Assembly (NCBI GenBank): GCA_015493635.1
Contig: WGCU01000081.1
Span: 62,001 to 126,000 of the forward strand
Length of the DNA: 64,000 bases
Source: Spirochaetaceae bacterium
GTDB lineage: Bacteria > Spirochaetota > Spirochaetia > B11-G9
Direction: 5' to 3'
Shown here: in pieces, positions 1 to 64,000 of the stretch
Layout of the letters: each line of letters begins with the position of its first letter
How positions within the stretch are numbered: position 1 is the stretch's first letter
Notes under the pieces: generated by a model
Databases searched by the model: none
What the model saw: the letters and a program-made list of their open reading frames with translations, nothing else
Told to the model about the DNA's origin: nothing
Program-made: the position numbers and the translations under genes

Positions 1-155
<155 letters not shown>

Positions 156-165
156 CTACCGTAGT

Positions 166-1119
166 TTAATAAAGCCTCAACAGCGCACCATAATGTGAAG
201 GATCAATTTCCAAAGCCTTCCTCCATTCGGCACGGGCTTTTACTTTCTTATGTAATTTAGAATAAATCTCACCTAAATAATAGTGTGCATCAGCAGAATT
301 CCGATTTTTTTCAAGTATTTTATTGTATTGATCTTCAGCTTTGATAAGTTCATTCTTATCAAGAAAAATCTTTCCCAATAAAAATCTGCTTTTTTGCTCT
401 ATTGAAAAATCATGTGTGTTATTAAGCGCTTCATTAAGATATCTTTCTGAGGTTGATGAATCCTCCATTTTATAGTAGGTCTGTCCCAGAACAAGATAGA
501 GCATATCATCCGGTTTCTTCGCAAGTGCTTTAAGAAAATAACCAATCGCGTTTTTATACATCCCAAGTTCACCATAAGCCATCCCCAGATACTTGTAGCT
601 GTCATCCTGAATAAATCCGGCATCAATAGATTTTTTCAGATATTCTATGGAGAGATCCAGATAATAGCGGCCCTTGTTGTAATATGCCTTTCCAAGAATG
701 TAGTCTACTTTACTCTGAAGAGGTATCGGATGTAACAAAAGTACCTGCCGTAAATAAAAAATAGATTTATTTAAAAGGGGTATTTTTTCTTCCATGGTAA
801 ACTGGCCTACAGCCAGATAGAAGTAGGAAAATCCTCCATAGACGAGAGCTTTTGGATCAAATGGTTTCAAAGCTATTTTTTGATCACATTTTTCCGCAAG
901 TTTTTTGTAATCCCCTTTCTGCCATAATTGTTCATATGTTTTCTGTACTGCGGCAGGTTCTTTACTCTTTGACGAATTCACGGGTTCTTTTAACACCAGA
1001 TAAAGCAATGCACCTCCGCCGGCAATACATATGAGAATAAGAATCAACAGCCATCTTTTTTTTGACGGCTTGTGATAGTAATTTGAATGTGCACGAAACC
1101 TGTTTTCTGGAATTATCAT
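166..1119 (-). CDS. TPR-repeat membrane-anchored protein
   Basis: A 317-residue protein with a short basic cytoplasmic N-terminus, one membrane segment at about residues 23-43 (WLLILILICIAGGG...), and then a run of tetratricopeptide repeats to the C-terminus, for example DAHYYLGEIYSKLHKKVKARAEWRKA cut at its conserved Ala/Tyr/Leu pattern. TPRs are protein-interaction scaffolds; the large domain is probably outside the cytoplasm. The open frame runs further upstream to 1227, but that part lies inside the RNase P RNA gene, so I place the start at the ATG at 1119, just outside it. The Shine-Dalgarno match there (AGAGG) is too close to be ideal, so the exact start is unsure. The gene sits just before mreB, which suggests a cell-envelope or morphogenesis role; this is inference from context. 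Confidence 0.75.
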   Translation of the reverse strand: MIIPENRFRAHSNYYHKPSKKRWLLILILICIAGGGALLYLVLKEPVNSSKSKEPAAVQKTYEQLWQKGDYKKLAEKCDQKIALKPFDPKALVYGGFSYFYLAVGQFTMEEKIPLLNKSIFYLRQVLLLHPIPLQSKVDYILGKAYYNKGRYYLDLSIEYLKKSIDAGFIQDDSYKYLGMAYGELGMYKNAIGYFLKALAKKPDDMLYLVLGQTYYKMEDSSTSERYLNEALNNTHDFSIEQKSRFLLGKIFLDKNELIKAEDQYNKILEKNRNSADAHYYLGEIYSKLHKKVKARAEWRKALEIDPSHYGALLRLY

Positions 1120-1156
1120 ACCTCTGAAACCTAATAACCTGTTATAAATATAAAAA

Positions 1157-1515
<359 letters not shown>

Positions 1516-1524
1516 CATAAAGAT

Positions 1525-2316
1525 TTATATATCAAAATTTATTTCGTCTGCATTTACAAGATCGGCAAGACTGCCGGAATCTTCATCATTAAACACTGCT
1601 TCATCCATTTCTTCTTCATAATAAAGAATTCTGCTGCAGTATGGGCAGAACATTATCTCATCTCTTTTACGGACATTATTTTCAAACTGAGCAGGTAGCA
1701 TCATATGACAACCGGTACAAACGGAATTTTTTACAGGAACGATTCCTAATCCTGATTTGTTTTTGATAATTCTTTCAAACTTGAAAAGTATATCTTCATC
1801 CAGTCCGGGAACTATCTCAGATTCCTTTTCTTCCAACTCTTTTAAAAGATCCTCTTTCTTTGCACTTTCATTCTTTATCTTTTCAAGTTCTTCTTCAAGC
1901 TCAGTTTCCTGCTCGTGAATCATCTTTTCTTCCTGCTCGAGAGAAAAGACAATTTCATCTCTCTCTTTCTCTTCCCGAATTATATCCTTTCGAAACTGCT
2001 GCCCTCTTTCTGTAGCTGTTTTTATTTCTTTATCGAGTGCTTCATACTCACGCTGAGTTGTAATAACATCCATCTGTTTCTCATACATCTCCCGCTGTGC
2101 CTCTACTTCATCAAGAAGAAATTTAAGATGCTTAATTCTGTCCTTTGCTTCTTCCAAAAGACTGTTTTTCTCAAGATAACTCTTTTTCAGACGAGTCAGC
2201 ATTTCCTTTTTTGTGCTGAGAGCTTTTGGTATTTCCTGAATTTCTCTTTCAATCTCATATTTACTTGAAAGTATATCCTGAAGTGTTTTTAATTTAACGA
2301 AAATGTCCTGTATCAT
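1525..2316 (-). CDS. C4-type zinc-ribbon coiled-coil protein (COG1579-like)
   Basis: The 263-residue product is almost wholly helical and charged for its first 170 residues (long coiled coil, many Glu/Lys heptads) and ends in a four-cysteine zinc ribbon: CTGC, about 24 residues, then CPYC. This matches the COG1579 / zf-RING_7 family, widespread in bacteria and of uncertain function, often thought to bind nucleic acid or act as a structural adaptor. It starts 14 bp after the rpoD stop, so it should be co-transcribed with the dnaG-rpoD macromolecular-synthesis genes, and it precedes rnpB directly. A short acidic tail (DEAVFNDEDSG) follows the ribbon. Family call is firm; role unknown. Confidence 0.85.
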   Translation of the reverse strand: MIQDIFVKLKTLQDILSSKYEIEREIQEIPKALSTKKEMLTRLKKSYLEKNSLLEEAKDRIKHLKFLLDEVEAQREMYEKQMDVITTQREYEALDKEIKTATERGQQFRKDIIREEKERDEIVFSLEQEEKMIHEQETELEEELEKIKNESAKKEDLLKELEEKESEIVPGLDEDILFKFERIIKNKSGLGIVPVKNSVCTGCHMMLPAQFENNVRKRDEIMFCPYCSRILYYEEEMDEAVFNDEDSGSLADLVNADEINFDI

Positions 2317-2330
2317 TTTTCGTAATCTCC

Positions 2331-4121
2331 TTAATTATCAATATAGTCTTTTAATCTTCTGCTTCGTTTAGGGTGCCGTAAGCGCCTCAGAGCTTTTGCC
2401 TCAATCTGTCTAATCCGTTCACGTGTTACATTAAAATATAACCCGACCTCTTCCAATGTCAGAGAATAGCCATCCTCCAAACCAAACCTCATTTTAAGAA
2501 CTTCCTGTTCCCGCGGAGGAAGCGTAAAAAGAACATCCTTCAACTGCTCCTGCAGTAATTTGAATGCTGTTTGATTTGCCGGATTTTCAACATCCTTATC
2601 TTCGATAAAATCTCCTAAAAGGGAATCCTCTTCTTCTCCAATAGGAGTTTCAAGTGATATCGGTTCCCGTGCAACATTTTTAACCGATTTAATCCGAAGG
2701 ACAGTCCACCCTAGTCGTTCTGCAATCTCTTCATCAGAAGGCTCCCTGCCGAGAACCTGCATAAGCTGTCTTGATTCCCGTACAACCTTATTTATCTGCT
2801 CTATCATGTGTACTGGTACTCGTATGGTTCTGGCTTGATCGGAAATAGAACGTGTTATAGCCTGCCGGATCCACCATGTTGCATACGTAGAGAATTTATA
2901 TCCTTTTCTGTATTCAAACTTTTCAACTGCTTTAATAAGACCTATATTTCCTTCCTGAACAAGATCAAAAAAGTGCAGTCCTCTGTTTGTATATTTCTTG
3001 GCGATACTGACAACAAGCCTTAAATTTGCCTGAATCAAGCGGTCCTTTGCATTTTTCATCATAATCTTGCCCCGGGCAATTTCTTTTGCCCGTTCAAGAA
3101 TATCATCAATATTATCCTCAAAAGCTATTTCGATTGCTTTAAGCTTTTTTTCTGTTACCTGGATCTGACGTATTTTTTCCTTAATTCTGTCAGCAGGAAG
3201 CTGAAGATCATATTCAATCTTTTTCCTCTGTTCAGCAATGGCAAGCCCCCTCCCCATCGCTCTGAGTTCCTTCGGATTTTGTATTTTTAACCGTCTTTCA
3301 ATCCGCTCCCTCTCTCTCCGGTAATAACGAATTTTCCTTTCAGTATCCAGGAAATAATTTGAAAAATCGACAATTTCCGTCTGATGTATATCAATTTTGT
3401 CTATTTTCTTGAAAAGTGATTTCCGTTTCTTTAAAAGCAGCTCATCCGAAATAACTTCCCTGCCTGATTCAATAACTTTATATTTGTAATCAATGTACTG
3501 CTTCAACAAGGAAGAAATTTCTTTAAAATTCTCTCTATAAAATTGATTCAGCCTTCTGCGCTCTGCAAGGAGTTCAGAAACCTCTTTCTTTGAAAGTTCC
3601 ATTTCTCTGGGATCCGAACGGGAAAAAGTACGCTCCATAACTTTATACAGTTCAGATATAATTACCCCAGATTCCTTGATGGCTTTTTTTATAATGTTTT
3701 CTCCATCTTCCATCTGTTTTGAAAGCAGCACTTCCTGTTCAGCGGTAAGGAGGCTTTCTTTTCCGATTTCACGGAGATAGAGACGGATGGGATCATCAAT
3801 TGAAGAATCTTTGTCACTTACAACAACATGTTTCTTTTCAATAATTTCAACTTCAGCAGTATCATCTGCTGTATCAACAGGAATATCTTCATCATCTACA
3901 TCGAGAGGCATTTCAACTTCCGGCTCATTAACCGGTGCGGCGCTTTCATCTTCCAGTTTAATTTTATTCTTTTCAAGAAGATTCATCACTTCCTCGATTT
4001 TATCAGTATTTGTTATAGAATCAGGGAGAAAATCATTAACTTCATCATACGTAATGCTTTTTTTCTCTTTTGCGTATTCCAATAATTTCTGTACTGAAGA
4101 ATCATTCTCAAGATCAGACAT
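2331..4121 (-). CDS. rpoD: Primary sigma factor RpoD (sigma-70)
   Basis: This 596-residue protein carries all the parts of a group 1 sigma factor. Region 1.1 is at the N-terminus, followed by an acidic linker. Region 1.2 has [21 protein letters not shown] large non-conserved helical insert follows, then regions 2.1-2.4 ([38 protein letters not shown]), region 3, and region 4.2 with the helix-turn-helix [18 protein letters not shown]. It directs RNA polymerase to housekeeping promoters of the TTGACA/TATAAT type, several of which are visible in this window. The ATG overlaps the end of dnaG by 8 bp, so the two are translationally coupled, as in many bacterial dnaG-rpoD operons. Confidence 0.98.
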
Positions 4122-5895
4122 TATTATTCACCTTCACTTTGTTAAGTTCTTCGTCCAAATATATTTTTTCTGAAAGAAGCTGTTTTACATTAGAAAGATT
4201 ACCCTCAAACTCCGCTCTGTCAAGTTTCTGGACTACTTTTTTTCTCTTTAACTCAAGACTTCTCCGTTTTATGGTACGTACACCATCGGAGATGATACTT
4301 TCAAAATTAAGATCAAATTCTCCAGAAAGATTTTTCTCATTAATCAGATCTTTTAGTTGCTTATTTTCTATTTTTTCCATGAGATAATCCAGTGTCAGTT
4401 CTTCCCTCCGATACAAATCCTCCATGGCTATAAACAAATTCCGCGCATTAACATCGGTAAAATCTTCGAGAAATAATTCGCTTCGAATTTGCGAAAAAAC
4501 AGATATATTTACTGCTACCGCAAGCATAAAATAAAGATCCGGGGTTATCTGAACAGATGCACCTTCCTTCTCTTCAGATTTAGACCTTTTCGGTACCGTC
4601 GTAACCAAATTTTTCCTTTTCACAGAAGAAAAGTCATTTATTACCGCATTTACATTAACATGCAATTTTTCAGCAAGATTTTTTAAGTATCCTTCCCTGG
4701 TAATCGCCGACTCCATTGAAGAAATATAAGGAGCAACATAATCAAACACTGCTCTCTTACCCTCCGGACTTTCCGTATCATACAATTCGACAGCTCTTTT
4801 CACAATATACTCAAAGGTATTTATAGGATATTTAAGAAGTTTATTCAACGCCTCTGGACCCTGTTTTTGAAGTATATCAGCAGGATCTTCTCCTCCTGAA
4901 GGTTCGATAACTGCTGTTTCTACAGCTAATTTCTCAAGGATGGCTGCTGCCCTCAGTGTAGCTTTCACTCCTGCAGAATCATTATCAAAAAATATAAGGG
5001 CTTTCCGCGCATAACGGCGCAATATTTTACCCTGTGCTTCGGTAAATGCGGTACCAAGAGGAGCAACAGCATTCCTGCATCCTGCCTGATACAGTGAACA
5101 CACATCAAAATTACCTTCGACAAGAATAAATTCTTTTTTTAATCGGATTTCAGGTACAGCGGTAAATAGTCCGAACATCATCTCTCTTTTACGGTAAAAA
5201 AATGTTTCCGGTGTATTTATATACTTTCCTCCAAATGTTCCCAGTTGTCTGCCGCTGAAAGCAACAGTATTCCCGCGGGTATCAATAACAGGAAACATTA
5301 TACGGTTACTGAACAGTGATATTTTAGGGTTCTTTTTTGAGAATAATCCTGACTCTTTAAGAAACGCATCTGAATAATTCCTCTTGGAAAGAAAATTATA
5401 AACCCAATATCGGTCATCAGGAACGTATCCGAGCTGAAATACATCCTGAGTTCGAAGATCTATTCCCCTCTTTTCAAGGTATGCCCTGGCCTCTTGTGCA
5501 GCATCTTTTTCAACAAGCATAAAATGCAGACTTTTTGTAAGTCTGCTGTACAGTTCCATCATTGCTGTATATTTTTTATCTTCCTGAACGTTGTACTCTG
5601 TATCAGAAGGAAGCTGCACACCGGCTTTGTCAGCAAGCTTTTTGACTGCTTCAGGGAATGGAATCTTTTCAATTTCGCTTACAAAGGAAAACATGCTGCC
5701 CCCTTTATGGCAGCCGAAACAGTAAAAGAAATCTTTTTCATCATTCACTGTAAAAGAAGGCGTTTTTTCTGAATGAAAGGGACAGAGCCCCCAGTACCGG
5801 TTTCCCTTCATGGTAAGATCAACGTAATCAGAAACCACCTCGGAAATGCTCAACTTACCGGCAATTTCAGATATCTTAGATTCTGGTATTCTCAT
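4114..5895 (-). CDS. dnaG: DNA primase DnaG
   Basis: The 593-residue primase makes RNA primers for chromosome replication. The CHC2 zinc finger is at about residues 38-62 ([11 protein letters not shown] and YCFGCHKGG). The catalytic core and TOPRIM fold follow, with [17 protein letters not shown] at about 257 and the acidic FFDNDSAG metal site near 303. The C-terminal third is the DnaB-helicase interaction region. It starts at an ATG six bases after the mltG stop and overlaps rpoD by 8 bp. Length is normal for the family and no key motif is missing. Confidence 0.97.
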
Positions 5896-5900
5896 AACAT

Positions 5901-6932
5901 CTACTTTGATTTTATGTAGAGATTTTTGGCATTCAAGTGATCCTGATAGGTTACGGTAAATTTATGTTTCCCTGTTTTTGGATTCTCAAGTACAAAAAAG
6001 AGGTATTTTGTCTGAGCTGGATAAAAGGCAGCCCGGAGAGCAACCGCACTAGGATTTGAAATGGGTGCCGGCGGCAATCCCTTATGCCGATAGGTATTAT
6101 ACGGTGAATCAATTTCAAGATCATCATAAGTAATAAGCGAAGGATGTTTTTTCCTCTCTATATCTGTAATTATATACGCTATCGTCGCACATGATCCAAG
6201 ACTCATATTATCTTTCAATCTATTGTAGAATACCCCTGCTATAAGAGGCGCCTCCTCCTTTATACGGTATTCCCTTTCTACTATTGAAGCTATAATTACT
6301 TTGCGGTAGAGCTCCTCAGGTGAAAGTGATTTGTAATCAGGATATATTTCTCCTACTTTCCTGAAAAATGAATCAAGGAAGAACCGCACGACCCTCTCAG
6401 CAGGGAAATTCTGCTGCAGCATATAGGTATCCGGATAAAGATACCCTTCGGCTGTATCTGACGGTATAGCATACTGTTTTAATACCACTGTATCTCTTAC
6501 TGCTTTATAAAAACTTTGTGCTGAGGTGATATGTTTTTTCTCCAGAAGAACACCGATCTTCAACACTGTCCATCCCTCTGGAATAGTTACCGGGTAGAGA
6601 TGCTGTTTCCCCTGAATAAGCTCATCGTGAATAGCTGTCATTGTTTCACCTGGTTTTATACGATAGGTTCCTGTTTTGAAACTCCCGCCTGTCCCCATAA
6701 GCTTTACGTAGAAGATAAGTAAATTTGAAGAACGGATAAGATTTTCTTTTTCCAGTTCCCCGGCAATCTCCGGTGCATTTTCTCCAGGACGGACTTTAAT
6801 AATGACACCATCCTCCGAACGCTTCGATGGTTCAGGAGATGTATTATAGTATAAAAAACCCGCAATAAGAGCAGCTCCGAGGAGGACGCCCCCCCCGAAA
6901 CTCCCTAATAATAGTTTACCCGCCCTTTTCAT
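5901..6932 (-). CDS. mltG: Endolytic peptidoglycan transglycosylase MltG (YceG-like)
   Basis: The product has 343 residues. A single N-terminal membrane anchor lies at about residues 10-30 (LLGSFGGGVLLGAALIAGFLYY), followed by a LysM-like region and the YceG/MltG catalytic domain. The family Glu lies in IIASIVEREYRIKEEAPLIA, followed by GVFYNRL; SPYNTYRHKGLPPAPISNPS near the C-terminus is also diagnostic. MltG cleaves nascent glycan strands at the membrane and is thought to set their length. It begins 2 bp after the stop of the barrel/OmpA gene, so the two may be coupled, linking glycan processing with an outer-membrane peptidoglycan tether. Start Met is followed by KRAGK, typical of a membrane anchor. 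Confidence 0.95.
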   Translation of the reverse strand: MKRAGKLLLGSFGGGVLLGAALIAGFLYYNTSPEPSKRSEDGVIIKVRPGENAPEIAGELEKENLIRSSNLLIFYVKLMGTGGSFKTGTYRIKPGETMTAIHDELIQGKQHLYPVTIPEGWTVLKIGVLLEKKHITSAQSFYKAVRDTVVLKQYAIPSDTAEGYLYPDTYMLQQNFPAERVVRFFLDSFFRKVGEIYPDYKSLSPEELYRKVIIASIVEREYRIKEEAPLIAGVFYNRLKDNMSLGSCATIAYIITDIERKKHPSLITYDDLEIDSPYNTYRHKGLPPAPISNPSAVALRAAFYPAQTKYLFFVLENPKTGKHKFTVTYQDHLNAKNLYIKSK

Positions 6933-6934
6933 CT

Positions 6935-9900
6935 TTACTTCTTCCTGAGAATAAACTCAACCCGCCGGTTTTTCCATCTATTCTTAAGATCGCTGTTCGG
7001 TACAATAGGATTTTTACCGCCTGCACCAAAAGCTTCCATCCGTGATGCCGTAACACCCCGCTTGACAAGATCGTTGAGTACTGTCTGTGCCCGTTCCCTG
7101 GAAAGAGGAATAAGTTCTTTCTCTTCCTCAATTTTAGCCGCTGCGGGATCATACCACTTGGTAACAACAGCATATCCTCTGATAACAATTTTATACGATT
7201 TATATTTTTTAAGAATTTGGCTTATGCGGTTTAATACAAATGCGTTGCTTGCCGCAATCTTTGGATTACTGGTAACAAGATCGGGACTGTTCTTTTTGAA
7301 TATAATGTTTGCTATTTTTATTTTCAGGTGATCCCCTTCTCTGACCACAAGGACATCGATGGGTATTTTTTTCTTTATCACCGTCACATTGCCAAGAATA
7401 TCCTCAACAGTGAACGTCAGCGGATAGTCCATTGCCGCATACACAAGCTCACCGGTCGATGATTTTCCATTCCATATAATTTCTTTTGCCGGGGCACCAT
7501 TTCCATGAAAACTTATAAATGGCCTGTTTTCAGGATCATCTATTTCAAGCTTCCAATCTTTAACACCACTTGCATCTTTCACATTCAATGCGATGGTAAG
7601 TTCATCGTTAATTCCGTCATTATCGGGTGAAAAGGGAAGAGGAGAAAGCGTCACAGACGCTTTGGGAGGTGTTATATCTAGAATAAAAGAAGATGTCCGA
7701 GCTACAGGTTCATTACCTTTTCTGTATATAACCGTAAAAACAGCAGTATACGAACCTTCCACATATTTCCCGTTTTCGTTTGCTCCGTCCCAAATTATCT
7801 TTTCAGGTATTCTGTCCGCACCGTTAAATGTTTTTTCTGTTCCTGTACCTTCGAGAACTAATTTTAATGTCCATCTTTCAATACCTTCTTTATTATTGAC
7901 CAGCGGCCTGAAGGTAATATCCCTGAACTTTTCAGCTCCTGTTGGAGAGATATAAGCAGAACTTGCAGTTATAAAAATCTTGGTGGGAGACGTATCAACC
8001 CTTATCCCTTTTATCTCTTTCACTGTTGCATTACCTGCTTCATCAACTGCACTAACACGGTATTCGTATATACCGTCCTTTACATGGTTTCCAGCTGTAT
8101 CGGTACCATCCCAGCTGAAATCGGTTACTCCGTTTTTCCAGAAAACCGTTTTAACAACATTGTTCCTGGAATCAAGAATCTCGCCGCGCCATAACTCTTT
8201 ATCATCAGAAACCTGTTTGATTTTCAGTGTATCTTTTCTTCCGTCTCCATTCGGAGAGAAAAGTAGATAATCAGCCGAAAGGGTAATTTCCGGGAAAACA
8301 GTGTCAACGGTAAACGGACTGGAAACAGCCTCCGGTTTATCCCCCTTTACGTAAACGAGGTTCAAACGTGCTGAATATTTTCCGTCGGGAACAGTAATCC
8401 CCTTACTGTCGATTCCATCCCATTTAAAATAAGCAGGCAAGTTTTTTCTACCTTCAAACGTTCTTACAACCTTTTCTGAACTGTTAAGTATCAAAAGGGT
8501 ATATGATGATATTCCATCCCTAACCGTTACTTTGGGAACGAGTTTTATAGAATCCTTTACACCGTCATTATTGGGAGAGAAAGCAGAATATTCGGCTGTA
8601 AGAATAACAGCTGTTTTTTCCGTATCCAGTCTGAAAGACACAATATTTGATTCACCGAGATTCCCAGCCCTGTCAACAGAGCTTAGCTGATATGTATACA
8701 CACCGTCAGGCTGCAATCTGCCGTCTTTTCCTGTACCGTTCCAGGATATTTCAGGAGCAGCTGTTCCAACCCACTGATAATTATAAACATCCTTGCCTGT
8801 GACAGACTTAATTGAGCCGGTCCATATCTTCTCCAGAGAAGTTTCCTGAAAAATCTTTATACTGTCCTTCTGCCCATCCCCGTTTGGTGAGAAAACGGAA
8901 GTATCCGTACGAACCGTTGCTGTAGGCGGGGTCACATCAATGGTAAAGGGAGGTGACTGAGCTGTAGGAATATTTCCATTCTGGTAGATAACCTTTAGCA
9001 GTGCATGATACTGACCTTCTTCCATGATTATACCGCTGTCGTCCCTTCCGTCAAAAAGAAGGGATGGAGGGACAGTATCAGTTCCTTCAAAGGTCCTTCG
9101 TACTGTTCCCTTTTTATCAACAACTTTTAATGACCAGGATACAATCCCTGTTTTCACATGAATACCGGGTGTAAATGTAAGGGTATCCATTATCTTGTCA
9201 TTGCTCGGACTGAAGAATTGTTTATCAATTGCAAGAGTTATAGGAGTATTTTCTGTATTTTTGATAATATTGTCAAATCCTTTTGTTGTTGTATTTCCTG
9301 CCCGATCGGTAGCTGTCACTGAATATGAATATACTCCGTCGTGGACCATAACGTTCTTGTCATCTTCTCCATTCCACACAACTTTTCCGGGAGCTGAATC
9401 AATCCAGGTAAAAGTACGTACAGGAGTAGTATCAGCATTTCTTACAGTGCCAATCCACTCATCTTCTACAGATCCAGTCTGTAAAAAAGACAGGGTATCC
9501 TTATTCCCATCGTTATTGGGTGAAAAAATTCTGTCAGCCTCAGAGGGGGGTGTAATAGTTATTTCCGGAGGTGTGGTATCAACAACAACAGCATATTCTT
9601 TTGTTTTACTTATATTGCCGTTATCATCCCAAGCTTCAATATGAAAAAAATAAATACCATCCGGGACAATACTTCCTGAATTGTTAAAGCCATTCCACCG
9701 CAGCTCTGCTGGAATGGTAATACCGCTCTTTACGGCAAGGAGGCGGTCAAAAATTCCTTTAAAACCCTGGTTTTCAATACGCTTCTCTTTATTTCTTATT
9801 TCTCTCACTACATTTCCGCTTTCATTTTTTATAATGAAGGAATACCCTTTGATATAGCGGGAATCTTTTATTTTAAGAGGGATTACAAGATTATCTTTGA

Positions 9901-11134
9901 TACCGTCGTTGTTGGGGGATATATACGTTAGTATAGTATATCCGGGATAGCGTTTGTCTAATTTTTTATTAACTTTATGTGCAGTTACTTTCGTTGTATC
10001 AGTATACCGTTTAATCCGTACTGAGCTCTTATCCGTAACTCCGTGAAAGATTTTCTTTGATGATTTTTTTTCAGCAAGCGAAGGAATACCGGTCGGGTAA
10101 AGCATTGACTGTGAGCTGAATCCTGATAGATCAAGTTTGATAACAGGAGGTTTCGTATCCCTTACACCAAGAGGTATGTTTACTCCTGCACCGTATGTCC
10201 ATACTCCCGGAGCAAGTGCTGCAAAATCAGTTTGAATATTTACATCACTTTTATTCCACCCATGCTCTGAAATACCAAGAAAACTGCTTTTTTTATCAAT
10301 AGCAGTTTTAAAACTGAAATTCAGACCTACAGAAGGGATGATGCCGGACCAGTTGCCCTGTGAAATGGCATTCAGATCCACCCTGGATCCAATGGACAGC
10401 GAGAGAAAATCACGGAATTTTATATTTCCACCGAGAGAAAACAGTATTGATTTAAACCCCGGAAACCCAAGATCACTCTTTACATGTATATCGAAATCTT
10501 TGTTCTTGAAGAGTGTTCCTCCAATACCTGCTGTCAGTGTATAAGGCGCCTCATAGCCTGATGAGATTGAAACCCATCCAATATCCTGCAAGGCAAACCC
10601 AAGAACAGCATCTTTAAGAAAACCGATATCTCCAGGCAGGTAAAGTGCTCCCAGATCCATTGTCGCTGCAGTACCCGGTTCCTGTGAAACAGCCAGTTTA
10701 AAACCTGCCCCGACAAGAAGGTTCGGATAGAGATCTTTGGAAAACGAGCCTGTTAACGAAAAAGAAAGAGGTGCATAGAATGACGGGAACTCAGACGTTA
10801 AAAGATGTCCTGATACAGAAAAAACGCCGACTCTCGTAGGAAATGTACTGCCGATATTAAGGGCATGCCCTTTATACCCTGAAACGCTTCCATCTTGTCC
10901 GATAATACCGGAATAATTGAGATCAAGAGTAGTCCTCTGAACAAGTGCGGACGAAGCCGGATTTAAGGCATCCGACTGGGGAGGCAGTTGATCTGTAACA
11001 CTCGGTGTTCCCCCGGCAAAGAACGGAGAATAAAAATCTTTTACCCTTTCTCCCGCCTGAGCATAAGATGAGACCGATCCCATCATAAATATAATTACTG
11101 ATGTAAGTAGTATTCTAAAATATTTCTTTTTCAT
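6935..11134 (-). CDS. Giant outer-membrane protein: UPF0164/FadL-like barrel, Ig-like repeats, OmpA domain
   Basis: A 1399-residue exported protein. Residues 1-26 form a signal peptide (MKKKYFRILLTSVIIFMMGS, ending SSYAQA). About 27-330 resemble the spirochaetal UPF0164/PorV/FadL-type barrel, with alternating Gly/aromatic strands and an early NPASSALVQ segment. About 400-1270 hold eight FlgD/gliding-type Ig-like repeats, each opening with an SPNNDGxKD-like calcium-type loop and spaced about 105 residues. The C-terminus is an OmpA peptidoglycan-binding domain (LSRERAQTVLNDLVKRG, GAGGKNPIVPNSDLKNRW, NRRVEF). The architecture suggests an outer-membrane protein tied to peptidoglycan through a long periplasmic rod, or one with exposed Ig arms. 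It lies 9 bp after a 65-codon gene and 2 bp before mltG. Domain calls are by eye; the barrel call is the least certain. Confidence 0.85.
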   Translation of the reverse strand: MKKKYFRILLTSVIIFMMGSVSSYAQAGERVKDFYSPFFAGGTPSVTDQLPPQSDALNPASSALVQRTTLDLNYSGIIGQDGSVSGYKGHALNIGSTFPTRVGVFSVSGHLLTSEFPSFYAPLSFSLTGSFSKDLYPNLLVGAGFKLAVSQEPGTAATMDLGALYLPGDIGFLKDAVLGFALQDIGWVSISSGYEAPYTLTAGIGGTLFKNKDFDIHVKSDLGFPGFKSILFSLGGNIKFRDFLSLSIGSRVDLNAISQGNWSGIIPSVGLNFSFKTAIDKKSSFLGISEHGWNKSDVNIQTDFAALAPGVWTYGAGVNIPLGVRDTKPPVIKLDLSGFSSQSMLYPTGIPSLAEKKSSKKIFHGVTDKSSVRIKRYTDTTKVTAHKVNKKLDKRYPGYTILTYISPNNDGIKDNLVIPLKIKDSRYIKGYSFIIKNESGNVVREIRNKEKRIENQGFKGIFDRLLAVKSGITIPAELRWNGFNNSGSIVPDGIYFFHIEAWDDNGNISKTKEYAVVVDTTPPEITITPPSEADRIFSPNNDGNKDTLSFLQTGSVEDEWIGTVRNADTTPVRTFTWIDSAPGKVVWNGEDDKNVMVHDGVYSYSVTATDRAGNTTTKGFDNIIKNTENTPITLAIDKQFFSPSNDKIMDTLTFTPGIHVKTGIVSWSLKVVDKKGTVRRTFEGTDTVPPSLLFDGRDDSGIIMEEGQYHALLKVIYQNGNIPTAQSPPFTIDVTPPTATVRTDTSVFSPNGDGQKDSIKIFQETSLEKIWTGSIKSVTGKDVYNYQWVGTAAPEISWNGTGKDGRLQPDGVYTYQLSSVDRAGNLGESNIVSFRLDTEKTAVILTAEYSAFSPNNDGVKDSIKLVPKVTVRDGISSYTLLILNSSEKVVRTFEGRKNLPAYFKWDGIDSKGITVPDGKYSARLNLVYVKGDKPEAVSSPFTVDTVFPEITLSADYLLFSPNGDGRKDTLKIKQVSDDKELWRGEILDSRNNVVKTVFWKNGVTDFSWDGTDTAGNHVKDGIYEYRVSAVDEAGNATVKEIKGIRVDTSPTKIFITASSAYISPTGAEKFRDITFRPLVNNKEGIERWTLKLVLEGTGTEKTFNGADRIPEKIIWDGANENGKYVEGSYTAVFTVIYRKGNEPVARTSSFILDITPPKASVTLSPLPFSPDNDGINDELTIALNVKDASGVKDWKLEIDDPENRPFISFHGNGAPAKEIIWNGKSSTGELVYAAMDYPLTFTVEDILGNVTVIKKKIPIDVLVVREGDHLKIKIANIIFKKNSPDLVTSNPKIAASNAFVLNRISQILKKYKSYKIVIRGYAVVTKWYDPAAAKIEEEKELIPLSRERAQTVLNDLVKRGVTASRMEAFGAGGKNPIVPNSDLKNRWKNRRVEFILRKK
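7440..9925 (-). repeat. Eight in-frame Ig-like repeats of about 316 bp
   Basis: Within the giant envelope gene, the motif S-P-x-N/G-D-G-x-x-D recurs at plus-strand positions near 9910, 9513, 9208, 8884, 8568, 8250, 7942 and 7622. The spacing is about 305-325 bp, apart from a longer first interval. Units alternate between two subtypes. One has a W-x-G...WNG/WDG...DGxYxYxxxAxDxAGN signature; the other has GIxxWxLxxx...TFxG...WDG...YxxGNxPxAxSxPFxxDxTPP. The repeats are protein-level: the DNA has diverged enough that there are no long identical stretches. Confidence 0.8.
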
Positions 11135-11143
11135 ACAGTGAAT

Positions 11144-11341
11144 TTAGCTCTTTTTTCCAAGAACATCAACATTCTTTTTATATAGTTCCTCAATAGATTC
11201 AATTTCTTCTATTGAAAGTCTTTCAAAAAGTATTTTTTCTATTTTATTCTTAATTCCCATCTGGTTTGTATCAAGGGATGTTTCATTTTTTAAAAGCAGG
11301 ATATAGACAGCAATGAGATCATTTCCCTGAAGAAGTATCAC
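11144..11341 (-). CDS. Small protein of unknown function (65 aa)
   Basis: A 65-codon frame with a GTG start whose G-T-G-A overlaps the TGA stop of the upstream hydrolase gene, the classic coupling arrangement, and ends nine bases before the giant envelope gene. The product has a hydrophobic N-terminal stretch (LIAVYILLLK) too short for a clear membrane span, then a charged helical C-terminal half (FERLSIEEIESIEELYKKN). I do not recognise the family. Its position with stop/start overlap on one side and near-zero spacing on the other argues that it is a real gene rather than chance. Confidence 0.6.
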   Translation of the reverse strand: MILLQGNDLIAVYILLLKNETSLDTNQMGIKNKIEKILFERLSIEEIESIEELYKKNVDVLGKKS

Positions 11342-12282
11342 AGAGTTATTTCCATTCCCTCTTTAGCCAGGGATACTGTCAGTTTACTGTTCCGCTGATA
11401 CTGTTTATACCAGTTTGCTGATTTTAATATCGAAAACATCTTGTTATCATCATACATGGGTTCATGATGGAAGAGTATGAGGTTTTTTATGTTCCAGGCA
11501 GAAGCAAAATCAACATCAAGACTGTATGAAGAGTGCCCCCAATCATACTTTTCTATCGCTTCATCAAGAGTATACTGACTGTCAAGAATAAGGGTATTTA
11601 CATTTTTAAAATAATTATTATTCGCATCAGTTTTTTCAAAATCTGCATTTCTCAACTCCGTATCAGTAGAAAAAATAAGGGTTTTCCCCTTTTCCTCTAT
11701 TTTGTATGAGTAGACCCCGCCGGGATGTTTCATTCTTCTCCACGATATAGTTGCATTTCCTATCTGTATGCTGTCCGAATGAAGTTCATTATAGGAAATA
11801 TTCTTCTGGAAAACATCAATGGTAACAGGGAAATAAGGGGTACGCATTTGATTACTTATAATATCTTTGAAGTTTTTTACAGGACTGTAAAAATTGATTC
11901 TGCATCGCGGATCATATACCTGCGGTGCAAAAAAGGGGAGCCCCTGAATATGATCCCAATGGAAATGGGTAAAAAAAAGATGATATTCGCGGATATACTC
12001 ATTTTTCCGTACAAGATCGGCTCCCATTCTGCAGATACCCGAACCTGCATCAAAAACAAGAATAGTATCATCTTCAAGGCGGACTTCAACACAGGTAGTA
12101 TTCCCACCCACTGTACCGTAAAGATTTGCAGGCAGGGAATCTATAAAAAGTTCTCTTGTTTTCTGATTGATAATATCCTTGGATTGTATACGCTGGATAA
12201 CAGCTGAAATTTTCCCCTGTATTTGAGACGACGTCAGAGGTGTGGGAATTGATCCTCTTACACCCCAAAAATGTACTCTCAT
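11338..12282 (-). CDS. Metallo-beta-lactamase-fold hydrolase
   Basis: The 314-residue protein begins MRVHFWGVRGSIPTP, the typical opening of a cytoplasmic MBL-fold branch related to phosphodiesterase/RNase Z-like hydrolases. It has the zinc motif THFHWDHIQGLPFF (HxHxDH), a GGNTTCVEV substrate strand, later ligands in RMKHPGG and STDTE, and a terminal FHHEP His. These bind two metals. The substrate is unknown; relatives include cyclic-nucleotide or phosphodiester hydrolases, and no cAMP-specific feature is visible. It overlaps the Cys-cluster gene by 4 bp and the small downstream gene by 4 bp, so all three are probably translated as a coupled unit. Confidence 0.88.
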   Translation of the reverse strand: MRVHFWGVRGSIPTPLTSSQIQGKISAVIQRIQSKDIINQKTRELFIDSLPANLYGTVGGNTTCVEVRLEDDTILVFDAGSGICRMGADLVRKNEYIREYHLFFTHFHWDHIQGLPFFAPQVYDPRCRINFYSPVKNFKDIISNQMRTPYFPVTIDVFQKNISYNELHSDSIQIGNATISWRRMKHPGGVYSYKIEEKGKTLIFSTDTELRNADFEKTDANNNYFKNVNTLILDSQYTLDEAIEKYDWGHSSYSLDVDFASAWNIKNLILFHHEPMYDDNKMFSILKSANWYKQYQRNSKLTVSLAKEGMEITL

Positions 12283-12728
12283 AGTATATCCTCCAAAGTG
12301 TAATTTTCATTATCCCTCTTTTTCAGCCATTCTTCAATAACTTTTACTGAATGCCGTTTTCCGTTGTTCATTCCGGGACAGGAAAGAGCCTCTTTTTCCC
12401 ATGCATTCCTGGAAGATAAAAAACTATTCCAGAAAGGGTAACTCCTACACTGAAAAGGTCTGTCTTCGTAAACAGCACATCCGCCATCACTCCAGAAAAT
12501 ACAATCGTAATTCGGTTTTTCCTTGAGACTGAGTCGTTTGTTTTCTCCAATGGTAACAATACGGCAATACTTTTTAATAAAAGCATCTTTTGTCATATTC
12601 ATCCGTTTTATAAGAGAGTCAAGATCATTCAATGAAAGGAAAACGTATCCGGGATCAATGCGGCAGCATGCGGAACAGCGGGTACATTCAAACTGCAACC
12701 CATTCTTTTTATAAAAAAAATCTTGCAT
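12279..12728 (-). CDS. YkgJ-family cysteine-cluster protein
   Basis: 149 residues starting MQDFFYKKNGLQFECTRCSA. The family signature is present: CTRCSACCRIDPG near the N-terminus, then CIFWSDGGCAVYEDRPFQCR and a late Cys (SCPGM). Eight cysteines probably bind a metal or Fe-S cluster. The biochemical role of the family is unknown; some members have been linked to oxidative or flagellin-lysine methylation contexts. The frame stays open upstream to 12878, but that stretch is the tRNA-Tyr gene, so I chose the ATG at 12728, preceded by AAGG eight bases away. Overlaps the MBL gene by 4 bp. Confidence 0.85.
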   Translation of the reverse strand: MQDFFYKKNGLQFECTRCSACCRIDPGYVFLSLNDLDSLIKRMNMTKDAFIKKYCRIVTIGENKRLSLKEKPNYDCIFWSDGGCAVYEDRPFQCRSYPFWNSFLSSRNAWEKEALSCPGMNNGKRHSVKVIEEWLKKRDNENYTLEDIL

Positions 12729-12755
12729 GACAAAAACCTTGTTGGAAGTAAAAAT

Positions 12756-12788
12756 AAAAAAAAGGCCTTCTCTTATGAGAAGACCTTG
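12756..12788 (-). terminator. Rho-independent terminator of the tRNA-Thr/Tyr unit
   Basis: Immediately after the tRNA-Tyr 3' end, the minus strand reads GGTCTTCTC-ATAA-GAGAAGGCC followed by eight T: a 9-bp stem with one G-U pair, a tetraloop and a U-tract. It lies just before the Cys-cluster protein ATG at 12728, so it separates the tRNA unit from the protein-coding array, though some read-through may serve that array. Confidence 0.85.
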
Positions 12789-12870
12789 TGGGGAGAGAAG
12801 GATTCGAACCTTCGAAGGCGTAGCCAACAGATTTACAGTCTGCCCCCTTTGACCGCTCGGGAACCTCCCC
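12789..12870 (-). tRNA. tRNA-Tyr (GTA)
   Basis: An 82-nt tRNA with acceptor GGGGAGG pairing TCTCCCC (one G-U), D-arm with GCGGTCAAAGG, anticodon arm CAGACTGTAAATCTG giving anticodon GTA, a long variable arm as expected for Tyr (class II), and T-arm GAAGGTTCGAATCCTTC. Discriminator base A. CCA is not encoded (CAA follows). It lies 43 bp downstream of tRNA-Thr and is followed by a strong terminator. Confidence 0.97.
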
Positions 12871-12913
12871 AAAACCATGCACAGACAGTATCATACTATC
12901 CGAAACATCGTCA

Positions 12914-12987
12914 AGCCACCTGTCAGATTCGAACTGACGACCCCGAGATTACAAGTCACGTGCTCTGGCCAGCTGAGCTAAGGTGGC
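12914..12987 (-). tRNA. tRNA-Thr (TGT)
   Basis: A 74-nt tRNA with acceptor GCCACCT/AGGTGGC, D-arm AGCTCAGCTGGCCAGAGC, anticodon arm GTGACTTGTAATCTC with anticodon TGT, and T-arm GTCAGTTCGAATCTGAC. Discriminator is T, and CCA is not encoded, so a CCA-adding enzyme is needed. First gene of a two-tRNA unit with its own promoter. Confidence 0.97.
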
Positions 12988-13001
12988 AATATGCAAGTGA
13001 G

Positions 13002-13030
13002 AACATAATTGTTTTGGGTAATTATGTCAA
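13002..13030 (-). promoter_or_regulatory. Sigma-70 promoter of tRNA-Thr/Tyr
   Basis: On the minus strand a perfect -35 TTGACA (13025-13030), a 17-base spacer and -10 TATGTT (13002-13007). The predicted start is about eight bases before the tRNA-Thr 5' end, leaving a very short leader. Confidence 0.8.
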
Positions 13031-13052
13031 GAGAACTCTATTATTTTTAAGC

Positions 13053-13832
13053 TTATGAGTAGTAAAAAGTTAATGAATTATCTGTCAATACTTCTGTTCT
13101 GCCGCTGAAAAGAGCAACGGTATGTTCATACTGTGCGGTAGGGCTTCCATCAGTAGTAATAAAAGACCATCCGTCTCCCAGAGATGTTACTTCACTGCTG
13201 CCGAGAGCAAGAACTGGTTCAATGGTGAAAACCATTCCCGGAACAAGAGGAGTCCCGGTAGATTTCTCCCCTGTCGGCAGGATGAGAGGATCTTCGTGCA
13301 GCTGGAGACCAATCCCATGACCTGCAAACTTTTCTATAACCGAACACCCCCATCTCCGTGCAACCTTCTCTATATTCCATCCTATATCTCCTATTCTTTT
13401 CCCGGCCATTGCAGCACGTATACCCGCCTCTGTTGCTGCACGTGCGGCTTTTTGAAGCCGAAGGACATCTTTTGACCCTTCACCGACGATGTACGTCCGG
13501 GCGCTGTCGCCATGCCATCCGTCAATATTCAGAGAAAGATCGACCGTAAGGATATCTCCATTCCTGAGCGGATCATTACCGGGAATTCCATGCACAGCCA
13601 CATTATTCACTGATGTACATATTGTTGCAGGAAACCCATTGTATCCCTTTGCAGAGGATAATGCACATCCCTCTGTTATTTTTCCACTGCAAAAAGCTGC
13701 TATGGCCTCGGTTGTAACACCCGGTTCGATAACATTTTCAAGAGTGGATAGTATTGATTCAACGAGGTGTGCAGGTCTACGCATTCTGCTTACTTCCAAT
13801 GAAGTTTTTAACTGGATATTCTGATCACGCAT
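13053..13832 (-). CDS. map: Methionine aminopeptidase, type I
   Basis: 259 residues of the pita-bread fold with all five metal ligands visible: Asp in ILTVDLSLNIDGWHGD (two Asp), His in AGHGIGLQLHEDP, Glu in VFTIEPVL and Glu in AQYEHTV. The substrate-binding His lies in NNVAVHGIPG. The enzyme removes the initiator Met from new proteins whose second residue is small. Type Ia form: no N-terminal zinc extension. It starts directly after the chorismate mutase stop (0 bp), in a three-gene minus-strand unit with aroH and a small membrane protein. Confidence 0.97.
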   Translation of the reverse strand: MRDQNIQLKTSLEVSRMRRPAHLVESILSTLENVIEPGVTTEAIAAFCSGKITEGCALSSAKGYNGFPATICTSVNNVAVHGIPGNDPLRNGDILTVDLSLNIDGWHGDSARTYIVGEGSKDVLRLQKAARAATEAGIRAAMAGKRIGDIGWNIEKVARRWGCSVIEKFAGHGIGLQLHEDPLILPTGEKSTGTPLVPGMVFTIEPVLALGSSEVTSLGDGWSFITTDGSPTAQYEHTVALFSGRTEVLTDNSLTFYYS

Positions 13833-14192
13833 TTACATTACCAGATCCGGCCTCAATTTCTCAGCACCGTCAAGATAAAGAGGCACCAGGGAATCTCCGG
13901 AATCAGTTTCAACGGTTATCAATACGCGGATAACCCGCGGCAGGGCTCCCTTGGTTTGAGGCTCCTGACTGCAGAAAAGAGGTACATCCTGGAATCCGAA
14001 TGTTCTTAAAGCCGCTGCAGGATTTTTTGACTGAATATCTTTCGTAACCGTAAATTGAATGGAAATAATATGTTCTATGCTTATAGAATTTTTTTCTACA
14101 AGACCGTTTACCAGACGGCCAACTCCTTTAACAATCTGGGAAGCTCCGTCTTTTTCAATCTGGACAGCTCCCCGTACTGCTCGTACAAACAT
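13833..14192 (-). CDS. aroH: Chorismate mutase, AroH type
   Basis: 119 residues matching the trimeric Bacillus AroH fold: N-terminal VRAVRGAVQIEKDG with the active-site Arg, PLFCSQEPQ containing the catalytic-site Cys and Glu, RVIRVLITVET with the Arg that stabilises the ether oxygen, and the end YLDGAEKLRPDL. It converts chorismate to prephenate on the way to Phe and Tyr. No other aromatic-pathway gene is near; it lies between a small membrane protein gene (0 bp) and map (0 bp), so operon position does not reflect pathway. Length matches the family (about 120-127). Confidence 0.93.
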   Translation of the reverse strand: MFVRAVRGAVQIEKDGASQIVKGVGRLVNGLVEKNSISIEHIISIQFTVTKDIQSKNPAAALRTFGFQDVPLFCSQEPQTKGALPRVIRVLITVETDSGDSLVPLYLDGAEKLRPDLVM

Positions 14193-14531
14193 CTAACCTC
14201 CCTTGCTGATGTTCAGCAGAATACTTATCCCAATGAAAATAGTTATGATAAATACTTCTCCCGTCAGGGTGAGTATAAACCGTACCACATAAAATTGGTG
14301 TTTTTTTATAATAATAACGATATCTATCACAAGATTATAAAAACCTGTTACCATAAAAATAAGAGCCGCATACCGGAAAAGCCTGAGCAGTATGTCCTGA
14401 GTTTCATCAGTAAACTGCTGAAAATTTCCAAGAAGATAGAATGATAAAATCATAAAAGACAGTAAGAAAGCATAGAGTGTAAATTTGTTAATAATTCCCG
14501 GCAGCCAGAGTACCGTTTTTTTTCTTCTCAT
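14193..14531 (-). CDS. Small integral membrane protein, unknown
   Basis: 112 residues with about three hydrophobic spans: 15-35 (FTLYAFLLSFMILSFYLL), 50-72 (FRYAALIFMVTGFYNLVIDI) and 85-107 (FILTLTGEVFIITIFIGISI). The N-terminus is basic (MRRKKTVLW). I do not recognise a family. It is the first gene of the unit with aroH and map, butting the aroH start with no gap. There is no Shine-Dalgarno sequence; a -10-like TACAGT lies eight bases before the ATG, so the transcript may be almost leaderless. Confidence 0.7.
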   Translation of the reverse strand: MRRKKTVLWLPGIINKFTLYAFLLSFMILSFYLLGNFQQFTDETQDILLRLFRYAALIFMVTGFYNLVIDIVIIIKKHQFYVVRFILTLTGEVFIITIFIGISILLNISKGG

Positions 14532-14621
14532 CTATTGATACTGTATCAGTCAAATACAAAATTGTCATTACTCACAAATATTATTATTGCACTTTGACCG
14601 TTTTTACTTTTAAATGGAAGA

Positions 14622-15545
14622 ATGTTACTCACAAGCATCAATCTTAACCTAACACAGGATGAAAAAAGGATTCTGGTTCAGACAATTAAACAATATCTAC
14701 ACCGTATTCCTCCCATTCCCACCCCTCTCTCTCCGAGATTATCTAAACTTTCCGGGATAAAAGGCATTGTTTTTGATGTATACGGAACGCTTCTTGTTTC
14801 CGGTTCGGGAGAGATCGGGACGGTCATGCAGAGTGACAGGAGCCATGTTCTCTGCCAAGCTCTCACTTTAGCGGGTTTTGTTGTAAAAAATAATACAGTG
14901 TGCGAAAATGGAATAGTTTATTTCCACAGTATGATAGCAAGACATCATAAAGTACTGAGGGCCAAAGGGATTGCTCACCCGGAAATTGATATTCTCGAAA
15001 TCTGGTCTGAAACAACCAATACACTTGTGAAAGAAAAATTGCTTCAGGGGAAGCAGACAAAAATGTCTCTGCTTAAACTTTCTGTCATATATGAATCACT
15101 ATCCAATCCCCTATGGGTTATGCCGGGATTCAGTGAAATGATATCAGCGGTTCAAAAAAGATATATTCTTGGAATTATATCAAACGCACAATTTTATACA
15201 CCGCTTATGTTCAATGCACTTTTACAGAATGATATTGAGGAACGGGGATTTAATAAAAATCTTTTATATTACTCGTACCGGTTTAAAAGAGCAAAACCCT
15301 CCCTCTTTATGTTTGAAAAGATGAAAAAACAGTTGTATAATCAGTACATGATTAAACAGGATGAAATCCTGTATGTAGGGAATGACATGCTTAACGATGT
15401 GGCAGCGGCTTCAAAATGCGGATACAAGACTGCTTTATTTGCCGGTGATAACCGGTCGTTGAGGCTGAGGAATGATACCGTTACAGGTATCCTTCCTGAC
15501 GTTATTCTTACTGATTTACGACAGTTGAAAGATGTTCTCTCATAA
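14622..15545 (+). CDS. HAD-family hydrolase
   Basis: 307 residues. Motif I is GIVFDVYGTLLVSGSG (nucleophile Asp, with DxYGT in place of DxDGT, as in haloacid-dehalogenase-like members), motif II is ISNAQF, the motif III Lys is in KRAKPS, and motif IV is YVGNDMLNDVAAA. A helical cap domain lies between motifs I and II (about 60-190). HAD enzymes of this type are usually phosphatases; the substrate cannot be told. The first 45 residues before motif I are an unusual extension. First gene of a plus-strand trio with an SPFH-like membrane protein and a HIT protein. A -10-like TTAAAT ends six bases before the ATG. Confidence 0.88.
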   Translation: MLLTSINLNLTQDEKRILVQTIKQYLHRIPPIPTPLSPRLSKLSGIKGIVFDVYGTLLVSGSGEIGTVMQSDRSHVLCQALTLAGFVVKNNTVCENGIVYFHSMIARHHKVLRAKGIAHPEIDILEIWSETTNTLVKEKLLQGKQTKMSLLKLSVIYESLSNPLWVMPGFSEMISAVQKRYILGIISNAQFYTPLMFNALLQNDIEERGFNKNLLYYSYRFKRAKPSLFMFEKMKKQLYNQYMIKQDEILYVGNDMLNDVAAASKCGYKTALFAGDNRSLRLRNDTVTGILPDVILTDLRQLKDVLS

Positions 15546-15554
15546 GGAAATAAT

Positions 15555-16412
15555 ATGAAAAAAATAAAATATATTCTACCGCTTCTTTTTATTTTAATCG
15601 CATCCGGTGCAGTCTTCTATTTTGGATTGGTTCAGATACATCTGGATAAAAATACTTACGGAATTGCTTATACAAAAACAAGTGGTTATTTACCAAAAGT
15701 TTATACTCCCGGTACCTTTTCCTGGAGTGCATACCGTCTTATTCCCGGTAATTTTACGCTGAACACGTTTCATATTGAACCAAAGACTGATACAATCACG
15801 AAAGAAGGGATTCTCCCTTCTGGTAAAACATACAGCAAATACCTTCCAGGGCAGCCTGATTTTACCTACAAATTCTCCTTTGTCATTAGCTATATTCTTA
15901 ACACCAGCAAGCTCCCTGACCTCCTTAAAAAAAATCATCTAACACCTGAAACCTTTTCTGCATTTACCGGCAGAATTTCACAATCAATATCAGCTGCTGT
16001 AACAGAACTTGTTATTCAAAAAGCAACCGGATCTGAAAATTCAAATGACACCTTCTTTTTTACAGGCACTTTCCTCACGTCTGTACAACAATTATTAAAG
16101 AAACAGTTTCCTTACCTTACTATATTTTCGTTTACACCTGTTGAATTCTCTTTTCCCGACATCTCTCTCTATCAAAAAGCCAAACAAAACTACTTTACTA
16201 ATCTTGATTCAATAAGAAAAATGGAAGCTGCTGCACGTTTAAAAGCTTCACAAACTGTTGTGAGAGAAACTTCAAAGCTGGAACTGTTAAAACGTTACGG
16301 TGAGCTTTTCAAAAAATATCCTGAATTGGTAAAACTTCTCGCCAGTAATTCAGAACTGCGTTCAGAGGTTCTGCCCAAAATATCTTTTTCAGGCGCAGTG
16401 TCACATGAGTAA
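15555..16412 (+). CDS. Membrane-anchored protein, possibly SPFH/band-7-like
   Basis: 285 residues with one N-terminal membrane anchor (about 5-26, ILPLLFILIASGAVFYFG), then an extracytoplasmic region. The stretch YGIAYTKTSGYLPKVYTPGT followed by an SAYRLIPGN segment resembles the opening strands of SPFH/band-7 domains (a 'YGV...T..G....PG....W...R' pattern). The C-terminal 80 residues are helical and charged, ending LLKRYGELFKKYPELVKLL. The SPFH call is inference from a weak pattern; otherwise it is an unknown envelope protein. It starts nine bases after the HAD gene and overlaps the HIT gene by 8 bp, so it is in the same operon. Confidence 0.6.
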   Translation: MKKIKYILPLLFILIASGAVFYFGLVQIHLDKNTYGIAYTKTSGYLPKVYTPGTFSWSAYRLIPGNFTLNTFHIEPKTDTITKEGILPSGKTYSKYLPGQPDFTYKFSFVISYILNTSKLPDLLKKNHLTPETFSAFTGRISQSISAAVTELVIQKATGSENSNDTFFFTGTFLTSVQQLLKKQFPYLTIFSFTPVEFSFPDISLYQKAKQNYFTNLDSIRKMEAAARLKASQTVVRETSKLELLKRYGELFKKYPELVKLLASNSELRSEVLPKISFSGAVSHE

Positions 16413-16899
16413 TTATTTTTTTAATTTCAGCAAGATGGAATATCTCACAAAAGAAAAACCTGAAGGATGTATCCTCTGTCTCATTGCTGAGAATTCAGAG
16501 AAAGTCGTTAAATTAAAAGTTTGGGAAAATGATCTTTTTATTGCATCGGTAAACCTTTATCCCTATAATCCGGGACATCTTATTATTTTTCCCAGGCGTC
16601 ACATTACAGACATACGGGAATTCACACGAAAAGAAGAACAGCAGATGGTTATCATAACGAGATCTCTGCTTACCATTATTGATCTAACCCATACTCCTTC
16701 TGCGTATAACATAGGCTATAACATGGGACCGGTAGCAGGAGCATCAATTTCCCATCTCCATCAGCACATCATTCCCCGTTATCCAAGAGAAATAGGTATT
16801 GCTGATCTCATTGCCGGGAAAAAAGTTCTTGTTGAAGACCCCCGGGTAACCTGTGAACGGATAAAACATACTATTCAGAAAAATCCTATACTGTTATAA
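16405..16899 (+). CDS. HIT-family nucleotide hydrolase/transferase
   Basis: 164 residues with the histidine-triad motif HLHQHIIPR (HxHxHxx) at about 118-126 and the upstream NLYPYNPGHLIIFPRRH strand typical of the Ap4A phosphorylase/hydrolase-like HIT branch. CILCLI near the N-terminus matches the Cys pair seen in that branch. Likely acts on dinucleoside polyphosphates or nucleoside phosphoramidates in the cytosol. The start at 16405 overlaps the preceding gene (ATGAG); a Met eleven codons later is possible, but NYFFNFSK upstream is usual in related spirochaete proteins. The 3' end overlaps the convergent DUF5312-like gene by 14 bp. Confidence 0.9.
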   Translation: MSNYFFNFSKMEYLTKEKPEGCILCLIAENSEKVVKLKVWENDLFIASVNLYPYNPGHLIIFPRRHITDIREFTRKEEQQMVIITRSLLTIIDLTHTPSAYNIGYNMGPVAGASISHLHQHIIPRYPREIGIADLIAGKKVLVEDPRVTCERIKHTIQKNPILL

Positions 16900-18637
16900 G
16901 CATATGATGATAGAGATGTTCCGTCATCTTCAGTTTCTCGATAGAATCATCAAGAAGTTCCTGAAGAACAACCGGCTTGTTATCAATAAGATAATGCTGT
17001 TTTAACTGGTCTATAATTACATCATTCGTACTCTTGTTAACCTCTGAAAAGACCCGTTTGAGGCCTCCCAAAGCTTCAATCCCGTTTTCTCCCAAATTTT
17101 TAGCTTCCCGATCCTTCTGGATAACTATTTTCCGAAATATTTTTTGCTGGGAAATGTCTTTTACCATGGTAAAACGCAATTTGTGGAAGATCTTACCCTC
17201 TTCAGAATCAGGCGAAAGTGAGTTATCAAAAACTCTTATTTTTTCAGAAACATCCTCCATGGTTGAAGCGTACTGCAGCATGTTATCCCGTATAAGTCTG
17301 TTTTGGGAAAGAACACTTTTTTCCAGAACCCTGACAATTGACTGAATACGCCCCCTGTAGAAACATTCAATAAAATTATACACAAGAGAAAGCGGTTCAA
17401 CATATCTGAATGATGAAACGCCCAGTTTCTCATAATCAATTGAAGAATATTCACGGTAATTCTGAAATTTGACAAAACGTTTTCCTTTGAATAGTTTATC
17501 AATTTCCATTATAACGTACTGTTTCTGTATAGCGGGGAACTGTTCGTCAAGCAGTTGAAGCAATTTTATTTTTAGAGAGTTTCTGTAAAACTCTCTCAGA
17601 TCAATACCCTGGATATAAAATATCATTTTTATAAAGGGGTTCTTTTTAAAATATCGTATCAAGTCCGCCAGAGGAACCTTGTCGGAAAAAGCGTTTACTT
17701 TGCTGATTAGGTTTTCAAGATCAGCTGATACCGTCCGATTTGTATCTGTTTCGGTATAAGCGGCCAGATTCTCCATACGGCTGGCTAGTTTTGAACTCAT
17801 CCGCACTCTTTTTTCCAGCTTCAGTGCAGAATATACAGCAAAATAAAGTTTTTCAAGATCATCAAGACAAAGAGCTGCAGAAGCATTTTTAAAATGAGGC
17901 TTATCAGTGTACGGAGTATCAAGAAGAGTATATCCGAATTGTTGAAAAAATTGTACATAGGGAAAAAGGACCAGATCCTTTAATCGATAAAAAGGCAATA
18001 ACTCGTGCTCAAGATTTTTGAAGACATCTTTTTTTATTTTTTCAATGTACCGGTCCAGCCTCTCAATAATAACATTCTGGACATCTTCTTTCCGGCCGGA
18101 GATTCCAAAGGCAGCTACAATATCCTCAAAAGGTACAATATCTTCAATCATCTCTATCTTATCAGAGAGGGAATCTTCTATTATCTCCAGAAAAAACAAA
18201 TTATAAGATCTTTCATCCAGCCAGAGTATTTTAAACAGTGGAAGAAGAGGAGTAGCAGACTTATATAATTCATATACAAGTTCAGCAAAATGAGGAGTAA
18301 GATTCCTTGTTTCGAATCCTGTTAAGTTTGCGTCTTTTCTTCTTATTTTCCTTTTTATACGTAAAAGTTTTCCTGCGAGAAGAACTTCATCTTCACTTTT
18401 CCCGGATATTTTTGCTTTTAAGCAAAGGAGAAACCTTCTTAACATTGAAAAATGCTGTTTTTCTTTCCTGATAAGGGCATTTTTTTCGTCTTTATCCATC
18501 TCTTCCTGCTGAAGTCCACTGTTTCCTTCATCAAGGCTGAGACTCGTTTTAATTTTCTGAAGCAAAGCTGTACGTTCTTTCTGTGTTATACCCCGTGAAA
18601 GGTCATGCAGTACAATATCCGATTTTTCCACTTCCAA
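16886..18637 (-). CDS. DUF5312-like spirochaetal protein
   Basis: 583 residues, soluble, mostly helical, rich in Lys, Glu and Leu, with no signal peptide, membrane span or catalytic motif that I recognise. The overall look (long helical protein with SLVYNFIECFYRGRIQSIVR and similar segments) fits the spirochaete-restricted DUF5312 family; this is recollection rather than a search. Function unknown. It sits six bases downstream of the thiamine pyrophosphokinase gene, so the two are probably co-transcribed, and it overlaps the convergent HIT gene at the 3' end. Confidence 0.6.
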   Translation of the reverse strand: MEVEKSDIVLHDLSRGITQKERTALLQKIKTSLSLDEGNSGLQQEEMDKDEKNALIRKEKQHFSMLRRFLLCLKAKISGKSEDEVLLAGKLLRIKRKIRRKDANLTGFETRNLTPHFAELVYELYKSATPLLPLFKILWLDERSYNLFFLEIIEDSLSDKIEMIEDIVPFEDIVAAFGISGRKEDVQNVIIERLDRYIEKIKKDVFKNLEHELLPFYRLKDLVLFPYVQFFQQFGYTLLDTPYTDKPHFKNASAALCLDDLEKLYFAVYSALKLEKRVRMSSKLASRMENLAAYTETDTNRTVSADLENLISKVNAFSDKVPLADLIRYFKKNPFIKMIFYIQGIDLREFYRNSLKIKLLQLLDEQFPAIQKQYVIMEIDKLFKGKRFVKFQNYREYSSIDYEKLGVSSFRYVEPLSLVYNFIECFYRGRIQSIVRVLEKSVLSQNRLIRDNMLQYASTMEDVSEKIRVFDNSLSPDSEEGKIFHKLRFTMVKDISQQKIFRKIVIQKDREAKNLGENGIEALGGLKRVFSEVNKSTNDVIIDQLKQHYLIDNKPVVLQELLDDSIEKLKMTEHLYHHMLITV

Positions 18638-18643
18638 AAACTC

Positions 18644-19264
18644 CTAAAAAAAAGGGCTTACCATTACCAGCCGTCCGTTTTCTAGATCCACAAAAAAGGG
18701 ATCTTCCAGAACTTTATTACTTAATCCCGCGTCTCCCTTTATCCAATGCAAACCATTTAAACTCCACTTAAGGCCTCTGCTCTTCATCCTGCAGACCTCG
18801 CTGCCTGCAGGAAAAAATGATACCTCTCGCCCTTTCATATTATGGAAAAATCTGCTTGAATCAATAGAGACTATCATTTCTCCCGCAGTATACCAGACAG
18901 AGGGATAATATTCCCGATCAAAAAGGGACATGATACCGAGAAAATGATCCATACGTCCCCCTCCTCCGCCGATTAAAATTATTCTGTTAATTCCCTTTTC
19001 ATGTAATAATCTTAAAGCGATTTCCGTATCAGTCTCATCCTTATCTTTTGGAAATATTTTAACACACTCAGAAGGAAAGTCATCTAATTTTTTCTTATTT
19101 TTTACTGAATCCATGTCTCCTGTAATAAAATGAGGAGTAATCCCGTATTCCAGGCACTTGTCCAGCCCGGAATCAGCAGCAATAATGTACACGTCATCAT
19201 CAAGCTCATGAGAAAATCGTTGAAGATCAGGGGCTTCACCCCCTGTTATGATTATCCCTTTCAT
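18644..19264 (-). CDS. Thiamine pyrophosphokinase
   Basis: 206 residues. The family motifs are present: ITGGEAP at the N-terminus, AADSGLDKCLEYGI, ITGDMDSV (metal-binding Asp residues), PKDKDETDTEIAL, and the glycine-rich LIGGGGGRMDHFLG. The enzyme transfers pyrophosphate from ATP to thiamine to form the cofactor TPP. The C-terminal beta domain (residues about 130-206) is the expected size. It lies between a TIM-barrel-like gene (3 bp upstream) and the DUF5312-like gene; no thi genes or TPP riboswitch are visible nearby. Confidence 0.93.
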   Translation of the reverse strand: MKGIIITGGEAPDLQRFSHELDDDVYIIAADSGLDKCLEYGITPHFITGDMDSVKNKKKLDDFPSECVKIFPKDKDETDTEIALRLLHEKGINRIILIGGGGGRMDHFLGIMSLFDREYYPSVWYTAGEMIVSIDSSRFFHNMKGREVSFFPAGSEVCRMKSRGLKWSLNGLHWIKGDAGLSNKVLEDPFFVDLENGRLVMVSPFF

Positions 19265-19267
19265 ACG

Positions 19268-20353
19268 TTATTCCACTCTCCTTTTTATCCGTTTTAATTT
19301 CAATGCCGTACATTGTAGAGCTTCTTCAAGAGGTTCAGTTTTTGAACGAAAAAATGTATCGATAAATGTATCATTAAAATTACTTTTAAAATACACGGAA
19401 CATTCCTGTGCTTTCTCCATGAGTAAGCGGTAAAATTTTTCAAAATGAGCCATTTCTTCAAAAAGGGCAACAACCACAGAAGGATTTTCCCGCATAAAAA
19501 AGAGGGAAAGGTGTTCAGAAACACTCTTATAGGCATCCCAGCACCTATGCAGCAGTATACGAAAGTCTTCAAGAAGCGTACAGGAATCAGCACATCTACG
19601 AGGTGACGAATTCCGGCCGGTTGAAAGAACCTGAGCAAGTTTTTCCTCAAGACAGTCAAAAGGAAGAAAACCCTGCGCAGAAGTAATCTCAGTAATAACA
19701 ATACGTGAATCATACGCATGCTGCAGGTAATACATATTTTCGATGCTGCACTGCCTATCGTGTTGATATGAACGGTAAAGAGAGAGTACCGGAAGACGAA
19801 AAGGATCCTTATCTGATAAAGACAAATTTTGTACTATCAGTTTTTTATTCTTTTCAGATACAAGACGGGATAATTCCGCTGTCCGTTTACTGTCTGTATT
19901 GAACATTGCGGGGGGGACTTTCAAACAGACAGTTAGAGAATGTGTTAATAAAGAAAATAAATCATCTATCATCTCTCCGTATAACGCAGTTAAACCGACT
20001 GCGTCATGGACTATCTGCGTGTTATCAGGGAACCCTGGTGCAAAATGACGATAATGTTTTTCCTTAATAATAAAATCATTATTATCAAATACGGAAAGAA
20101 CCGGAATAATCTCTATTCCGAATTGATGTGCTTTCTCATTCAGTTTTTGTACCATGGTTTCCGGATACTCTTTTTCACTTCCAAAATGAAAATCTTCAGA
20201 CCACGGGAAATATTCTCCGAAATCTATAAATAAATACCTGCTTCCGGCATTCTTCATCACAGAAAGAAGCTGGAAAAAACAACTAGTACGGTATGGTGAT
20301 GATGAGACATCAATATAGACCCCTTGTATCTCATCAGACAGTATATTCATCAT
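19268..20353 (-). CDS. Putative GH20-like TIM-barrel protein
   Basis: 361 residues, cytoplasmic (no signal peptide). The N-terminal 110 residues resemble the barrel start of family 20 glycoside hydrolases: an IQGVYIDVSSSPYR strand, a YLFIDFGEYFPW segment, then YPETMVQKLNEKAHQFGIEI followed by IPVLSV, matching the family's 'search the path then go to the elders' layout. I cannot see the paired Asp-Glu catalytic motif, and the C-terminal 130 residues are helical and unlike the family. It may be a non-catalytic or divergent sugar-binding protein. Three bases separate it from the thiamine pyrophosphokinase gene. Confidence 0.55.
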   Translation of the reverse strand: MMNILSDEIQGVYIDVSSSPYRTSCFFQLLSVMKNAGSRYLFIDFGEYFPWSEDFHFGSEKEYPETMVQKLNEKAHQFGIEIIPVLSVFDNNDFIIKEKHYRHFAPGFPDNTQIVHDAVGLTALYGEMIDDLFSLLTHSLTVCLKVPPAMFNTDSKRTAELSRLVSEKNKKLIVQNLSLSDKDPFRLPVLSLYRSYQHDRQCSIENMYYLQHAYDSRIVITEITSAQGFLPFDCLEEKLAQVLSTGRNSSPRRCADSCTLLEDFRILLHRCWDAYKSVSEHLSLFFMRENPSVVVALFEEMAHFEKFYRLLMEKAQECSVYFKSNFNDTFIDTFFRSKTEPLEEALQCTALKLKRIKRRVE

Positions 20354-20355
20354 AC

Positions 20356-20384
20356 TTGTATTTTATGTTTTTTCTTACTATTAT
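20356..20384 (+). promoter_or_regulatory. Sigma-70 promoter of the DUF1015 gene
   Basis: -35 TTGTAT (20356-20361), 17-base spacer, -10 TATTAT (20379-20384). The predicted transcript starts about 20391 and carries AGGAGG just before the ATG at 20407. The -35 begins three bases from the start codon of the divergent minus-strand gene. Confidence 0.6.
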
Positions 20385-20406
20385 GCGATATAAACAGGAG
20401 GTATTT

Positions 20407-21744
20407 ATGACTGATTTACAGCACAGATTGGAAAAGATTGCGTTAAAGGTACCTGAAATTTACCTTCCATCCCGAAAAGACAAGATGAAAGAATGGGCTG
20501 TTGTCGCATGCGACCAGTATTCTTCTGACAAGGGATACTGGCATGATGTAGAAAAAACCGTTCAGGGCAACCCATCTACATTAAACCTGATTTTTCCTGA
20601 ATGCTATTTAAATGATCCTGATCCTGATGAAAGAATACACACTATTAACAAAACCATGGAAACGTATCTTGAAAAGAAAATCCTTTCAAAAATCGGGCCC
20701 GCATTTTTTCTTGTGGAAAGAAAAACTGCTTCAGGGGCAGTACGTCATGGCCTTATAGCCGCTCTTGATCTAGAAGCGTACGATTACTCAAGAAATTCCA
20801 TAAGTCTGATCCGGGCAACAGAAGGAACTATAGAAGACAGAATCCCTCCGCGGAAAAAAATAAGGGAAGGAGCTCCGCTGGAACTTCCACACATACTCGT
20901 CCTGATAGATGACCCTGATAATACAGTTATCGAACCGCTTATAACAAAAGAGAAAACATTTGAATGTGTCTATGACTTCGAGCTTATGAAAAATGGCGGC
21001 CACATCAGGGGATTTAAAGTCGACGATGAGAGTACCCTCGAATCGATTGTATCCGCTTTCGAAAAACTGGCAGACAAGGATTCCTTTCAGGCTCAATACG
21101 GTGATTCACATGTTCTCCTCTATGCCATGGGTGACGGCAATCACTCGCTGGCAACGGCAAAGGCCGTGTGGGAAGACATCAAAAAGGAAAATACACACTC
21201 AGCGGATATCATGAATCATCCTGCCCGGTGGGCTCTTGTTGAAATTGAAAATATTCATGATTCGGGAATCGTTTTTGAACCAATTCATCGTGTTCTCTTT
21301 AACTGTACATCAGATATGTTTTTTAACGCTCTTGACGCATCCGGATCGTTCATCTACAACAAAATGGATTCTCTTGATGAGGTTATCTCCTCATTAAAAA
21401 AACCAGCACTGACTCAAAAAATCGGTTTTTGTGATAATAATAGTCTCGGAATTATAGAGATTTCAAATCCGGCGGCCACAATTGCCGCGGGTTCCCTGCA
21501 AAAAACTATTGAAATTCTAATTGAACAGGAGAGCAATGTATCTGTCGATTACATACATGGAGATGAAGAAACATACACATTGGGTACTCAGGAAAATAAT
21601 ATAGGATTATTTCTTCCTGCTATTAGTAAAGATACCTTTTTCAGAACCATCGTAACGGACAAGACCTTCCCGCGCAAAACATTTTCAATGGGGGAAGCAG
21701 ATGAGAAACGGTTCTATATAGAATGCAGGAAAATTATTCCGTAA
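20407..21744 (+). CDS. DUF1015-family protein
   Basis: 445 residues starting MTDLQHRLEKIALKVPEIYL; the ATG has a perfect AGGAGG five bases upstream, so I reject the longer frame. DUF1015 features are present: the early Pro/Ala-rich start with CDQYSS, VERKTASGAVRHGLIA, LPHILVLIDDP, and the conserved GDGNHSLATAKAVW. DUF1015 proteins are widespread in bacteria and have been suggested to be SerK-like kinases in archaea; the function here is unknown. Monocistronic on the plus strand. The 3' end overlaps the Sua5-type gene by 11 bp. Confidence 0.9.
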   Translation: MTDLQHRLEKIALKVPEIYLPSRKDKMKEWAVVACDQYSSDKGYWHDVEKTVQGNPSTLNLIFPECYLNDPDPDERIHTINKTMETYLEKKILSKIGPAFFLVERKTASGAVRHGLIAALDLEAYDYSRNSISLIRATEGTIEDRIPPRKKIREGAPLELPHILVLIDDPDNTVIEPLITKEKTFECVYDFELMKNGGHIRGFKVDDESTLESIVSAFEKLADKDSFQAQYGDSHVLLYAMGDGNHSLATAKAVWEDIKKENTHSADIMNHPARWALVEIENIHDSGIVFEPIHRVLFNCTSDMFFNALDASGSFIYNKMDSLDEVISSLKKPALTQKIGFCDNNSLGIIEISNPAATIAAGSLQKTIEILIEQESNVSVDYIHGDEETYTLGTQENNIGLFLPAISKDTFFRTIVTDKTFPRKTFSMGEADEKRFYIECRKIIP

Positions 21745-22300
21745 GGTATGCATCAGGAACAGAACAAGCTCCTGACCTGATTATTTTATAGGGGCGGGAT
21801 GTAATATCAATAATTGTGGAAGGTTTACGGTTAGGAAGATCTCCCGCATCTATAAATGCGTCAGCTTCACTGCCGAACTCGTTTATAATATCACTTGATC
21901 TGAAAAGAATTGCTTCTCCGCTCCGGTTAACACTTGTGGAATACAGCGGCTTTCCGATGGATTCGAGAAGATCAACAAGAAATGGATCCTCAGGGACCCT
22001 GACAGCTGTTGTTGCTCCCCCCCGGCTCTGAACAATAAAGGTTAATTTGCCCGGACACAAAGAGGCAAGAGACGGTTCTATGGATTTTGAAGAAAAATCA
22101 GAAAGCCAATCTGAAAGAATGAGTTGGAGGAAACCTTTCTTCTGGCTCCTCTTTTTAATTCTGTTTAATTTTTCAGCAGTGTCCGGAGCAATGCCGACAA
22201 AGCCGTAAATTGTATCACAAGGCATAATAACAATACCGCCATGGGATAAGATTTCAACAATTTCAAACTTCTGAATATTTTTGTCTGAGAGGATAAACAT
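21734..22300 (-). CDS. L-threonylcarbamoyladenylate synthase (Sua5/YrdC/TsaC type)
   Basis: 188 residues of the YrdC fold: GGIVIMPCDTIYGFVG (the conserved PTDTxYG variant), RIKKRSQKKGFLQLILSD with the Lys/Arg substrate loop, PGKLTFIV, TTAVRVPEDPF, and STSVNRSGE with the SxN motif. It makes threonylcarbamoyl-AMP for the t6A37 modification of ANN-decoding tRNAs. This is the short form without the Sua5 C-terminal domain. The start overlaps the FtsB-like gene by 38 bp, an unusually long overlap; a later start would remove part of strand 1, so I keep it. Confidence 0.92.
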   Translation of the reverse strand: MFILSDKNIQKFEIVEILSHGGIVIMPCDTIYGFVGIAPDTAEKLNRIKKRSQKKGFLQLILSDWLSDFSSKSIEPSLASLCPGKLTFIVQSRGGATTAVRVPEDPFLVDLLESIGKPLYSTSVNRSGEAILFRSSDIINEFGSEADAFIDAGDLPNRKPSTIIDITSRPYKIIRSGACSVPDAYLTE

Positions 22301-22724
22301 TCTTTTTCCTTTCGAGCATCATGAGGAGAAGGAAAACAAGGAGTCCGGAAGTGAGGGAAAAATACCGGATAAAGAGTATGCTCGTATGCCTTTCATTAAA
22401 TCCTTTATAAAGACTGCCCAAAGGGAAAACTTTCTTTTGAGGTTTATACCCGTCAAAATAGATCACTCCCTCATACTCAGAATAAAAACCTAAGGTACGT
22501 GCTTCAAGAGCTATCGCTTCGGGATTATCCTGCAGACTTTGAACTTCCGCTTCCAGCCTTTTGTTTATTTTTTCCATTTGGGCAGTATTGTTTTCGATCT
22601 TAAGAAGATAGTGCTTTAACCTCTGGGTTTCAGCATACCCATCAGGTCCAAAAAAGAACGAAAACCAGGTAAATATAATAAAAGATACGTATACACTGAT
22701 GATAGTATTAAACCAGAGCTTCAT
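22263..22724 (-). CDS. FtsB/DivIC-like septum formation initiator with two membrane spans
   Basis: 153 residues. The N-terminal membrane span (about 5-26) is followed by a GPDGYAE motif, a coiled coil (LLKIENNTAQMEKINKRLEA), and the EAIALEARTLGFYSEYEGVI segment typical of the FtsB/DivIC end domain. These proteins form the FtsQLB-type divisome complex. Unlike ordinary FtsB, there is a second hydrophobic segment at about 112-135 (FIRYFSLTSGLLVFLLLMML) and a basic tail. It is upstream of and overlaps the tsaC-like gene by 38 bp. The DivIC-family call is good; the C-terminal span is odd. Confidence 0.8.
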   Translation of the reverse strand: MKLWFNTIISVYVSFIIFTWFSFFFGPDGYAETQRLKHYLLKIENNTAQMEKINKRLEAEVQSLQDNPEAIALEARTLGFYSEYEGVIYFDGYKPQKKVFPLGSLYKGFNERHTSILFIRYFSLTSGLLVFLLLMMLERKKNVYPLRQKYSEV

Positions 22725-22891
22725 ATTTTTCTATTACGGAATATTTCCCCTTAATCTTAAGCATAGATAAGATCTTAAATAATTATTTTTAAAGTTTTTG
22801 ATTGTTATTTTTATATAATTCTGATACCTTATACATGAGCGGTTTGATACTGATAAAATCTTTCATACTTTAATATTATCTGCCGATAGTG

Positions 22892-22897
22892 TAAAAT
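22892..22897 (+). promoter_or_regulatory. Possible -10 element before the acidic-protein operon
   Basis: TAAAAT at 22892-22897 lies about 20 bases before AGGAG and the ATG at 22925. The best -35 match at proper distance (TTTAAT, 17-base spacer) is weak. The 200-bp divergent gap 22725-22924 is AT-rich and holds no other clear feature. Confidence 0.3.
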
Positions 22898-22924
22898 GTG
22901 AGAACTAAATATCAGGAGTAGATA

Positions 22925-25159
22925 ATGGTATCTAAAAATTCGGATAAAAAAGAGAAATTAGAAGATAAAGAGCTTGAACAGTACGGTGTGTGGGTTAAGG
23001 CAGGCCCCGAAGAGATTGAAACTGAAGACAGTTCAAGTGATTTTGCTCTCTCTGATATTGATAATCCCGCTCACAAACACGCTATAACGGATGAAGAAGA
23101 GAAACTCCTTAGTGACCTTGAAGATAATGATAATGAAGTGAATAGCCTTGATGACCTCAGCTTTGATGATATAGATACTGAAGATACCACAGAAACGTTT
23201 GATATGCCCCTTGATTTTGAAGACACTCCTCCTGCAACAGAAACAGAAAGTAAGGACGACTCTATAGAAAACGAAAAGGAATCCTCTGAAATGCACGATG
23301 TAGATCTAGATGAATTTGAGCCAGATGAACTGGAACTGGACGACCTTGATGTTGAAGAACTTGATTTGGAAGACATTGAAGATATAGAAGAAGAAATGGA
23401 TCAACCTGAAGAAACCAATGGAACAGTTCCTGATGAGCATGAAGAACAAGAAGATGATGATTTCGACCTTGACCTTGATGAAGATCTACTGGCGATTGAC
23501 CTCGATGAAGATCTTGACAGTCTTGATGTTGATTCGCTTCTTGAAGAAGACAATCTACAAAAAACAACATCTTCAATCAGCACTGATGATACCGCAGCTT
23601 CCTCTGATTTCTCAGAAGATGCTATGGAAGAAATTACCCTTGATGATTTTGATCTCGATAATGAAGATGTTATCACAGATATTGAAGAAGGAGAACTGGA
23701 AGAAATCCCGGCCTTTGAAACAGAAGAAGATATAGTATCATCTCTTGATAATGAAAATGAGAAAGAGGATTTCTCCGGTGATTTTGATGAAACTGAAAGT
23801 ATTATTGAGGATCTTACAACGATGGAGAGTGAAGATTCAAATATTCTGGATATCTCACCGGATAATGAAACCATGGAAGAGTCCCGTACTGGAAAAGATG
23901 AATCTGTTGATTCAGCTACAGAAGTTTTAAAGAAAATAGAAGATGAGCTTCTCACTATCAAAAAAGAAATTCTATCAATGAAAGAGGAACTATCTTCTAT
24001 GCGCCCGGCTCAGGAACAACAGCCATCTGGTACAGATCAATCCAAAGAAGCAGATTTTTTCAGTGAAGATGAAGATGAGACAATTGCTCTTACTGGCGAT
24101 GAGCTTGATAATATTCTTAATACAGCAGATATTACGGAAGAACTTTGTGAGGGAACTGAACTGCCCGATGATAAGGTAGAACCTTCTGTGGAAACACTTC
24201 CGAACGAGGAATTACTATCCGTTGATCAAAATGCACTTATTGACCAGCCTGATATTCTTGATGATATATCTATCGATGAAACACAAGAAACCTCAGAAAC
24301 TTTGGATGAAACGCTCGATGCTGTAGAAGAGATCGATTTCCCCGATGAACCTGATCTGGAACTCGACGATTCAAGTCTTGATACCGAGGAAGAAGATGCT
24401 GCTCTGGAACCGGTGGAAATACTCGAAGATATTGATGAAGAGCAGCCCGAAATGGAGCTTTTTTCTGAAGAGCCAGCCCTTGAAATACCTTCATCGGATA
24501 CAGATGCTTCTTTTGAAGAAAGTGCATTTGAAGAGGGAGGAGATGAGGAAATATTTATAGAAGATTTACCAGAACTTGAAGAGATCCCTGACGAAGATAG
24601 TGAATTACTGTTAGAAGATCTTGAAGAATTATCTGAAGAATTACCTGAAAATGATATTGAATCTATTCTTCCTCCTGATGAACCCTCAGAACCTCTCGAA
24701 AGGTCTGTTATTGACATAGAAATACCGGAACTGCAGGAAGAGCATGATAGTGACGTGTTGGAAGATATCACCCTGGAAGATAATTTTATAGAAGCAGAAG
24801 TACCTGAAGCAGAAGTACCTGAAGCAGAAGTACCTGAAGCAGAAACACCTGAAGTAGAAACACCTGAAGTAGAAACACCTGAAGTAGAAACACCTGAAGT
24901 AGAAGTACCTGAAGCAGAAATACCTGAAGCAGAAGTACCTGATACTGAAGTCCCGAATTTTCCTGATAAAGAGGATGAAACTGCTGCTGCAGGTTCTGAA
25001 GAAACAATACCATCTTATCTTCAACCGGAAGTTATCTCAGTTCTTTCATATATGGATCAGCTTCTTGAATCACTTCCAGAAGACAAGATCGAAGAATTTG
25101 CAAATTCGGAGTACTTTGCTGTTTATAAAAAATTATTTGATGAGTTGGGGCTTCATTGA
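22925..25159 (+). CDS. Large acidic repeat protein (spirochaetal, unknown)
   Basis: 744 residues, cytoplasmic by sequence, with an extreme content of Asp and Glu across residues 40-720. The first 35 residues are mixed and look ordered, including the segment LEQYGVWVKAGPEEI. A short coiled coil sits near 335-365 (LKKIEDELLTIKKEILSM), and pentapeptide EAEVP/EVETP repeats lie at about 623-677. The last 50 residues are again ordered and helical (YLQPEVISVLSYMDQLLESL, ending FDELGLH). This arrangement of small ordered ends with a long acidic, probably unstructured middle suggests a scaffold or spacer. It heads a plus-strand run with a GAF/GGDEF-like gene and two DUF115 genes. AGGAG precedes the ATG. 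The Ser-rich frames opposite are shadows. I do not know its function. Confidence 0.8.
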   Translation: MVSKNSDKKEKLEDKELEQYGVWVKAGPEEIETEDSSSDFALSDIDNPAHKHAITDEEEKLLSDLEDNDNEVNSLDDLSFDDIDTEDTTETFDMPLDFEDTPPATETESKDDSIENEKESSEMHDVDLDEFEPDELELDDLDVEELDLEDIEDIEEEMDQPEETNGTVPDEHEEQEDDDFDLDLDEDLLAIDLDEDLDSLDVDSLLEEDNLQKTTSSISTDDTAASSDFSEDAMEEITLDDFDLDNEDVITDIEEGELEEIPAFETEEDIVSSLDNENEKEDFSGDFDETESIIEDLTTMESEDSNILDISPDNETMEESRTGKDESVDSATEVLKKIEDELLTIKKEILSMKEELSSMRPAQEQQPSGTDQSKEADFFSEDEDETIALTGDELDNILNTADITEELCEGTELPDDKVEPSVETLPNEELLSVDQNALIDQPDILDDISIDETQETSETLDETLDAVEEIDFPDEPDLELDDSSLDTEEEDAALEPVEILEDIDEEQPEMELFSEEPALEIPSSDTDASFEESAFEEGGDEEIFIEDLPELEEIPDEDSELLLEDLEELSEELPENDIESILPPDEPSEPLERSVIDIEIPELQEEHDSDVLEDITLEDNFIEAEVPEAEVPEAEVPEAETPEVETPEVETPEVETPEVEVPEAEIPEAEVPDTEVPNFPDKEDETAAAGSEETIPSYLQPEVISVLSYMDQLLESLPEDKIEEFANSEYFAVYKKLFDELGLH
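24791..24955 (+). repeat. Eleven 15-bp tandem repeats in the acidic gene
   Basis: The unit GAAGCAGAAGTACCT (Glu-Ala-Glu-Val-Pro) recurs eleven times in frame, with variants GAAGTAGAAACACCT clustered in the middle and a degenerate last copy. Because the unit is 15 bp, copy changes keep the frame. Near-identity of neighbouring copies points to recent slippage or unequal exchange. Confidence 0.95.
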
Positions 25160-25162
25160 TAG

Positions 25163-26110
25163 ATGGGCCTACTTGATAATGTTTTAGTACAGCAGAACAA
25201 CAAAAAAAAAAGCACCCCACCTCCTTCAAGTTTAAAGGATAAGAGTGTAGATTTTTACTCAGCAGAACAAATGCTTCCAGAGGATACAACATATCCAGAA
25301 GCTGTCCTTGATCTCTTGAACCGTTTTTTTATGATCGATAAAGTACTTATCATGACATATCGTTTCAAAACAGATACATGGATTCCCTTTGCTACATCGG
25401 GGCTGGATATTACATCAGCAAGGAGAATACGTTTTAAAGGTATGGCATATTCTTCATTGTTTCCTCATTCATTTACCATTCTAGAGGATCCTGCTCAGCT
25501 TTCTCTTTTTAAGCCATTGTTATCCATTAGGGAATTTTCAATGCTCACCAGAATTGAAACCATCTATCCTGAATCAAGTTCTTCACAACCAACGACATCT
25601 CTTATGCTATTTAACAATAGTACCGGTTCTACCTTTAAAAAAGAACTATTGTTTGCTGCAGGAAGAATTGACACAGTACTTGAGAATAATAAAATATCAG
25701 ATGATTCTTCATTTTCCATTTCACTTTTTGTTTCTCAGTATCTTTCAAAAGCCAAAAATAAAAAATTCTATCTTTTCAAACTCGATTGTGAAGAAATCAT
25801 TATGTTTATTCAGGAAACTCTCACTGAAGATTTTGAGAAAAGGCAGCTCATTCAGGATATATTTGATACTATTTATTCAATGGTAAAAATCTCGGGAAGA
25901 CTTCTACAGATTGATACATACACGTCTTTACTTCTGTACTCAAGCACATCCATCAAAAATCCACAGCTTATTATCTCTCAAATTACCAATGCCATTAAAC
26001 ACTATTATAATATTCAAACTGATGTACCATCTATAACAAGCACCTCTCTGATCTATCCAGATGACGGGGAAGATTCGGAAACACTGTTAAGAAAGATGCA
26101 CATTTTATAG
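25163..26110 (+). CDS. GAF-like / degenerate GGDEF-like protein
   Basis: 315 residues, soluble. After a basic, Pro-rich leader, residues about 40-160 look like a GAF-type sensor (EAVLDLLNRFFMIDKVLIMT, WIPFATSGLD). The C-terminal part resembles the end of a diguanylate cyclase domain: TSLIYPDDGEDSETLLRKM matches the usual 'S.G.A.YP.DGED...LLR.AD' segment, but no GG(D/E)EF active-site loop is present and the protein stops where the last helix would begin. So it is probably not a cyclase; it may be a protein partner. It follows the acidic gene by 3 bp and is itself followed by two DUF115 genes. The GAF and GGDEF resemblance is by eye. Confidence 0.65.
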   Translation: MGLLDNVLVQQNNKKKSTPPPSSLKDKSVDFYSAEQMLPEDTTYPEAVLDLLNRFFMIDKVLIMTYRFKTDTWIPFATSGLDITSARRIRFKGMAYSSLFPHSFTILEDPAQLSLFKPLLSIREFSMLTRIETIYPESSSSQPTTSLMLFNNSTGSTFKKELLFAAGRIDTVLENNKISDDSSFSISLFVSQYLSKAKNKKFYLFKLDCEEIIMFIQETLTEDFEKRQLIQDIFDTIYSMVKISGRLLQIDTYTSLLLYSSTSIKNPQLIISQITNAIKHYYNIQTDVPSITSTSLIYPDDGEDSETLLRKMHIL

Positions 26111-26122
26111 AGAAACTGATCT

Positions 26123-27625
26123 GTGAAAAAAAACAGCATTTCAATTCGTTCTACGTATTCTCCGGAAAAGGAAGCAGAACGTTTCATCCTTCAACAGCAT
26201 GTAAAAAAAGGGAAATACCTTTTTATTGTTATTGGAGCTGGACAGGGTTTCCTTGCCCGGACCCTGGCACGTATATACCCAGGGTCACAGATTGTTTCTT
26301 TTTATCTTGATGATGATCTTTTTTATGAAGCAGGCAGCCCCGAAAAAAGCTGGCATCCTGGTTCATCTTTCTCCCTAGCCATGTTTTTAAGTAATGAAAT
26401 AGATGATGTTTTTGTTCCTCTTCTTAATCTGGTGCAGTGGAAACCGTGCAGCAAGGCATACCCTATTTTGTTTAAAACGGTACTGACATCCATACATCAC
26501 TATATAAACGAACGGAACGCATCCATTGTCACGACTGTTAATTTCGGTAAAATATGGATAAGAAATGTATTTTTTAATTTTTTACAGATTGAACATACCG
26601 TAGCCCTTCAAAATGTTGACCAGCCTATCGTTATAACCGCTGCCGGACCAACCCTTGCGGCATCATTACCAGTCCTTTTATCCTACCGCAGTTGTTTTTT
26701 CCTTATGGCTCTCCCTTCCTCTCTTGCGGCACTTCAAAACTCCGGTATTATCCCCGATCTCATTGTCAATACAGATCCAGGCTTCTGGAACAGGTATCAT
26801 TTTATGAGATTACCCTATAAAAACGTTCCCGTTGCAATGCCGTTAACCGGCAGTATAAACAAGGGCAAGAACCCGGTTCTTTTATTGAACCAAAGATCAT
26901 TCCTGGAGGATTCTCTCAGTCAATCATACTCTTCTCCGGTAATTAATCTTCCTCAGCATGGTACAGTTGCGGGAACTGCCCTTTTTCTTGCTGCTGAAAT
27001 AACGTCAGCACCAGTTATTTTCTCAGGTCTTGATCTATCATATACTGACATACATGAACACGTAAAACCACATCCATTTCACACGCTCATGGAAACGAAA
27101 CAAGACCGGCTGACACCTTTCCTTTCATTACTATTCAATCGTAAAGTAGACCAGCTTAATCAAGACCGGGCTTTTCACACGTACGAAGCGTGGTTTAACC
27201 ATACACACTTTAATAGAAATATCTATAGGCTTAACCCGTCATCAATAAAACTCAACTTTTTTAAAAATATTGATAGCGTAACATTTGCCAGAATGGTAAA
27301 CCCTTTTAACCATGATTATCATCATTACTTTACCTCTTTTCATGATAATTTTGAATCCCGAAAAGAACTACTCGATTCAGCTCTGAAAAAGTTTCTCATG
27401 CATTTTTATAGTAAAAGACAGGAAGTTACCGATTTTTATTCACTTGATTCGTTTATTTATTTTCTAAAGAGCGACCCGGTTGTTTATGAATTTCTTGAAT
27501 CAACCGAACTACAAAATATACTAAAAGCTGTTAAAACAATTGCGGGGAATAATATTTTACGGAAGGAGGATATATCGGATATGTTTTTAAGTACCGAAAA
27601 GTATATAGGGAAGTTTCATGCATAA
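26123..27625 (+). CDS. DUF115 motility-accessory-type protein (copy 1)
   Basis: 500 residues with a GTG start. The central domain carries the DUF115/MAF features: ITAAGPTLAASLPVLLSYRS (the GxGPSL nucleotide-sugar loop, here AAGPTL), IIPDLIVNTDPGFWNRYHF (the family D-x-D-like strand) and FSGLDLSYTDIHEH. An N-terminal Rossmann-like strand (FIVIGAGQGFLARTLARIYP) precedes it. MAF proteins transfer nonulosonic acids such as pseudaminic or legionaminic acid to flagellin in other bacteria; here the role in flagellar glycosylation is inference. The 3' end overlaps the next DUF115 gene by 8 bp. The first Gly of the loop is replaced by Ala, unlike the other two copies. Confidence 0.85.
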   Translation: MKKNSISIRSTYSPEKEAERFILQQHVKKGKYLFIVIGAGQGFLARTLARIYPGSQIVSFYLDDDLFYEAGSPEKSWHPGSSFSLAMFLSNEIDDVFVPLLNLVQWKPCSKAYPILFKTVLTSIHHYINERNASIVTTVNFGKIWIRNVFFNFLQIEHTVALQNVDQPIVITAAGPTLAASLPVLLSYRSCFFLMALPSSLAALQNSGIIPDLIVNTDPGFWNRYHFMRLPYKNVPVAMPLTGSINKGKNPVLLLNQRSFLEDSLSQSYSSPVINLPQHGTVAGTALFLAAEITSAPVIFSGLDLSYTDIHEHVKPHPFHTLMETKQDRLTPFLSLLFNRKVDQLNQDRAFHTYEAWFNHTHFNRNIYRLNPSSIKLNFFKNIDSVTFARMVNPFNHDYHHYFTSFHDNFESRKELLDSALKKFLMHFYSKRQEVTDFYSLDSFIYFLKSDPVVYEFLESTELQNILKAVKTIAGNNILRKEDISDMFLSTEKYIGKFHA

Positions 27626-29285
27626 TTTAAAGAATTCTTTTCTTGAAACAAATCTTCTATCTCTATCGTCCGGCAATGCACAGTTAGCAGAGCAGCTCTC
27701 ATATGCAGAGGAATCAGACTCTCTCTCTATAGCAGAAAGTAAAAAGGGCAAACTTATTCCTCTCATAGTAAAAAATATGAGACAAATACCACTTCATTCA
27801 AGATTTGATCCGGAGAAAGAAGGTAATAGATTTTTTAATACATTTAATAATTCCGGTTACATTGTTTTTCTTGGTTTTGGAGCTGCATATCATATAAATC
27901 CTTTCCTTGCAAACAAACAAATTTCAGAAATACTTATTATAGACAAGGATATAGGTATCTTTAAAAAAATAATTCATTATTTTAATCTTACGGGTATTTT
28001 TCTGGATAAACGCGTTAAAATACTTATTGATCCTGAACCTGAAATAATTACCAGCTTCATACTAAAACACTATATTCCTGCTATTTCTGGGAATCTTCAC
28101 ATTCTGAAATTACGATCCAGAGTAGAAACAGAACCCGATTTTTTCTCACAAGTTACCCGCACCATAAATAATGTCATAGCACCACTCTCTGAAGATTTTT
28201 CTGTACAATCCTACTTTGGAAAGAGATGGTTTATAAATACTTTGAATAATCTTGAAGCAGCTGAAAAAGCAACCACAACTATCCCTCCCGTACAAACAGC
28301 TCTTGTTATAGGAGCTGGGCCATCACTGGAAGTCCAAATGCCTGAAATTAAACAACTAATGCCGGACAGCTTTATTATTTCCACTGATACGGCACTTCCT
28401 GCTCTCTTGAAATTTAATATTAAACCGAATCTGGTTATTTCCATTGATTGTCAGCATATTACCTATTTTCATTTCCTGGAAGGACTCCCTCAAGGGATTC
28501 CTCTCGTTATCGATTTAGCATCACCAAGAAATATGACAAAATTAACAGAAAACATTCTGTTTTTTACAAGCGGACATCCTTTTTCCCTGTATGTAAAAAA
28601 TAAATGGAGAAGTTTTCCATTTATCGACACATCAGGAGGCAATGTCAGTCATGCCGCCGTGTCCCTTGCATATTCACTGGGAGCTAAACATATTCACCTT
28701 TTCGGTGTTGATTTTTCCTATCCGCGCGGTAAAAGCTATGCACGGGGGACCTATCTATACCCTTATTTCTGTTCCCGTTCGAATCGCTTTTCCCCGCTTG
28801 AAAATTATTTTATTACCTTTCTTTTCCATAATGACCAGATAGACAAAAAATATGATCCATCAGGCATCCGTTATGTAACAAAACCAATGATAAGTTACAA
28901 GACTAGACTTGAATCACTTATTTCAGATCTTGATACAGAAGTTATTCCTTCCAAAGGGGAAGGTGAAAAAATATATTGTAAGAATAATCACAAAGAAAAG
29001 ACAATGAAGCGCTTCCCGAGTATTCTGTCAGCAGGTCCTGCAGATACAAGCTGGAAGCTCTTTTTACACAGATATGACCGGATTCTATCAACACTTCCCA
29101 TTCCGAAATATTCAGTGTCCGAATACATGAATTCACTTACTCCACTTCAAAAAGAAATTTGTACAACGATTCTTCCTGCCGCAGCTGCAATTAGAAAAGA
29201 CGCGCCTCAGGGAATGACAGGGACTCAAATACTGAAGGAAACCATTGAGTGGACTAGAAATGTAATGAAGCGATATATTTCTTAA
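27618..29285 (+). CDS. DUF115 motility-accessory-type protein (copy 2)
   Basis: 555 residues. It has an N-terminal nucleotide-fold strand (YIVFLGFGAAYHINPFLANK), then the central DUF115 domain: TALVIGAGPSLEVQMPEIKQ, IISTDTALPALLKFNIKPNL, VISIDCQHITYFHF and HLFGVDFSYPRGKSYARGTY. The C-terminal 150 residues are helical. Predicted glycosyltransferase acting on flagellin or another surface protein. The ATG has AGGGAAG five bases upstream and overlaps copy 1 by 8 bp. Its TAA stop is inside the palindrome TTAA, which also forms the stop of the convergent MEMO gene. The three DUF115 proteins in this window are diverged, not recent duplicates. Confidence 0.88.
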   Translation: MHNLKNSFLETNLLSLSSGNAQLAEQLSYAEESDSLSIAESKKGKLIPLIVKNMRQIPLHSRFDPEKEGNRFFNTFNNSGYIVFLGFGAAYHINPFLANKQISEILIIDKDIGIFKKIIHYFNLTGIFLDKRVKILIDPEPEIITSFILKHYIPAISGNLHILKLRSRVETEPDFFSQVTRTINNVIAPLSEDFSVQSYFGKRWFINTLNNLEAAEKATTTIPPVQTALVIGAGPSLEVQMPEIKQLMPDSFIISTDTALPALLKFNIKPNLVISIDCQHITYFHFLEGLPQGIPLVIDLASPRNMTKLTENILFFTSGHPFSLYVKNKWRSFPFIDTSGGNVSHAAVSLAYSLGAKHIHLFGVDFSYPRGKSYARGTYLYPYFCSRSNRFSPLENYFITFLFHNDQIDKKYDPSGIRYVTKPMISYKTRLESLISDLDTEVIPSKGEGEKIYCKNNHKEKTMKRFPSILSAGPADTSWKLFLHRYDRILSTLPIPKYSVSEYMNSLTPLQKEICTTILPAAAAIRKDAPQGMTGTQILKETIEWTRNVMKRYIS

Positions 29286-30139
29286 TAGTAAATACCGACA
29301 TAACCAACAAATGAATCCCCGGGATACACATCATAACTTGTTTTGTAAAACAGGGGATATCCTCTTTCTCTTCCCGTTTCACCGGCAAATGAAAAAGCAC
29401 ATACAGCCGCTCCGGGGGAGCATGCAGCCCTGGCGGTATTTCCGAGAAGAATAACCTTTTCACCGTTCATGGCAACCATTTCCTCAATTATTTTTTTATC
29501 GTTACTGTTTTTCATCCAGGAAAGAGCTGCTTCACCGTGACCATGGGGTGTAAAATGATACGTATCGCCGTAATGTGTCAAATCAGTTGATCCAATAACA
29601 ACAATTGAGCGGTTTAATTTCTGCGCAGTTTGATAAATATCTTTTCCAAGATCAATCGCTCTATTATCCGCTCCTGCTCTTATGGCAACGACATTACTTT
29701 CGGGGAACAAGTATTTTATTAACGGAAGCTGAATTTCAACGGTATTATCAACGCCCGTTTCAGGCTGAAAACTCTGTAGCAGAGACAACTCTTCAAGAAA
29801 AGCTGTGTCTACACGTAAAGAACCAAGGGGAGTTTCAAGCTGCATATAATTATAGCAGAGAGGTTCTGCTCCCGCAGGCAGATGTCCGCCCACAATAACA
29901 ACGGTATCAACGTTCTTCTTCAGCACCGCCATCGTTCTGAATGCAATATCTCCTGAGAAAAACCATCCCGCATGCGGTACAATGGCCGCAGTACCCTCTA
30001 CATCACTTCCGGAACCAGGATATATTTTCTCCCATTCCCGGATAATATCAATAACCTGATCTTCTCTTTCAGGATACCATCCTACAGGAAGTACACGCTT
30101 ACGGCTTTTATAGAGTTCCATACTATAAAAATAGTCCAT
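29282..30139 (-). CDS. MEMO-family protein (AmmeMemoRadiSam system protein B)
   Basis: 285 residues with the MEMO fold motifs: AAIVPHAGWFFSGDIAFRT, GVDNTVEIQLPLIKYLFP, SSTDLTHYG-like sequence (GSTDLTHYGDTYHF) and a Cys in ARAACSPGAAVCA. These give the His/His/Asp/Cys cleft shared with extradiol dioxygenase-like proteins. Its biochemical role is unsettled; in many microbes it is encoded with AMMECR1 and a radical-SAM enzyme, neither of which is near here. The start at 30139 is one base from the upstream end of the divergent frame; a Met six codons in (MELYKS) is an alternative, and neither has a ribosome-binding site. Confidence 0.9.
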   Translation of the reverse strand: MDYFYSMELYKSRKRVLPVGWYPEREDQVIDIIREWEKIYPGSGSDVEGTAAIVPHAGWFFSGDIAFRTMAVLKKNVDTVVIVGGHLPAGAEPLCYNYMQLETPLGSLRVDTAFLEELSLLQSFQPETGVDNTVEIQLPLIKYLFPESNVVAIRAGADNRAIDLGKDIYQTAQKLNRSIVVIGSTDLTHYGDTYHFTPHGHGEAALSWMKNSNDKKIIEEMVAMNGEKVILLGNTARAACSPGAAVCAFSFAGETGRERGYPLFYKTSYDVYPGDSFVGYVGIYY

Positions 30140-30200
30140 ATTGGATAAAATGAAAAGAAAAAAGGTTTTAAAATGGACAAAAATTACGTATAATAAATAT

Positions 30201-31256
30201 ATGAAAGAAAATCATACCGGTGTTTACAATATTCTTAGTATTCTTCTTTTGATCAGCGTTCTTTTGTGGATGGGATTACGACTTACTATCAGAGTAGATA
30301 TGAACACCCGTAAAATGAATACAGCTTTTAATGCTGTCAGCTCAACAATTCTGGAAGATATCTTCCTTAACAAACAACCAACATCAAGAACTTCCAATTT
30401 TGTAAAACTATCAAATCTTGCTCTCTCCAGTCCCTCTTTAAAATCCCTTCTTATAACAGATAACAACGGTAAACCCGTTTATATTTTTGCTAGAAACGCC
30501 GGTGCTGTAAAACGGCAGGAGGGGGTTCCTCCGGTCCAGATAATCGATACGATAAAAGATAGGGAGATAAGCACTTTTGAATCTTTCAATGGCAGCATTT
30601 ATCATATTCAATCAGTATTCACCGTTTTAAAGAACTCTCTCCTGGTTCAAACAATAATAATCGGACTTGTAGTACTTCTTGCATTATGTCTTTTATCCAT
30701 CTTCATTATGGTATCACTGTACAGAAAGTCAGGGAAAAAGAGTTCACAACATCCCTCTACCATCCATGAAAAGACCACTGAATATACTAATAAAGAATCC
30801 TTTCCTCTTTTAAAACTTACCAACGAATTAAAGCGAGCAGCTTCTTTTGACCAGGATCTTACCCTCGTACTTATAAAAACCGAACAAGATTTTATCAAAA
30901 CCAACAACAGTAGCTTTCTTGAATTTTTACATGAAATTTTTTCCTATTCTGATCTTATTTTTAAATACTCTGAAACAGAATTTGCCCTTATCCTCCCCAA
31001 CGAGGATATTGATTCAGGGATAGCCCGCATACGGGATTTCGACCAGAACGCTTCCAACAAGTTTAATATCTTAAGCCTCTACCCCTTCCACTATGGTTTA
31101 AGCTCCCGAAACGGCAGACTGATAGACGGTCAAATACTCTATTCTGAAGCCTCCGCGGCTCTTAGAAAATCTCTACAGGACAACGATGCACATATTATAG
31201 GGTTCCGTCCTGATCCGGCAAAATACAGGGAGTTCCTTTCAAAAGGAAAATACTAG
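30201..31256 (+). CDS. Membrane protein with degenerate GGDEF-like domain
   Basis: With the start at 30201 (MKENHTGVYNILSILLLISV) the product has 351 residues. A first membrane span lies at about 8-32, an extracytoplasmic domain of about 100 residues follows, and a second span is near 145-170 (TIIIGLVVLLALCLLSIFIM). The cytoplasmic domain resembles GGDEF: the motif strand reads FKYSETEFALILPNED, so the GGDEF loop is SETEF and cannot bind GTP as in active cyclases. The frame runs up to a TTG at 30141 and an ATG at 30150, but no start has a Shine-Dalgarno; a perfect TATAAT ends six bases before the 30201 ATG. CTAG at the end is shared with the convergent DUF4340 stop. Confidence 0.75.
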   Translation: MKENHTGVYNILSILLLISVLLWMGLRLTIRVDMNTRKMNTAFNAVSSTILEDIFLNKQPTSRTSNFVKLSNLALSSPSLKSLLITDNNGKPVYIFARNAGAVKRQEGVPPVQIIDTIKDREISTFESFNGSIYHIQSVFTVLKNSLLVQTIIIGLVVLLALCLLSIFIMVSLYRKSGKKSSQHPSTIHEKTTEYTNKESFPLLKLTNELKRAASFDQDLTLVLIKTEQDFIKTNNSSFLEFLHEIFSYSDLIFKYSETEFALILPNEDIDSGIARIRDFDQNASNKFNILSLYPFHYGLSSRNGRLIDGQILYSEASAALRKSLQDNDAHIIGFRPDPAKYREFLSKGKY

Positions 31257-32161
31257 TACGTATTCAGCATTTTTATGTATGTTGGAAATATTGAACGGAA
31301 TACAGCCGCACTGAGAATATACAAAGTGGAGGATCTGTCTGAAGCTGCGTAAATTTTATTTTCTGAGTCGTTGTAGAAAGACAGGAAATAATTCTTCCCG
31401 GATGTTAGAGAAATTCTAAGCCGCCCGATCCGTTTCATACTTTCTGCGGATACATCTGCCAATCTTTCTGCCGTTAAATTTACTATCTGTTCCAAAAGAT
31501 TCTGAACAGCCAGCCTCTTCAGCACTGTTTTTCTGTCAGATTTCTCAAGGATCCATTCATCCTGTCCATGTACGATCATGCGTAATACTTTAAATGTATC
31601 TTCAGATCTGTAAATAATGAGCGAATTTATACGGGAAGGATTAAGATCTTTATAAACTTTAAGCCGCATCCAGTAAAATATATTCTGATACAGAGCATCC
31701 GACGGAAAATCAGCTTCGTATGTCTGTTTGACATTATCCTTTCTGATAAATATATACGGTGAATTTTCGACCTTTTTTCCAAAATAGATTTCTTCTTCAC
31801 ACGCACTACCGCTGAATTTTAGTTTAACAGCATGGGCTGTATCTACACCCAGCCAAGGCCAGGCATCTTCTGTACTGCCTGATTCTGCATATATTTTCAT
31901 TGTTCCGATTGCATTGATAAATACTGCTATTTTATCCTCATCTGCCGGGAACCATTTCCCGTTGTAGTATACAGACCAATTACCTGCTGTTTCTGATACC
32001 AGTATATTTTGTGAAGATGAATAGATTTCAAAGGATCTGCAGGAATTGATACACTTTTGATTTATAACATTTTCAGGTTGGTTGCGATTATGAAAAAGGA
32101 GAAAAAGAGCACCTGCTGTTAAAGCAATACCAATGAATTTCATTACCATACTGCGTTTCAT
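31253..32161 (-). CDS. DUF4340 domain protein
   Basis: 302 residues with an N-terminal membrane span (about 6-24, FIGIALTAGALFLLFH) and an extracytoplasmic part with tandem DUF4340-like units (WSVYYNGKWFPADEDKIAVF followed by an INAIGTMKIY strand is typical). DUF4340 proteins commonly follow GldG-type ABC auxiliary genes, as here; function unknown. The frame extends upstream to 32260 inside the GldG gene, but the ATG at 32161 overlaps the GldG stop as ATGA, which is the best start. Last gene of the mcsA-to-DUF4340 run. Confidence 0.85.
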   Translation of the reverse strand: MKRSMVMKFIGIALTAGALFLLFHNRNQPENVINQKCINSCRSFEIYSSSQNILVSETAGNWSVYYNGKWFPADEDKIAVFINAIGTMKIYAESGSTEDAWPWLGVDTAHAVKLKFSGSACEEEIYFGKKVENSPYIFIRKDNVKQTYEADFPSDALYQNIFYWMRLKVYKDLNPSRINSLIIYRSEDTFKVLRMIVHGQDEWILEKSDRKTVLKRLAVQNLLEQIVNLTAERLADVSAESMKRIGRLRISLTSGKNYFLSFYNDSENKIYAASDRSSTLYILSAAVFRSIFPTYIKMLNTY

Positions 32162-33663
32162 TTTTTTCTGGATTCCTTCCTGAATTGAATAAACGCGACA
32201 ACCAGTATTAAGAGGGGTAAAACAAAGACATTGATAACTTTTGAGGCAAAATAAACCCATGCTCTTCGGTTGTCAGGATACGCATCAAGATAAACATCTC
32301 TATCATGTCGAGTACGTATACGCATAAAATCATCATTTTGCGATAACCAGTCTATACAATTATGTATAAATCCTAGATTATAGTAACTTTCAGAGTACTG
32401 AATAAGGTTGGAAAGAAAATCAGAATCCCCTACTACAATCAACCGTGCTTTATTATGGGAAAGGGATACAGCAAGATTAAACTGCCCATGCTGCTTACCG
32501 GTACCGGGGCCATATTCACCTGCACTGTATGGACTTGTCCTGAAATCAGTATTCATTTCCCAGGCGAGGGTTGAACTTTTTGCAAGTATCATACTGTCGT
32601 TATCTTTCCTTTTATCCATAATGAGTGGACTTGTCCACAGAAGATCCAGTCCTGTAAAGTTCGCCGTAACAGGACTTTCTTCAGAAACCGATGATTTTTG
32701 TACACTCACCCATTCCGGATACGCCCCAACAGTCTGCCAGGCAATATTTCCATAAATTTCTTTCGGAATCCTGAATTTTTTTGAGAAAGGATCAAGAACA
32801 ATTCCAGCAGCAATGCGAACACCGTACTTTCTTAAATATTGTATCAAAAGATCATTTTCCAGCGGGACAGCTTTCAGGTTTTTTTCAAGATCAACATACA
32901 CCCCGTCTACAGCAAAAAGTACATTCCCGCCCTTGTCAATAAAGTGATCAATCCTGTCAATATCCGCTTTAGAAAGATCCCTGCTACCAATAACAACAAG
33001 AACATTTATGGCGGAAATTTCAGTACTACCCCGATCTATTATTTTTAAATCGAAATCATTGCTCAAATTATCACGCATTAAGCTATAATCAGAATCCAGC
33101 TTTTTATCAGCATTACCTAACAGGAAACCTACTACCCGCCGCCTGTTCTGAATAATCTCCCTTATATTTGATACAATCTGATATTCAAGATTGTCAGAAG
33201 TGAATACCCCGGGGAGAACTTTAGTCCTATCCAGAAATTGAATTTTTATTCCGGAATAAACACGCAGAGTAGTTTCCTCATTATTCTTGACTACCTTTAC
33301 CGTAAGCGGCATGATGCCGGCTTTCTCCATCTCTTTATCAGCATCTTTTCCTTCAGGATGAGTTATTACCAATTGTATCTTTCCATGAGAAAACACCTTG
33401 AATTCCTGTAACATATTTTTAATGTCCCTGATGTCCGGCATAATTTGTTCCAGGTTATCTGATACATAATAATGAATTATCACCGGTTGAGGTATTTCCC
33501 TAAAAATACTTCTACTTACCGGAGTAAGGGTAAACAGCTTGTTTTCTGTTATATCAAATCTGTAAAAATATTTCTCTGTCAATGATAAGAAGAGTATAAT
33601 TAGAATGGTACCTGTTAGGGCAATCAGCCGTTCCCGCTTTCTCATATCCGCTCTTACGTCCAT
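32158..33663 (-). CDS. GldG-like ABC transporter auxiliary protein
   Basis: 501 residues. A first membrane span (about 11-30) is followed by YFYRFDITENKLFTLTPVSR, the signature opening of GldG/ABC-auxiliary proteins, a large extracytoplasmic domain with a type-1 glutamine amidotransferase-like fold (VVIGSRDLSKADIDRIDHFI followed by a DKGGNVLFAVDG strand), and a second span at the C-terminus (VINVFVLPLLILVVAFIQF). In gliding Bacteroidetes, GldA-GldF-GldG form an ABC complex; in other phyla the cluster is of unknown role. It overlaps the permease gene by 10 bp. Confidence 0.88.
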   Translation of the reverse strand: MDVRADMRKRERLIALTGTILIILFLSLTEKYFYRFDITENKLFTLTPVSRSIFREIPQPVIIHYYVSDNLEQIMPDIRDIKNMLQEFKVFSHGKIQLVITHPEGKDADKEMEKAGIMPLTVKVVKNNEETTLRVYSGIKIQFLDRTKVLPGVFTSDNLEYQIVSNIREIIQNRRRVVGFLLGNADKKLDSDYSLMRDNLSNDFDLKIIDRGSTEISAINVLVVIGSRDLSKADIDRIDHFIDKGGNVLFAVDGVYVDLEKNLKAVPLENDLLIQYLRKYGVRIAAGIVLDPFSKKFRIPKEIYGNIAWQTVGAYPEWVSVQKSSVSEESPVTANFTGLDLLWTSPLIMDKRKDNDSMILAKSSTLAWEMNTDFRTSPYSAGEYGPGTGKQHGQFNLAVSLSHNKARLIVVGDSDFLSNLIQYSESYYNLGFIHNCIDWLSQNDDFMRIRTRHDRDVYLDAYPDNRRAWVYFASKVINVFVLPLLILVVAFIQFRKESRKK

Positions 33664-34358
33664 CTTTCGAGTAGTAATCTTTCTCTGCTAAAAAAAAGAA
33701 AGAGAAATGTTACCACAAGAAAGTAGAAAATATCCCTGGTATCAAGAATTCCCTTGGCAAACGCAGTAAAATGATTCGCCGGAGAAATATACTGCAAAAG
33801 GGGAGAGAATTTAAAAAGCAGACCGGGTTCTGTAAGTAAAAAAAATATAAGAACAGAGAGTATATATGCCTGTATCTGCGTGCCGGAAAGAGAAGATACG
33901 AAAAAACTTATGGAAACAAAAGTTGATGAGAGAAAAAATAGTCCGATGTATTCTCCTGCAATCTGTCCTGTATCAAACGAACCAAGCTGGAGAAGCGTTA
34001 AAGGAACGGGCGTTGTCAGAATAAGCAGTACACTGCTTTCCACGAGAAGAGCTGCATATTTTCCGAGAACAAGTTCACCAGAAGAAAGAGGTAGGGTAAA
34101 CATAACTTCCAGAGTTCCATTCTGCCTTTCTCCCGCAATACTTCCCATTGAGAGTGCTGGAATAATAACAATGAAAAGGTAGGGGAAAAGGGTGAAATAA
34201 ACTCCAAAATCAGCTCTGTTCGCTGCAAGAAAATTATTTATTTCATAGAACCATAAAGAACTTGTTATAAGGAAAAAAAAGATCAAAAGATAAGATCCCG
34301 GCGATCTATAAAATATTTTCAAGTCTCTTCGCGCAACAAATAAACTGTTCCTCATCAC
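33654..34358 (-). CDS. ABC-2 type permease (GldF-like)
   Basis: 234 residues with six hydrophobic segments, starting with VARRDLKIFYRSPGSYLLIF, the usual N-terminal motif of ABC-2 permeases. SIAGERQNGTLEVMFTLPLS is the family's conserved cytoplasmic loop. It should form the membrane channel for the ATPase encoded just upstream (4-bp overlap) with GldG downstream. Substrate unknown. Confidence 0.9.
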   Translation of the reverse strand: MMRNSLFVARRDLKIFYRSPGSYLLIFFFLITSSLWFYEINNFLAANRADFGVYFTLFPYLFIVIIPALSMGSIAGERQNGTLEVMFTLPLSSGELVLGKYAALLVESSVLLILTTPVPLTLLQLGSFDTGQIAGEYIGLFFLSSTFVSISFFVSSLSGTQIQAYILSVLIFFLLTEPGLLFKFSPLLQYISPANHFTAFAKGILDTRDIFYFLVVTFLFLFFSRERLLLERWT

Positions 34359-35059
34359 TCCCTCCTGTGCTGTACTTCTGTTAAGTATGCTTCTTCAAGA
34401 GGTTGTGAAGATAAAGATGAAATACTTTTAACAAGCTCCCCGTCAATCAGAATATATGTTTTTGTGCATAAAGATGCAATTTCCTGGAGGATGTGTGTTG
34501 AAAGAATAATAATATGAGATTGCCCGATCGCTTTAAATAATTCTCTCATGGCAACAATCTGTTCAAAATCCATTCCGCTTAAGGGTTCATCAAGGAGAAG
34601 TATATCCGGCGAATTTAACAATGCCTGTGCCAGTCCGACCCGCTGCCGGTATCCCTTTGAGAGGAACCCAATCCCTGTATTGTATTCATTTGTCAACCTG
34701 CACAAATCAATAACTCTCTCAATCTCTAAAGATCTCTTTTCCGCTTTCAACCCCTTTAATGAAGCAATATAGAAAAGATATTCCCTCACCCGCAGCTTTA
34801 AATCGAGAGGGGCGTTTTCAGGAAGATAACCAATTTTCTTTTTTACAGCCAAAGATTGCTCAGCAACATTAAATCCGTTAACACTGACACTCCCTGAAGA
34901 AGGAAACTGAGAGCCTGATAAAATTTTTAAAAGAGTCGATTTTCCTGCTCCATTCGGACCGAGAAGACCATATATACCATTACGTTCAATTTTAAAAGTT
35001 ATTCCCTTCAGAACAATAGTATCATGGTACATTTTCTTAAGTTCATTTACCTGAATCAA
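34355..35059 (-). CDS. ABC transporter ATP-binding protein (GldA-like)
   Basis: 234 residues with the full set of ABC ATPase motifs: Walker A LLGPNGAGKSTLLKIL at about 33-48, a signature loop LSKGYRQRVGLAQALL (LSKGY in place of LSGGQ, common in the ABC-2 branch), Walker B DILLLDEPLSGMDF and the switch His in IILSTHILQE. It pairs with the permease and GldG/DUF4340 genes downstream. Located three bases after the RNase Z stop. Confidence 0.93.
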   Translation of the reverse strand: MIQVNELKKMYHDTIVLKGITFKIERNGIYGLLGPNGAGKSTLLKILSGSQFPSSGSVSVNGFNVAEQSLAVKKKIGYLPENAPLDLKLRVREYLFYIASLKGLKAEKRSLEIERVIDLCRLTNEYNTGIGFLSKGYRQRVGLAQALLNSPDILLLDEPLSGMDFEQIVAMRELFKAIGQSHIIILSTHILQEIASLCTKTYILIDGELVKSISSLSSQPLEEAYLTEVQHRRE

Positions 35060-35062
35060 CGG

Positions 35063-35992
35063 TTAATCCTCAAAGGGGATATCAATGGACTGACCGTCTC
35101 TGCACAGAAAGGTGTCGGGAAATATCTCTTTCGCCTCATGGAGAAGATGACGTAAATCATATTCTGTATACCGGGGGCTGTAATGTATTAACCCCATTTT
35201 TTTTATACCGCCTGCGTCTTTAGCAATGGTAGCTGACTGCACAGAAGTTAAGTGTTTTTTCTCTTCAGCACTTTCCTTCAGCTCATTCCGGAACATCCCT
35301 TCACAAATAAGGAGATCCGAACCGGAAACATTATCTTTTATGGTATCAAAATATTTTGTATCAGTTATAAAAGAGAACTTTCTTCCTTTTCGCTCATCAC
35401 CGAGTACCTGATCAGGTTTAATAATAGCCCCGTTTGAAAGAGTAATTTCATTTCCTGATTGAAGCTGAGCCCATAGGGGCCCTTTCGGAATACCGAGAGC
35501 AATAGCTGCATCCGGATTAAAAATTCCCGGCCGGGGGTCTTCGATGAGGGTATAACCGAAACATGGTTTTGTATGGTTCAGTCTGAACGATTCGACACGA
35601 TATCCTTCTCCCCGGAAAACAACGCCTGGTCCATTTATTTCCTTTATGATGACATCATAATTAATATACATGTCGAGAGCTTTTCTGCTCGATTCCACGT
35701 ATTCCCGTATATTAGGAGGACCGATTATATAGAGAGGCTCTTTCCGTTCAACCTGACTTGAGAGCATCATGATACCGGGAAGTCCGGTTACATGATCAGC
35801 ATGTGTATGGCTAATAAAAATGGTTGAAATTTTTTTCCACTTCAGGTTCAGTTTCCGTAACGATACCTGAGTACCTTCCCCGCAGTCGAAGAGAAAAAGT
35901 TCTCCTTCCCTCCGCAGCAGTACGGATGTCAAAAATCTTCCCGGAAGGGGCATCATACCCCCCGTTCCAAGAATAAAAAGTTCTAAATTCAT
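35063..35992 (-). CDS. rnz: Ribonuclease Z
   Basis: 309 residues starting MNLELFILGTGGMMPLPGR, with the zinc motif ISHTHADHVTGLPG (HxHxDH), SFRLNHTKPCFGYTL, FITDTKY and the late HYSPRY His. This is the short tRNase Z form that cuts the 3' trailer of tRNA precursors. It is consistent with the tRNA genes here, which do not encode CCA and so need trimming at the discriminator. It lies 15 bp after clpC in the same direction. Confidence 0.93.
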   Translation of the reverse strand: MNLELFILGTGGMMPLPGRFLTSVLLRREGELFLFDCGEGTQVSLRKLNLKWKKISTIFISHTHADHVTGLPGIMMLSSQVERKEPLYIIGPPNIREYVESSRKALDMYINYDVIIKEINGPGVVFRGEGYRVESFRLNHTKPCFGYTLIEDPRPGIFNPDAAIALGIPKGPLWAQLQSGNEITLSNGAIIKPDQVLGDERKGRKFSFITDTKYFDTIKDNVSGSDLLICEGMFRNELKESAEEKKHLTSVQSATIAKDAGGIKKMGLIHYSPRYTEYDLRHLLHEAKEIFPDTFLCRDGQSIDIPFED

Positions 35993-36007
35993 AGTAATCG
36001 TTTTGCC

Positions 36008-38494
36008 TTATAGTCCTATTGATGTTGTTGATTCAACCTGTTTCGGTTTATCTACCGTAAAAGAAAGCTGCCCTTTCCTTATTCCAGCAGTTACACTACT
36101 GCCTCCGGGACATTTGCCCTGAAGGATATACACAGAAAGAGGATCTTCTATTTTCTTCTGTATGACCCGCCGGATAGGACGGGCTCCGAACTTGGGATCC
36201 CAGCCTTTTTTTACTATATATTCCTTTGCACTGTTGCTGAATTTTAAAATAATATTCATCTCAAGAAGGCGCATTTTTACTTCATCGAGAAGGATATCAA
36301 CAATATTTCTAATTTCTCCATGGTTGAGACTGCTGAATACTACTATCTCATCAACACGGTTAATAAACTCGGGTCGGAACTGAAGACGAAGCTCATTCAG
36401 AGCTGAAGCTTTTATTTCCGAATAGTTTAAAATTCCTTCTCCCGCTTTAAAACCAAGCGTATTGTCTGTCGAAATTTGACGCACTCCGACATTTGAAGTC
36501 ATAATAAGTACTGTATTCTTAAAAGAAACTTTATGGCCAAGGTTGTCCTGAAGTTCTCCCTCTTCAAGAAGCTGGAGAAGCAGATTAAAAACATCAGGGT
36601 GTGCTTTTTCAATCTCATCCAGCAGAATGACACAGTAGGGACGCCGTCTTACTTTCTCTGTAAGGAGCCCCCCTTCTTCATAACCTACATACCCGGGAGG
36701 AGCTCCAACAAGACGGCTGATATTGTGCTTTTCCATAAAATCAGACATATCAAGACGAATGAGAGCATCTTCCCTGCCAAAAAGGAACTGGGCAAGGGTT
36801 TTAGCAAGAAGTGTTTTCCCCACTCCTGTGGGTCCGAGAAAGATAAACGAACCAAGCGGTCTGTTTGGTGAAGACACACCGGTTCTTGACCGGCGGATAC
36901 TTGATGCAATAACACGAATAGCTTCATTCTGTCCAATAACCGTTTTATGCAGTTCTTCTTCTATTTTCAAAAGTTTTTCAGATTCAGACTCTGCAATTCT
37001 GGATACAGGGATTCCGGTTATGCTTGAGATAATTTTATCAATGTCATTTTCATCTACCGGAACTTTTTCTACCTTCATGGATTTATTCCAGTCAGACAGC
37101 ATATGATCCATTTCTGTCTTCATCTGGCGGATTTGATCCCGCGTAGCTGCAGCCTTTTCGTAATCCTGATTATTAACCAGTTCTATCTTTTTAGACGTCA
37201 GCTCTTCAATCGTATCTTCAAGAGCACGTATACGGTCAGGTCTAACAGTATTGTTAATCCGTTTTACCGCTCCCGCTTCATCAATAAGATCTATAGCTTT
37301 ATCAGGGAGGAAACGATCCGTTATGTATCGTTGAGATAAAGTAGCTGCTGCTATTACTGCTTTTTCGGTATACATAACATGGTGGTGTTCTTCATATTGG
37401 CTTTTAATTCCTTTTAAAATCTCAATAGTATTCTCGAGAGACGGTTCTTCAACAAAAATACTCTGAAAGCGTCTCTCCAAAGCAGAATCCTTTTCAATAT
37501 GTTTTCTAAACTCGTCGAGGGTTGTTGCACCAATACACTGAAGTTCTCCCCGTGAGAGAGCTGGTTTAAACATGTTTGACGCATCAATTGCCCCTTCAGC
37601 TCCCCCGGCTCCAATAATCGTATGTAATTCATCGATAAAGAGGATGATATTACCATCACTAACAATTTCTTTCATGACACGCTTTAACCGTTCTTCAAAC
37701 TCACCACGGTATTTTGTCCCTGCGATCAAGGAAGCGATATCAAGAGTAAGCACCCGTTTCCCAAGGAGGAGATCAGGAGCAACACCGTCCACGATTCTTT
37801 GAGCAAGCCCCTCAACAATTGCCGTCTTTCCAACACCGGGAGCCCCGACAAGGACAGGATTATTTTTCGTTCTCCGGGCAAGTATCTGGATCACCCGTTT
37901 TATTTCTTTTTCTCTCCCTACAACAGGATCAAGTTTCCCCGTACGTGCATATTCAGTGAGATCTCTTGAAAAGGTATTTAATGTCGGAGTACCTTTTTTA
38001 CCAACAGGAGCACCTTTCTTCCGTACAGGCTGTTGAGCAGCGTTTCTATGAGTACGGGAACCGCGAATTTCAACAATAACCCGCTTAAAATCTTCATACC
38101 CGACAGAATACTTTGCAAGATGCCGCTGCAGAATGCTCCCTGTTTCTTTCATAGATGCAAGGAGAAGATGTTCGGTCCCTATAAATTCATGACCGAGAGC
38201 CTTCGCTTCATTGACAGAGTCTTCAATAATCCTCGTTCCTCTCCGTGATGGCGGTACATCACCGAGGCCCAGGCCCGAGCGTTTCCTCGGGAGACTTTTC
38301 TCAATTTCAAGCTGCAACTCAACAGGATTAATCCTCAATTCATTAAGAGCTTTAATGCCTATTCCTTCACCATCCTTAATAATGGCGAGAATAATATGCT
38401 CGGGCAGCAACTGATCAGAATGAAATCGTTTTGCCTCTTCCTGTGCATATACAGCAAGTATCATCTTAAGACGTTGTGAGTAACCTTTAAACAT
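36008..38494 (-). CDS. clpC: ATP-dependent Clp protease ATPase subunit ClpC
   Basis: 828 residues. Clp N-domain repeats occupy about 1-145. The first AAA module has Walker [17 protein letters not shown] and Walker [16 protein letters not shown]. The middle domain carries a UVR-like segment ([20 protein letters not shown]), and the second module has [16 protein letters not shown] and the [20 protein letters not shown] strand. It unfolds substrates for ClpP, which is not in this window. In Gram-positive bacteria ClpC recognises proteins marked by McsB arginine phosphorylation; the adjacent mcsA-mcsB genes imply the same here. No CtsR repressor gene is next to it, unlike the Bacillus operon. Confidence 0.96.
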
Positions 38495-38508
38495 AGATCC
38501 CCCTGCTC

Positions 38509-39561
38509 CTATTGTAGTAACTTAAGATATGTTTTGGCAAGTTCTGATCGCACATAATCTATATTTTTAGAATCCGTTTCATTCTCATCTCCCATAATAT
38601 GCTGAATATGGGCTTTTTGTATTAGTATCAGCAAAGCATTAACCTGTTCCAGAGGGAGATCGGACCATCCCATAATTATTCCTATCCTGAAATCAGCAAG
38701 ATTTTTTACAGCTTCCGTTAGCGAAAGCAGTCTGCTGTTTTTAAGGAGACCATAAGAACGATAAAAAATATCTTCCATTTCCATACTTTTGCTTTTATGA
38801 AACTGCTCACGGGCTTTCCTTTCGTATTCTGATAGTGCAGCTGTAATAGTGTACAGTCTGCTGATATATTCTTCCTCGCTTAAACCAAGTGACAGCTCGT
38901 TGGATATCTGATAGATACTGCCGAGAGAACCTTCATCATCACCCATAAATCCTTTAACTGAAAATCCCTCTGTAACAGAAGACTTTATTGCCCTGTCAAG
39001 TAATGAGGTCCGGACAAGAAAGGGAAGATGAAGCATCACCGATGCTTTCATTCCAGTTCCCGAATTTCTAACCAGACTGTTGAGATAGCCGAATTCAAGA
39101 GAGACGGCAAAATTCAAGGTATGTTCCAGATGATCTACTATCTCTTTTCCTTCAGTAAACAAGGACTTAAGGTCTAACCCGCCGGTAAAACTTGAAAACC
39201 GGAGATGATCTTGTTCATTAATCATGCATGAGGCACTATTATCCTTTCGGACAAGCACTGTCTTGTTCCTTTTTCCGGAAAAATCTCTTGAAATCAGTTT
39301 TTTTTCAAACAACATTTGTCTATCAACAGGCGATAGAGTTTCAATTTGTATCTGGGTAAAATCCTTCCCTTTGTCCAATGATAAAAACGCTGAGATTATT
39401 TCATCCTCAATCTGCTGTTCATCTTTTAGAATACATTTCCCGGGAAAAAGATATCCTGCCAGGTTCCTCGCAAACCGTATCCGGCTGGAAAGAACGACAT
39501 CATTTTCCGGTCCCTGTTTCTTATACCAGCCCGGAGCACTAAGATATTCTCTTTCATCCAT
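38509..39561 (-). CDS. mcsB: Protein-arginine kinase McsB
   Basis: About 350 residues of the phosphagen-kinase fold: YKKQGPENDVVLSSRIRFAR at the N-terminus, MINEQDHLRFSSF with the conserved Glu, VMLHLPFLVRTS, and GFMGDDEGSLGSIYQISNEL, where Gly-Asp replaces the usual Gly-Glu-Gly loop. It phosphorylates Arg side chains, marking proteins for ClpCP. The frame extends to 39585, but a start at MDEREYLSAPG (39561) or the Met before it fits family length; both overlap the mcsA end. The gene ends 14 bp before clpC. Confidence 0.92.
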   Translation of the reverse strand: MDEREYLSAPGWYKKQGPENDVVLSSRIRFARNLAGYLFPGKCILKDEQQIEDEIISAFLSLDKGKDFTQIQIETLSPVDRQMLFEKKLISRDFSGKRNKTVLVRKDNSASCMINEQDHLRFSSFTGGLDLKSLFTEGKEIVDHLEHTLNFAVSLEFGYLNSLVRNSGTGMKASVMLHLPFLVRTSLLDRAIKSSVTEGFSVKGFMGDDEGSLGSIYQISNELSLGLSEEEYISRLYTITAALSEYERKAREQFHKSKSMEMEDIFYRSYGLLKNSRLLSLTEAVKNLADFRIGIIMGWSDLPLEQVNALLILIQKAHIQHIMGDENETDSKNIDYVRSELAKTYLKLLQ

Positions 39562-40069
39562 CATTATTACCGATTTCGACCTCAATTTCTTTTAATTTAT
39601 CACGCAAAACAACTGCTGTTTCATAATCCTCATTACTGACAGCCTCCTCAAGCTCACGTTTAAGCCGTTCCCTGTCTACAAGTATCGTACGGTACACCTT
39701 CAATTTAGAAGAGACACTCCCTTTGTGGAGCAGCGGAGAAGAGCCCATACCAAGCATATTCCTTATTACCACCCTGAATTCTCTGTAACAGTCAGGACAA
39801 CCTACTTTCCCTTCATTTTTAACTTCAGAAATTTTTGTTCCGCAGGTTGGACAGCGGGTAACATTGTTCGTTATAATTCTGTTAAGACTCTTGCTTTCAA
39901 GCAGATTCATTACCATGTTTATGATACTTGTATTTACAGATGTTCCACCAGTCGTGATATTTTTCTCATGGGCACATTCCTTGCACAGATGAACATCAAT
40001 CGTTTCTTTCCCGATTATCTGCTGAATATGAATAACCGCCTCACGTTTACCGCAAATGTCACACAGCAT
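39554..40069 (-). CDS. mcsA: McsA, activator of protein-arginine kinase (zinc and UVR protein)
   Basis: 171 residues with two zinc-binding Cys pairs at each end of the N-terminal half (LCDICGKREA ... HLCKECAHEKN; CPTCGTKI ... GCPDCYREF) and a C-terminal UVR motif (LKRELEEAVSNEDYETAVVL). This matches McsA, which activates McsB. It has a good ribosome-binding site (AGAGGTGA nine bases before ATG) and a strong promoter upstream, and is the first gene of the mcsA-mcsB-clpC unit. Confidence 0.92.
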   Translation of the reverse strand: MLCDICGKREAVIHIQQIIGKETIDVHLCKECAHEKNITTGGTSVNTSIINMVMNLLESKSLNRIITNNVTRCPTCGTKISEVKNEGKVGCPDCYREFRVVIRNMLGMGSSPLLHKGSVSSKLKVYRTILVDRERLKRELEEAVSNEDYETAVVLRDKLKEIEVEIGNNDG

Positions 40070-40104
40070 TGTATAAAATCACCTCTCTCCTTATTCTCAG
40101 TACT

Positions 40105-40133
40105 AATATACAAACTCTTGCATGAAAATACAA
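40105..40133 (-). promoter_or_regulatory. Sigma-70 promoter of mcsA-mcsB-clpC
   Basis: -35 TTGTAT (40128-40133), 17-base spacer, -10 TATATT (40105-40110) on the minus strand, with a leader of about 30 bases to the mcsA ATG at 40069. I see no CtsR-box heptad repeat or CIRCE element around it. Confidence 0.7.
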
Positions 40134-40142
40134 TTATATTAA

Positions 40143-40172
40143 TTGACACTTCTTATACTTGCATGGTATGTT
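40143..40172 (+). promoter_or_regulatory. Sigma-70 promoter of the SurA-like gene
   Basis: Perfect -35 TTGACA (40143-40148), 18-base spacer, -10 TATGTT (40167-40172). It is back to back with the mcsA promoter in a 142-bp divergent gap. The leader is about 33 bases and contains GAGGAA before the ATG at 40212. Confidence 0.65.
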
Positions 40173-40211
40173 TTGACTCTAAATGTAACGTAGAACCAAT
40201 GAGGAACTTTT

Positions 40212-41735
40212 ATGCCTTCAAAAGATTTGAAAATCGTAAAAAAACATAAAGAAAATATTGTTGAAGAGAAACAGCACAAACACCCTTTTGTATGGAGCGG
40301 GAGTATTGCTATACTTGTCTTAGTTGTTGTCACATTTATCGGTGCGCCTCTTTTCCGCGGATTACTTAAAACCGGTGGAGAGATAATTTTTGGGCAGTAT
40401 GACGGAGAAGATATAAAATATACCGGGAGTAATTATTTTTCCCGGCAGCTTGATGCGTTTGTACAGAAATACCAGGATTCGGGGAATCCCAATGCTAATT
40501 CCCAGACTCAGCTGTATCAGATATGGAAGAGCGCATTTGATTCCACCGTCTATCACATCGCAATCCTCCATAGTGCAGCTAAAAGCGGACTTTATATATC
40601 CGAACATCGTATTGATAAAGCACTTACCCAGTACGGACCGTACATGGATAACGGTAAATTCAGTCCTGAACTCTATAAATCCACATCCAACTCTGAGAAA
40701 TTTGCAACGAGACAGTTATACAGAGAAGAGCTTACACAGCAGCAGTATCTGAGTGATATTCAAAGTACCCTTGCATCCTCAAAAGAAAAAATGTTCATTA
40801 AAGAGATGTCGAACCCTGAACGGAACTTCAAGTTTGTTACACTGGATTTCAGTACCTATCCGGCATCTGAAGTTATTGCATACGGGAAAGAAAACAAAAA
40901 ACTTTTCTCAAAGATCAATATCAACCGGATTACTCTGAAAAACGATAAAAAAGCTGCTGAGACTATTTATAAACAGCTTGAGGCGAATCCATCACAGTTT
41001 GAAGATCTGGCTCAGAACCAGTCAACCGATATATACGCGGACAAAGGCGGTGATATGGGATGGGTGAAGTACTACAGCCTTGAAAGTGATTTTTCAGATC
41101 GGAAAAACCTTGATACCCTCTTCACCCTGAAACCCGGTACTTTGAGCGGTCTTATAAAAACACCGTACGGTTATAGCATATACCGCTGCAACAAAGGAGC
41201 CACGCCTCCGGATTTTACTTCAGATGAAACCGTCAAAGACGTCCGGAATTATCTCCTGGCAACTGAAAAAGGTAAAATTGAAGATTACTTTGTTGCAAAA
41301 GCAAAAACATTCATAAAACAGGCTAAAATTGACGGTTTTGACAATGCCGGTACAAATATGGGGATGACCTACCATCTCACTGACTATTTTCCCATTAACT
41401 ATGGTAACAGCTACTTTATCAAACAGATAAAGACAATTGATAACAGTAAAGATTTCGATGCGGTCGCTACCGATGACAGAGCGCTGAAAACACTCTTTTC
41501 AATTAAGAAAGATCAGCTTACTGATCCAATAATACTTACGAATTCCGTTATGGTGGCGCAGATGCTTAATGAAAAAACAATTGATCCGGATAAATTATCT
41601 TTTATAGATACGTACTATTCTTACCTGGTAAATCAGTTCCGTCAGGATGCACTGTATAAGATGTTTCTTACTTCTGATAAATTAAAAAATAATTTCCTTT
41701 CCGTTTTTTCAAAAAGAATTCTAAGAAAAGGTTAG
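40212..41735 (+). CDS. SurA/PrsA-like peptidyl-prolyl isomerase
   Basis: 507 residues. A charged N-terminus is followed by one membrane span (about 28-50, SIAILVLVVVTFIGAPLF), a SurA-N-like helical domain (about 60-200), and a parvulin rotamase domain near 235-335: RITLKNDKKAAETIYKQLEA, DLAQNQSTDIYADKGGDMGW and LKPGTLSGLIKTPYGYSIYR are diagnostic. It probably helps fold exported proteins in the periplasm, anchored to the inner membrane like PpiD/PrsA. The following DUF115 gene starts 14 bp later, so the two are probably co-expressed. Confidence 0.88.
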   Translation: MPSKDLKIVKKHKENIVEEKQHKHPFVWSGSIAILVLVVVTFIGAPLFRGLLKTGGEIIFGQYDGEDIKYTGSNYFSRQLDAFVQKYQDSGNPNANSQTQLYQIWKSAFDSTVYHIAILHSAAKSGLYISEHRIDKALTQYGPYMDNGKFSPELYKSTSNSEKFATRQLYREELTQQQYLSDIQSTLASSKEKMFIKEMSNPERNFKFVTLDFSTYPASEVIAYGKENKKLFSKININRITLKNDKKAAETIYKQLEANPSQFEDLAQNQSTDIYADKGGDMGWVKYYSLESDFSDRKNLDTLFTLKPGTLSGLIKTPYGYSIYRCNKGATPPDFTSDETVKDVRNYLLATEKGKIEDYFVAKAKTFIKQAKIDGFDNAGTNMGMTYHLTDYFPINYGNSYFIKQIKTIDNSKDFDAVATDDRALKTLFSIKKDQLTDPIILTNSVMVAQMLNEKTIDPDKLSFIDTYYSYLVNQFRQDALYKMFLTSDKLKNNFLSVFSKRILRKG

Positions 41736-41749
41736 GATACCGGTGCAGA

Positions 41750-43375
41750 ATGGATAATGATAACCCTCTCCTTGTTGATACAGGTAGAGGGTTTTCCATT
41801 TACTATAAAAAAAGGCACCTTTACAGCATCAGGCAACCGAAAGATGCAGCTGAAAAAAAATCTACGTTAAAACATATTCTACCCGGTACCATAATTTTTG
41901 TTCCATCACCGCTTCTCTTTTACGGTATAGATACTCTCATTAAAAGGCTCCCCCATGATACCCTCGTCATTGCTCTCGAATTGGACCCTAAATTATCCGC
42001 ACTCTGCAATGACTGTTTTCCCGCAGATCCAAGGCTTGTTTTTATCCAGGGAGATTCTGAACTTGTTTTCAAGATCCTCACAGACAGGGGTATATGGAGG
42101 TTCAGAAGGGTTGAGCTGCTCACGCTTTCAGGCGGATACACCTTACATAAAGAAAAATATTCACAAATACACCGGTCATTAAGTGAAGCGGTACAAGAAT
42201 ACTGGCAAAATAGAATAACCATGATACATATGGGACCATTGTGGATTAAGAATATTTTTTTAAACATGGAAATTCTTTCCCGAAGAAAGACATCGGATAT
42301 CTGCTGGAATTTTTCAAACCGTGCAGGATCCAGACCAGTACTTGTCGCTGGAGCAGGAGAATCTTTAGAATATTCTATCGAAGAAATCAAAAGACATCGT
42401 CAGAGGTTTCTTCTTCTTGCAGTGGATACAGCACTGCCGGCATTACAGGCCCATAGCATTATACCCGATTTTATCGTTGCGGTGGATGCCCAAATTTACA
42501 ATTTATATGATATTCACGGCTACAAACATTCATCCATCCCGCTCTTTTATGATATAACCTGCTATCCCGGAATAGTCCGGAATTTCCGCGGACAACTGCT
42601 ACCTTTTCTTTCAAGTTTTAGTAAATTATCATTTGTATCAAGGCTTATAAAAGAATTCCCGTCACTTCATATACTCCCCGCCCTCGGTTCAGTAGGTATT
42701 ACCGCACTTTACCTGGCAAACCAACTTACAGGAGGACCTGTTCTCTATACAGGTCTCGATTTTTCCTATTCCATAGGAAAATCTCATGCCCGTGGAACGC
42801 CGTCACATCTGCATGAACTTTTTTCATCTGACAGATTAACGCCTGCCGGCAGTATAGATCAATTTTTCACGCGCCCTTCGTCAATACTTACGGGGAAAAC
42901 CGGACCTACCCGTACAAACCCTATCCTCCTGTCATATGCTGCACTTGTGAAAAAATATTATAAAACTGACAGAAGGGTTTTTGATATTGGTAAAACAGGA
43001 ATAAAACTGACAGAAAACAGGGCGAAAAGCATTACAGATATCCTGGACAGAGATTATCATGATAAAGCTTTTGATATAACTCCGGTAATTTCTTTAAATC
43101 CCTGCTTATTCAATTCCTTTATCCTTGGTGAAAAAAAACGTCTGAAAACGCTCTATTCCGGTTTGTATCTGTGGCTTTCGGAGGGTAAAGGAGAAAGTGA
43201 ACAACTTCTGTCCCTGCTTAAAGACGAAGATTTTCTCTATTTACACTTTCCCGACCAGTCTCCTGAACCGAAACTGGAACCGAATTACCTTAAGCGGATT
43301 CTTGTTTCAGCTTCACATTATCTGAAAATTCTTGAAAACATATCAGTCACTTTTCAAAACCGAAAGGAATGCTGA
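41750..43375 (+). CDS. DUF115 motility-accessory-type protein (copy 3)
   Basis: 541 residues. The N-terminal nucleotide-fold part (PGTIIFVPSPLLFYGIDTLI, IALELDPKLSALCNDCFP) precedes the DUF115 domain: PVLVAGAGESLEYSIEEIKR (loop GAGESL), LAVDTALPALQAHSIIPDFI, VAVDAQIYNLYDIHGY and LYTGLDFSYSIGKSHARGTP. Likely a glycosyltransferase for flagellin or another surface protein, like the two copies at 26-29 kb. It follows a SurA-like chaperone gene by 14 bp. Its 3' end overlaps the convergent lepA gene by 33 bp, the longest convergent overlap in the window. Confidence 0.86.
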   Translation: MDNDNPLLVDTGRGFSIYYKKRHLYSIRQPKDAAEKKSTLKHILPGTIIFVPSPLLFYGIDTLIKRLPHDTLVIALELDPKLSALCNDCFPADPRLVFIQGDSELVFKILTDRGIWRFRRVELLTLSGGYTLHKEKYSQIHRSLSEAVQEYWQNRITMIHMGPLWIKNIFLNMEILSRRKTSDICWNFSNRAGSRPVLVAGAGESLEYSIEEIKRHRQRFLLLAVDTALPALQAHSIIPDFIVAVDAQIYNLYDIHGYKHSSIPLFYDITCYPGIVRNFRGQLLPFLSSFSKLSFVSRLIKEFPSLHILPALGSVGITALYLANQLTGGPVLYTGLDFSYSIGKSHARGTPSHLHELFSSDRLTPAGSIDQFFTRPSSILTGKTGPTRTNPILLSYAALVKKYYKTDRRVFDIGKTGIKLTENRAKSITDILDRDYHDKAFDITPVISLNPCLFNSFILGEKKRLKTLYSGLYLWLSEGKGESEQLLSLLKDEDFLYLHFPDQSPEPKLEPNYLKRILVSASHYLKILENISVTFQNRKEC

Positions 43376-45145
43376 CTGGGGGACTTCTACATTACCCACC
43401 ATCTTCATTCTCTTTTTTCCTTCTTTCTGTTTTTCAAGTAGTTTTCTCTTACGGGAAATATCACCTCCATAGCATTTCGCAGTAACATCTTTACGTAGGG
43501 CAGAGATGGTTTCTCTGGCTATTATAGTACTTCCCACAGCTCCCTGAATGGGAATCTTAAACTGCTGCCGGGGAATCTCATCTTTCAGTTTTTTACATAC
43601 CATCCGGGCTTTAGAAACTGCATTCTCCCTGAAAACAAGCTGGGACAAAGCATCCACTATCTGTCCATTAACAAGGATATCCAATCTGACAAGATCTGTC
43701 GCTTTAAAGTCAGTTACTTCATAATCAAAAGACGCATATCCTCTGCTGACAGATTTAAGTCTATCGTAAAAATCAAAAAGAACTTCTGCCAGAGGCATTT
43801 CATAGATAAGCTCAACCCGTTTTTCATCAAGATACCGCAATGTCTGCTGAACTCCCCTTTTTTCAAGACAGAGGCTAATGATATTACCGACAAACTCTGA
43901 AGGAGTAATGAGATTCGCCATGATATACGGCTCTTCAACATAATCAATCTTCATCTGTTCAGGATATTCAAGAGGATTATCGATGAAGTAATCTTCACCG
44001 TTGGTCAAATGTACATGATATTTAACCGAGGGTGAAGTAAAAACTATAGAAAGACCGAATTCCCGTTCTATCCTTTCCTGAACAACCTCCAGATGCAGAA
44101 GTCCGAGGAATCCGCACCTGAATCCGAACCCAAGAGCTGCCGAAGAATCTTTTTCATAAATTAACGATGCGTCGTTAAGTTTAAGTCTGTCAATGCTGTC
44201 CTGAAGCTCTTCATAGTCTTCAGAGTTAACAGGGTATATTGAGGAGAAAACAACAGGTTTAACCTCTTTAAATCCCGCCAGAGGCTCTTTGCAGGGATCT
44301 GTATCAAGTGTTATCGTATCACCTACCCGGACATCTGAAATATTCTTTATTCCGGCAATTATGTATCCTACATCACCTGCAGTCAGCTCACTGGTTTGCT
44401 TAAGTTCAATCCTGAATATACCTGTTTCTTCCACCTTGTAGGTAGAATGAGAAAAAAAGAACTTGATAATATCACCTGATTTTATCCGCCCCGCAAAAAC
44501 CCGGATATGAATAACTACTCCTCTGTACGGGTCATAGTGTGAATCAAAAATAAGCGCTTTCAAAGGAGCTTTTTTATCTCCATGGGGCGGGGGAACTGAT
44601 GCAACGAGGGCTTCAAGGAGGTCATCGAGCCCTTCTCCTGTTTTTGCCGAGACAAGGACAGCATTATCCGCTTCAAGGCCAAGTTCTTTATCTATCTGAT
44701 GTTTTACAAACTCAATGTTGGCGCTGGGAAGATCTATTTTGTTAATGACCGGTATAATCTCAAGATCATGTTCCAGTGCCATGTACATATTAGCAAGGGT
44801 TTGGGCTTCAACTCCCTGACTTGCATCTATGAGAAGAAGAGCTCCTTCACATGATGAAATAGCTCGCGAAACCTCATAGGAAAAATCCACATGTCCGGGA
44901 GTATCAACAAGATTAAGTTCATACTCAATACCTTCTTTATTAACGTAGGGTATCGTAACTGCCTGGGACTTAATGGTAATCCCTCTCTCACGCTCTATAT
45001 CCATGCTGTCCAGGAGTTGATTTTGAAATTTTCGTTGTTCTATTATCTTTGCTTTCTCAATAAATCTGTCAGCCAGGGTAGATTTACCATGATCAATATG
45101 AGCAATAATACAAAAGTTACGGATTCTCTCTTCTGGTAATTTCAT
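43343..45145 (-). CDS. lepA: Elongation factor 4 (LepA)
   Basis: About 600 residues. The translational GTPase domain has G1 AHIDHGKSTLADR, G3 DTPGHVDFSYEV and G4 VINKIDLPSA. The LepA-specific C-terminal domain is present (TAKCYGGDISRKRKLLEKQK, VPQSAFLSVL). EF4 back-translocates or remodels stalled ribosomes. The frame extends upstream to 45202 over the two-component regulator end, but family alignment points to MKLPEERIRNFCIIAH at 45145. It follows the regulator gene by about 35 bp. Confidence 0.96.
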   Translation of the reverse strand: MKLPEERIRNFCIIAHIDHGKSTLADRFIEKAKIIEQRKFQNQLLDSMDIERERGITIKSQAVTIPYVNKEGIEYELNLVDTPGHVDFSYEVSRAISSCEGALLLIDASQGVEAQTLANMYMALEHDLEIIPVINKIDLPSANIEFVKHQIDKELGLEADNAVLVSAKTGEGLDDLLEALVASVPPPHGDKKAPLKALIFDSHYDPYRGVVIHIRVFAGRIKSGDIIKFFFSHSTYKVEETGIFRIELKQTSELTAGDVGYIIAGIKNISDVRVGDTITLDTDPCKEPLAGFKEVKPVVFSSIYPVNSEDYEELQDSIDRLKLNDASLIYEKDSSAALGFGFRCGFLGLLHLEVVQERIEREFGLSIVFTSPSVKYHVHLTNGEDYFIDNPLEYPEQMKIDYVEEPYIMANLITPSEFVGNIISLCLEKRGVQQTLRYLDEKRVELIYEMPLAEVLFDFYDRLKSVSRGYASFDYEVTDFKATDLVRLDILVNGQIVDALSQLVFRENAVSKARMVCKKLKDEIPRQQFKIPIQGAVGSTIIARETISALRKDVTAKCYGGDISRKRKLLEKQKEGKKRMKMVGNVEVPQSAFLSVLKSD

Positions 45146-45180
45146 ATCCCCACTATACCGTAAGGACAGTATTACTTCAA

Positions 45181-45831
45181 TCAGCTGCCGAGGATTTCCC
45201 ACTCTACTGCGTGATGTATAAGCTCAGTGGAATCTTTAATCTGTAGCTTTGTTTTAATATGTGATTTGTATGTTTCCACGGTTTTTATACTTAAATTAAG
45301 GGAGAAAGCTATCTCTTTCGTTGTTTTACCCTGTCCGATATAATGAAAAACCTCCAGTTCCCGATCACTCAACAATTCAAAGGAAAGAGTTTTTTGATTG
45401 TTATTCCCACTAAGACGGTTAAGAAATCGTGATTTCATCTTTTCACTGAGAAAAACCTTCCCGCTGATAACTTCACGTATAGCTGTAAGTATGTTTTCCG
45501 TTGCTTCACTTTTCATTACATATCCCTTCGCCCCCGCTTTAAGGACCCTTTCAGCGTATATACTTTCTTCGTGAAGGGAAACTACAAGAATGGGAAGCTC
45601 AGGTTTCATGGCGTTGCTTTCCTTTATAAGTTCGATTCCACTGCTGTTCTTCAATGAAAGATCTACAAGCATAAGATCTGCATTAATAGTATGTACGAGG
45701 TTCAGTGCACCCGGTATATCTTCTGCTTCACCAACGGTAATCATGTCCTTTTCCTGATTGATAAGAAGAGAAAAACCCTTTCGGACGATGGGATGATCTT
45801 CAATAATAAGTATCTTTTTTTTCATTGTCAT
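45181..45831 (-). CDS. NarL/FixJ-family response regulator
   Basis: 216 residues. A receiver domain occupies about 1-125, with the acidic pair IIEDHP, phospho-acceptor Asp57 in LMLVDLSL and the Lys in GYVMKSE. A LuxR-type helix-turn-helix follows (LSDRELEVFHYIGQGKTTKE, LNLSIKTVETYKSHI). It should be activated by the histidine kinase encoded immediately upstream (4-bp ATGA-type overlap) and regulate transcription. Target genes are unknown; the neighbouring HtrA-like protease gene is a candidate. Confidence 0.94.
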   Translation of the reverse strand: MTMKKKILIIEDHPIVRKGFSLLINQEKDMITVGEAEDIPGALNLVHTINADLMLVDLSLKNSSGIELIKESNAMKPELPILVVSLHEESIYAERVLKAGAKGYVMKSEATENILTAIREVISGKVFLSEKMKSRFLNRLSGNNNQKTLSFELLSDRELEVFHYIGQGKTTKEIAFSLNLSIKTVETYKSHIKTKLQIKDSTELIHHAVEWEILGS

Positions 45832-47237
45832 CTCCGTAAAACCGCCTTTGGAATACTACAGTAAACAGCTGTCCCTTTATCACTACTGCTGTAAACGTAC
45901 AATCTTCCCTGAATCATATCTGCCCGGTATTTCATAATTTTTAAACCCAGACCATCCGTTTTTTTCATATCCATTCCCTTACCATTATCCTCTACTTTCA
46001 TAATTACTTCAGTTTCATTACAGCTGAGAATAATTTTAACATTTGTCCCTCCGGAGTGTTTTAGTGCATTAGTAATTGCTTCCTGGGCTATATGATACAA
46101 TTGAGCTATAATACTGTGCTCTGTAATCTCCTCATCAATAAACGACGTAAAAGTAACCCGAATATTCTGTATATTTGCAAAATATGAAGTCAGTTCTTCA
46201 AGTGCATCAAGCAGGGTTAGATTTTCCAAACCCAGAGTAACGAGCCCTCTGGATATTTCACGAGCTTTCTTCAGAGATTCCTTTACGTGGGATGCAATCC
46301 GGATAACCAGTTCTTTTTCCTCACCAAGATGCTTCCGGGACAACCCGTTTTCCAACACTTTCAGTTTCAACAGAATACCTGTCAGATACTGCCCGAGATT
46401 ATCATGAAGCTCCTGGCCGATTCTAAAGCGTTCCTCCTCTAGAATATCAATAATCTGTTTTTCAAGCTTTTTCTGCTCAGTGATATCCTTGATTACAAGT
46501 GAAAAACCGTTAAACTCACCGGTTAATGAATAAGCTGGAGAGAGCGTTGTTAACACACTTATAATTTTTCCAAATTTGTCTTTAAAAACTGTATCAAAAA
46601 TCTTTTCCTTTCCCTCTTTTATTGTTTCTTCGATAATATCAGGGAATTCATTCGGTATATATGATGGTATCAAAATTGATACATCCATCCCCTGCACTTC
46701 AGGTTCATCCCACCCGAATATCTTTTCAGCACCATTATTCCAGAATATAATTTCTCCTGCTTCATTAACCCCTATGACAGCATCTGTTATACTTTTCATT
46801 ATTGTTGAAAGAAGTTCTTCATTACTGTGGTATGCTTTTTCAATTGAAAACCGCTGAAGTGCTATTTTTACCGTTGTGTAGAGATCAATATTGTTTGAGC
46901 TTTTTGGGATATACCCGTATGGTTCAACCTGTCGTATCCGCTTAAGGGTCCCGGGATCGTTAAAAGCTGAAATAAAGATATAGGGCACAGAGTGTATACC
47001 CCGTATAATTGAGGCTGTTTCGATACCGTCTATTTCACCTTTAATTTTTATATCAAGAATAATAAGATCAGGTTTATTTTTATTCACCGCTGCAATAGCT
47101 TTCTTACCCGTGTCTACAGGCTTAAGGGGAGTAAAACCGAGATCTTTTAAACGACGGGTCAAATCAAGTGCTATAATACTCTCATCTTCCACAACAAGAA
47201 TTTTAATATTTCTGTCATCTTCAATTTGTAAATACAT
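45828..47237 (-). CDS. Receiver-PAS-histidine kinase (HisKA_3 type)
   Basis: 469 residues, no membrane span. An N-terminal receiver domain (about 1-130) has VVEDES and the putative phospho-acceptor Asp62 in LIILDIKI. A PAS domain spans about 145-255 (DAVIGVNEAGEIIFWNNGAE). The NarX-type dimerisation domain has phospho-His278 in GQELHDNLGQYLTG, and the HATPase has ITNALKHSGG, VEDNGKGMD and GLGLKIMKYRA. It is therefore a cytoplasmic kinase that itself receives a phosphoryl group or acts as a hub. It is paired with the NarL regulator downstream and lies 3 bp after the HtrA-like gene. Confidence 0.93.
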   Translation of the reverse strand: MYLQIEDDRNIKILVVEDESIIALDLTRRLKDLGFTPLKPVDTGKKAIAAVNKNKPDLIILDIKIKGEIDGIETASIIRGIHSVPYIFISAFNDPGTLKRIRQVEPYGYIPKSSNNIDLYTTVKIALQRFSIEKAYHSNEELLSTIMKSITDAVIGVNEAGEIIFWNNGAEKIFGWDEPEVQGMDVSILIPSYIPNEFPDIIEETIKEGKEKIFDTVFKDKFGKIISVLTTLSPAYSLTGEFNGFSLVIKDITEQKKLEKQIIDILEEERFRIGQELHDNLGQYLTGILLKLKVLENGLSRKHLGEEKELVIRIASHVKESLKKAREISRGLVTLGLENLTLLDALEELTSYFANIQNIRVTFTSFIDEEITEHSIIAQLYHIAQEAITNALKHSGGTNVKIILSCNETEVIMKVEDNGKGMDMKKTDGLGLKIMKYRADMIQGRLYVYSSSDKGTAVYCSIPKAVLRR

Positions 47238-47240
47238 TAT

Positions 47241-49025
47241 CTATATAAAATCGTTCGTCTCCAATGGTGCACTAAGCATAAGTCCGCTTTCAAGAAAACC
47301 TGATTTTCTTTTTTTTATTCGTATTTCAAGCTGCAGGATATTATACTTGGTATTTTCTTTCAATTTTTGAATCGTAAAGGGATCATTTACCGAGAGACCT
47401 GCGTTATCAGCTATGGAACCTTCTGTGACATGTGTAATAATGTAATCTTTTGAAAAAATACCGGTAGAAACACTTTCTACCTTCATACCGAAAAGAGGAA
47501 GGAACAAGTTTTCAGAAGCATCCTCTTCATAAGCTTTTTTTGCAGGAATATCAGGACGGACATCAAGGCTAAGCAATCCATCGATACTGTTTTCTCCGCG
47601 TTTCCATGAAAGATGTATAACCATATGCGGGGTATACTTTAAAAGCAGCTTCTGTACTTCATCAACGGAATCAACAGCCTGACTGTTTACAGAAAGCAGT
47701 TGATCTCCGGTTTGTATGCCTGCTCTTGCAGCGGGACTTCCCGGAGCTACGTAGATTATGGTGAGAATTCCATTCTTTTCAAGTAACGCAGCTCCGATAT
47801 ACGGATGCTTCATCTTCCCGCCGGTATAGAGCTGTGGAAGTATCTGTGCTGCGTAATACGCTGGTATAGCAAAGTTCACCCCTTCAAACTGTTCTATTCC
47901 CGCAAAAACAATTCCTATAAGATTATTGTTCATATCAAGCAGGGGGCCTCCGCTGTTTCCATGATTAACGGGTACATCTATCTGCATAACAGTTCCAATC
48001 TGAAGAAACTTTCTTCCATTTGCAGAAACAATTCCTGAAGTTATGGTATTCTCCAATCCTCCGGGAGAACCAATCGCAAAAACGTGTGTTCCTGGATCAT
48101 ACTTCCGTTCCCTGCCGAAATGGAAAACGACTGAAGGATTAACCGGAACTTTAAGTAATGCGAGATCAAATATTTTGTCCCATCCGACAACCCTCGCGGG
48201 TATTTTTTCATCCGGTTTTCCTGAAAGACGTATATAGAGCCGTGAATACCCCTCATATTCAGGGTCAACCTCACTGTCAATAACATGATAGTTTGTTAAC
48301 AGGTATCCCTCTTTATCAATAAAAAATCCGCTTCCAATAACCCGTTCAGGAAGTCCCATACCATTTTCTATCTTCATCCCTCTGTTAACCCAGATAGTAG
48401 CTGTTCCTTTAATCAAATCCGGGCTTTTTTGTTTCTTTTTTAGAATGCTTTCACATTCTCCACTACATGAAATTGATCGTTTTTTTATTTCAGGAAGAAA
48501 GTATTCCAGAGTTCCCCGGTCATTTTCTCTGATACTGAGAGCGGTTACTTTTTTCAACTCAGTATCATTCAGAGTCTTCATGTTGAAATATTTTTTTGCA
48601 TACAGTAATTTTGCATTATCATCAAGAGAGGTATCGTCAGAAAAAACTATTTTACCAATAAGATTATTCTCCGTAAAACCATGGGCGGAAGGTAGCAGTA
48701 TATCTGCGTTTCGTGCTGAAACAAAGATCTTATACGCATTGAAATACTTTTTTTCGGTCAAATTTTTAGAAAAAAGGTTATCATATCTTTGTATCGCATC
48801 TTTTTTCAGAGTATTAATCTGGGATGGCGATAGAACTTCCAGTCCCCTTTTTGCTGCCGAAATATATTCCAAAGCATCAGAAACAGTATTTTTTGACAGT
48901 AATGATTCTATCTGTTCATAGGTTATCTTCTGCAGTGGTGCAGGAACTTTTCCAATTCTACCCTGGCTGGTTACACAGGAGAACAAAAGTACCGGTAAAA
49001 CAAGAAGAGGAATGACGTACCTCAT
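47241..49025 (-). CDS. HtrA/DegP-like serine protease, predicted lipoprotein
   Basis: 594 residues. A signal peptide with lipobox (VLLFSC, lipidated Cys17) is followed by a 180-residue helical region. The trypsin-like domain has catalytic His247 (LLTNYHVID), Asp287 (IFDLALLKV) and Ser358 (VNHGNSGGPLL). A PDZ domain (about 400-475, APGSPAARAGIQTGDQLLSV) and a second PDZ-like segment (EGSIADNAGLSVNDPF) follow. It should degrade or hold misfolded envelope proteins, attached to a membrane by lipid. The long helical N-terminal module is not typical of DegP. It is 3 bp upstream of the kinase gene and overlaps the TPR gene by 4 bp. Confidence 0.9.
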   Translation of the reverse strand: MRYVIPLLVLPVLLFSCVTSQGRIGKVPAPLQKITYEQIESLLSKNTVSDALEYISAAKRGLEVLSPSQINTLKKDAIQRYDNLFSKNLTEKKYFNAYKIFVSARNADILLPSAHGFTENNLIGKIVFSDDTSLDDNAKLLYAKKYFNMKTLNDTELKKVTALSIRENDRGTLEYFLPEIKKRSISCSGECESILKKKQKSPDLIKGTATIWVNRGMKIENGMGLPERVIGSGFFIDKEGYLLTNYHVIDSEVDPEYEGYSRLYIRLSGKPDEKIPARVVGWDKIFDLALLKVPVNPSVVFHFGRERKYDPGTHVFAIGSPGGLENTITSGIVSANGRKFLQIGTVMQIDVPVNHGNSGGPLLDMNNNLIGIVFAGIEQFEGVNFAIPAYYAAQILPQLYTGGKMKHPYIGAALLEKNGILTIIYVAPGSPAARAGIQTGDQLLSVNSQAVDSVDEVQKLLLKYTPHMVIHLSWKRGENSIDGLLSLDVRPDIPAKKAYEEDASENLFLPLFGMKVESVSTGIFSKDYIITHVTEGSIADNAGLSVNDPFTIQKLKENTKYNILQLEIRIKKRKSGFLESGLMLSAPLETNDFI

Positions 49026-50710
49026 TTGATATCCTTATTATCAAGAGTGTACGTAACTTTTCCATCTGTATTCTTTGTTATGCGAAGATCAAATTCCCCG
49101 TTCATCCTTGTAGAATACTCCTGGATAAGAGCCGTCCCATTCTGATATTCCTTAAAATCAAAAATACCATCATCATTAAAATCCCATTTTTTTAAGTATC
49201 TCGGATAATATTCTTCAACATATTCCGGATGTCCATTATGATTCTGGTCAAATGCCATGGAAGCCAATGTACCGTCATGATAGGTAAAAAAGAGATCGGG
49301 TTTTCCGTCCCCGTTGATATCTTCTGACTGATTCTGTATCTGCGTTCCTTTATATGAACGTTTTTTAAAAATAATACCGCTGCTGTTTAAAAATGTTACA
49401 AGAGTATCACGGGAATTAATTCTTTCTGCATTGATAACAGTGGTACTGCCGTTATCTCTTTCAGTAAATTCTGACGATTTGTCTTCAAGAGTATACACCG
49501 AGGGTAGATGTACATAGCGGTTTATTACTACGGGCTTTACAACAGGATTTTCCGGCAGGATGACGAGGGGTAATTTTATTGCATAGGGAACAATTCCATA
49601 GTCCCTCGTTTTACCATTCTGAGAGATTGTATATGTATGAACGTATGGATAAGGCAGGTACTCCATCACAAGAGAAAAATCCTTTACGATTTTTACTGAT
49701 TGTATATTTCCTTTCCTGAATCCAAGAGTATACTCAGCGATTCCATCCTGATTTGTATCAATCCTGACAGTACCTAACACCCCATCCGTAATGAAAGTTT
49801 CCATATCTGTAATACCGTCATTATTGAGATCATCGGTAATATTGAACTTCTTACTGCTGAAGTACTCCGGTATGGAATACGCTGTCTTTCGAAGATCCAG
49901 TATTTTTTTCATCCGTTTTATTTCGTTTCTGCTTACGGTGCTGCCGTCAGTAAAAACAAGATCAAGCGTTTTGAGAATATCAGTGGTATCAAGGCACAGA
50001 GAGTTTATAACAAAGAATCGATCAGATCCCCAGCGTTTTTTGTAGTAGGCCAGAAGATCCGGACAATTTTCCGGTGAACTTTGAAGAATTAATTCCTGCA
50101 CAGCGTCTTTTGTATAATAATTAACCGCCGCTGCTCCCTGCATAATTCTGACAACCGCTTCATTTCTCCACTGTACATCTTTTTCAGCAAGAATACGCTG
50201 CGCGAATCCTTCACGGGGAAACAGCCTGGCTATAGCCAGTACATCATCATCTTTTCCTAATACCTGCCCCAATTTAATAAACAATTCCGCAGTATCTGGT
50301 TTACTGGTAAGAAACGATTTATACGGTAGTAAATTTATATATGCTGCACCCGCATCTCCAAGACGGTACTGTATATCAGCAAGAAGAATTCTTCCTTCAA
50401 TATCGGTGTAATAATTCCAGTCATGATTCAGAAGAGCGGTTTCAACCTCGGATTCAGACAGAACATACTTCTTCTGTTTCTGCAGTATCTTTGCTTTTAA
50501 AAAGTGGGGATCAGAAGATCCTGTATCAAATGAGAGTGCTACATTAACGAGCCGTAAAGCAGCGGCATCTCTGCTGTCTGAAAACTCATTGACAGCATTT
50601 CTGAAATATAATTTCGACAGAAGCAGATTCTGCATTTTTACTGCATTCTGACTGTACGTAAAAACAGGAATCAGGAGAAAGCAGAAGAACAAAATTGTCC
50701 ATCTACTCAT
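49022..50710 (-). CDS. Exported TPR protein with DxNxDG calcium-type motifs
   Basis: About 562 residues. A signal peptide ([20 protein letters not shown]) is followed by TPR-like helices to about 270, then a beta-rich region. That region holds three or four D-x-N-x-D-G loops of the dockerin/thrombospondin type 3 kind: DLNNDGITDME, DTNQDGIAEYT, DINGDGKPDLF and DFNDDGIFDFK. It is probably periplasmic and binds Ca2+. I do not recognise the full-length family. The frame extends to 50794 inside ftsH, but the Met at 50710, which overlaps the ftsH stop by 8 bp and opens the signal peptide, is the sensible start. Confidence 0.8.
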   Translation of the reverse strand: MSRWTILFFCFLLIPVFTYSQNAVKMQNLLLSKLYFRNAVNEFSDSRDAAALRLVNVALSFDTGSSDPHFLKAKILQKQKKYVLSESEVETALLNHDWNYYTDIEGRILLADIQYRLGDAGAAYINLLPYKSFLTSKPDTAELFIKLGQVLGKDDDVLAIARLFPREGFAQRILAEKDVQWRNEAVVRIMQGAAAVNYYTKDAVQELILQSSPENCPDLLAYYKKRWGSDRFFVINSLCLDTTDILKTLDLVFTDGSTVSRNEIKRMKKILDLRKTAYSIPEYFSSKKFNITDDLNNDGITDMETFITDGVLGTVRIDTNQDGIAEYTLGFRKGNIQSVKIVKDFSLVMEYLPYPYVHTYTISQNGKTRDYGIVPYAIKLPLVILPENPVVKPVVINRYVHLPSVYTLEDKSSEFTERDNGSTTVINAERINSRDTLVTFLNSSGIIFKKRSYKGTQIQNQSEDINGDGKPDLFFTYHDGTLASMAFDQNHNGHPEYVEEYYPRYLKKWDFNDDGIFDFKEYQNGTALIQEYSTRMNGEFDLRITKNTDGKVTYTLDNKDIK

Positions 50711-52607
50711 CAGCCCCCTTTTGTTCAATCTCACTGTCATTTCCTTTGGGTTTTTCAGGGAACCCCAGCAGTGTTCTAATATCAGAATCGTCAAGAGTTT
50801 CTTTTTCTATAAGCTCTTTAGCCAAAGTTTGCAGCTGTTCGACATTATCTGAAAGAATTTTACGTGTTTCAGAAAGACATGAATCCATAATACTCTTTAC
50901 TTCTTCATCAATCATCCGAGCTGTTTCTTCTGAATAATCCTTATGCCGTGCAATTTCTTTCCCGATAAATATCGGCTCATCTTCTTTTCCCAGAGATATA
51001 AATCCTGTAGTTTTACCCATTCCCCATTCAGTTACCATTCGGCGCGCGATCTCGGTAGCCTGCTGTATATCATTCTGTGTACCGGTGGTTGTTTCCGAAT
51101 AAATTAACTCTTCGGCAACATACCCGCCCATGGCAATTTTTATTCTATCAACCAGCCAGCCTTTCTTCCGTGAGTATGAATCTTTTTCCGGTAGTGACAC
51201 GGCCATACCCAGCGCCCGGCCCCGGGGTATTATGGTAACCTTGTGAAGAGGATCAGAATTATCAAGATAATAATGAAGTAATGCATGCCCCGCTTCATGG
51301 TACGCAGTGGCTTTCTTATCTTCCATAGTGATAAGTTTCGACTTCCTTGCTATGCCAAGAAGAAGCTTATCACGGGCTTCTTCAAAATGAGACGTTGTTA
51401 CTTTCTTATCGTTGGCTCTGGCCGCGTACAGCACGGCTTCGTTGACAAGGTTTGCAAGATCAGCACCTGAAGTTCCCGGTGTCGCCTTCGCAATCAGATT
51501 TAAATCTACATTTTCCGCCAAGGGTATCTTTGATGCATGTATTTTTAGTATTTGTTCTCTTTCCCGCACATCCGGCATATCCACAACAACCTGCCTGTCG
51601 AATCTTCCCGGTCGGAGTAGTGCCGGATCCAGTACATCAGGTCTGTTTGTAGCGGCAAGTATAATAACACCTGTTTTCGTATCGAACCCATCCATCTCAA
51701 CAAGCATCTGATTAAGCGTCTGCTCCCGTTCATCATTTCCACCGCCGTAACCGGCTCCCCTTGTTCTTCCAACGGCATCAAGTTCATCGATAAAGAGTAT
51801 ACAGGGAGCATTTTTACGGCCTCTCTCAAAGAGATCCCTGACCCTGCTTGCTCCTACTCCGACAAACATCTCAACAAAATCAGAACCCGACATATGGAAG
51901 AAGGGAACATCAGCTTCACCTGCAACCGCTTTAGCCATAAGAGTCTTACCTGTTCCCGGCATTCCGACAAGGAGAACACCTTTAGGGATTTTTGCTCCCA
52001 TAGCAGTATATTTTGAAGGATTCTTTAAAAAATCTACAACTTCAGTCAATTCATACTTTGCTTCTTCCTGTCCTGCAACATCTACAAAACGGACCTTTTC
52101 CTTTTCTCCTGTATACTGCTTTGCTCTGCTCTTCCCAAAAGAGAAAGCTTTGCTTCCTCCGCCCTGAACCTGCCGGAACATAAACCAGAAGAAAAAGAGA
52201 AAAAGCAGCCATGGCAGGAGCTGAAGTATTATTTCTCCAATGGAAACGGGTTTTGGAGCTCCCGTCACTTTTACCCCTTTAGCCCTGAGATCCTTCATCA
52301 ATTGATCGTCATAGTAAGGGATTCTTGTCTTAAATGAAGATACCGTATCACTCTGGCCGGAAAGAACACCATAGATTTCATTACTGTCAAGTATTTTTAC
52401 CGAAGAAACCTGCCCTTGATTGAGGTATGATATAAAAGTCGAATAGGGAATCTCACGGGACGGCGATTCGCCATTGACAAGAAAAAGAATAAAAAACATA
52501 GCAATTAATGAAATAAGAAAAAAAAGGGCAAACCGGTTTTTATTAAAATCAAATTTAAAATTACCGGGTTCCTTACGATTATCATGTTGATCATTTTGAT
52601 TACTCAA
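50703..52607 (-). CDS. ftsH: ATP-dependent zinc metalloprotease FtsH
   Basis: 634 residues. Two membrane spans (about 26-46 and 130-150) flank a periplasmic loop. The AAA module follows with Walker [14 protein letters not shown], Walker [13 protein letters not shown], the pore motif [15 protein letters not shown] and arginine fingers in [11 protein letters not shown]. The zinc site is [10 protein letters not shown], with the later ligand Asp in [10 protein letters not shown]. FtsH degrades unassembled membrane proteins and short-lived regulators. It sits 2 bp after tilS and overlaps the TPR gene; tilS-ftsH is a common gene order. Confidence 0.98.
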
Positions 52608-52609
52608 CG

Positions 52610-54004
52610 TTACTTCTCCATGTATGTGTTAAACACTATCTTTTCGCCGGACATTGTACGACCGGTCTTTTTATGCTTGACAGCGACTCTGTTTTTATAG
52701 CCAAATCCTTCACCGAGCACAAGCAGAATTCCACTTTTATCTGAAACAAGAGGGATCTTCCATCGATCACCTTCCGGGACTTTCCACTCTCCGAATAATT
52801 TTTTTATTGATTTCCTGCCTTCCTTAAGAACAATAGAATCACCGGGTTTCCTAGAGCGGAGAACGAGCGGTCTATCTAAAAGATCCGCATGCAACCATGT
52901 TTTCTCCTCCAGAAGAGAAGTATCCGGATAAACCTCCACAACAACACCGGAAGGGATGCTATACCTGCCGGAATCTACCACTCTAAGATAACTTTTTTTC
53001 GGAGAAACGACAAGCCTCCTCCATAAAAATCTATCTTTCGAATATACAAGAGAAAACCCCGGTCCTTCAAGTATTTTTCTACTGTTATTCCGGTTTTCTC
53101 CTTCAAAAATACGCATGATATTTTTATAACTGAGCCTCTGAAAAGGCTTTTCAGTCCACTTATCCCAACTCTGATAGAGAATTTCCATCCTTTCATACGC
53201 ACTCAAAGCAAAGAACTCTTCCAAGGAAAGAAAAACAGTACCCTCATCATCGGAAAAACGGCTTAGATCCCCCGCAGAATTACTGATATAATGGTCAGCC
53301 ATCTCCAGTTTTCTGCTCATCTTTATCAAAGCCTTTTTATATCCAGGAAAAATCTTCCGAATTTCAGGAATAAGATTATGACGTATTTTATTTCTCAGGT
53401 AAACAGATTGGTTGTTCGTTTCATCTGTTACCGGTGAAAGATGATTTTCCCTACTGTAGCGGATCAGCGCTTTTTTTTCTACGGTTCCCAAAGGGCGGAG
53501 TATCTTTCCCGTTGTTTGGGATATACCGGTAAGACCATGTAATCCCGATCCCTGAAAAACCCTCATTATGAGAGTTTCAACGGTGTCATCGAGGGTATGA
53601 CCAAGAGCAAGAAACATCATATCCTTTTCTTCCATCGCTTGTGAAAAGATACGGTATCTGAATTCTCTCGCTGTTTCTTCCACACTTCTTTTATCTTTTG
53701 CGGCTGCAGCAGCTATCCTGCCATGAGGAATATGCACAATATCAAGCTCTACCTGTATTTCCCGGGCAATATGGTAGATACTATCACACTCTTCTGCCAT
53801 AACGTCTTTTCCGCGTATACCATGATCAACATAAAGAGCAGATAGATAGTAACCAAAAGAAGGCCTTAAAAGAGAGAGAATATGGAGGAGAACCGTTGAA
53901 TCAGGTCCTCCGGAAAATCCTGCAAGAATACGTATGTTCCCGCTGACTTTCTGTTGTTTTAAAAACTCGGATACTTTATGCAGAAGTTCGTCGGTTATAT
54001 TCAT
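52610..54004 (-). CDS. tilS: tRNA(Ile)-lysidine synthase TilS
   Basis: 464 residues with the PP-loop FSGGPDSTVLLHIL near residue 30, LYVDHGIRG, ALGHTLDDTVETLIMR and LRNKIRHNLIPEI motifs, then the TilS C-terminal domains (RKPGDSIVLKEGRKSIKKLF). It makes lysidine at C34 of the AUA-reading tRNA-Ile. The start overlaps the end of pth by 29 bp. Confidence 0.95.
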   Translation of the reverse strand: MNITDELLHKVSEFLKQQKVSGNIRILAGFSGGPDSTVLLHILSLLRPSFGYYLSALYVDHGIRGKDVMAEECDSIYHIAREIQVELDIVHIPHGRIAAAAAKDKRSVEETAREFRYRIFSQAMEEKDMMFLALGHTLDDTVETLIMRVFQGSGLHGLTGISQTTGKILRPLGTVEKKALIRYSRENHLSPVTDETNNQSVYLRNKIRHNLIPEIRKIFPGYKKALIKMSRKLEMADHYISNSAGDLSRFSDDEGTVFLSLEEFFALSAYERMEILYQSWDKWTEKPFQRLSYKNIMRIFEGENRNNSRKILEGPGFSLVYSKDRFLWRRLVVSPKKSYLRVVDSGRYSIPSGVVVEVYPDTSLLEEKTWLHADLLDRPLVLRSRKPGDSIVLKEGRKSIKKLFGEWKVPEGDRWKIPLVSDKSGILLVLGEGFGYKNRVAVKHKKTGRTMSGEKIVFNTYMEK

Positions 54005-54554
54005 TCATGACCTCATCCAGGGGATGGGATACCAGTTTCAAAGCAGCGTCTGCCGCTCGGTCAATCCCTCTCGTAAAAAGCGGATAATGATGGGCGTCCG
54101 GATCGGTAAGTACGTAGGAGATGATCTCCTCTTTTTTTTCCGGTCTTCCGATACCAATAAAAAGACGCAAAAAATGATTATGACCGAGATTATCAACAAT
54201 TGATCTTAGCCCGTTATGGGTACCGGGAGAACCTTCTTTCTTAATCCTGCAGGTTCCTTCAGGGAGATCTAGATTATCGACGATGACAACCACCTTATCC
54301 CCGGGAGCAGTATACCTGCGCAGGAGCCCAGGAAAGATAATACCGGAATTGTTCATATAGGTAAGGGGCTTGACAAGAATATATTCACAATTCTCTGTCT
54401 GCCCCTTTCCAATCAAATATTTCTTAAAAAAAGGCTTTTTCATTGGTATTGAATGCTCTTCTGCAATCTTTTCAATAACCATAAACCCAGCGTTATGCCG
54501 GGTCCTCCTGTATTCCGGTCCGGGATTTCCCAGTCCGACAAGTAAAACAGCCAG
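53976..54554 (-). CDS. pth: Peptidyl-tRNA hydrolase, apparent CTG start
   Basis: 192 residues if started at CTG 54554-54552, directly after the rplY TAA. This frame reads (M)AVLLVGLGNPGPEYRRTRHN, then AGFMVIEKIAEE, which restores the complete Pth N-terminus with the catalytic His (RHNAGF). VKPLTYMNNSG, VVIVDNLDLPEG with the catalytic Asp, and GSPGTHNGLRSI follow. The first ATG in frame (54482) would delete the LGNPG strand and catalytic His, so cannot be right. No ATG, GTG or TTG lies between the rplY stop and GLGNPG; GGAG is eight bases before the CTG, a proper Shine-Dalgarno distance. The enzyme frees tRNA from dropped peptidyl-tRNAs. Confidence 0.9.
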   Translation of the reverse strand: MAVLLVGLGNPGPEYRRTRHNAGFMVIEKIAEEHSIPMKKPFFKKYLIGKGQTENCEYILVKPLTYMNNSGIIFPGLLRRYTAPGDKVVVIVDNLDLPEGTCRIKKEGSPGTHNGLRSIVDNLGHNHFLRLFIGIGRPEKKEEIISYVLTDPDAHHYPLFTRGIDRAADAALKLVSHPLDEVMNEYNRRTSA

Positions 54555-55181
54555 TTATTCTTCTCCAGGCGCTTCTTCTGTTTCTTCTTCTTCCAGAAGC
54601 TCCTCTTCTTCAGCAGGCTCTTCCAGTACTTCTTCTTTAATGTTTGTAATACTGATAACCGTCTGTTCGGGGATATTAAGTACTTTTACTTTCGGAGAGA
54701 TATCAAGATCCCCAACATGAATCGCTTCACCAATAACAAGATCATCAATATTTACAGCTATGAACTCAGGAATGTCTTTGGGAAGACATTCAATCTCAAG
54801 CTCATGAATCCGCTGTTCAAGCAGTCCGCCTTCCCGGACACCCTTTGCAGCTCCTTCAACATGTACCGGTACTTTTGTACGCAGTACCTTACCTCTTTCA
54901 AGTTCAAAAAAATCAATGTGGGTTATGCTGTCCCTCAGGAGATCTTCCTGAAGACCTTTAACAAGAACTTCATATTTCTTTTTTCCAACCATCAGTGTCA
55001 GTATTGTGCTGGCGGAACTGTTTTTGAACTTCTGGCGAAATTCTTTTTGATCAACAGCAATTGTTTTAGGTGTTTTATGCCCGTAAATAATAGCGGGTAT
55101 CTTACCTTCTCGCCGCAACCTTCGGGAAGGTCCTTTTTTTAGCTCTTTTCTCTCATACCCGGTGAGAGTTTTCTGATCCAT
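54555..55181 (-). CDS. rplY: 50S ribosomal protein L25/general stress protein Ctc
   Basis: 208 residues, the long CTC form. The L25 domain occupies about 1-92 (RRLRREGKIPAIIYGHKTPK, HIDFFELERG), the TL5/CTC beta domain follows (KGVREGGLLEQRIHELEIEC), and the tail is very acidic, ending EETEEAPGEE. It binds 5S rRNA. The frame runs upstream through the tRNA-Gln gene, but the ATG at 55181 has AAGGAG six bases upstream and is the true start. The stop directly abuts the pth start. Confidence 0.95.
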   Translation of the reverse strand: MDQKTLTGYERKELKKGPSRRLRREGKIPAIIYGHKTPKTIAVDQKEFRQKFKNSSASTILTLMVGKKKYEVLVKGLQEDLLRDSITHIDFFELERGKVLRTKVPVHVEGAAKGVREGGLLEQRIHELEIECLPKDIPEFIAVNIDDLVIGEAIHVGDLDISPKVKVLNIPEQTVISITNIKEEVLEEPAEEEELLEEEETEEAPGEE

Positions 55182-55211
55182 GGAATACTCCTTAACATTC
55201 AAAATATAATA

Positions 55212-55283
55212 CTGGGGCGGCAGGATTCGAACCTGCGATACCGGCACCAAAAACCGGGGGCTTAACCACTTGCCAACGCCCCA
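55212..55283 (-). tRNA. tRNA-Gln (TTG)
   Basis: 72 nt: acceptor TGGGGCG/CGCCCCA, D-arm GGCAAGTGGTTAAGCC, anticodon arm CCGGTTTTTGGTGCCGG with anticodon TTG, and T-arm GCAGGTTCGAATCCTGC. Discriminator is G as expected for Gln; CCA is not encoded. It lies 30 bp upstream of the rplY ATG and may share its transcript. Confidence 0.97.
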
Positions 55284-55302
55284 TCTGTGACCCGGTTCGA
55301 GT

Positions 55303-55330
55303 ATTATACTTTTTTTCAGTTAAAAGTCTA
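55303..55330 (-). promoter_or_regulatory. Sigma-70 promoter of tRNA-Gln (and probably rplY)
   Basis: Perfect -10 TATAAT (55303-55308), 16-base spacer, -35 TAGACT (55325-55330). The -35 overlaps the spoVG stop codon. The predicted start is about 15-20 bases before the tRNA. Confidence 0.55.
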
Positions 55331-55624
55331 TAGGTTTTCTGCTGCTTCTTGGGTAGAACTGTCTTCAATGACAGGCTCTTTATTGTATGCTTCCAGAATT
55401 TTATCCTGTAACACATTTCTGAACTCAGAATTTATTGGATGTGCAACATCTTTATAATCACCTGCTTTTGTTTTCCTGCTTGGCATAGCGATAAACGCAC
55501 CATTCTTTCCCTCAATAACCTTAACATTGTGGACGACGAAGCAATCATCAAAGGTAACCGTAACATACGCTTTTAATTTTCCATCGGCACCAACCCTTCG
55601 AATCCTAATGTCAGTAATTTCCAT
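55328..55624 (-). CDS. spoVG: SpoVG-family nucleic-acid-binding regulator
   Basis: 98 residues starting [20 protein letters not shown], the usual SpoVG opening, with [20 protein letters not shown] followed by a HPIN motif, the family's core. SpoVG binds RNA and DNA in Gram-positives and in Borrelia and acts as a post-transcriptional and transcriptional regulator. The ATG at 55624 has GGAGG six bases upstream, so I reject the longer frame that overlaps ispE. The C-terminal tail ([12 protein letters not shown]) is acidic and variable in the family. Confidence 0.95.
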
Positions 55625-55646
55625 AATCCCTCCATGACGATACACA

Positions 55647-56525
55647 TCAGCTATTTTCTGAATTGTAAACCGCCTGAGTGGGATTCGCAAGCATTTTTCC
55701 TTTATGTACTCTTTTAAATGATTTTTTTAGTACTTTTTCTCCCTCCGCTGCTGATTTTTCATCTTCGAAAATACCGAAAACAGAAGAACCGCTGCCTGAA
55801 ACCATGTGAAAAAGGGATCCTGCATCCCTAAGAGCCTGCAATACTTGAGAGTATATATTATTTCCTTTCATAAGAATGGAATGAAAATCATTAAAAAACC
55901 GCCATTCCCGGGGATACCGCTCATACATAGCTGTAATATCAATCCTATCCCGCTTTCTATCGGGATTCTGATCGATTTCCTTATACGCATCGGCCGTTGA
56001 TACCACTAACCCTGTTTCAATAATAAGAAGAGGCAGTTCCCACTTCGTTTTGACAGGAATAACCTTTTCCCCCCGGCCCGTAACATAAGCTGTGGGAGAT
56101 CCAAAAAAGAAGGGAACATCACTCCCGATGGTTTCTCCCAGTTTCATAAGCTCAGTTACAGTCAAACGGGTATTAAACAAACGATTCAACCCAATCAGCG
56201 TTGATGCTGCATCACTCGACCCGCCTCCAAGTCCGCCTCCGGCTGGTATAACCTTTTTACATGTAATTTTCAGATCAGAGGAGACACCTGTATGTTCCCT
56301 GAAAACATTCACTGCTTTGTAAATAAGATTTTGATAAACAGGAAAAGCAAAATTCCCGCTCAGATGGAAATTGTCAGAAAAGGAACCTGTTGAAACAGTA
56401 AGTTGATCATGAAAAGAAACTGCCTGAAAAAGTGAACGTACGAGATGATAACCATCATGACGTTTTGAGCCGATTTCAAGATGAAGATTGATTTTAGCGG
56501 GAGCATTTACAGACACGGTTTTCAC
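55647..56525 (-). CDS. ispE: 4-diphosphocytidyl-2-C-methyl-D-erythritol kinase IspE
   Basis: About 292 residues of the GHMP kinase fold: [20 protein letters not shown], the ATP loop [26 protein letters not shown] and the late [10 protein letters not shown]. It performs the ATP-dependent fourth step of the MEP isoprenoid pathway. The start is uncertain: the frame is open to a TTG at 56585, which lies inside the divergent cheX promoter; the GTG at 56525 gives a normal-length N-terminus, but neither has a clear ribosome-binding site. A TTGAAA-17-TACGAT promoter-like pair ends a few bases before the GTG. spoVG follows 22 bp later. Confidence 0.9.
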
Positions 56526-56578
56526 AATGTCGTTATCGTAAAAGAAAGCAGTGTTTTTTTCAATCCTTCTTTTTTCAT

Positions 56579-56607
56579 TTGACAACTTGTACCGGGTTTT
56601 TTATACT
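56579..56607 (+). promoter_or_regulatory. Sigma-70 promoter of cheX, candidate leaderless
   Basis: Perfect -35 TTGACA (56579-56584), 17-base spacer, -10 TATACT (56602-56607). Only six bases (GTTCTC) separate the -10 from the ATG at 56614, so the predicted transcription start is the start codon itself. Confidence 0.75.
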
Positions 56608-56613
56608 GTTCTC

Positions 56614-57087
56614 ATGGAAGAAAAAGATCTGGAATTATTCATTGATGCAACAGCTGCTGTTTTCAACGAAATCGGTTTTGAAGTTTCTGTTACCAAACCA
56701 GCTGTTAATAGTGATTTTACTGCGGATGTCGTTGCAAATATTGGAATAACCGGAGATATAAAGGGTTTCCTCATTCTAAAATCAAACCTGGCAAGCGCTC
56801 ATGCATTTATTACAAAGATGCTTTCAAACCTCAATATGGAAACTGAGGAAGTGGATTTCGGCCAATTCCATAAAGAAGCAATGGGAGAGGTATTAAACCA
56901 GATCTCAGGACGGAGCACCATGCTGCTGGAAGAGAGGGATATTCACTGTAATATTACCCCCCCCACCCTTATCATCGGGAACAAAATAGATTCCAACCCG
57001 GCTGACTCGGAATATACTTTTAACAGATACCTGTCAGGAGATTTCGGAACCTTTAATTTTTATGTTGGTGTAAAAAATAATTCATAA
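56614..57087 (+). CDS. CheX-type chemotaxis phosphatase domain protein
   Basis: 157 residues of the CheC/CheX/FliY fold, starting MEEKDLELFIDATAAVFNEI. The segment FHKEAMGEVLNQISGRSTML matches the CheX 'E...N...G' active-site helix (Glu and Asn) that dephosphorylates CheY-P. CheX is the main CheY phosphatase in spirochaetes; a paralogue with another role is possible. It has no Shine-Dalgarno sequence and a strong promoter six bases upstream. The frame continues 21 codons upstream, but these would lie in the promoter. Confidence 0.85.
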   Translation: MEEKDLELFIDATAAVFNEIGFEVSVTKPAVNSDFTADVVANIGITGDIKGFLILKSNLASAHAFITKMLSNLNMETEEVDFGQFHKEAMGEVLNQISGRSTMLLEERDIHCNITPPTLIIGNKIDSNPADSEYTFNRYLSGDFGTFNFYVGVKNNS

Positions 57088-57093
57088 ATTCAG

Positions 57094-57123
57094 TTGACAT
57101 AATTTAAACCATTACCGTACATT
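57094..57123 (+). promoter_or_regulatory. Sigma-70 promoter of the hyperacidic small protein
   Basis: Perfect -35 TTGACA (57094-57099), 18-base spacer, -10 TACATT (57118-57123). Predicted leader about 20 bases, with AGGCAGGAG before the ATG at 57150. It begins seven bases after the cheX stop, so the small gene has its own promoter. Confidence 0.65.
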
Positions 57124-57149
57124 ATCGTATAGGCAGGAGAAGAAAAAAC

Positions 57150-57377
57150 ATGATTGATGATGATGATGATTTTTATGATGATAGTTTTGATGATTATGAA
57201 AATGATTATGATGATAGTTTTTCAGATATCGACGACGATTTTGAAGAAGATGTTTTTGACGATGACACTGATGACTATGATGATGAATCCCTTGAAGAAG
57301 ACGATGATTTTCCGGAAGAAGAAGATGATGATATAGACTACTATGACGGCCTTGATTATGATGATTTTGATGATTGA
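57150..57377 (+). CDS. Hyperacidic small protein (75 aa), unknown
   Basis: 75 residues with 37 Asp and 9 Glu, 14 Phe/Tyr, and no Lys, Arg or His at all. The acidic runs are broken by aromatic residues at intervals of about four to six (DDDFYDDSFDDYENDYDD). Such a protein would be disordered and strongly negative, perhaps a metal or basic-protein binder or a nucleic-acid mimic; this is speculation. It is supported as a gene by a good promoter, AGGCAGGAG before the ATG and a clean frame. The parallel frame +4 (Met/Ile-rich) is a shadow. The 3' end overlaps rsfS by 22 bp. Confidence 0.65.
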   Translation: MIDDDDDFYDDSFDDYENDYDDSFSDIDDDFEEDVFDDDTDDYDDESLEEDDDFPEEEDDDIDYYDGLDYDDFDD

Positions 57378-57733
57378 TACACTATTTTCCCGTTAAACCA
57401 TAATTTTTCCAGATTATAAAAAGATCTCACCTCACTGTTCATGAGATGAATAACAAAATCTCCGCAGTCTATAAGTTCCCATCCATTTTCTGATATGTTT
57501 TTATGTCTATGATAGACATCAATATTATGTTCTGAAAGAAAGGTTTTAAGCAATCTTACAAGCCCTTTCAAATGTCCCAGACTTGAACTTGTTGAAATTA
57601 TAAAATATTTTGTCCAGCTGCTGTATTCGGAAATATCAAGAACAACAGTCTGTTCCCCTTTGTGTTCGTCAATAAATCTGCCTATTAAAAGAGCAGTTTT
57701 TTCATCATCTTTAGTCTTTACAATATCTTCCAT
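57356..57733 (-). CDS. rsfS: Ribosome silencing factor RsfS
   Basis: 125 residues starting MEDIVKTKDDEKTALLIGRF. Family features: VVLDISEYSSWTKYFIISTS, a Ser-rich HLKGLVRLL segment, GWELIDCGDFVIHLMNSEVR followed by FYNLEKLW. RsfS binds uL14 and blocks subunit joining under starvation. The longer frame to 57790 lies within the LCP gene. The start overlaps that gene by 23 bp, and the gene is last in the rplU operon, overlapping the convergent hyperacidic gene. Confidence 0.93.
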   Translation of the reverse strand: MEDIVKTKDDEKTALLIGRFIDEHKGEQTVVLDISEYSSWTKYFIISTSSSLGHLKGLVRLLKTFLSEHNIDVYHRHKNISENGWELIDCGDFVIHLMNSEVRSFYNLEKLWFNGKIVYQSSKSS

Positions 57734-58910
57734 CAAAATCTTTCCCCAAAACCACAATGACATCAGAACTGTCATTGAGTATATTTTCATTTAAAATATC
57801 AATTGTATTTGAATATTTCACATTTTTACATTTTATAATTTCAGCAATTTTATCAGCGGCTTCTGTATCCATACTCCGGCTGAGAACAAACGTTTTTTCC
57901 AGACTGTCTGTAGAATAATTACTTAAATTCAAAATAGTATATCCGAAACTTTTAAAAACCTGCGCAGTTCTTCCTGCAAGACCGTTCTGTCCTGTTCCGT
58001 TAAGTATGTCAATTTGCAGGTGGAGGGAACTGTTACTGGAAATTTCCGCATTAGCGAGAGATTCCACTGTCTGATTAACGGTTTCCTTCAAGAGCTTCCC
58101 CTCATAATGCGGAAAAAGGAGCAGTTTATCCCCTATTTTTCTATTCGTACCAAGAACCCTCTGAAAAACTAACTTATCAGAATCGAGCATTTTTATCTCT
58201 TTAAAAAAGGCAACAACTGCATTTTTAGACAAGTTTGATTTTAATGAAGTATAAAGAAGGGTATCTACGGTCCTGCTGTTTAAAAGGGTGTTCTTCTCCC
58301 CTATTTTTAGAAAAAGAGCCTGTAGTACCTTTTGTCTTCTACTGATACTCTCAACACTCATCTCCCCTTTCTCATTATACTCCATGTAGGTGACTGCTTT
58401 TTCACCGTCAAGAACAACATTTCCGGCAGGAAGAAGAACAAGATTATCAGCATTTATTATTTCTACCGGATTCGGTATAAAAAGCTTTATACCGTCAAAG
58501 ATGTCAACAATTCTTGCCAGATCTCTTTTATCGATGATCATGTAGTAAGGGATTTTGAGCCCGGTCAACTCCTCCACTTTCTCTATGAACGGAAGAGGTT
58601 TTTTTACTGAAAAAAGTGAATCGATACTTCCCATTTTGTTTACGGTGGTGAGAATTGATCCAATATTACCGGGTATGTCAAAGAGAGAACCCTTGCGGGT
58701 ACGTGAATTGTATAGAAATACTTCACTGTACATCAGAGTATCTCCATCTTTCAAGAGGAAGAGGACATTCAGGTTTTCCTTCTTTTCCAAAGCTGCTGTT
58801 ATTTTATCCGCCCTTATTTGGGAAAAGATAAAAACTCCAGCGCTGACTATTACAAGAACAATAAGAACAAGAAAAATAAAAGCTTTATCCAATCCTTTCC
58901 TTCTTTTCAC
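57711..58910 (-). CDS. LytR-CpsA-Psr (LCP) protein with LytR_C domain
   Basis: 399 residues. An N-terminal membrane span (about 9-30, FIFLVLIVLVIVSAGVFIF) is followed by the LCP domain with AVTYMEYNEKGEMSVESISRR, a divergent form of the catalytic Arg/Asp region, and a C-terminal LytR_C domain (LQIDILNGTGQNGLAGRTAQ). LCP enzymes attach glycopolymers to peptidoglycan in Gram-positives; in spirochaetes the acceptor is unknown. It lies 4 bp after yqeK and overlaps rsfS by 23 bp, the usual yqeK-lytR-rsfS order. Confidence 0.87.
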   Translation of the reverse strand: MKRRKGLDKAFIFLVLIVLVIVSAGVFIFSQIRADKITAALEKKENLNVLFLLKDGDTLMYSEVFLYNSRTRKGSLFDIPGNIGSILTTVNKMGSIDSLFSVKKPLPFIEKVEELTGLKIPYYMIIDKRDLARIVDIFDGIKLFIPNPVEIINADNLVLLPAGNVVLDGEKAVTYMEYNEKGEMSVESISRRQKVLQALFLKIGEKNTLLNSRTVDTLLYTSLKSNLSKNAVVAFFKEIKMLDSDKLVFQRVLGTNRKIGDKLLLFPHYEGKLLKETVNQTVESLANAEISSNSSLHLQIDILNGTGQNGLAGRTAQVFKSFGYTILNLSNYSTDSLEKTFVLSRSMDTEAADKIAEIIKCKNVKYSNTIDILNENILNDSSDVIVVLGKDFDGRYCKD

Positions 58911-58914
58911 AGAA

Positions 58915-59476
58915 TCACCCTTTCAATCCAGAATTCAGAAGATCATCATACAATAAAATTGAGTCCTCGACAATTGCATTTCCACTATTCCTGAGATGGG
59001 TAATTTCTTTTGACAGAATTTCAAGAACCATGGCGTCCAGGCTCATCTTGAGAATTTTCTGACGGTATGCGTCATCTATGTGCGTTCTTCCTGGTTCAAT
59101 ATAATCAGCTACAAACAGTATCTTCCCTATAACCCCCATACCGGTATGTCCGGTTGTATGCCAGCGTACTGCCTGCAGAACAGGTTCATCAGATAAACTG
59201 AATTGCTCAGAAAGTAAAACAGCTCCAGCTCTTCCATGAAGCAGAACAGGGTGCTCTCTTTCATAGGGTGTTGTTGTATAGATATCTTTCTCAGCAAGAG
59301 CTATCTTTTCATTGTCATGTAGTTCCCGGGCAATATCGTGCGCAATACCCGCAATTTTACCGGGAGCTTCATCAATACCAAAGAGATTACAGAGATAGCC
59401 GCACATCCTTGAAGTGGCCATTGAATGTTCAAGTCTGCTCTGTGTAACGTTTTGTTCAAGATAGCGTTTTATCCTG

Positions 59477-59484
<8 letters not shown>
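58915..59484 (-). CDS. yqeK: YqeK-type HD domain hydrolase (symmetrical Ap4A hydrolase)
   Basis: 189 residues starting MYNRIKRYLEQNVTQSRLEH. HD-domain residues are visible: RLEHSMATSRMC, IAHDIARELHDN, HPVLLHGRAGAVLL and AVRWHTTGH. YqeK hydrolyses Ap4A to ADP. The longer start at 59505 would sit further inside nadD; the Met at 59484 overlaps the nadD end by 8 bp and fits family length. Confidence 0.91.
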
Positions 59485-61044
<1,560 letters not shown>

Positions 61045-61058
61045 TCAGTTTTTTCCCT

Positions 61059-61313
61059 TTATACAGAAGTATCGATATTTATATATTTTCTGCCGAGTTT
61101 TACGGAAAAAACAACTTTCCCCGCTTCTTTTGCAAAAAGAGTGTCATCTTTACCTTTCCCGACATTAAGACCAGGATGGAACTTTGTTCCCCTCTGGCGG
61201 ATAATAATCTCTCCGGCTTTTACAATCTGTCCACCGAACCGCTTTACTCCTAATCTTTGAGAATTGGAATCCCGACCGTTTTTTGAGCTTCCTCCACCTT
61301 TTTTATGTGCCAT
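61059..61313 (-). CDS. rpmA: 50S ribosomal protein L27
   Basis: 84 residues starting [20 protein letters not shown], with [20 protein letters not shown], the standard bL27 sequence. The N-terminus reaches the peptidyl-transferase centre. It begins directly with the mature form, with no Firmicutes-type pre-sequence, although a Prp protease gene is adjacent. AAGGAG five bases upstream supports the ATG. Confidence 0.97.
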
Positions 61314-61315
61314 AC

Positions 61316-61657
61316 CTACTCCTTCATCTCTTTATATATGCTGACAGAACAATTTTGCGGATATTCTGCTTCCAGATCTTTCAACCCGGTCAGGCTGAAG
61401 GATGTTACTCCCCGGAGCCAGTCCGACAATGAATCTCCATCAACCTCTATACCCAGGGCAAACTCACCCCTCATGTCAACAGAACCCTTTACAAGTACTC
61501 CGTCTTTTGACTCGAGAGTCCTGGCAAGGGTTCTAAGCAATACAGAAACTGATGCACAGACAATATCCTGACCCCTGTCAGCAGCTCCTGAATGTCCGGT
61601 TGCCTGTATACCCGACAGCAAACCGGCAGTATTCAACTGTACGGTAACCTTAATCAA
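61316..61657 (-). CDS. prp: Ribosomal-processing cysteine protease Prp
   Basis: 113 residues of the YsxB/Prp family. The active-site pair is visible in [20 protein letters not shown]: His22 and Cys34, the same positions reported for Staphylococcus Prp. In Firmicutes it removes the N-terminal extension of pre-L27. It sits between rplU and rpmA as in those bacteria (7 and 2 bp gaps). The L27 encoded next door has no extension, so its substrate is unclear here. Confidence 0.92.
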
Positions 61658-61664
61658 AAACTGA

Positions 61665-61979
61665 TTAAGCTCCTGTAATTTCCTGTACCTTTAAATAAGA
61701 ATAGGTTTCCCTATGTCCCTGTTTTCTCCGGTAACCTTTTCTCTTCCGGAACTTGATAATAACAACCTTTTTCCCTTTTTTACTTTCTTCCAGGGTTGTT
61801 TTAACCATTGCTCCTTTAACATAAGGAGTTCCAATTTTTACCGAATCATCCTTTTTCAACAGAAGTACTGAATCAAAATCGATTGAATCACCATTCTCAC
61901 CATCGATTCTATCTACTTTAAGAACAGCACCTTCTTCGGCTTTGTACTGTTTACCTTTAATTTCAACCATTGCGTACAT
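61665..61979 (-). CDS. rplU: 50S ribosomal protein L21
   Basis: 104 residues starting MYAMVEIKGKQYKAEEGAVL, with KKVVIIKFRKRKGYRRKQGH, the bL21 signature. Binds 23S rRNA in the 50S subunit. First gene of the operon with prp, rpmA, obgE, nadD, yqeK, LCP and rsfS; GAGGT seven bases before the ATG. Confidence 0.97.
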   Translation of the reverse strand: MYAMVEIKGKQYKAEEGAVLKVDRIDGENGDSIDFDSVLLLKKDDSVKIGTPYVKGAMVKTTLEESKKGKKVVIIKFRKRKGYRRKQGHRETYSYLKVQEITGA

Positions 61980-62017
61980 GCAGTCAACCTCAATTTATCT
62001 ATTTCTTAAGTCCATCT

Positions 62018-62047
62018 CTTATAGCATAAGAGCCTTGATCTGGTCAA
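62018..62047 (-). promoter_or_regulatory. Extended -10 promoter of the rplU operon
   Basis: -35 TTGACC (62042-62047), 18-base spacer, -10 TATAAG (62018-62023) preceded by TGC, an extended -10. The leader to the rplU ATG at 61979 is about 30 bases. It lies just downstream of argS. Confidence 0.7.
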
Positions 62048-62052
62048 GAGTA

Positions 62053-63813
62053 TTACATACGTTCAAGAAAGGGGATACCCACAAGATAGTAAGCATTTTT
62101 AAGAACTTGAAGAATCGATTTAACCAGTTCAATCCGGGTAAGAGCACGATTCTTGTCAGTATCTGACAGTATCTGCACATCATGATAATAGCGGCTGAAC
62201 AACTTGGACAACTCATACAGATACCCTGTAATAAATTGGGGGTTCAACTCGTTTCCTGCGTTTCTTACCACTTCCGGATAGACAGCACATTTTTTTACCA
62301 GTTCCCGCTCAATATCAGTACTCAGCATGGTATAATCCACCTCGGCATCTGAAAAAGAGGCTCTCTCACGATCAAATTTTCTTAGCATGCTGCTTATCCG
62401 GGCACCCATGTACTGAAGATAAGGACCGGTATTGCCATTAAATGAAATTGATTCTTTCGGATTAAAAATCATATCTTTTCCGGGAGATACCTGCAACAGA
62501 TAATAATTTAATGCCGCCAGAGCTACAGCTCCGGTTGTTTTTTCTACATCTCCCACTTTTTCAGTTCTCTCTTTTTCAGCTATTTCAGCAAAAGCCATTT
62601 TCTTGAGACCGGCGAAGAGATCATCTCCATCAACAACAGTCCCCTCTCTCGACTTCATTTTCCCGTCAGGAAGATTAACCATACCGTATGACAGATGAAA
62701 CAGGTCATTGGCCCATTCGAACCCCAGTTTTTTGAGAATATAGAAGAGTACCTGAAAATGATACTGCTGTTCGGAACCGACAACATAGATCAATTTCTCA
62801 AAAGGCCAGTCATTATGTCGCGCAATAGCAGTACCTATATCCTGAGTAAGGTACAGAGATGTACCGTCACTGCGTAATAAAACCTTTTTATCAAGATTTA
62901 TTTCCGTCAGGTCTGCCCACACAGAGCCATCCTTTTCCTGATAAAAAACACCCCTTTCAAGACCTTTCATAATCTCGGCTTTTCCGGTTTTGTACGTTTC
63001 GCTTTCAAAATAAAAGGCATCAAATTGTATCCCTGTGTTGGCATAGGTCTGCTTGATACCGTCAATTGTCCATCTGTTCATTCTTTGCCAGAGGGCAGTC
63101 ACCTCTGGATCGCCGGCTTCCCACGCCCTGAGCATAGCCCGGGCTTCATTTTCAGCTTCAGGATACTCTTTCGACCATTCATTGTACCGCACATAGTACT
63201 TGCCGACAAAATGATCACTTTTCATCCCCTCACTTTCGGGAGTTGTACCGGCTCCGAATTTCTTATATGCGAGCATGGATTTACAGATGTGAATACCGCG
63301 GTCATTGATAAGGTTTACTTTCCGGACATCAGCTCCGTTAGCCGCAAGTATTCGGGAAACACTCTCTCCGATGGAGTCATTTCTGAGATGCCCCAAATGG
63401 AGAGGTTTGTTGGTATTTGGACAGGAAAATTCAACCATTATCTTTCTGTTTTTTAAAGAACCAGTATTTCCGAAACGATTTCCCTCACTACTGATCTTTT
63501 TTAAAACCCTCGCTGCCGTTTCAGTTATATCAACCTTGATATTTATATAAGGACCTGATACAGAAATGACCGCTTTTTCATTACCTTTCTCAAGATATTT
63601 TTTAAGTTCACCTGCAATAACGGCGGGACTTTTTTTAAAAATTTTAGCGGCAAAAAAGAGAGGAACCGCGATATCACCGAGTTCAGGCTTAGGAGGGGTC
63701 TCAAGTATCAGTTGAAGAGAATTCACGGAAAAATCATCTATTCCGGTATTTTCCGCATAACTTTCAAGGGAGGCAAGTAGCTTCTGTGCCCAGTAGTTTT
63801 TCAGTTCTTCCAT
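62053..63813 (-). CDS. argS: Arginyl-tRNA synthetase
   Basis: 586 residues, class I. The N-terminal additional domain is about 1-115, the HIGH motif appears as NTNKPLHLGHLRND (HLGH) near 140, KMSK is replaced by KMKS in LPDGKMKSREGTVV, and the C-terminal DALR domain begins near FNGNTGPYLQYMGAR. It charges tRNA-Arg. The K-M-K-S variant is normal for ArgRS. The next gene upstream is the YfiH-like gene (23 bp). Confidence 0.97.
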   Translation of the reverse strand: MEELKNYWAQKLLASLESYAENTGIDDFSVNSLQLILETPPKPELGDIAVPLFFAAKIFKKSPAVIAGELKKYLEKGNEKAVISVSGPYINIKVDITETAARVLKKISSEGNRFGNTGSLKNRKIMVEFSCPNTNKPLHLGHLRNDSIGESVSRILAANGADVRKVNLINDRGIHICKSMLAYKKFGAGTTPESEGMKSDHFVGKYYVRYNEWSKEYPEAENEARAMLRAWEAGDPEVTALWQRMNRWTIDGIKQTYANTGIQFDAFYFESETYKTGKAEIMKGLERGVFYQEKDGSVWADLTEINLDKKVLLRSDGTSLYLTQDIGTAIARHNDWPFEKLIYVVGSEQQYHFQVLFYILKKLGFEWANDLFHLSYGMVNLPDGKMKSREGTVVDGDDLFAGLKKMAFAEIAEKERTEKVGDVEKTTGAVALAALNYYLLQVSPGKDMIFNPKESISFNGNTGPYLQYMGARISSMLRKFDRERASFSDAEVDYTMLSTDIERELVKKCAVYPEVVRNAGNELNPQFITGYLYELSKLFSRYYHDVQILSDTDKNRALTRIELVKSILQVLKNAYYLVGIPFLERM

Positions 63814-63836
63814 TTTTATAACTCCTGGCAGACACC

Positions 63837-64000
63837 CTATCCAAAATAACCAATCAATGCAAGCATCCTTGTAAAGTTCTCCGGACCCTGGCGTCTGTAA
63901 GACCCGTACTTTTCATTGCAGATGGTACATTCATGAAAATCATAAACATTATGTATACCGAGAGAATAAAGAAGATCATAATTTGCTGACTTTAAATTCA
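63837..64000 (-). CDS. YfiH/DUF152 laccase-domain protein, C-terminal end (cut by window edge)
   Basis: The last 53 or so codons on the minus strand: ...NLKSANYDLLYSLGIHNVYD, then FHECTICNEKYGSYRRQGPE and NFTRMLALIGYFG with a TAG at 63839-63837. The pattern 'CT....YSYRR.G..T.R..A.IG' is the C-terminus of the YfiH/LACC1 (multicopper polyphenol oxidase, later purine nucleoside phosphorylase) family. The Cys is one zinc ligand. The N-terminal part is outside the window. Confidence 0.8.
   Translation of the reverse strand, partial: NLKSANYDLLYSLGIHNVYDFHECTICNEKYGSYRRQGPENFTRMLALIGYFG

Follow-up and report, generated by a model that had tools for sequence, protein, structure and literature searches.

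We identified a conserved locus, A-G-D1-D2 with a fifth gene, T, in the genome of a Spirochaetaceae bacterium. We propose that D1 and D2 probably glycosylate the flagellin FlaB with a nonulosonic acid before export, with A, G and T organising or regulating the process. The module is recognised by its gene order, by the families and folds of its products and by its co-occurrence with flagellin and the nonulosonate synthase NeuB. The window analysed is a stretch of 64,000 nucleotides, in which A, G, D1 and D2 are plus-strand open reading frames separated by gaps of 3, 12 and -8, in agreement with the original prediction (Table 1). T and one extra DUF115 gene in the window were absent from that account; the source genome has four DUF115 genes (D1, D2, D3 and D4).

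Table 1. Features of the A-G-D1-D2-T locus and its surroundings, in window positions.
Feature	Position	Strand	Description
A-G-D1-D2	22925-29285	+	four open reading frames
A	22925..25159	+	744 aa, ATG start; acidic, largely disordered; candidate scaffold
A N-terminal motif ELEQYGVWVKAGPEE	22970..23014	+	class-wide conservation; a filament-less genome with a short A retains it
A central coiled-coil-like stretch EVLKKIEDELLTIKKEILSMKEELSSMR	23921..24010	+	from sequence
A C-terminal conserved block EVISVLSYMDQLLESLPEDKIEEFANSEYFAVYKKLFDELGL	25019..25156	+	from alignment
G	25163..26110	+	315 aa, ATG start; predicted cytoplasmic pseudoenzyme/adaptor
G, GAF-like half	~25232-25687		
G, degenerate GGDEF-like half	~25706-26095		
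D1	26123..27625	+	500 aa, GTG start; DUF115/Maf-type glycosyltransferase by PF01973
D2	27618..29285	+	555 aa, ATG start; DUF115/Maf-type glycosyltransferase by PF01973
T	30141..31256	+	membrane protein; probable true start ATG at 30201
Third DUF115 gene of the window	41750-43375		

Contig searches with a single sequence returned no matches, and alignment-based searches recovered them. A, D1 and D2 are kept adjacent throughout Spirochaetia, including Treponema, with G mostly between A and D1. In 20 G-containing loci of relatives, A, D1 and D2 flank G in unchanged order wherever the contig allows, the one exception being the damaged contig L045. Among 80 D2 loci from named records, D1 lies directly upstream of D2 in 72 of the 73 with enough sequence, and A is present upstream in 57/60. 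These constant neighbours argue against a chance assembly of genes; synteny in close relatives, the loss of which the original prediction had counted against itself, is retained, and the existence of one conserved gene set is supported. The same order occurs in Treponemataceae-like genomes, where T directly follows D2.

D1 and D2 are, by homology, distant Maf/DUF115 glycosyltransferases linked to flagellin, with predicted activity, which upholds their earlier description as two diverged DUF115 proteins. Both match PF01973 (D1, 2.8e-20, 73.2 bits; D2, 2.9e-32, 112.2 bits) above the curated cut-off of 34.6. The solved Maf relative 5mu5 matched the D2 profile over two stretches (2.7e-16) and the D1 profile over one (0.0008). 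PF20157, the Maf N-terminal domain, was not seen in D1 and matched D2 below its cut-off (0.0039), and 9 of 18 D2 orthologues match it at E ≤ 0.001. Scores against the NCBIfam PseD model (D2, 57.9 bits; D1, 21.6 bits) fall below the curated 670. Each protein forms its own orthologue clade (support 100/100).

The distribution of the family was followed in 297 genomes, with counts that ignore kinship. DUF115 proteins were found in all non-Borrelia-like genomes with flagellin (196/196) and in none of the Borrelia-like genomes (0/36); of the 65 genomes without flagellin, 63 had none and two had them. Because the D2 profile also picks up paralogues, DUF115 presence does not equal D2 presence. Eleven flagellin-less genomes are positive for FlhA, and DUF115 is absent from ten of these (families f10 and f12), the eleventh, G168, being 81% complete. 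At E ≤ 1e-48, NeuB was detected in 44/45 flagellated non-Borrelia-like genomes, 0/4 Borrelia-like, 0/10 filament-less and 1/15 flagella-less genomes. D1, D2 and NeuB co-occur with flagellin rather than with the export apparatus, and the co-occurrence with flagellin and nonulosonate synthase expected of the Maf family is found for D1/D2. A phylogenetic profile against flagellar genes had been suggested as a check, and in it DUF115 tracks flagellin, not FlhA.

A behaves differently. It is acidic (38% Asp+Glu, pI 4.05) and both of its ends are conserved in alignments: an N-terminal motif, ELEQYGVWVKxGPEE, and a C-terminal block of about 45 residues with 67% mean column identity (19 genomes). The C-terminal profile gave one match per genome in 179/297 genomes. 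Sequence analysis of the 744-aa protein revealed no transmembrane or signal-like segment; a periplasmic role is unlikely, since a signal peptide is absent. Long acidic A is found only where D1 and D2 occur (complete copies, 586-1031 aa, vs 103-419 aa without them), and the short A of G043 has a stretch resembling the central coiled-coil-like segment. Electrostatic pairing of A with D1 and D2 (basic, median pI 8.9) was considered and set aside as not specific, because the paralogue D3 is basic too (9.2).

T consists of a transmembrane segment, an extracytoplasmic beta-rich domain, a second transmembrane segment and a degenerate GGDEF domain. It lacks GG[DE]EF, the hairpin reading KYSETEFALILP, and no such motif is conserved in the T alignment. 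Filament-less genomes retain A and T, adjacent where readable, and in the flagella-less families f3, f4, f9 and f18 T stays in place beside FtsB/TsaC genes. As shortened A and T survive without filament or flagella, A cannot be tied to glycosylation alone. The original prediction had counted occurrence in non-flagellated spirochaetes against itself; this applies in part to A and does not apply to D1 and D2. Since A and T outlive the filament, they would form the older core of the locus, an uncharacterised pair beside cell-division genes in many Spirochaetia, which the filament-less lineages keeping FlhA separate from filament-linked D1, D2 and NeuB.

The AlphaFold model of G (mean pLDDT 84.8) comprises a GAF-like and a GGDEF-like half. 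Among solved structures, its fold comes closest to DcsBis (GAF-GGDEF) and PelD (a GAF with a degenerate GGDEF domain), and 4etz and 4dmz are within the top five structural matches, a PelD-type GAF plus GGDEF-like fold. No Pfam family exceeds its cut-off in G. The GG[DE]EF motif is absent, the hairpin being QIDTYTSLLL, and none is conserved in the G alignment; an RxxD I-site upstream of the hairpin is also absent at the expected position (alignment by eye). Fold and missing motif agree with the earlier reading of G as GAF-like with a catalytically dead GGDEF-like domain. An active diguanylate cyclase was rejected for both G and T, in which GG[DE]EF is absent, as was a PelD-type c-di-GMP receptor for G, which has neither a transmembrane region nor an I-site. 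Nucleotide sensing by G, as put forward in the original prediction, is at most a possibility, the canonical c-di-GMP I-site being absent. Conservation of G is weak, and many termite-gut Treponema have a short G or none; because its profile detects G poorly in Treponema, among others, absence was also judged by gene spacing.

Passages on Treponema denticola describe a 450.2 Da FlaB glycan required for filament assembly (PMC9481697) and the glycosylation motifs VEVSQL and DRIAS (PMC7431986); both cite Kurniyati et al. 2017 for the glycan work. The literature passages searched name no transferase for the Treponema FlaB glycan. The DRIAS serine is Ser126 of the source genome's FlaB. In genomes with the module, almost all flagellins have serine in both motifs; flagellins of G014, G039 and G163 have serine at both sites, as do those of G121 and G140 in the alignment. 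Among non-Borrelia-like genomes, Ser126 was lost in 0/41 with a D2-orthologue-range score vs 4/10 with paralogue-range scores only (Fisher p = 0.0008, kinship ignored; the four losses represent three lineages). Six genomes combine a weak D2 score with a retained Ser126 (G069, G104, G283, G228, G101 and G122). Inspection of the A locus leaves out G019, G044 and G161. Borrelia-like flagellins have Glu and Asp at the two sites in 14/14 cases (Ser115 to Glu, Ser126 to Asp).

In the mechanism that we favour, D1 and D2 would act as cytoplasmic Maf-type transferases placing a nonulosonic (sialic-acid-like) sugar on Ser/Thr of FlaB, which would become assembly-competent through modification before export by the flagellar type III apparatus. 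The DRIAS serine would need one of the two enzymes, D2 fitting best. A may be a scaffold in the cytoplasm that contacts its partners through the conserved ends and the coiled coil and holds enzymes or substrate on its acidic linker; G may be a regulatory adaptor of D1/D2, and T, with its dead GGDEF domain, may serve as a sensor in the membrane and as the anchor of A. A more tentative extension, possible at best, is that the module works as one spirochaete-specific scaffolded complex and that Borrelia-like spirochaetes replace the acidic sugar with Glu115/Asp126. As both serines are exchanged for acidic residues there, the Borrelia-like filament would keep its negative charges without glycosylation, which might explain how these spirochaetes do without the module.

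Among the observations that weigh against the favoured mechanism are the persistence of A and T without flagellin, the reduction or absence of G in many termite-gut Treponema, and the six genomes that keep Ser126 despite weak D2 scores. The first of these would suit a motility or cell-pole control system with A and T as its core, in which D1/D2 target A or another filament-associated protein instead of FlaB. The position of T beside FtsB/TsaC in flagella-less families and the long acidic form of A only alongside D1 and D2 are also in keeping with it. However, the loss of DUF115 and of NeuB tracks that of flagellin, and serine at the FlaB glycosylation sites varies together with the module, making this account improbable.

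With four DUF115 genes in the source genome, FlaB glycosylation could instead rest mainly on D3 or D4, with D1/D2 extending or modifying the glycan or acting on further secreted proteins of the flagellum (FlaA, hook, FlaG). The T. denticola glycan is large (450.2 Da, PMC9481697), and G028, from which D1, D2 and A were not recovered, has a D4-type protein and keeps Ser115. Against this stand the consistent synteny of A, D1 and D2 and the link between weak D2 scores and Ser126 loss, and we regard it as rather unlikely. PF01973 also bears the name MptE, and the solved MptE-type structure 8sd5 weakly matches the D2 profile (2e-6), but for D1/D2 to be pterin pyrophosphokinases with no link to flagella is extremely improbable: they have 500-555 aa vs 241 in the MptE chain, far from a short (~240 aa) single-domain protein, D2 has a Maf-like N-terminal region, 5mu5 matches better, and flagellin and NeuB co-occur with them.

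The nearest known relatives of D1/D2 are the Maf flagellin nonulosonic-acid transferases (Aeromonas Maf1, Campylobacter Maf/PseD, Clostridium botulinum CbMaf and the solved relative 5mu5), with which they have the PF01973 core in common; they are also homologous to 5mu5 and occur together with flagellin and NeuB. Unlike Maf systems, the locus combines, in a single operon, two distinct and diverged sets of orthologues with an acidic scaffold candidate and two dead-GGDEF proteins, and D1/D2 score far below the PseD cut-off. PelD is a c-di-GMP receptor of Pel polysaccharide synthesis with a GAF and a degenerate GGDEF domain; G resembles it in predicted fold and glycosyltransferase neighbours, but differs in its missing transmembrane region and RxxD I-site at the expected position and in its Maf-type partners. 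FlmG of Caulobacter is described in passages of PMC7591256 as a modular flagellin glycosyltransferase. Compared by that description, cytoplasmic flagellin glycosylation with separately controlled specificity is shared, whereas the substrate-organising part would here be a separate acidic protein. The module gene order occurs in Treponemataceae-like genomes, which connects it to the T. denticola FlaB glycan system; the locus offers candidate transferases for that glycan across flagellated Spirochaetia and predicts the DRIAS serine as the D2 site. The literature searched gives no description of the A-G-D1-D2 set, in line with the original prediction. Maf glycosylation itself is known, and the A-G-D1-D2(-T) gene set would be a variation on it.

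The original prediction described four closely spaced genes, encoding an acidic protein (A), a GAF/dead-GGDEF protein (G) and two DUF115 proteins (D1 and D2); Pfam searches, AlphaFold models and fold comparison bore out this anatomy, and the genes are real, with coordinates and gaps (3, 12 and -8) as claimed. A is 38% Asp plus Glu, and no transmembrane or signal-like segment was seen in its sequence; its acidic part contains imperfect ten-residue repeats (E-V/T/I-P-E-V/A-E...). A Pfam search assigned D1 and D2 to PF01973 and placed G in no family above cut-off. In AlphaFold models of 19 orthologues, one half of G is GAF and the other GGDEF-like, and the orthologue alignment lacks the GGDEF motif and an RxxD I-site at the usual position. 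The protein of a further gene, T, has two transmembrane segments and, outside the cytoplasm, a beta-rich region; its GGDEF-like domain lacks the motif. D1 and D2 form separate, fully supported clades, distinct from two other DUF115 proteins of the genome, D3 and D4. The pairing of D3 with a SurA/PrsA-like isomerase is also kept in another genome (G003, locus L027), and a DUF115 protein of G028, a genome in which neither D1 nor D2 was detected, was assigned to the D4 clade.

Coordinates of the genes and neighbouring features (window positions, except D4)
Feature	Position	Strand	Remarks
DUF5312 protein	16886-18637	-	
DUF1015 protein	20293-21744	+	
Interval near the A-T pair	21734-22724	-	
A	22925-25159	+	744 aa
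Ten-residue repeats of A	24797-24950	+	
G	25163-26110	+	315 aa
D1	26123-27625	+	
D2	27618-29285	+	
T	30141-31256	+	
ClpC-like ATPase and adjoining guanido-kinase (McsB-like) gene	36008-39585	-	
SurA/PrsA-like peptidyl-prolyl isomerase	40212-41735	+	directly followed by D3
D3	41750-43375	+	541 aa
D4	L162 6008-7834	-	608 aa; follows PBP2/SpoVD-like transpeptidase

With G as query, 20 loci were read from 98 relatives; A, D1 and D2 flank G in unchanged order wherever contigs allow, the exception being a damaged contig (L045). A D2 profile returned 80 named records, mostly Spirochaetales/Treponema MAGs and Breznakiella homolactica. Among loci with enough sequence, D1 lay directly upstream of D2 in 72 of 73 and A was present upstream in 57 of 60. 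G is variable, since the space between A and D1 is only ~140 codons or none in many termite-gut Treponema, and is thus not essential everywhere. In loci L091, L109, L120, L125 and L126 (termite-gut Treponema or related Spirochaetia), A and D1 are immediate neighbours and G would not fit between them. In two f24 genomes (L130, L131), a family that appears Treponemataceae-like, T comes directly after D2; in the window it lies just past an opposite-strand Memo gene. The ClpC-like and McsB-like genes belong to the same conserved neighbourhood, and the DUF5312 and DUF1015 genes are syntenic over much of the class.

Across 297 Spirochaetia genomes, flagellin was found in 232 and DUF115 proteins in 198; as the D2 profile also picks up D1, D3 and D4 of the source genome, a genome counts as lacking DUF115 here only when not a single such protein could be detected. 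Outside family f20, each of the 196 genomes with flagellin had DUF115 proteins. They occurred in none of the 36 flagellin-bearing f20 genomes and in 2 of 65 flagellin-less genomes, one through a 6e-5 match and the other being G168 (81% complete, FlhA-positive). The f20 genomes (0.9-1.9 Mb, flagellin near 148 kb in most) are probably Borrelia/Borreliella. FlhA is kept in 11 flagellin-less genomes including G168; in the other ten, from f10 (G016, G074, G147) and f12/g14 (G018, G043, G061, G088, G108, G118, G126), neither flagellin nor DUF115 was found, and these apparently encode filament-less export machines. Both families also have flagellated, DUF115-bearing members (G189; G075, G098, G134), so the losses look like separate co-losses.

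The nonulosonate synthase NeuB (PF03102, counted at E <= 1e-48) was present in 44 of 45 sampled flagellated genomes outside f20, source genome included. Sampling found it in 0/4 f20 and 0/10 filament-less genomes, and it was absent from 14 of 15 flagella-less ones; PF03102 matches in NeuB-negative genomes were weak and mostly within other long frames. The source NeuB resembles sialic and pseudaminic acid synthases alike and falls below both curated cut-offs.

T. denticola FlaB carries a 450.2-Da glycan that is required for filament assembly (PMC9481697); its glycosylated motifs are VEVSQL and DRIAS, and B. burgdorferi FlaB has other residues in place of their serines (PMC7431986). These serines align with Ser115 and Ser126 of the source FlaB. 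All 14 f20 flagellins carry Glu and Asp there, a contrast that alone is weak evidence because f20 flagellins depart from the others at many further alignment columns. Flagellins outside f20 are nearly all Ser/Ser; exceptions are confined to G161, G028, G019 and G044, which are among the ten genomes examined in which the top score with the D2 profile lies in the paralogue range (yardstick: source D4, 3.7e-51; threshold set after scores were seen). Ser126 was lost in 0/41 genomes with orthologue-range D2 versus 4/10 without (Fisher p = 0.0008, no tree correction; the four losses represent only three lineages, six genomes are contrary, and D2 status is by profile score). Examined f13 and f42 members with orthologue-range D2 keep Ser126.

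T persists in 8 of the 10 filament-less genomes (1e-43 to 1e-54), and A was detected in three. The G043 copy has 207 aa, that of G016 has 419 aa and has lost its acidic character (16% Asp+Glu), and that of G074 is cut short by the contig. A adjoins T in G016 and G074, leaving no space for G, D1 and D2. T-like genes lie beside an RNase Z-like gene, near FtsB/TsaC/DUF1015, in flagella-less f3, f4, f9 and f18; in f3, f4 and f18 their neighbour is a short protein bearing YGxW or YGxF, which, from position and motif, may be an A homologue. In the window (21734-22724 and 30141-31256), and at the same place in loci L151-L159, FtsB/DivIC-like and TsaC genes are found close to the A-T pair, flagella-less families included. 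The locus thus has two layers: A and T make up the older one, and D1-D2 (with G) the one linked to the filament.

We propose that D1 and D2 would glycosylate FlaB. From architecture and co-retention only, A, presumably cytoplasmic and almost always found with D1 and D2, would be the best scaffold candidate, and T would signal to A or tether it to the membrane. The literature searched contains no description of this gene set, and a later Treponema Maf report may exist; a recent profiling of spirochaete motility genes puts other families forward (PMC12236494). Neither D1 nor D2 reaches the curated cut-off of NCBIfam PseD. The D2 profile matches the solved structure 5mu5 strongly (2.7e-16) and the D1 profile weakly (0.0008); 5mu5, titled 'Uncharacterized protein' in the PDB, is a Maf protein of Magnetospirillum. 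The best solved folds matching G are DcsBis and PelD, and by analogy with PelD G would serve as an adaptor or regulator, a role likewise proposed from its architecture and co-retention.
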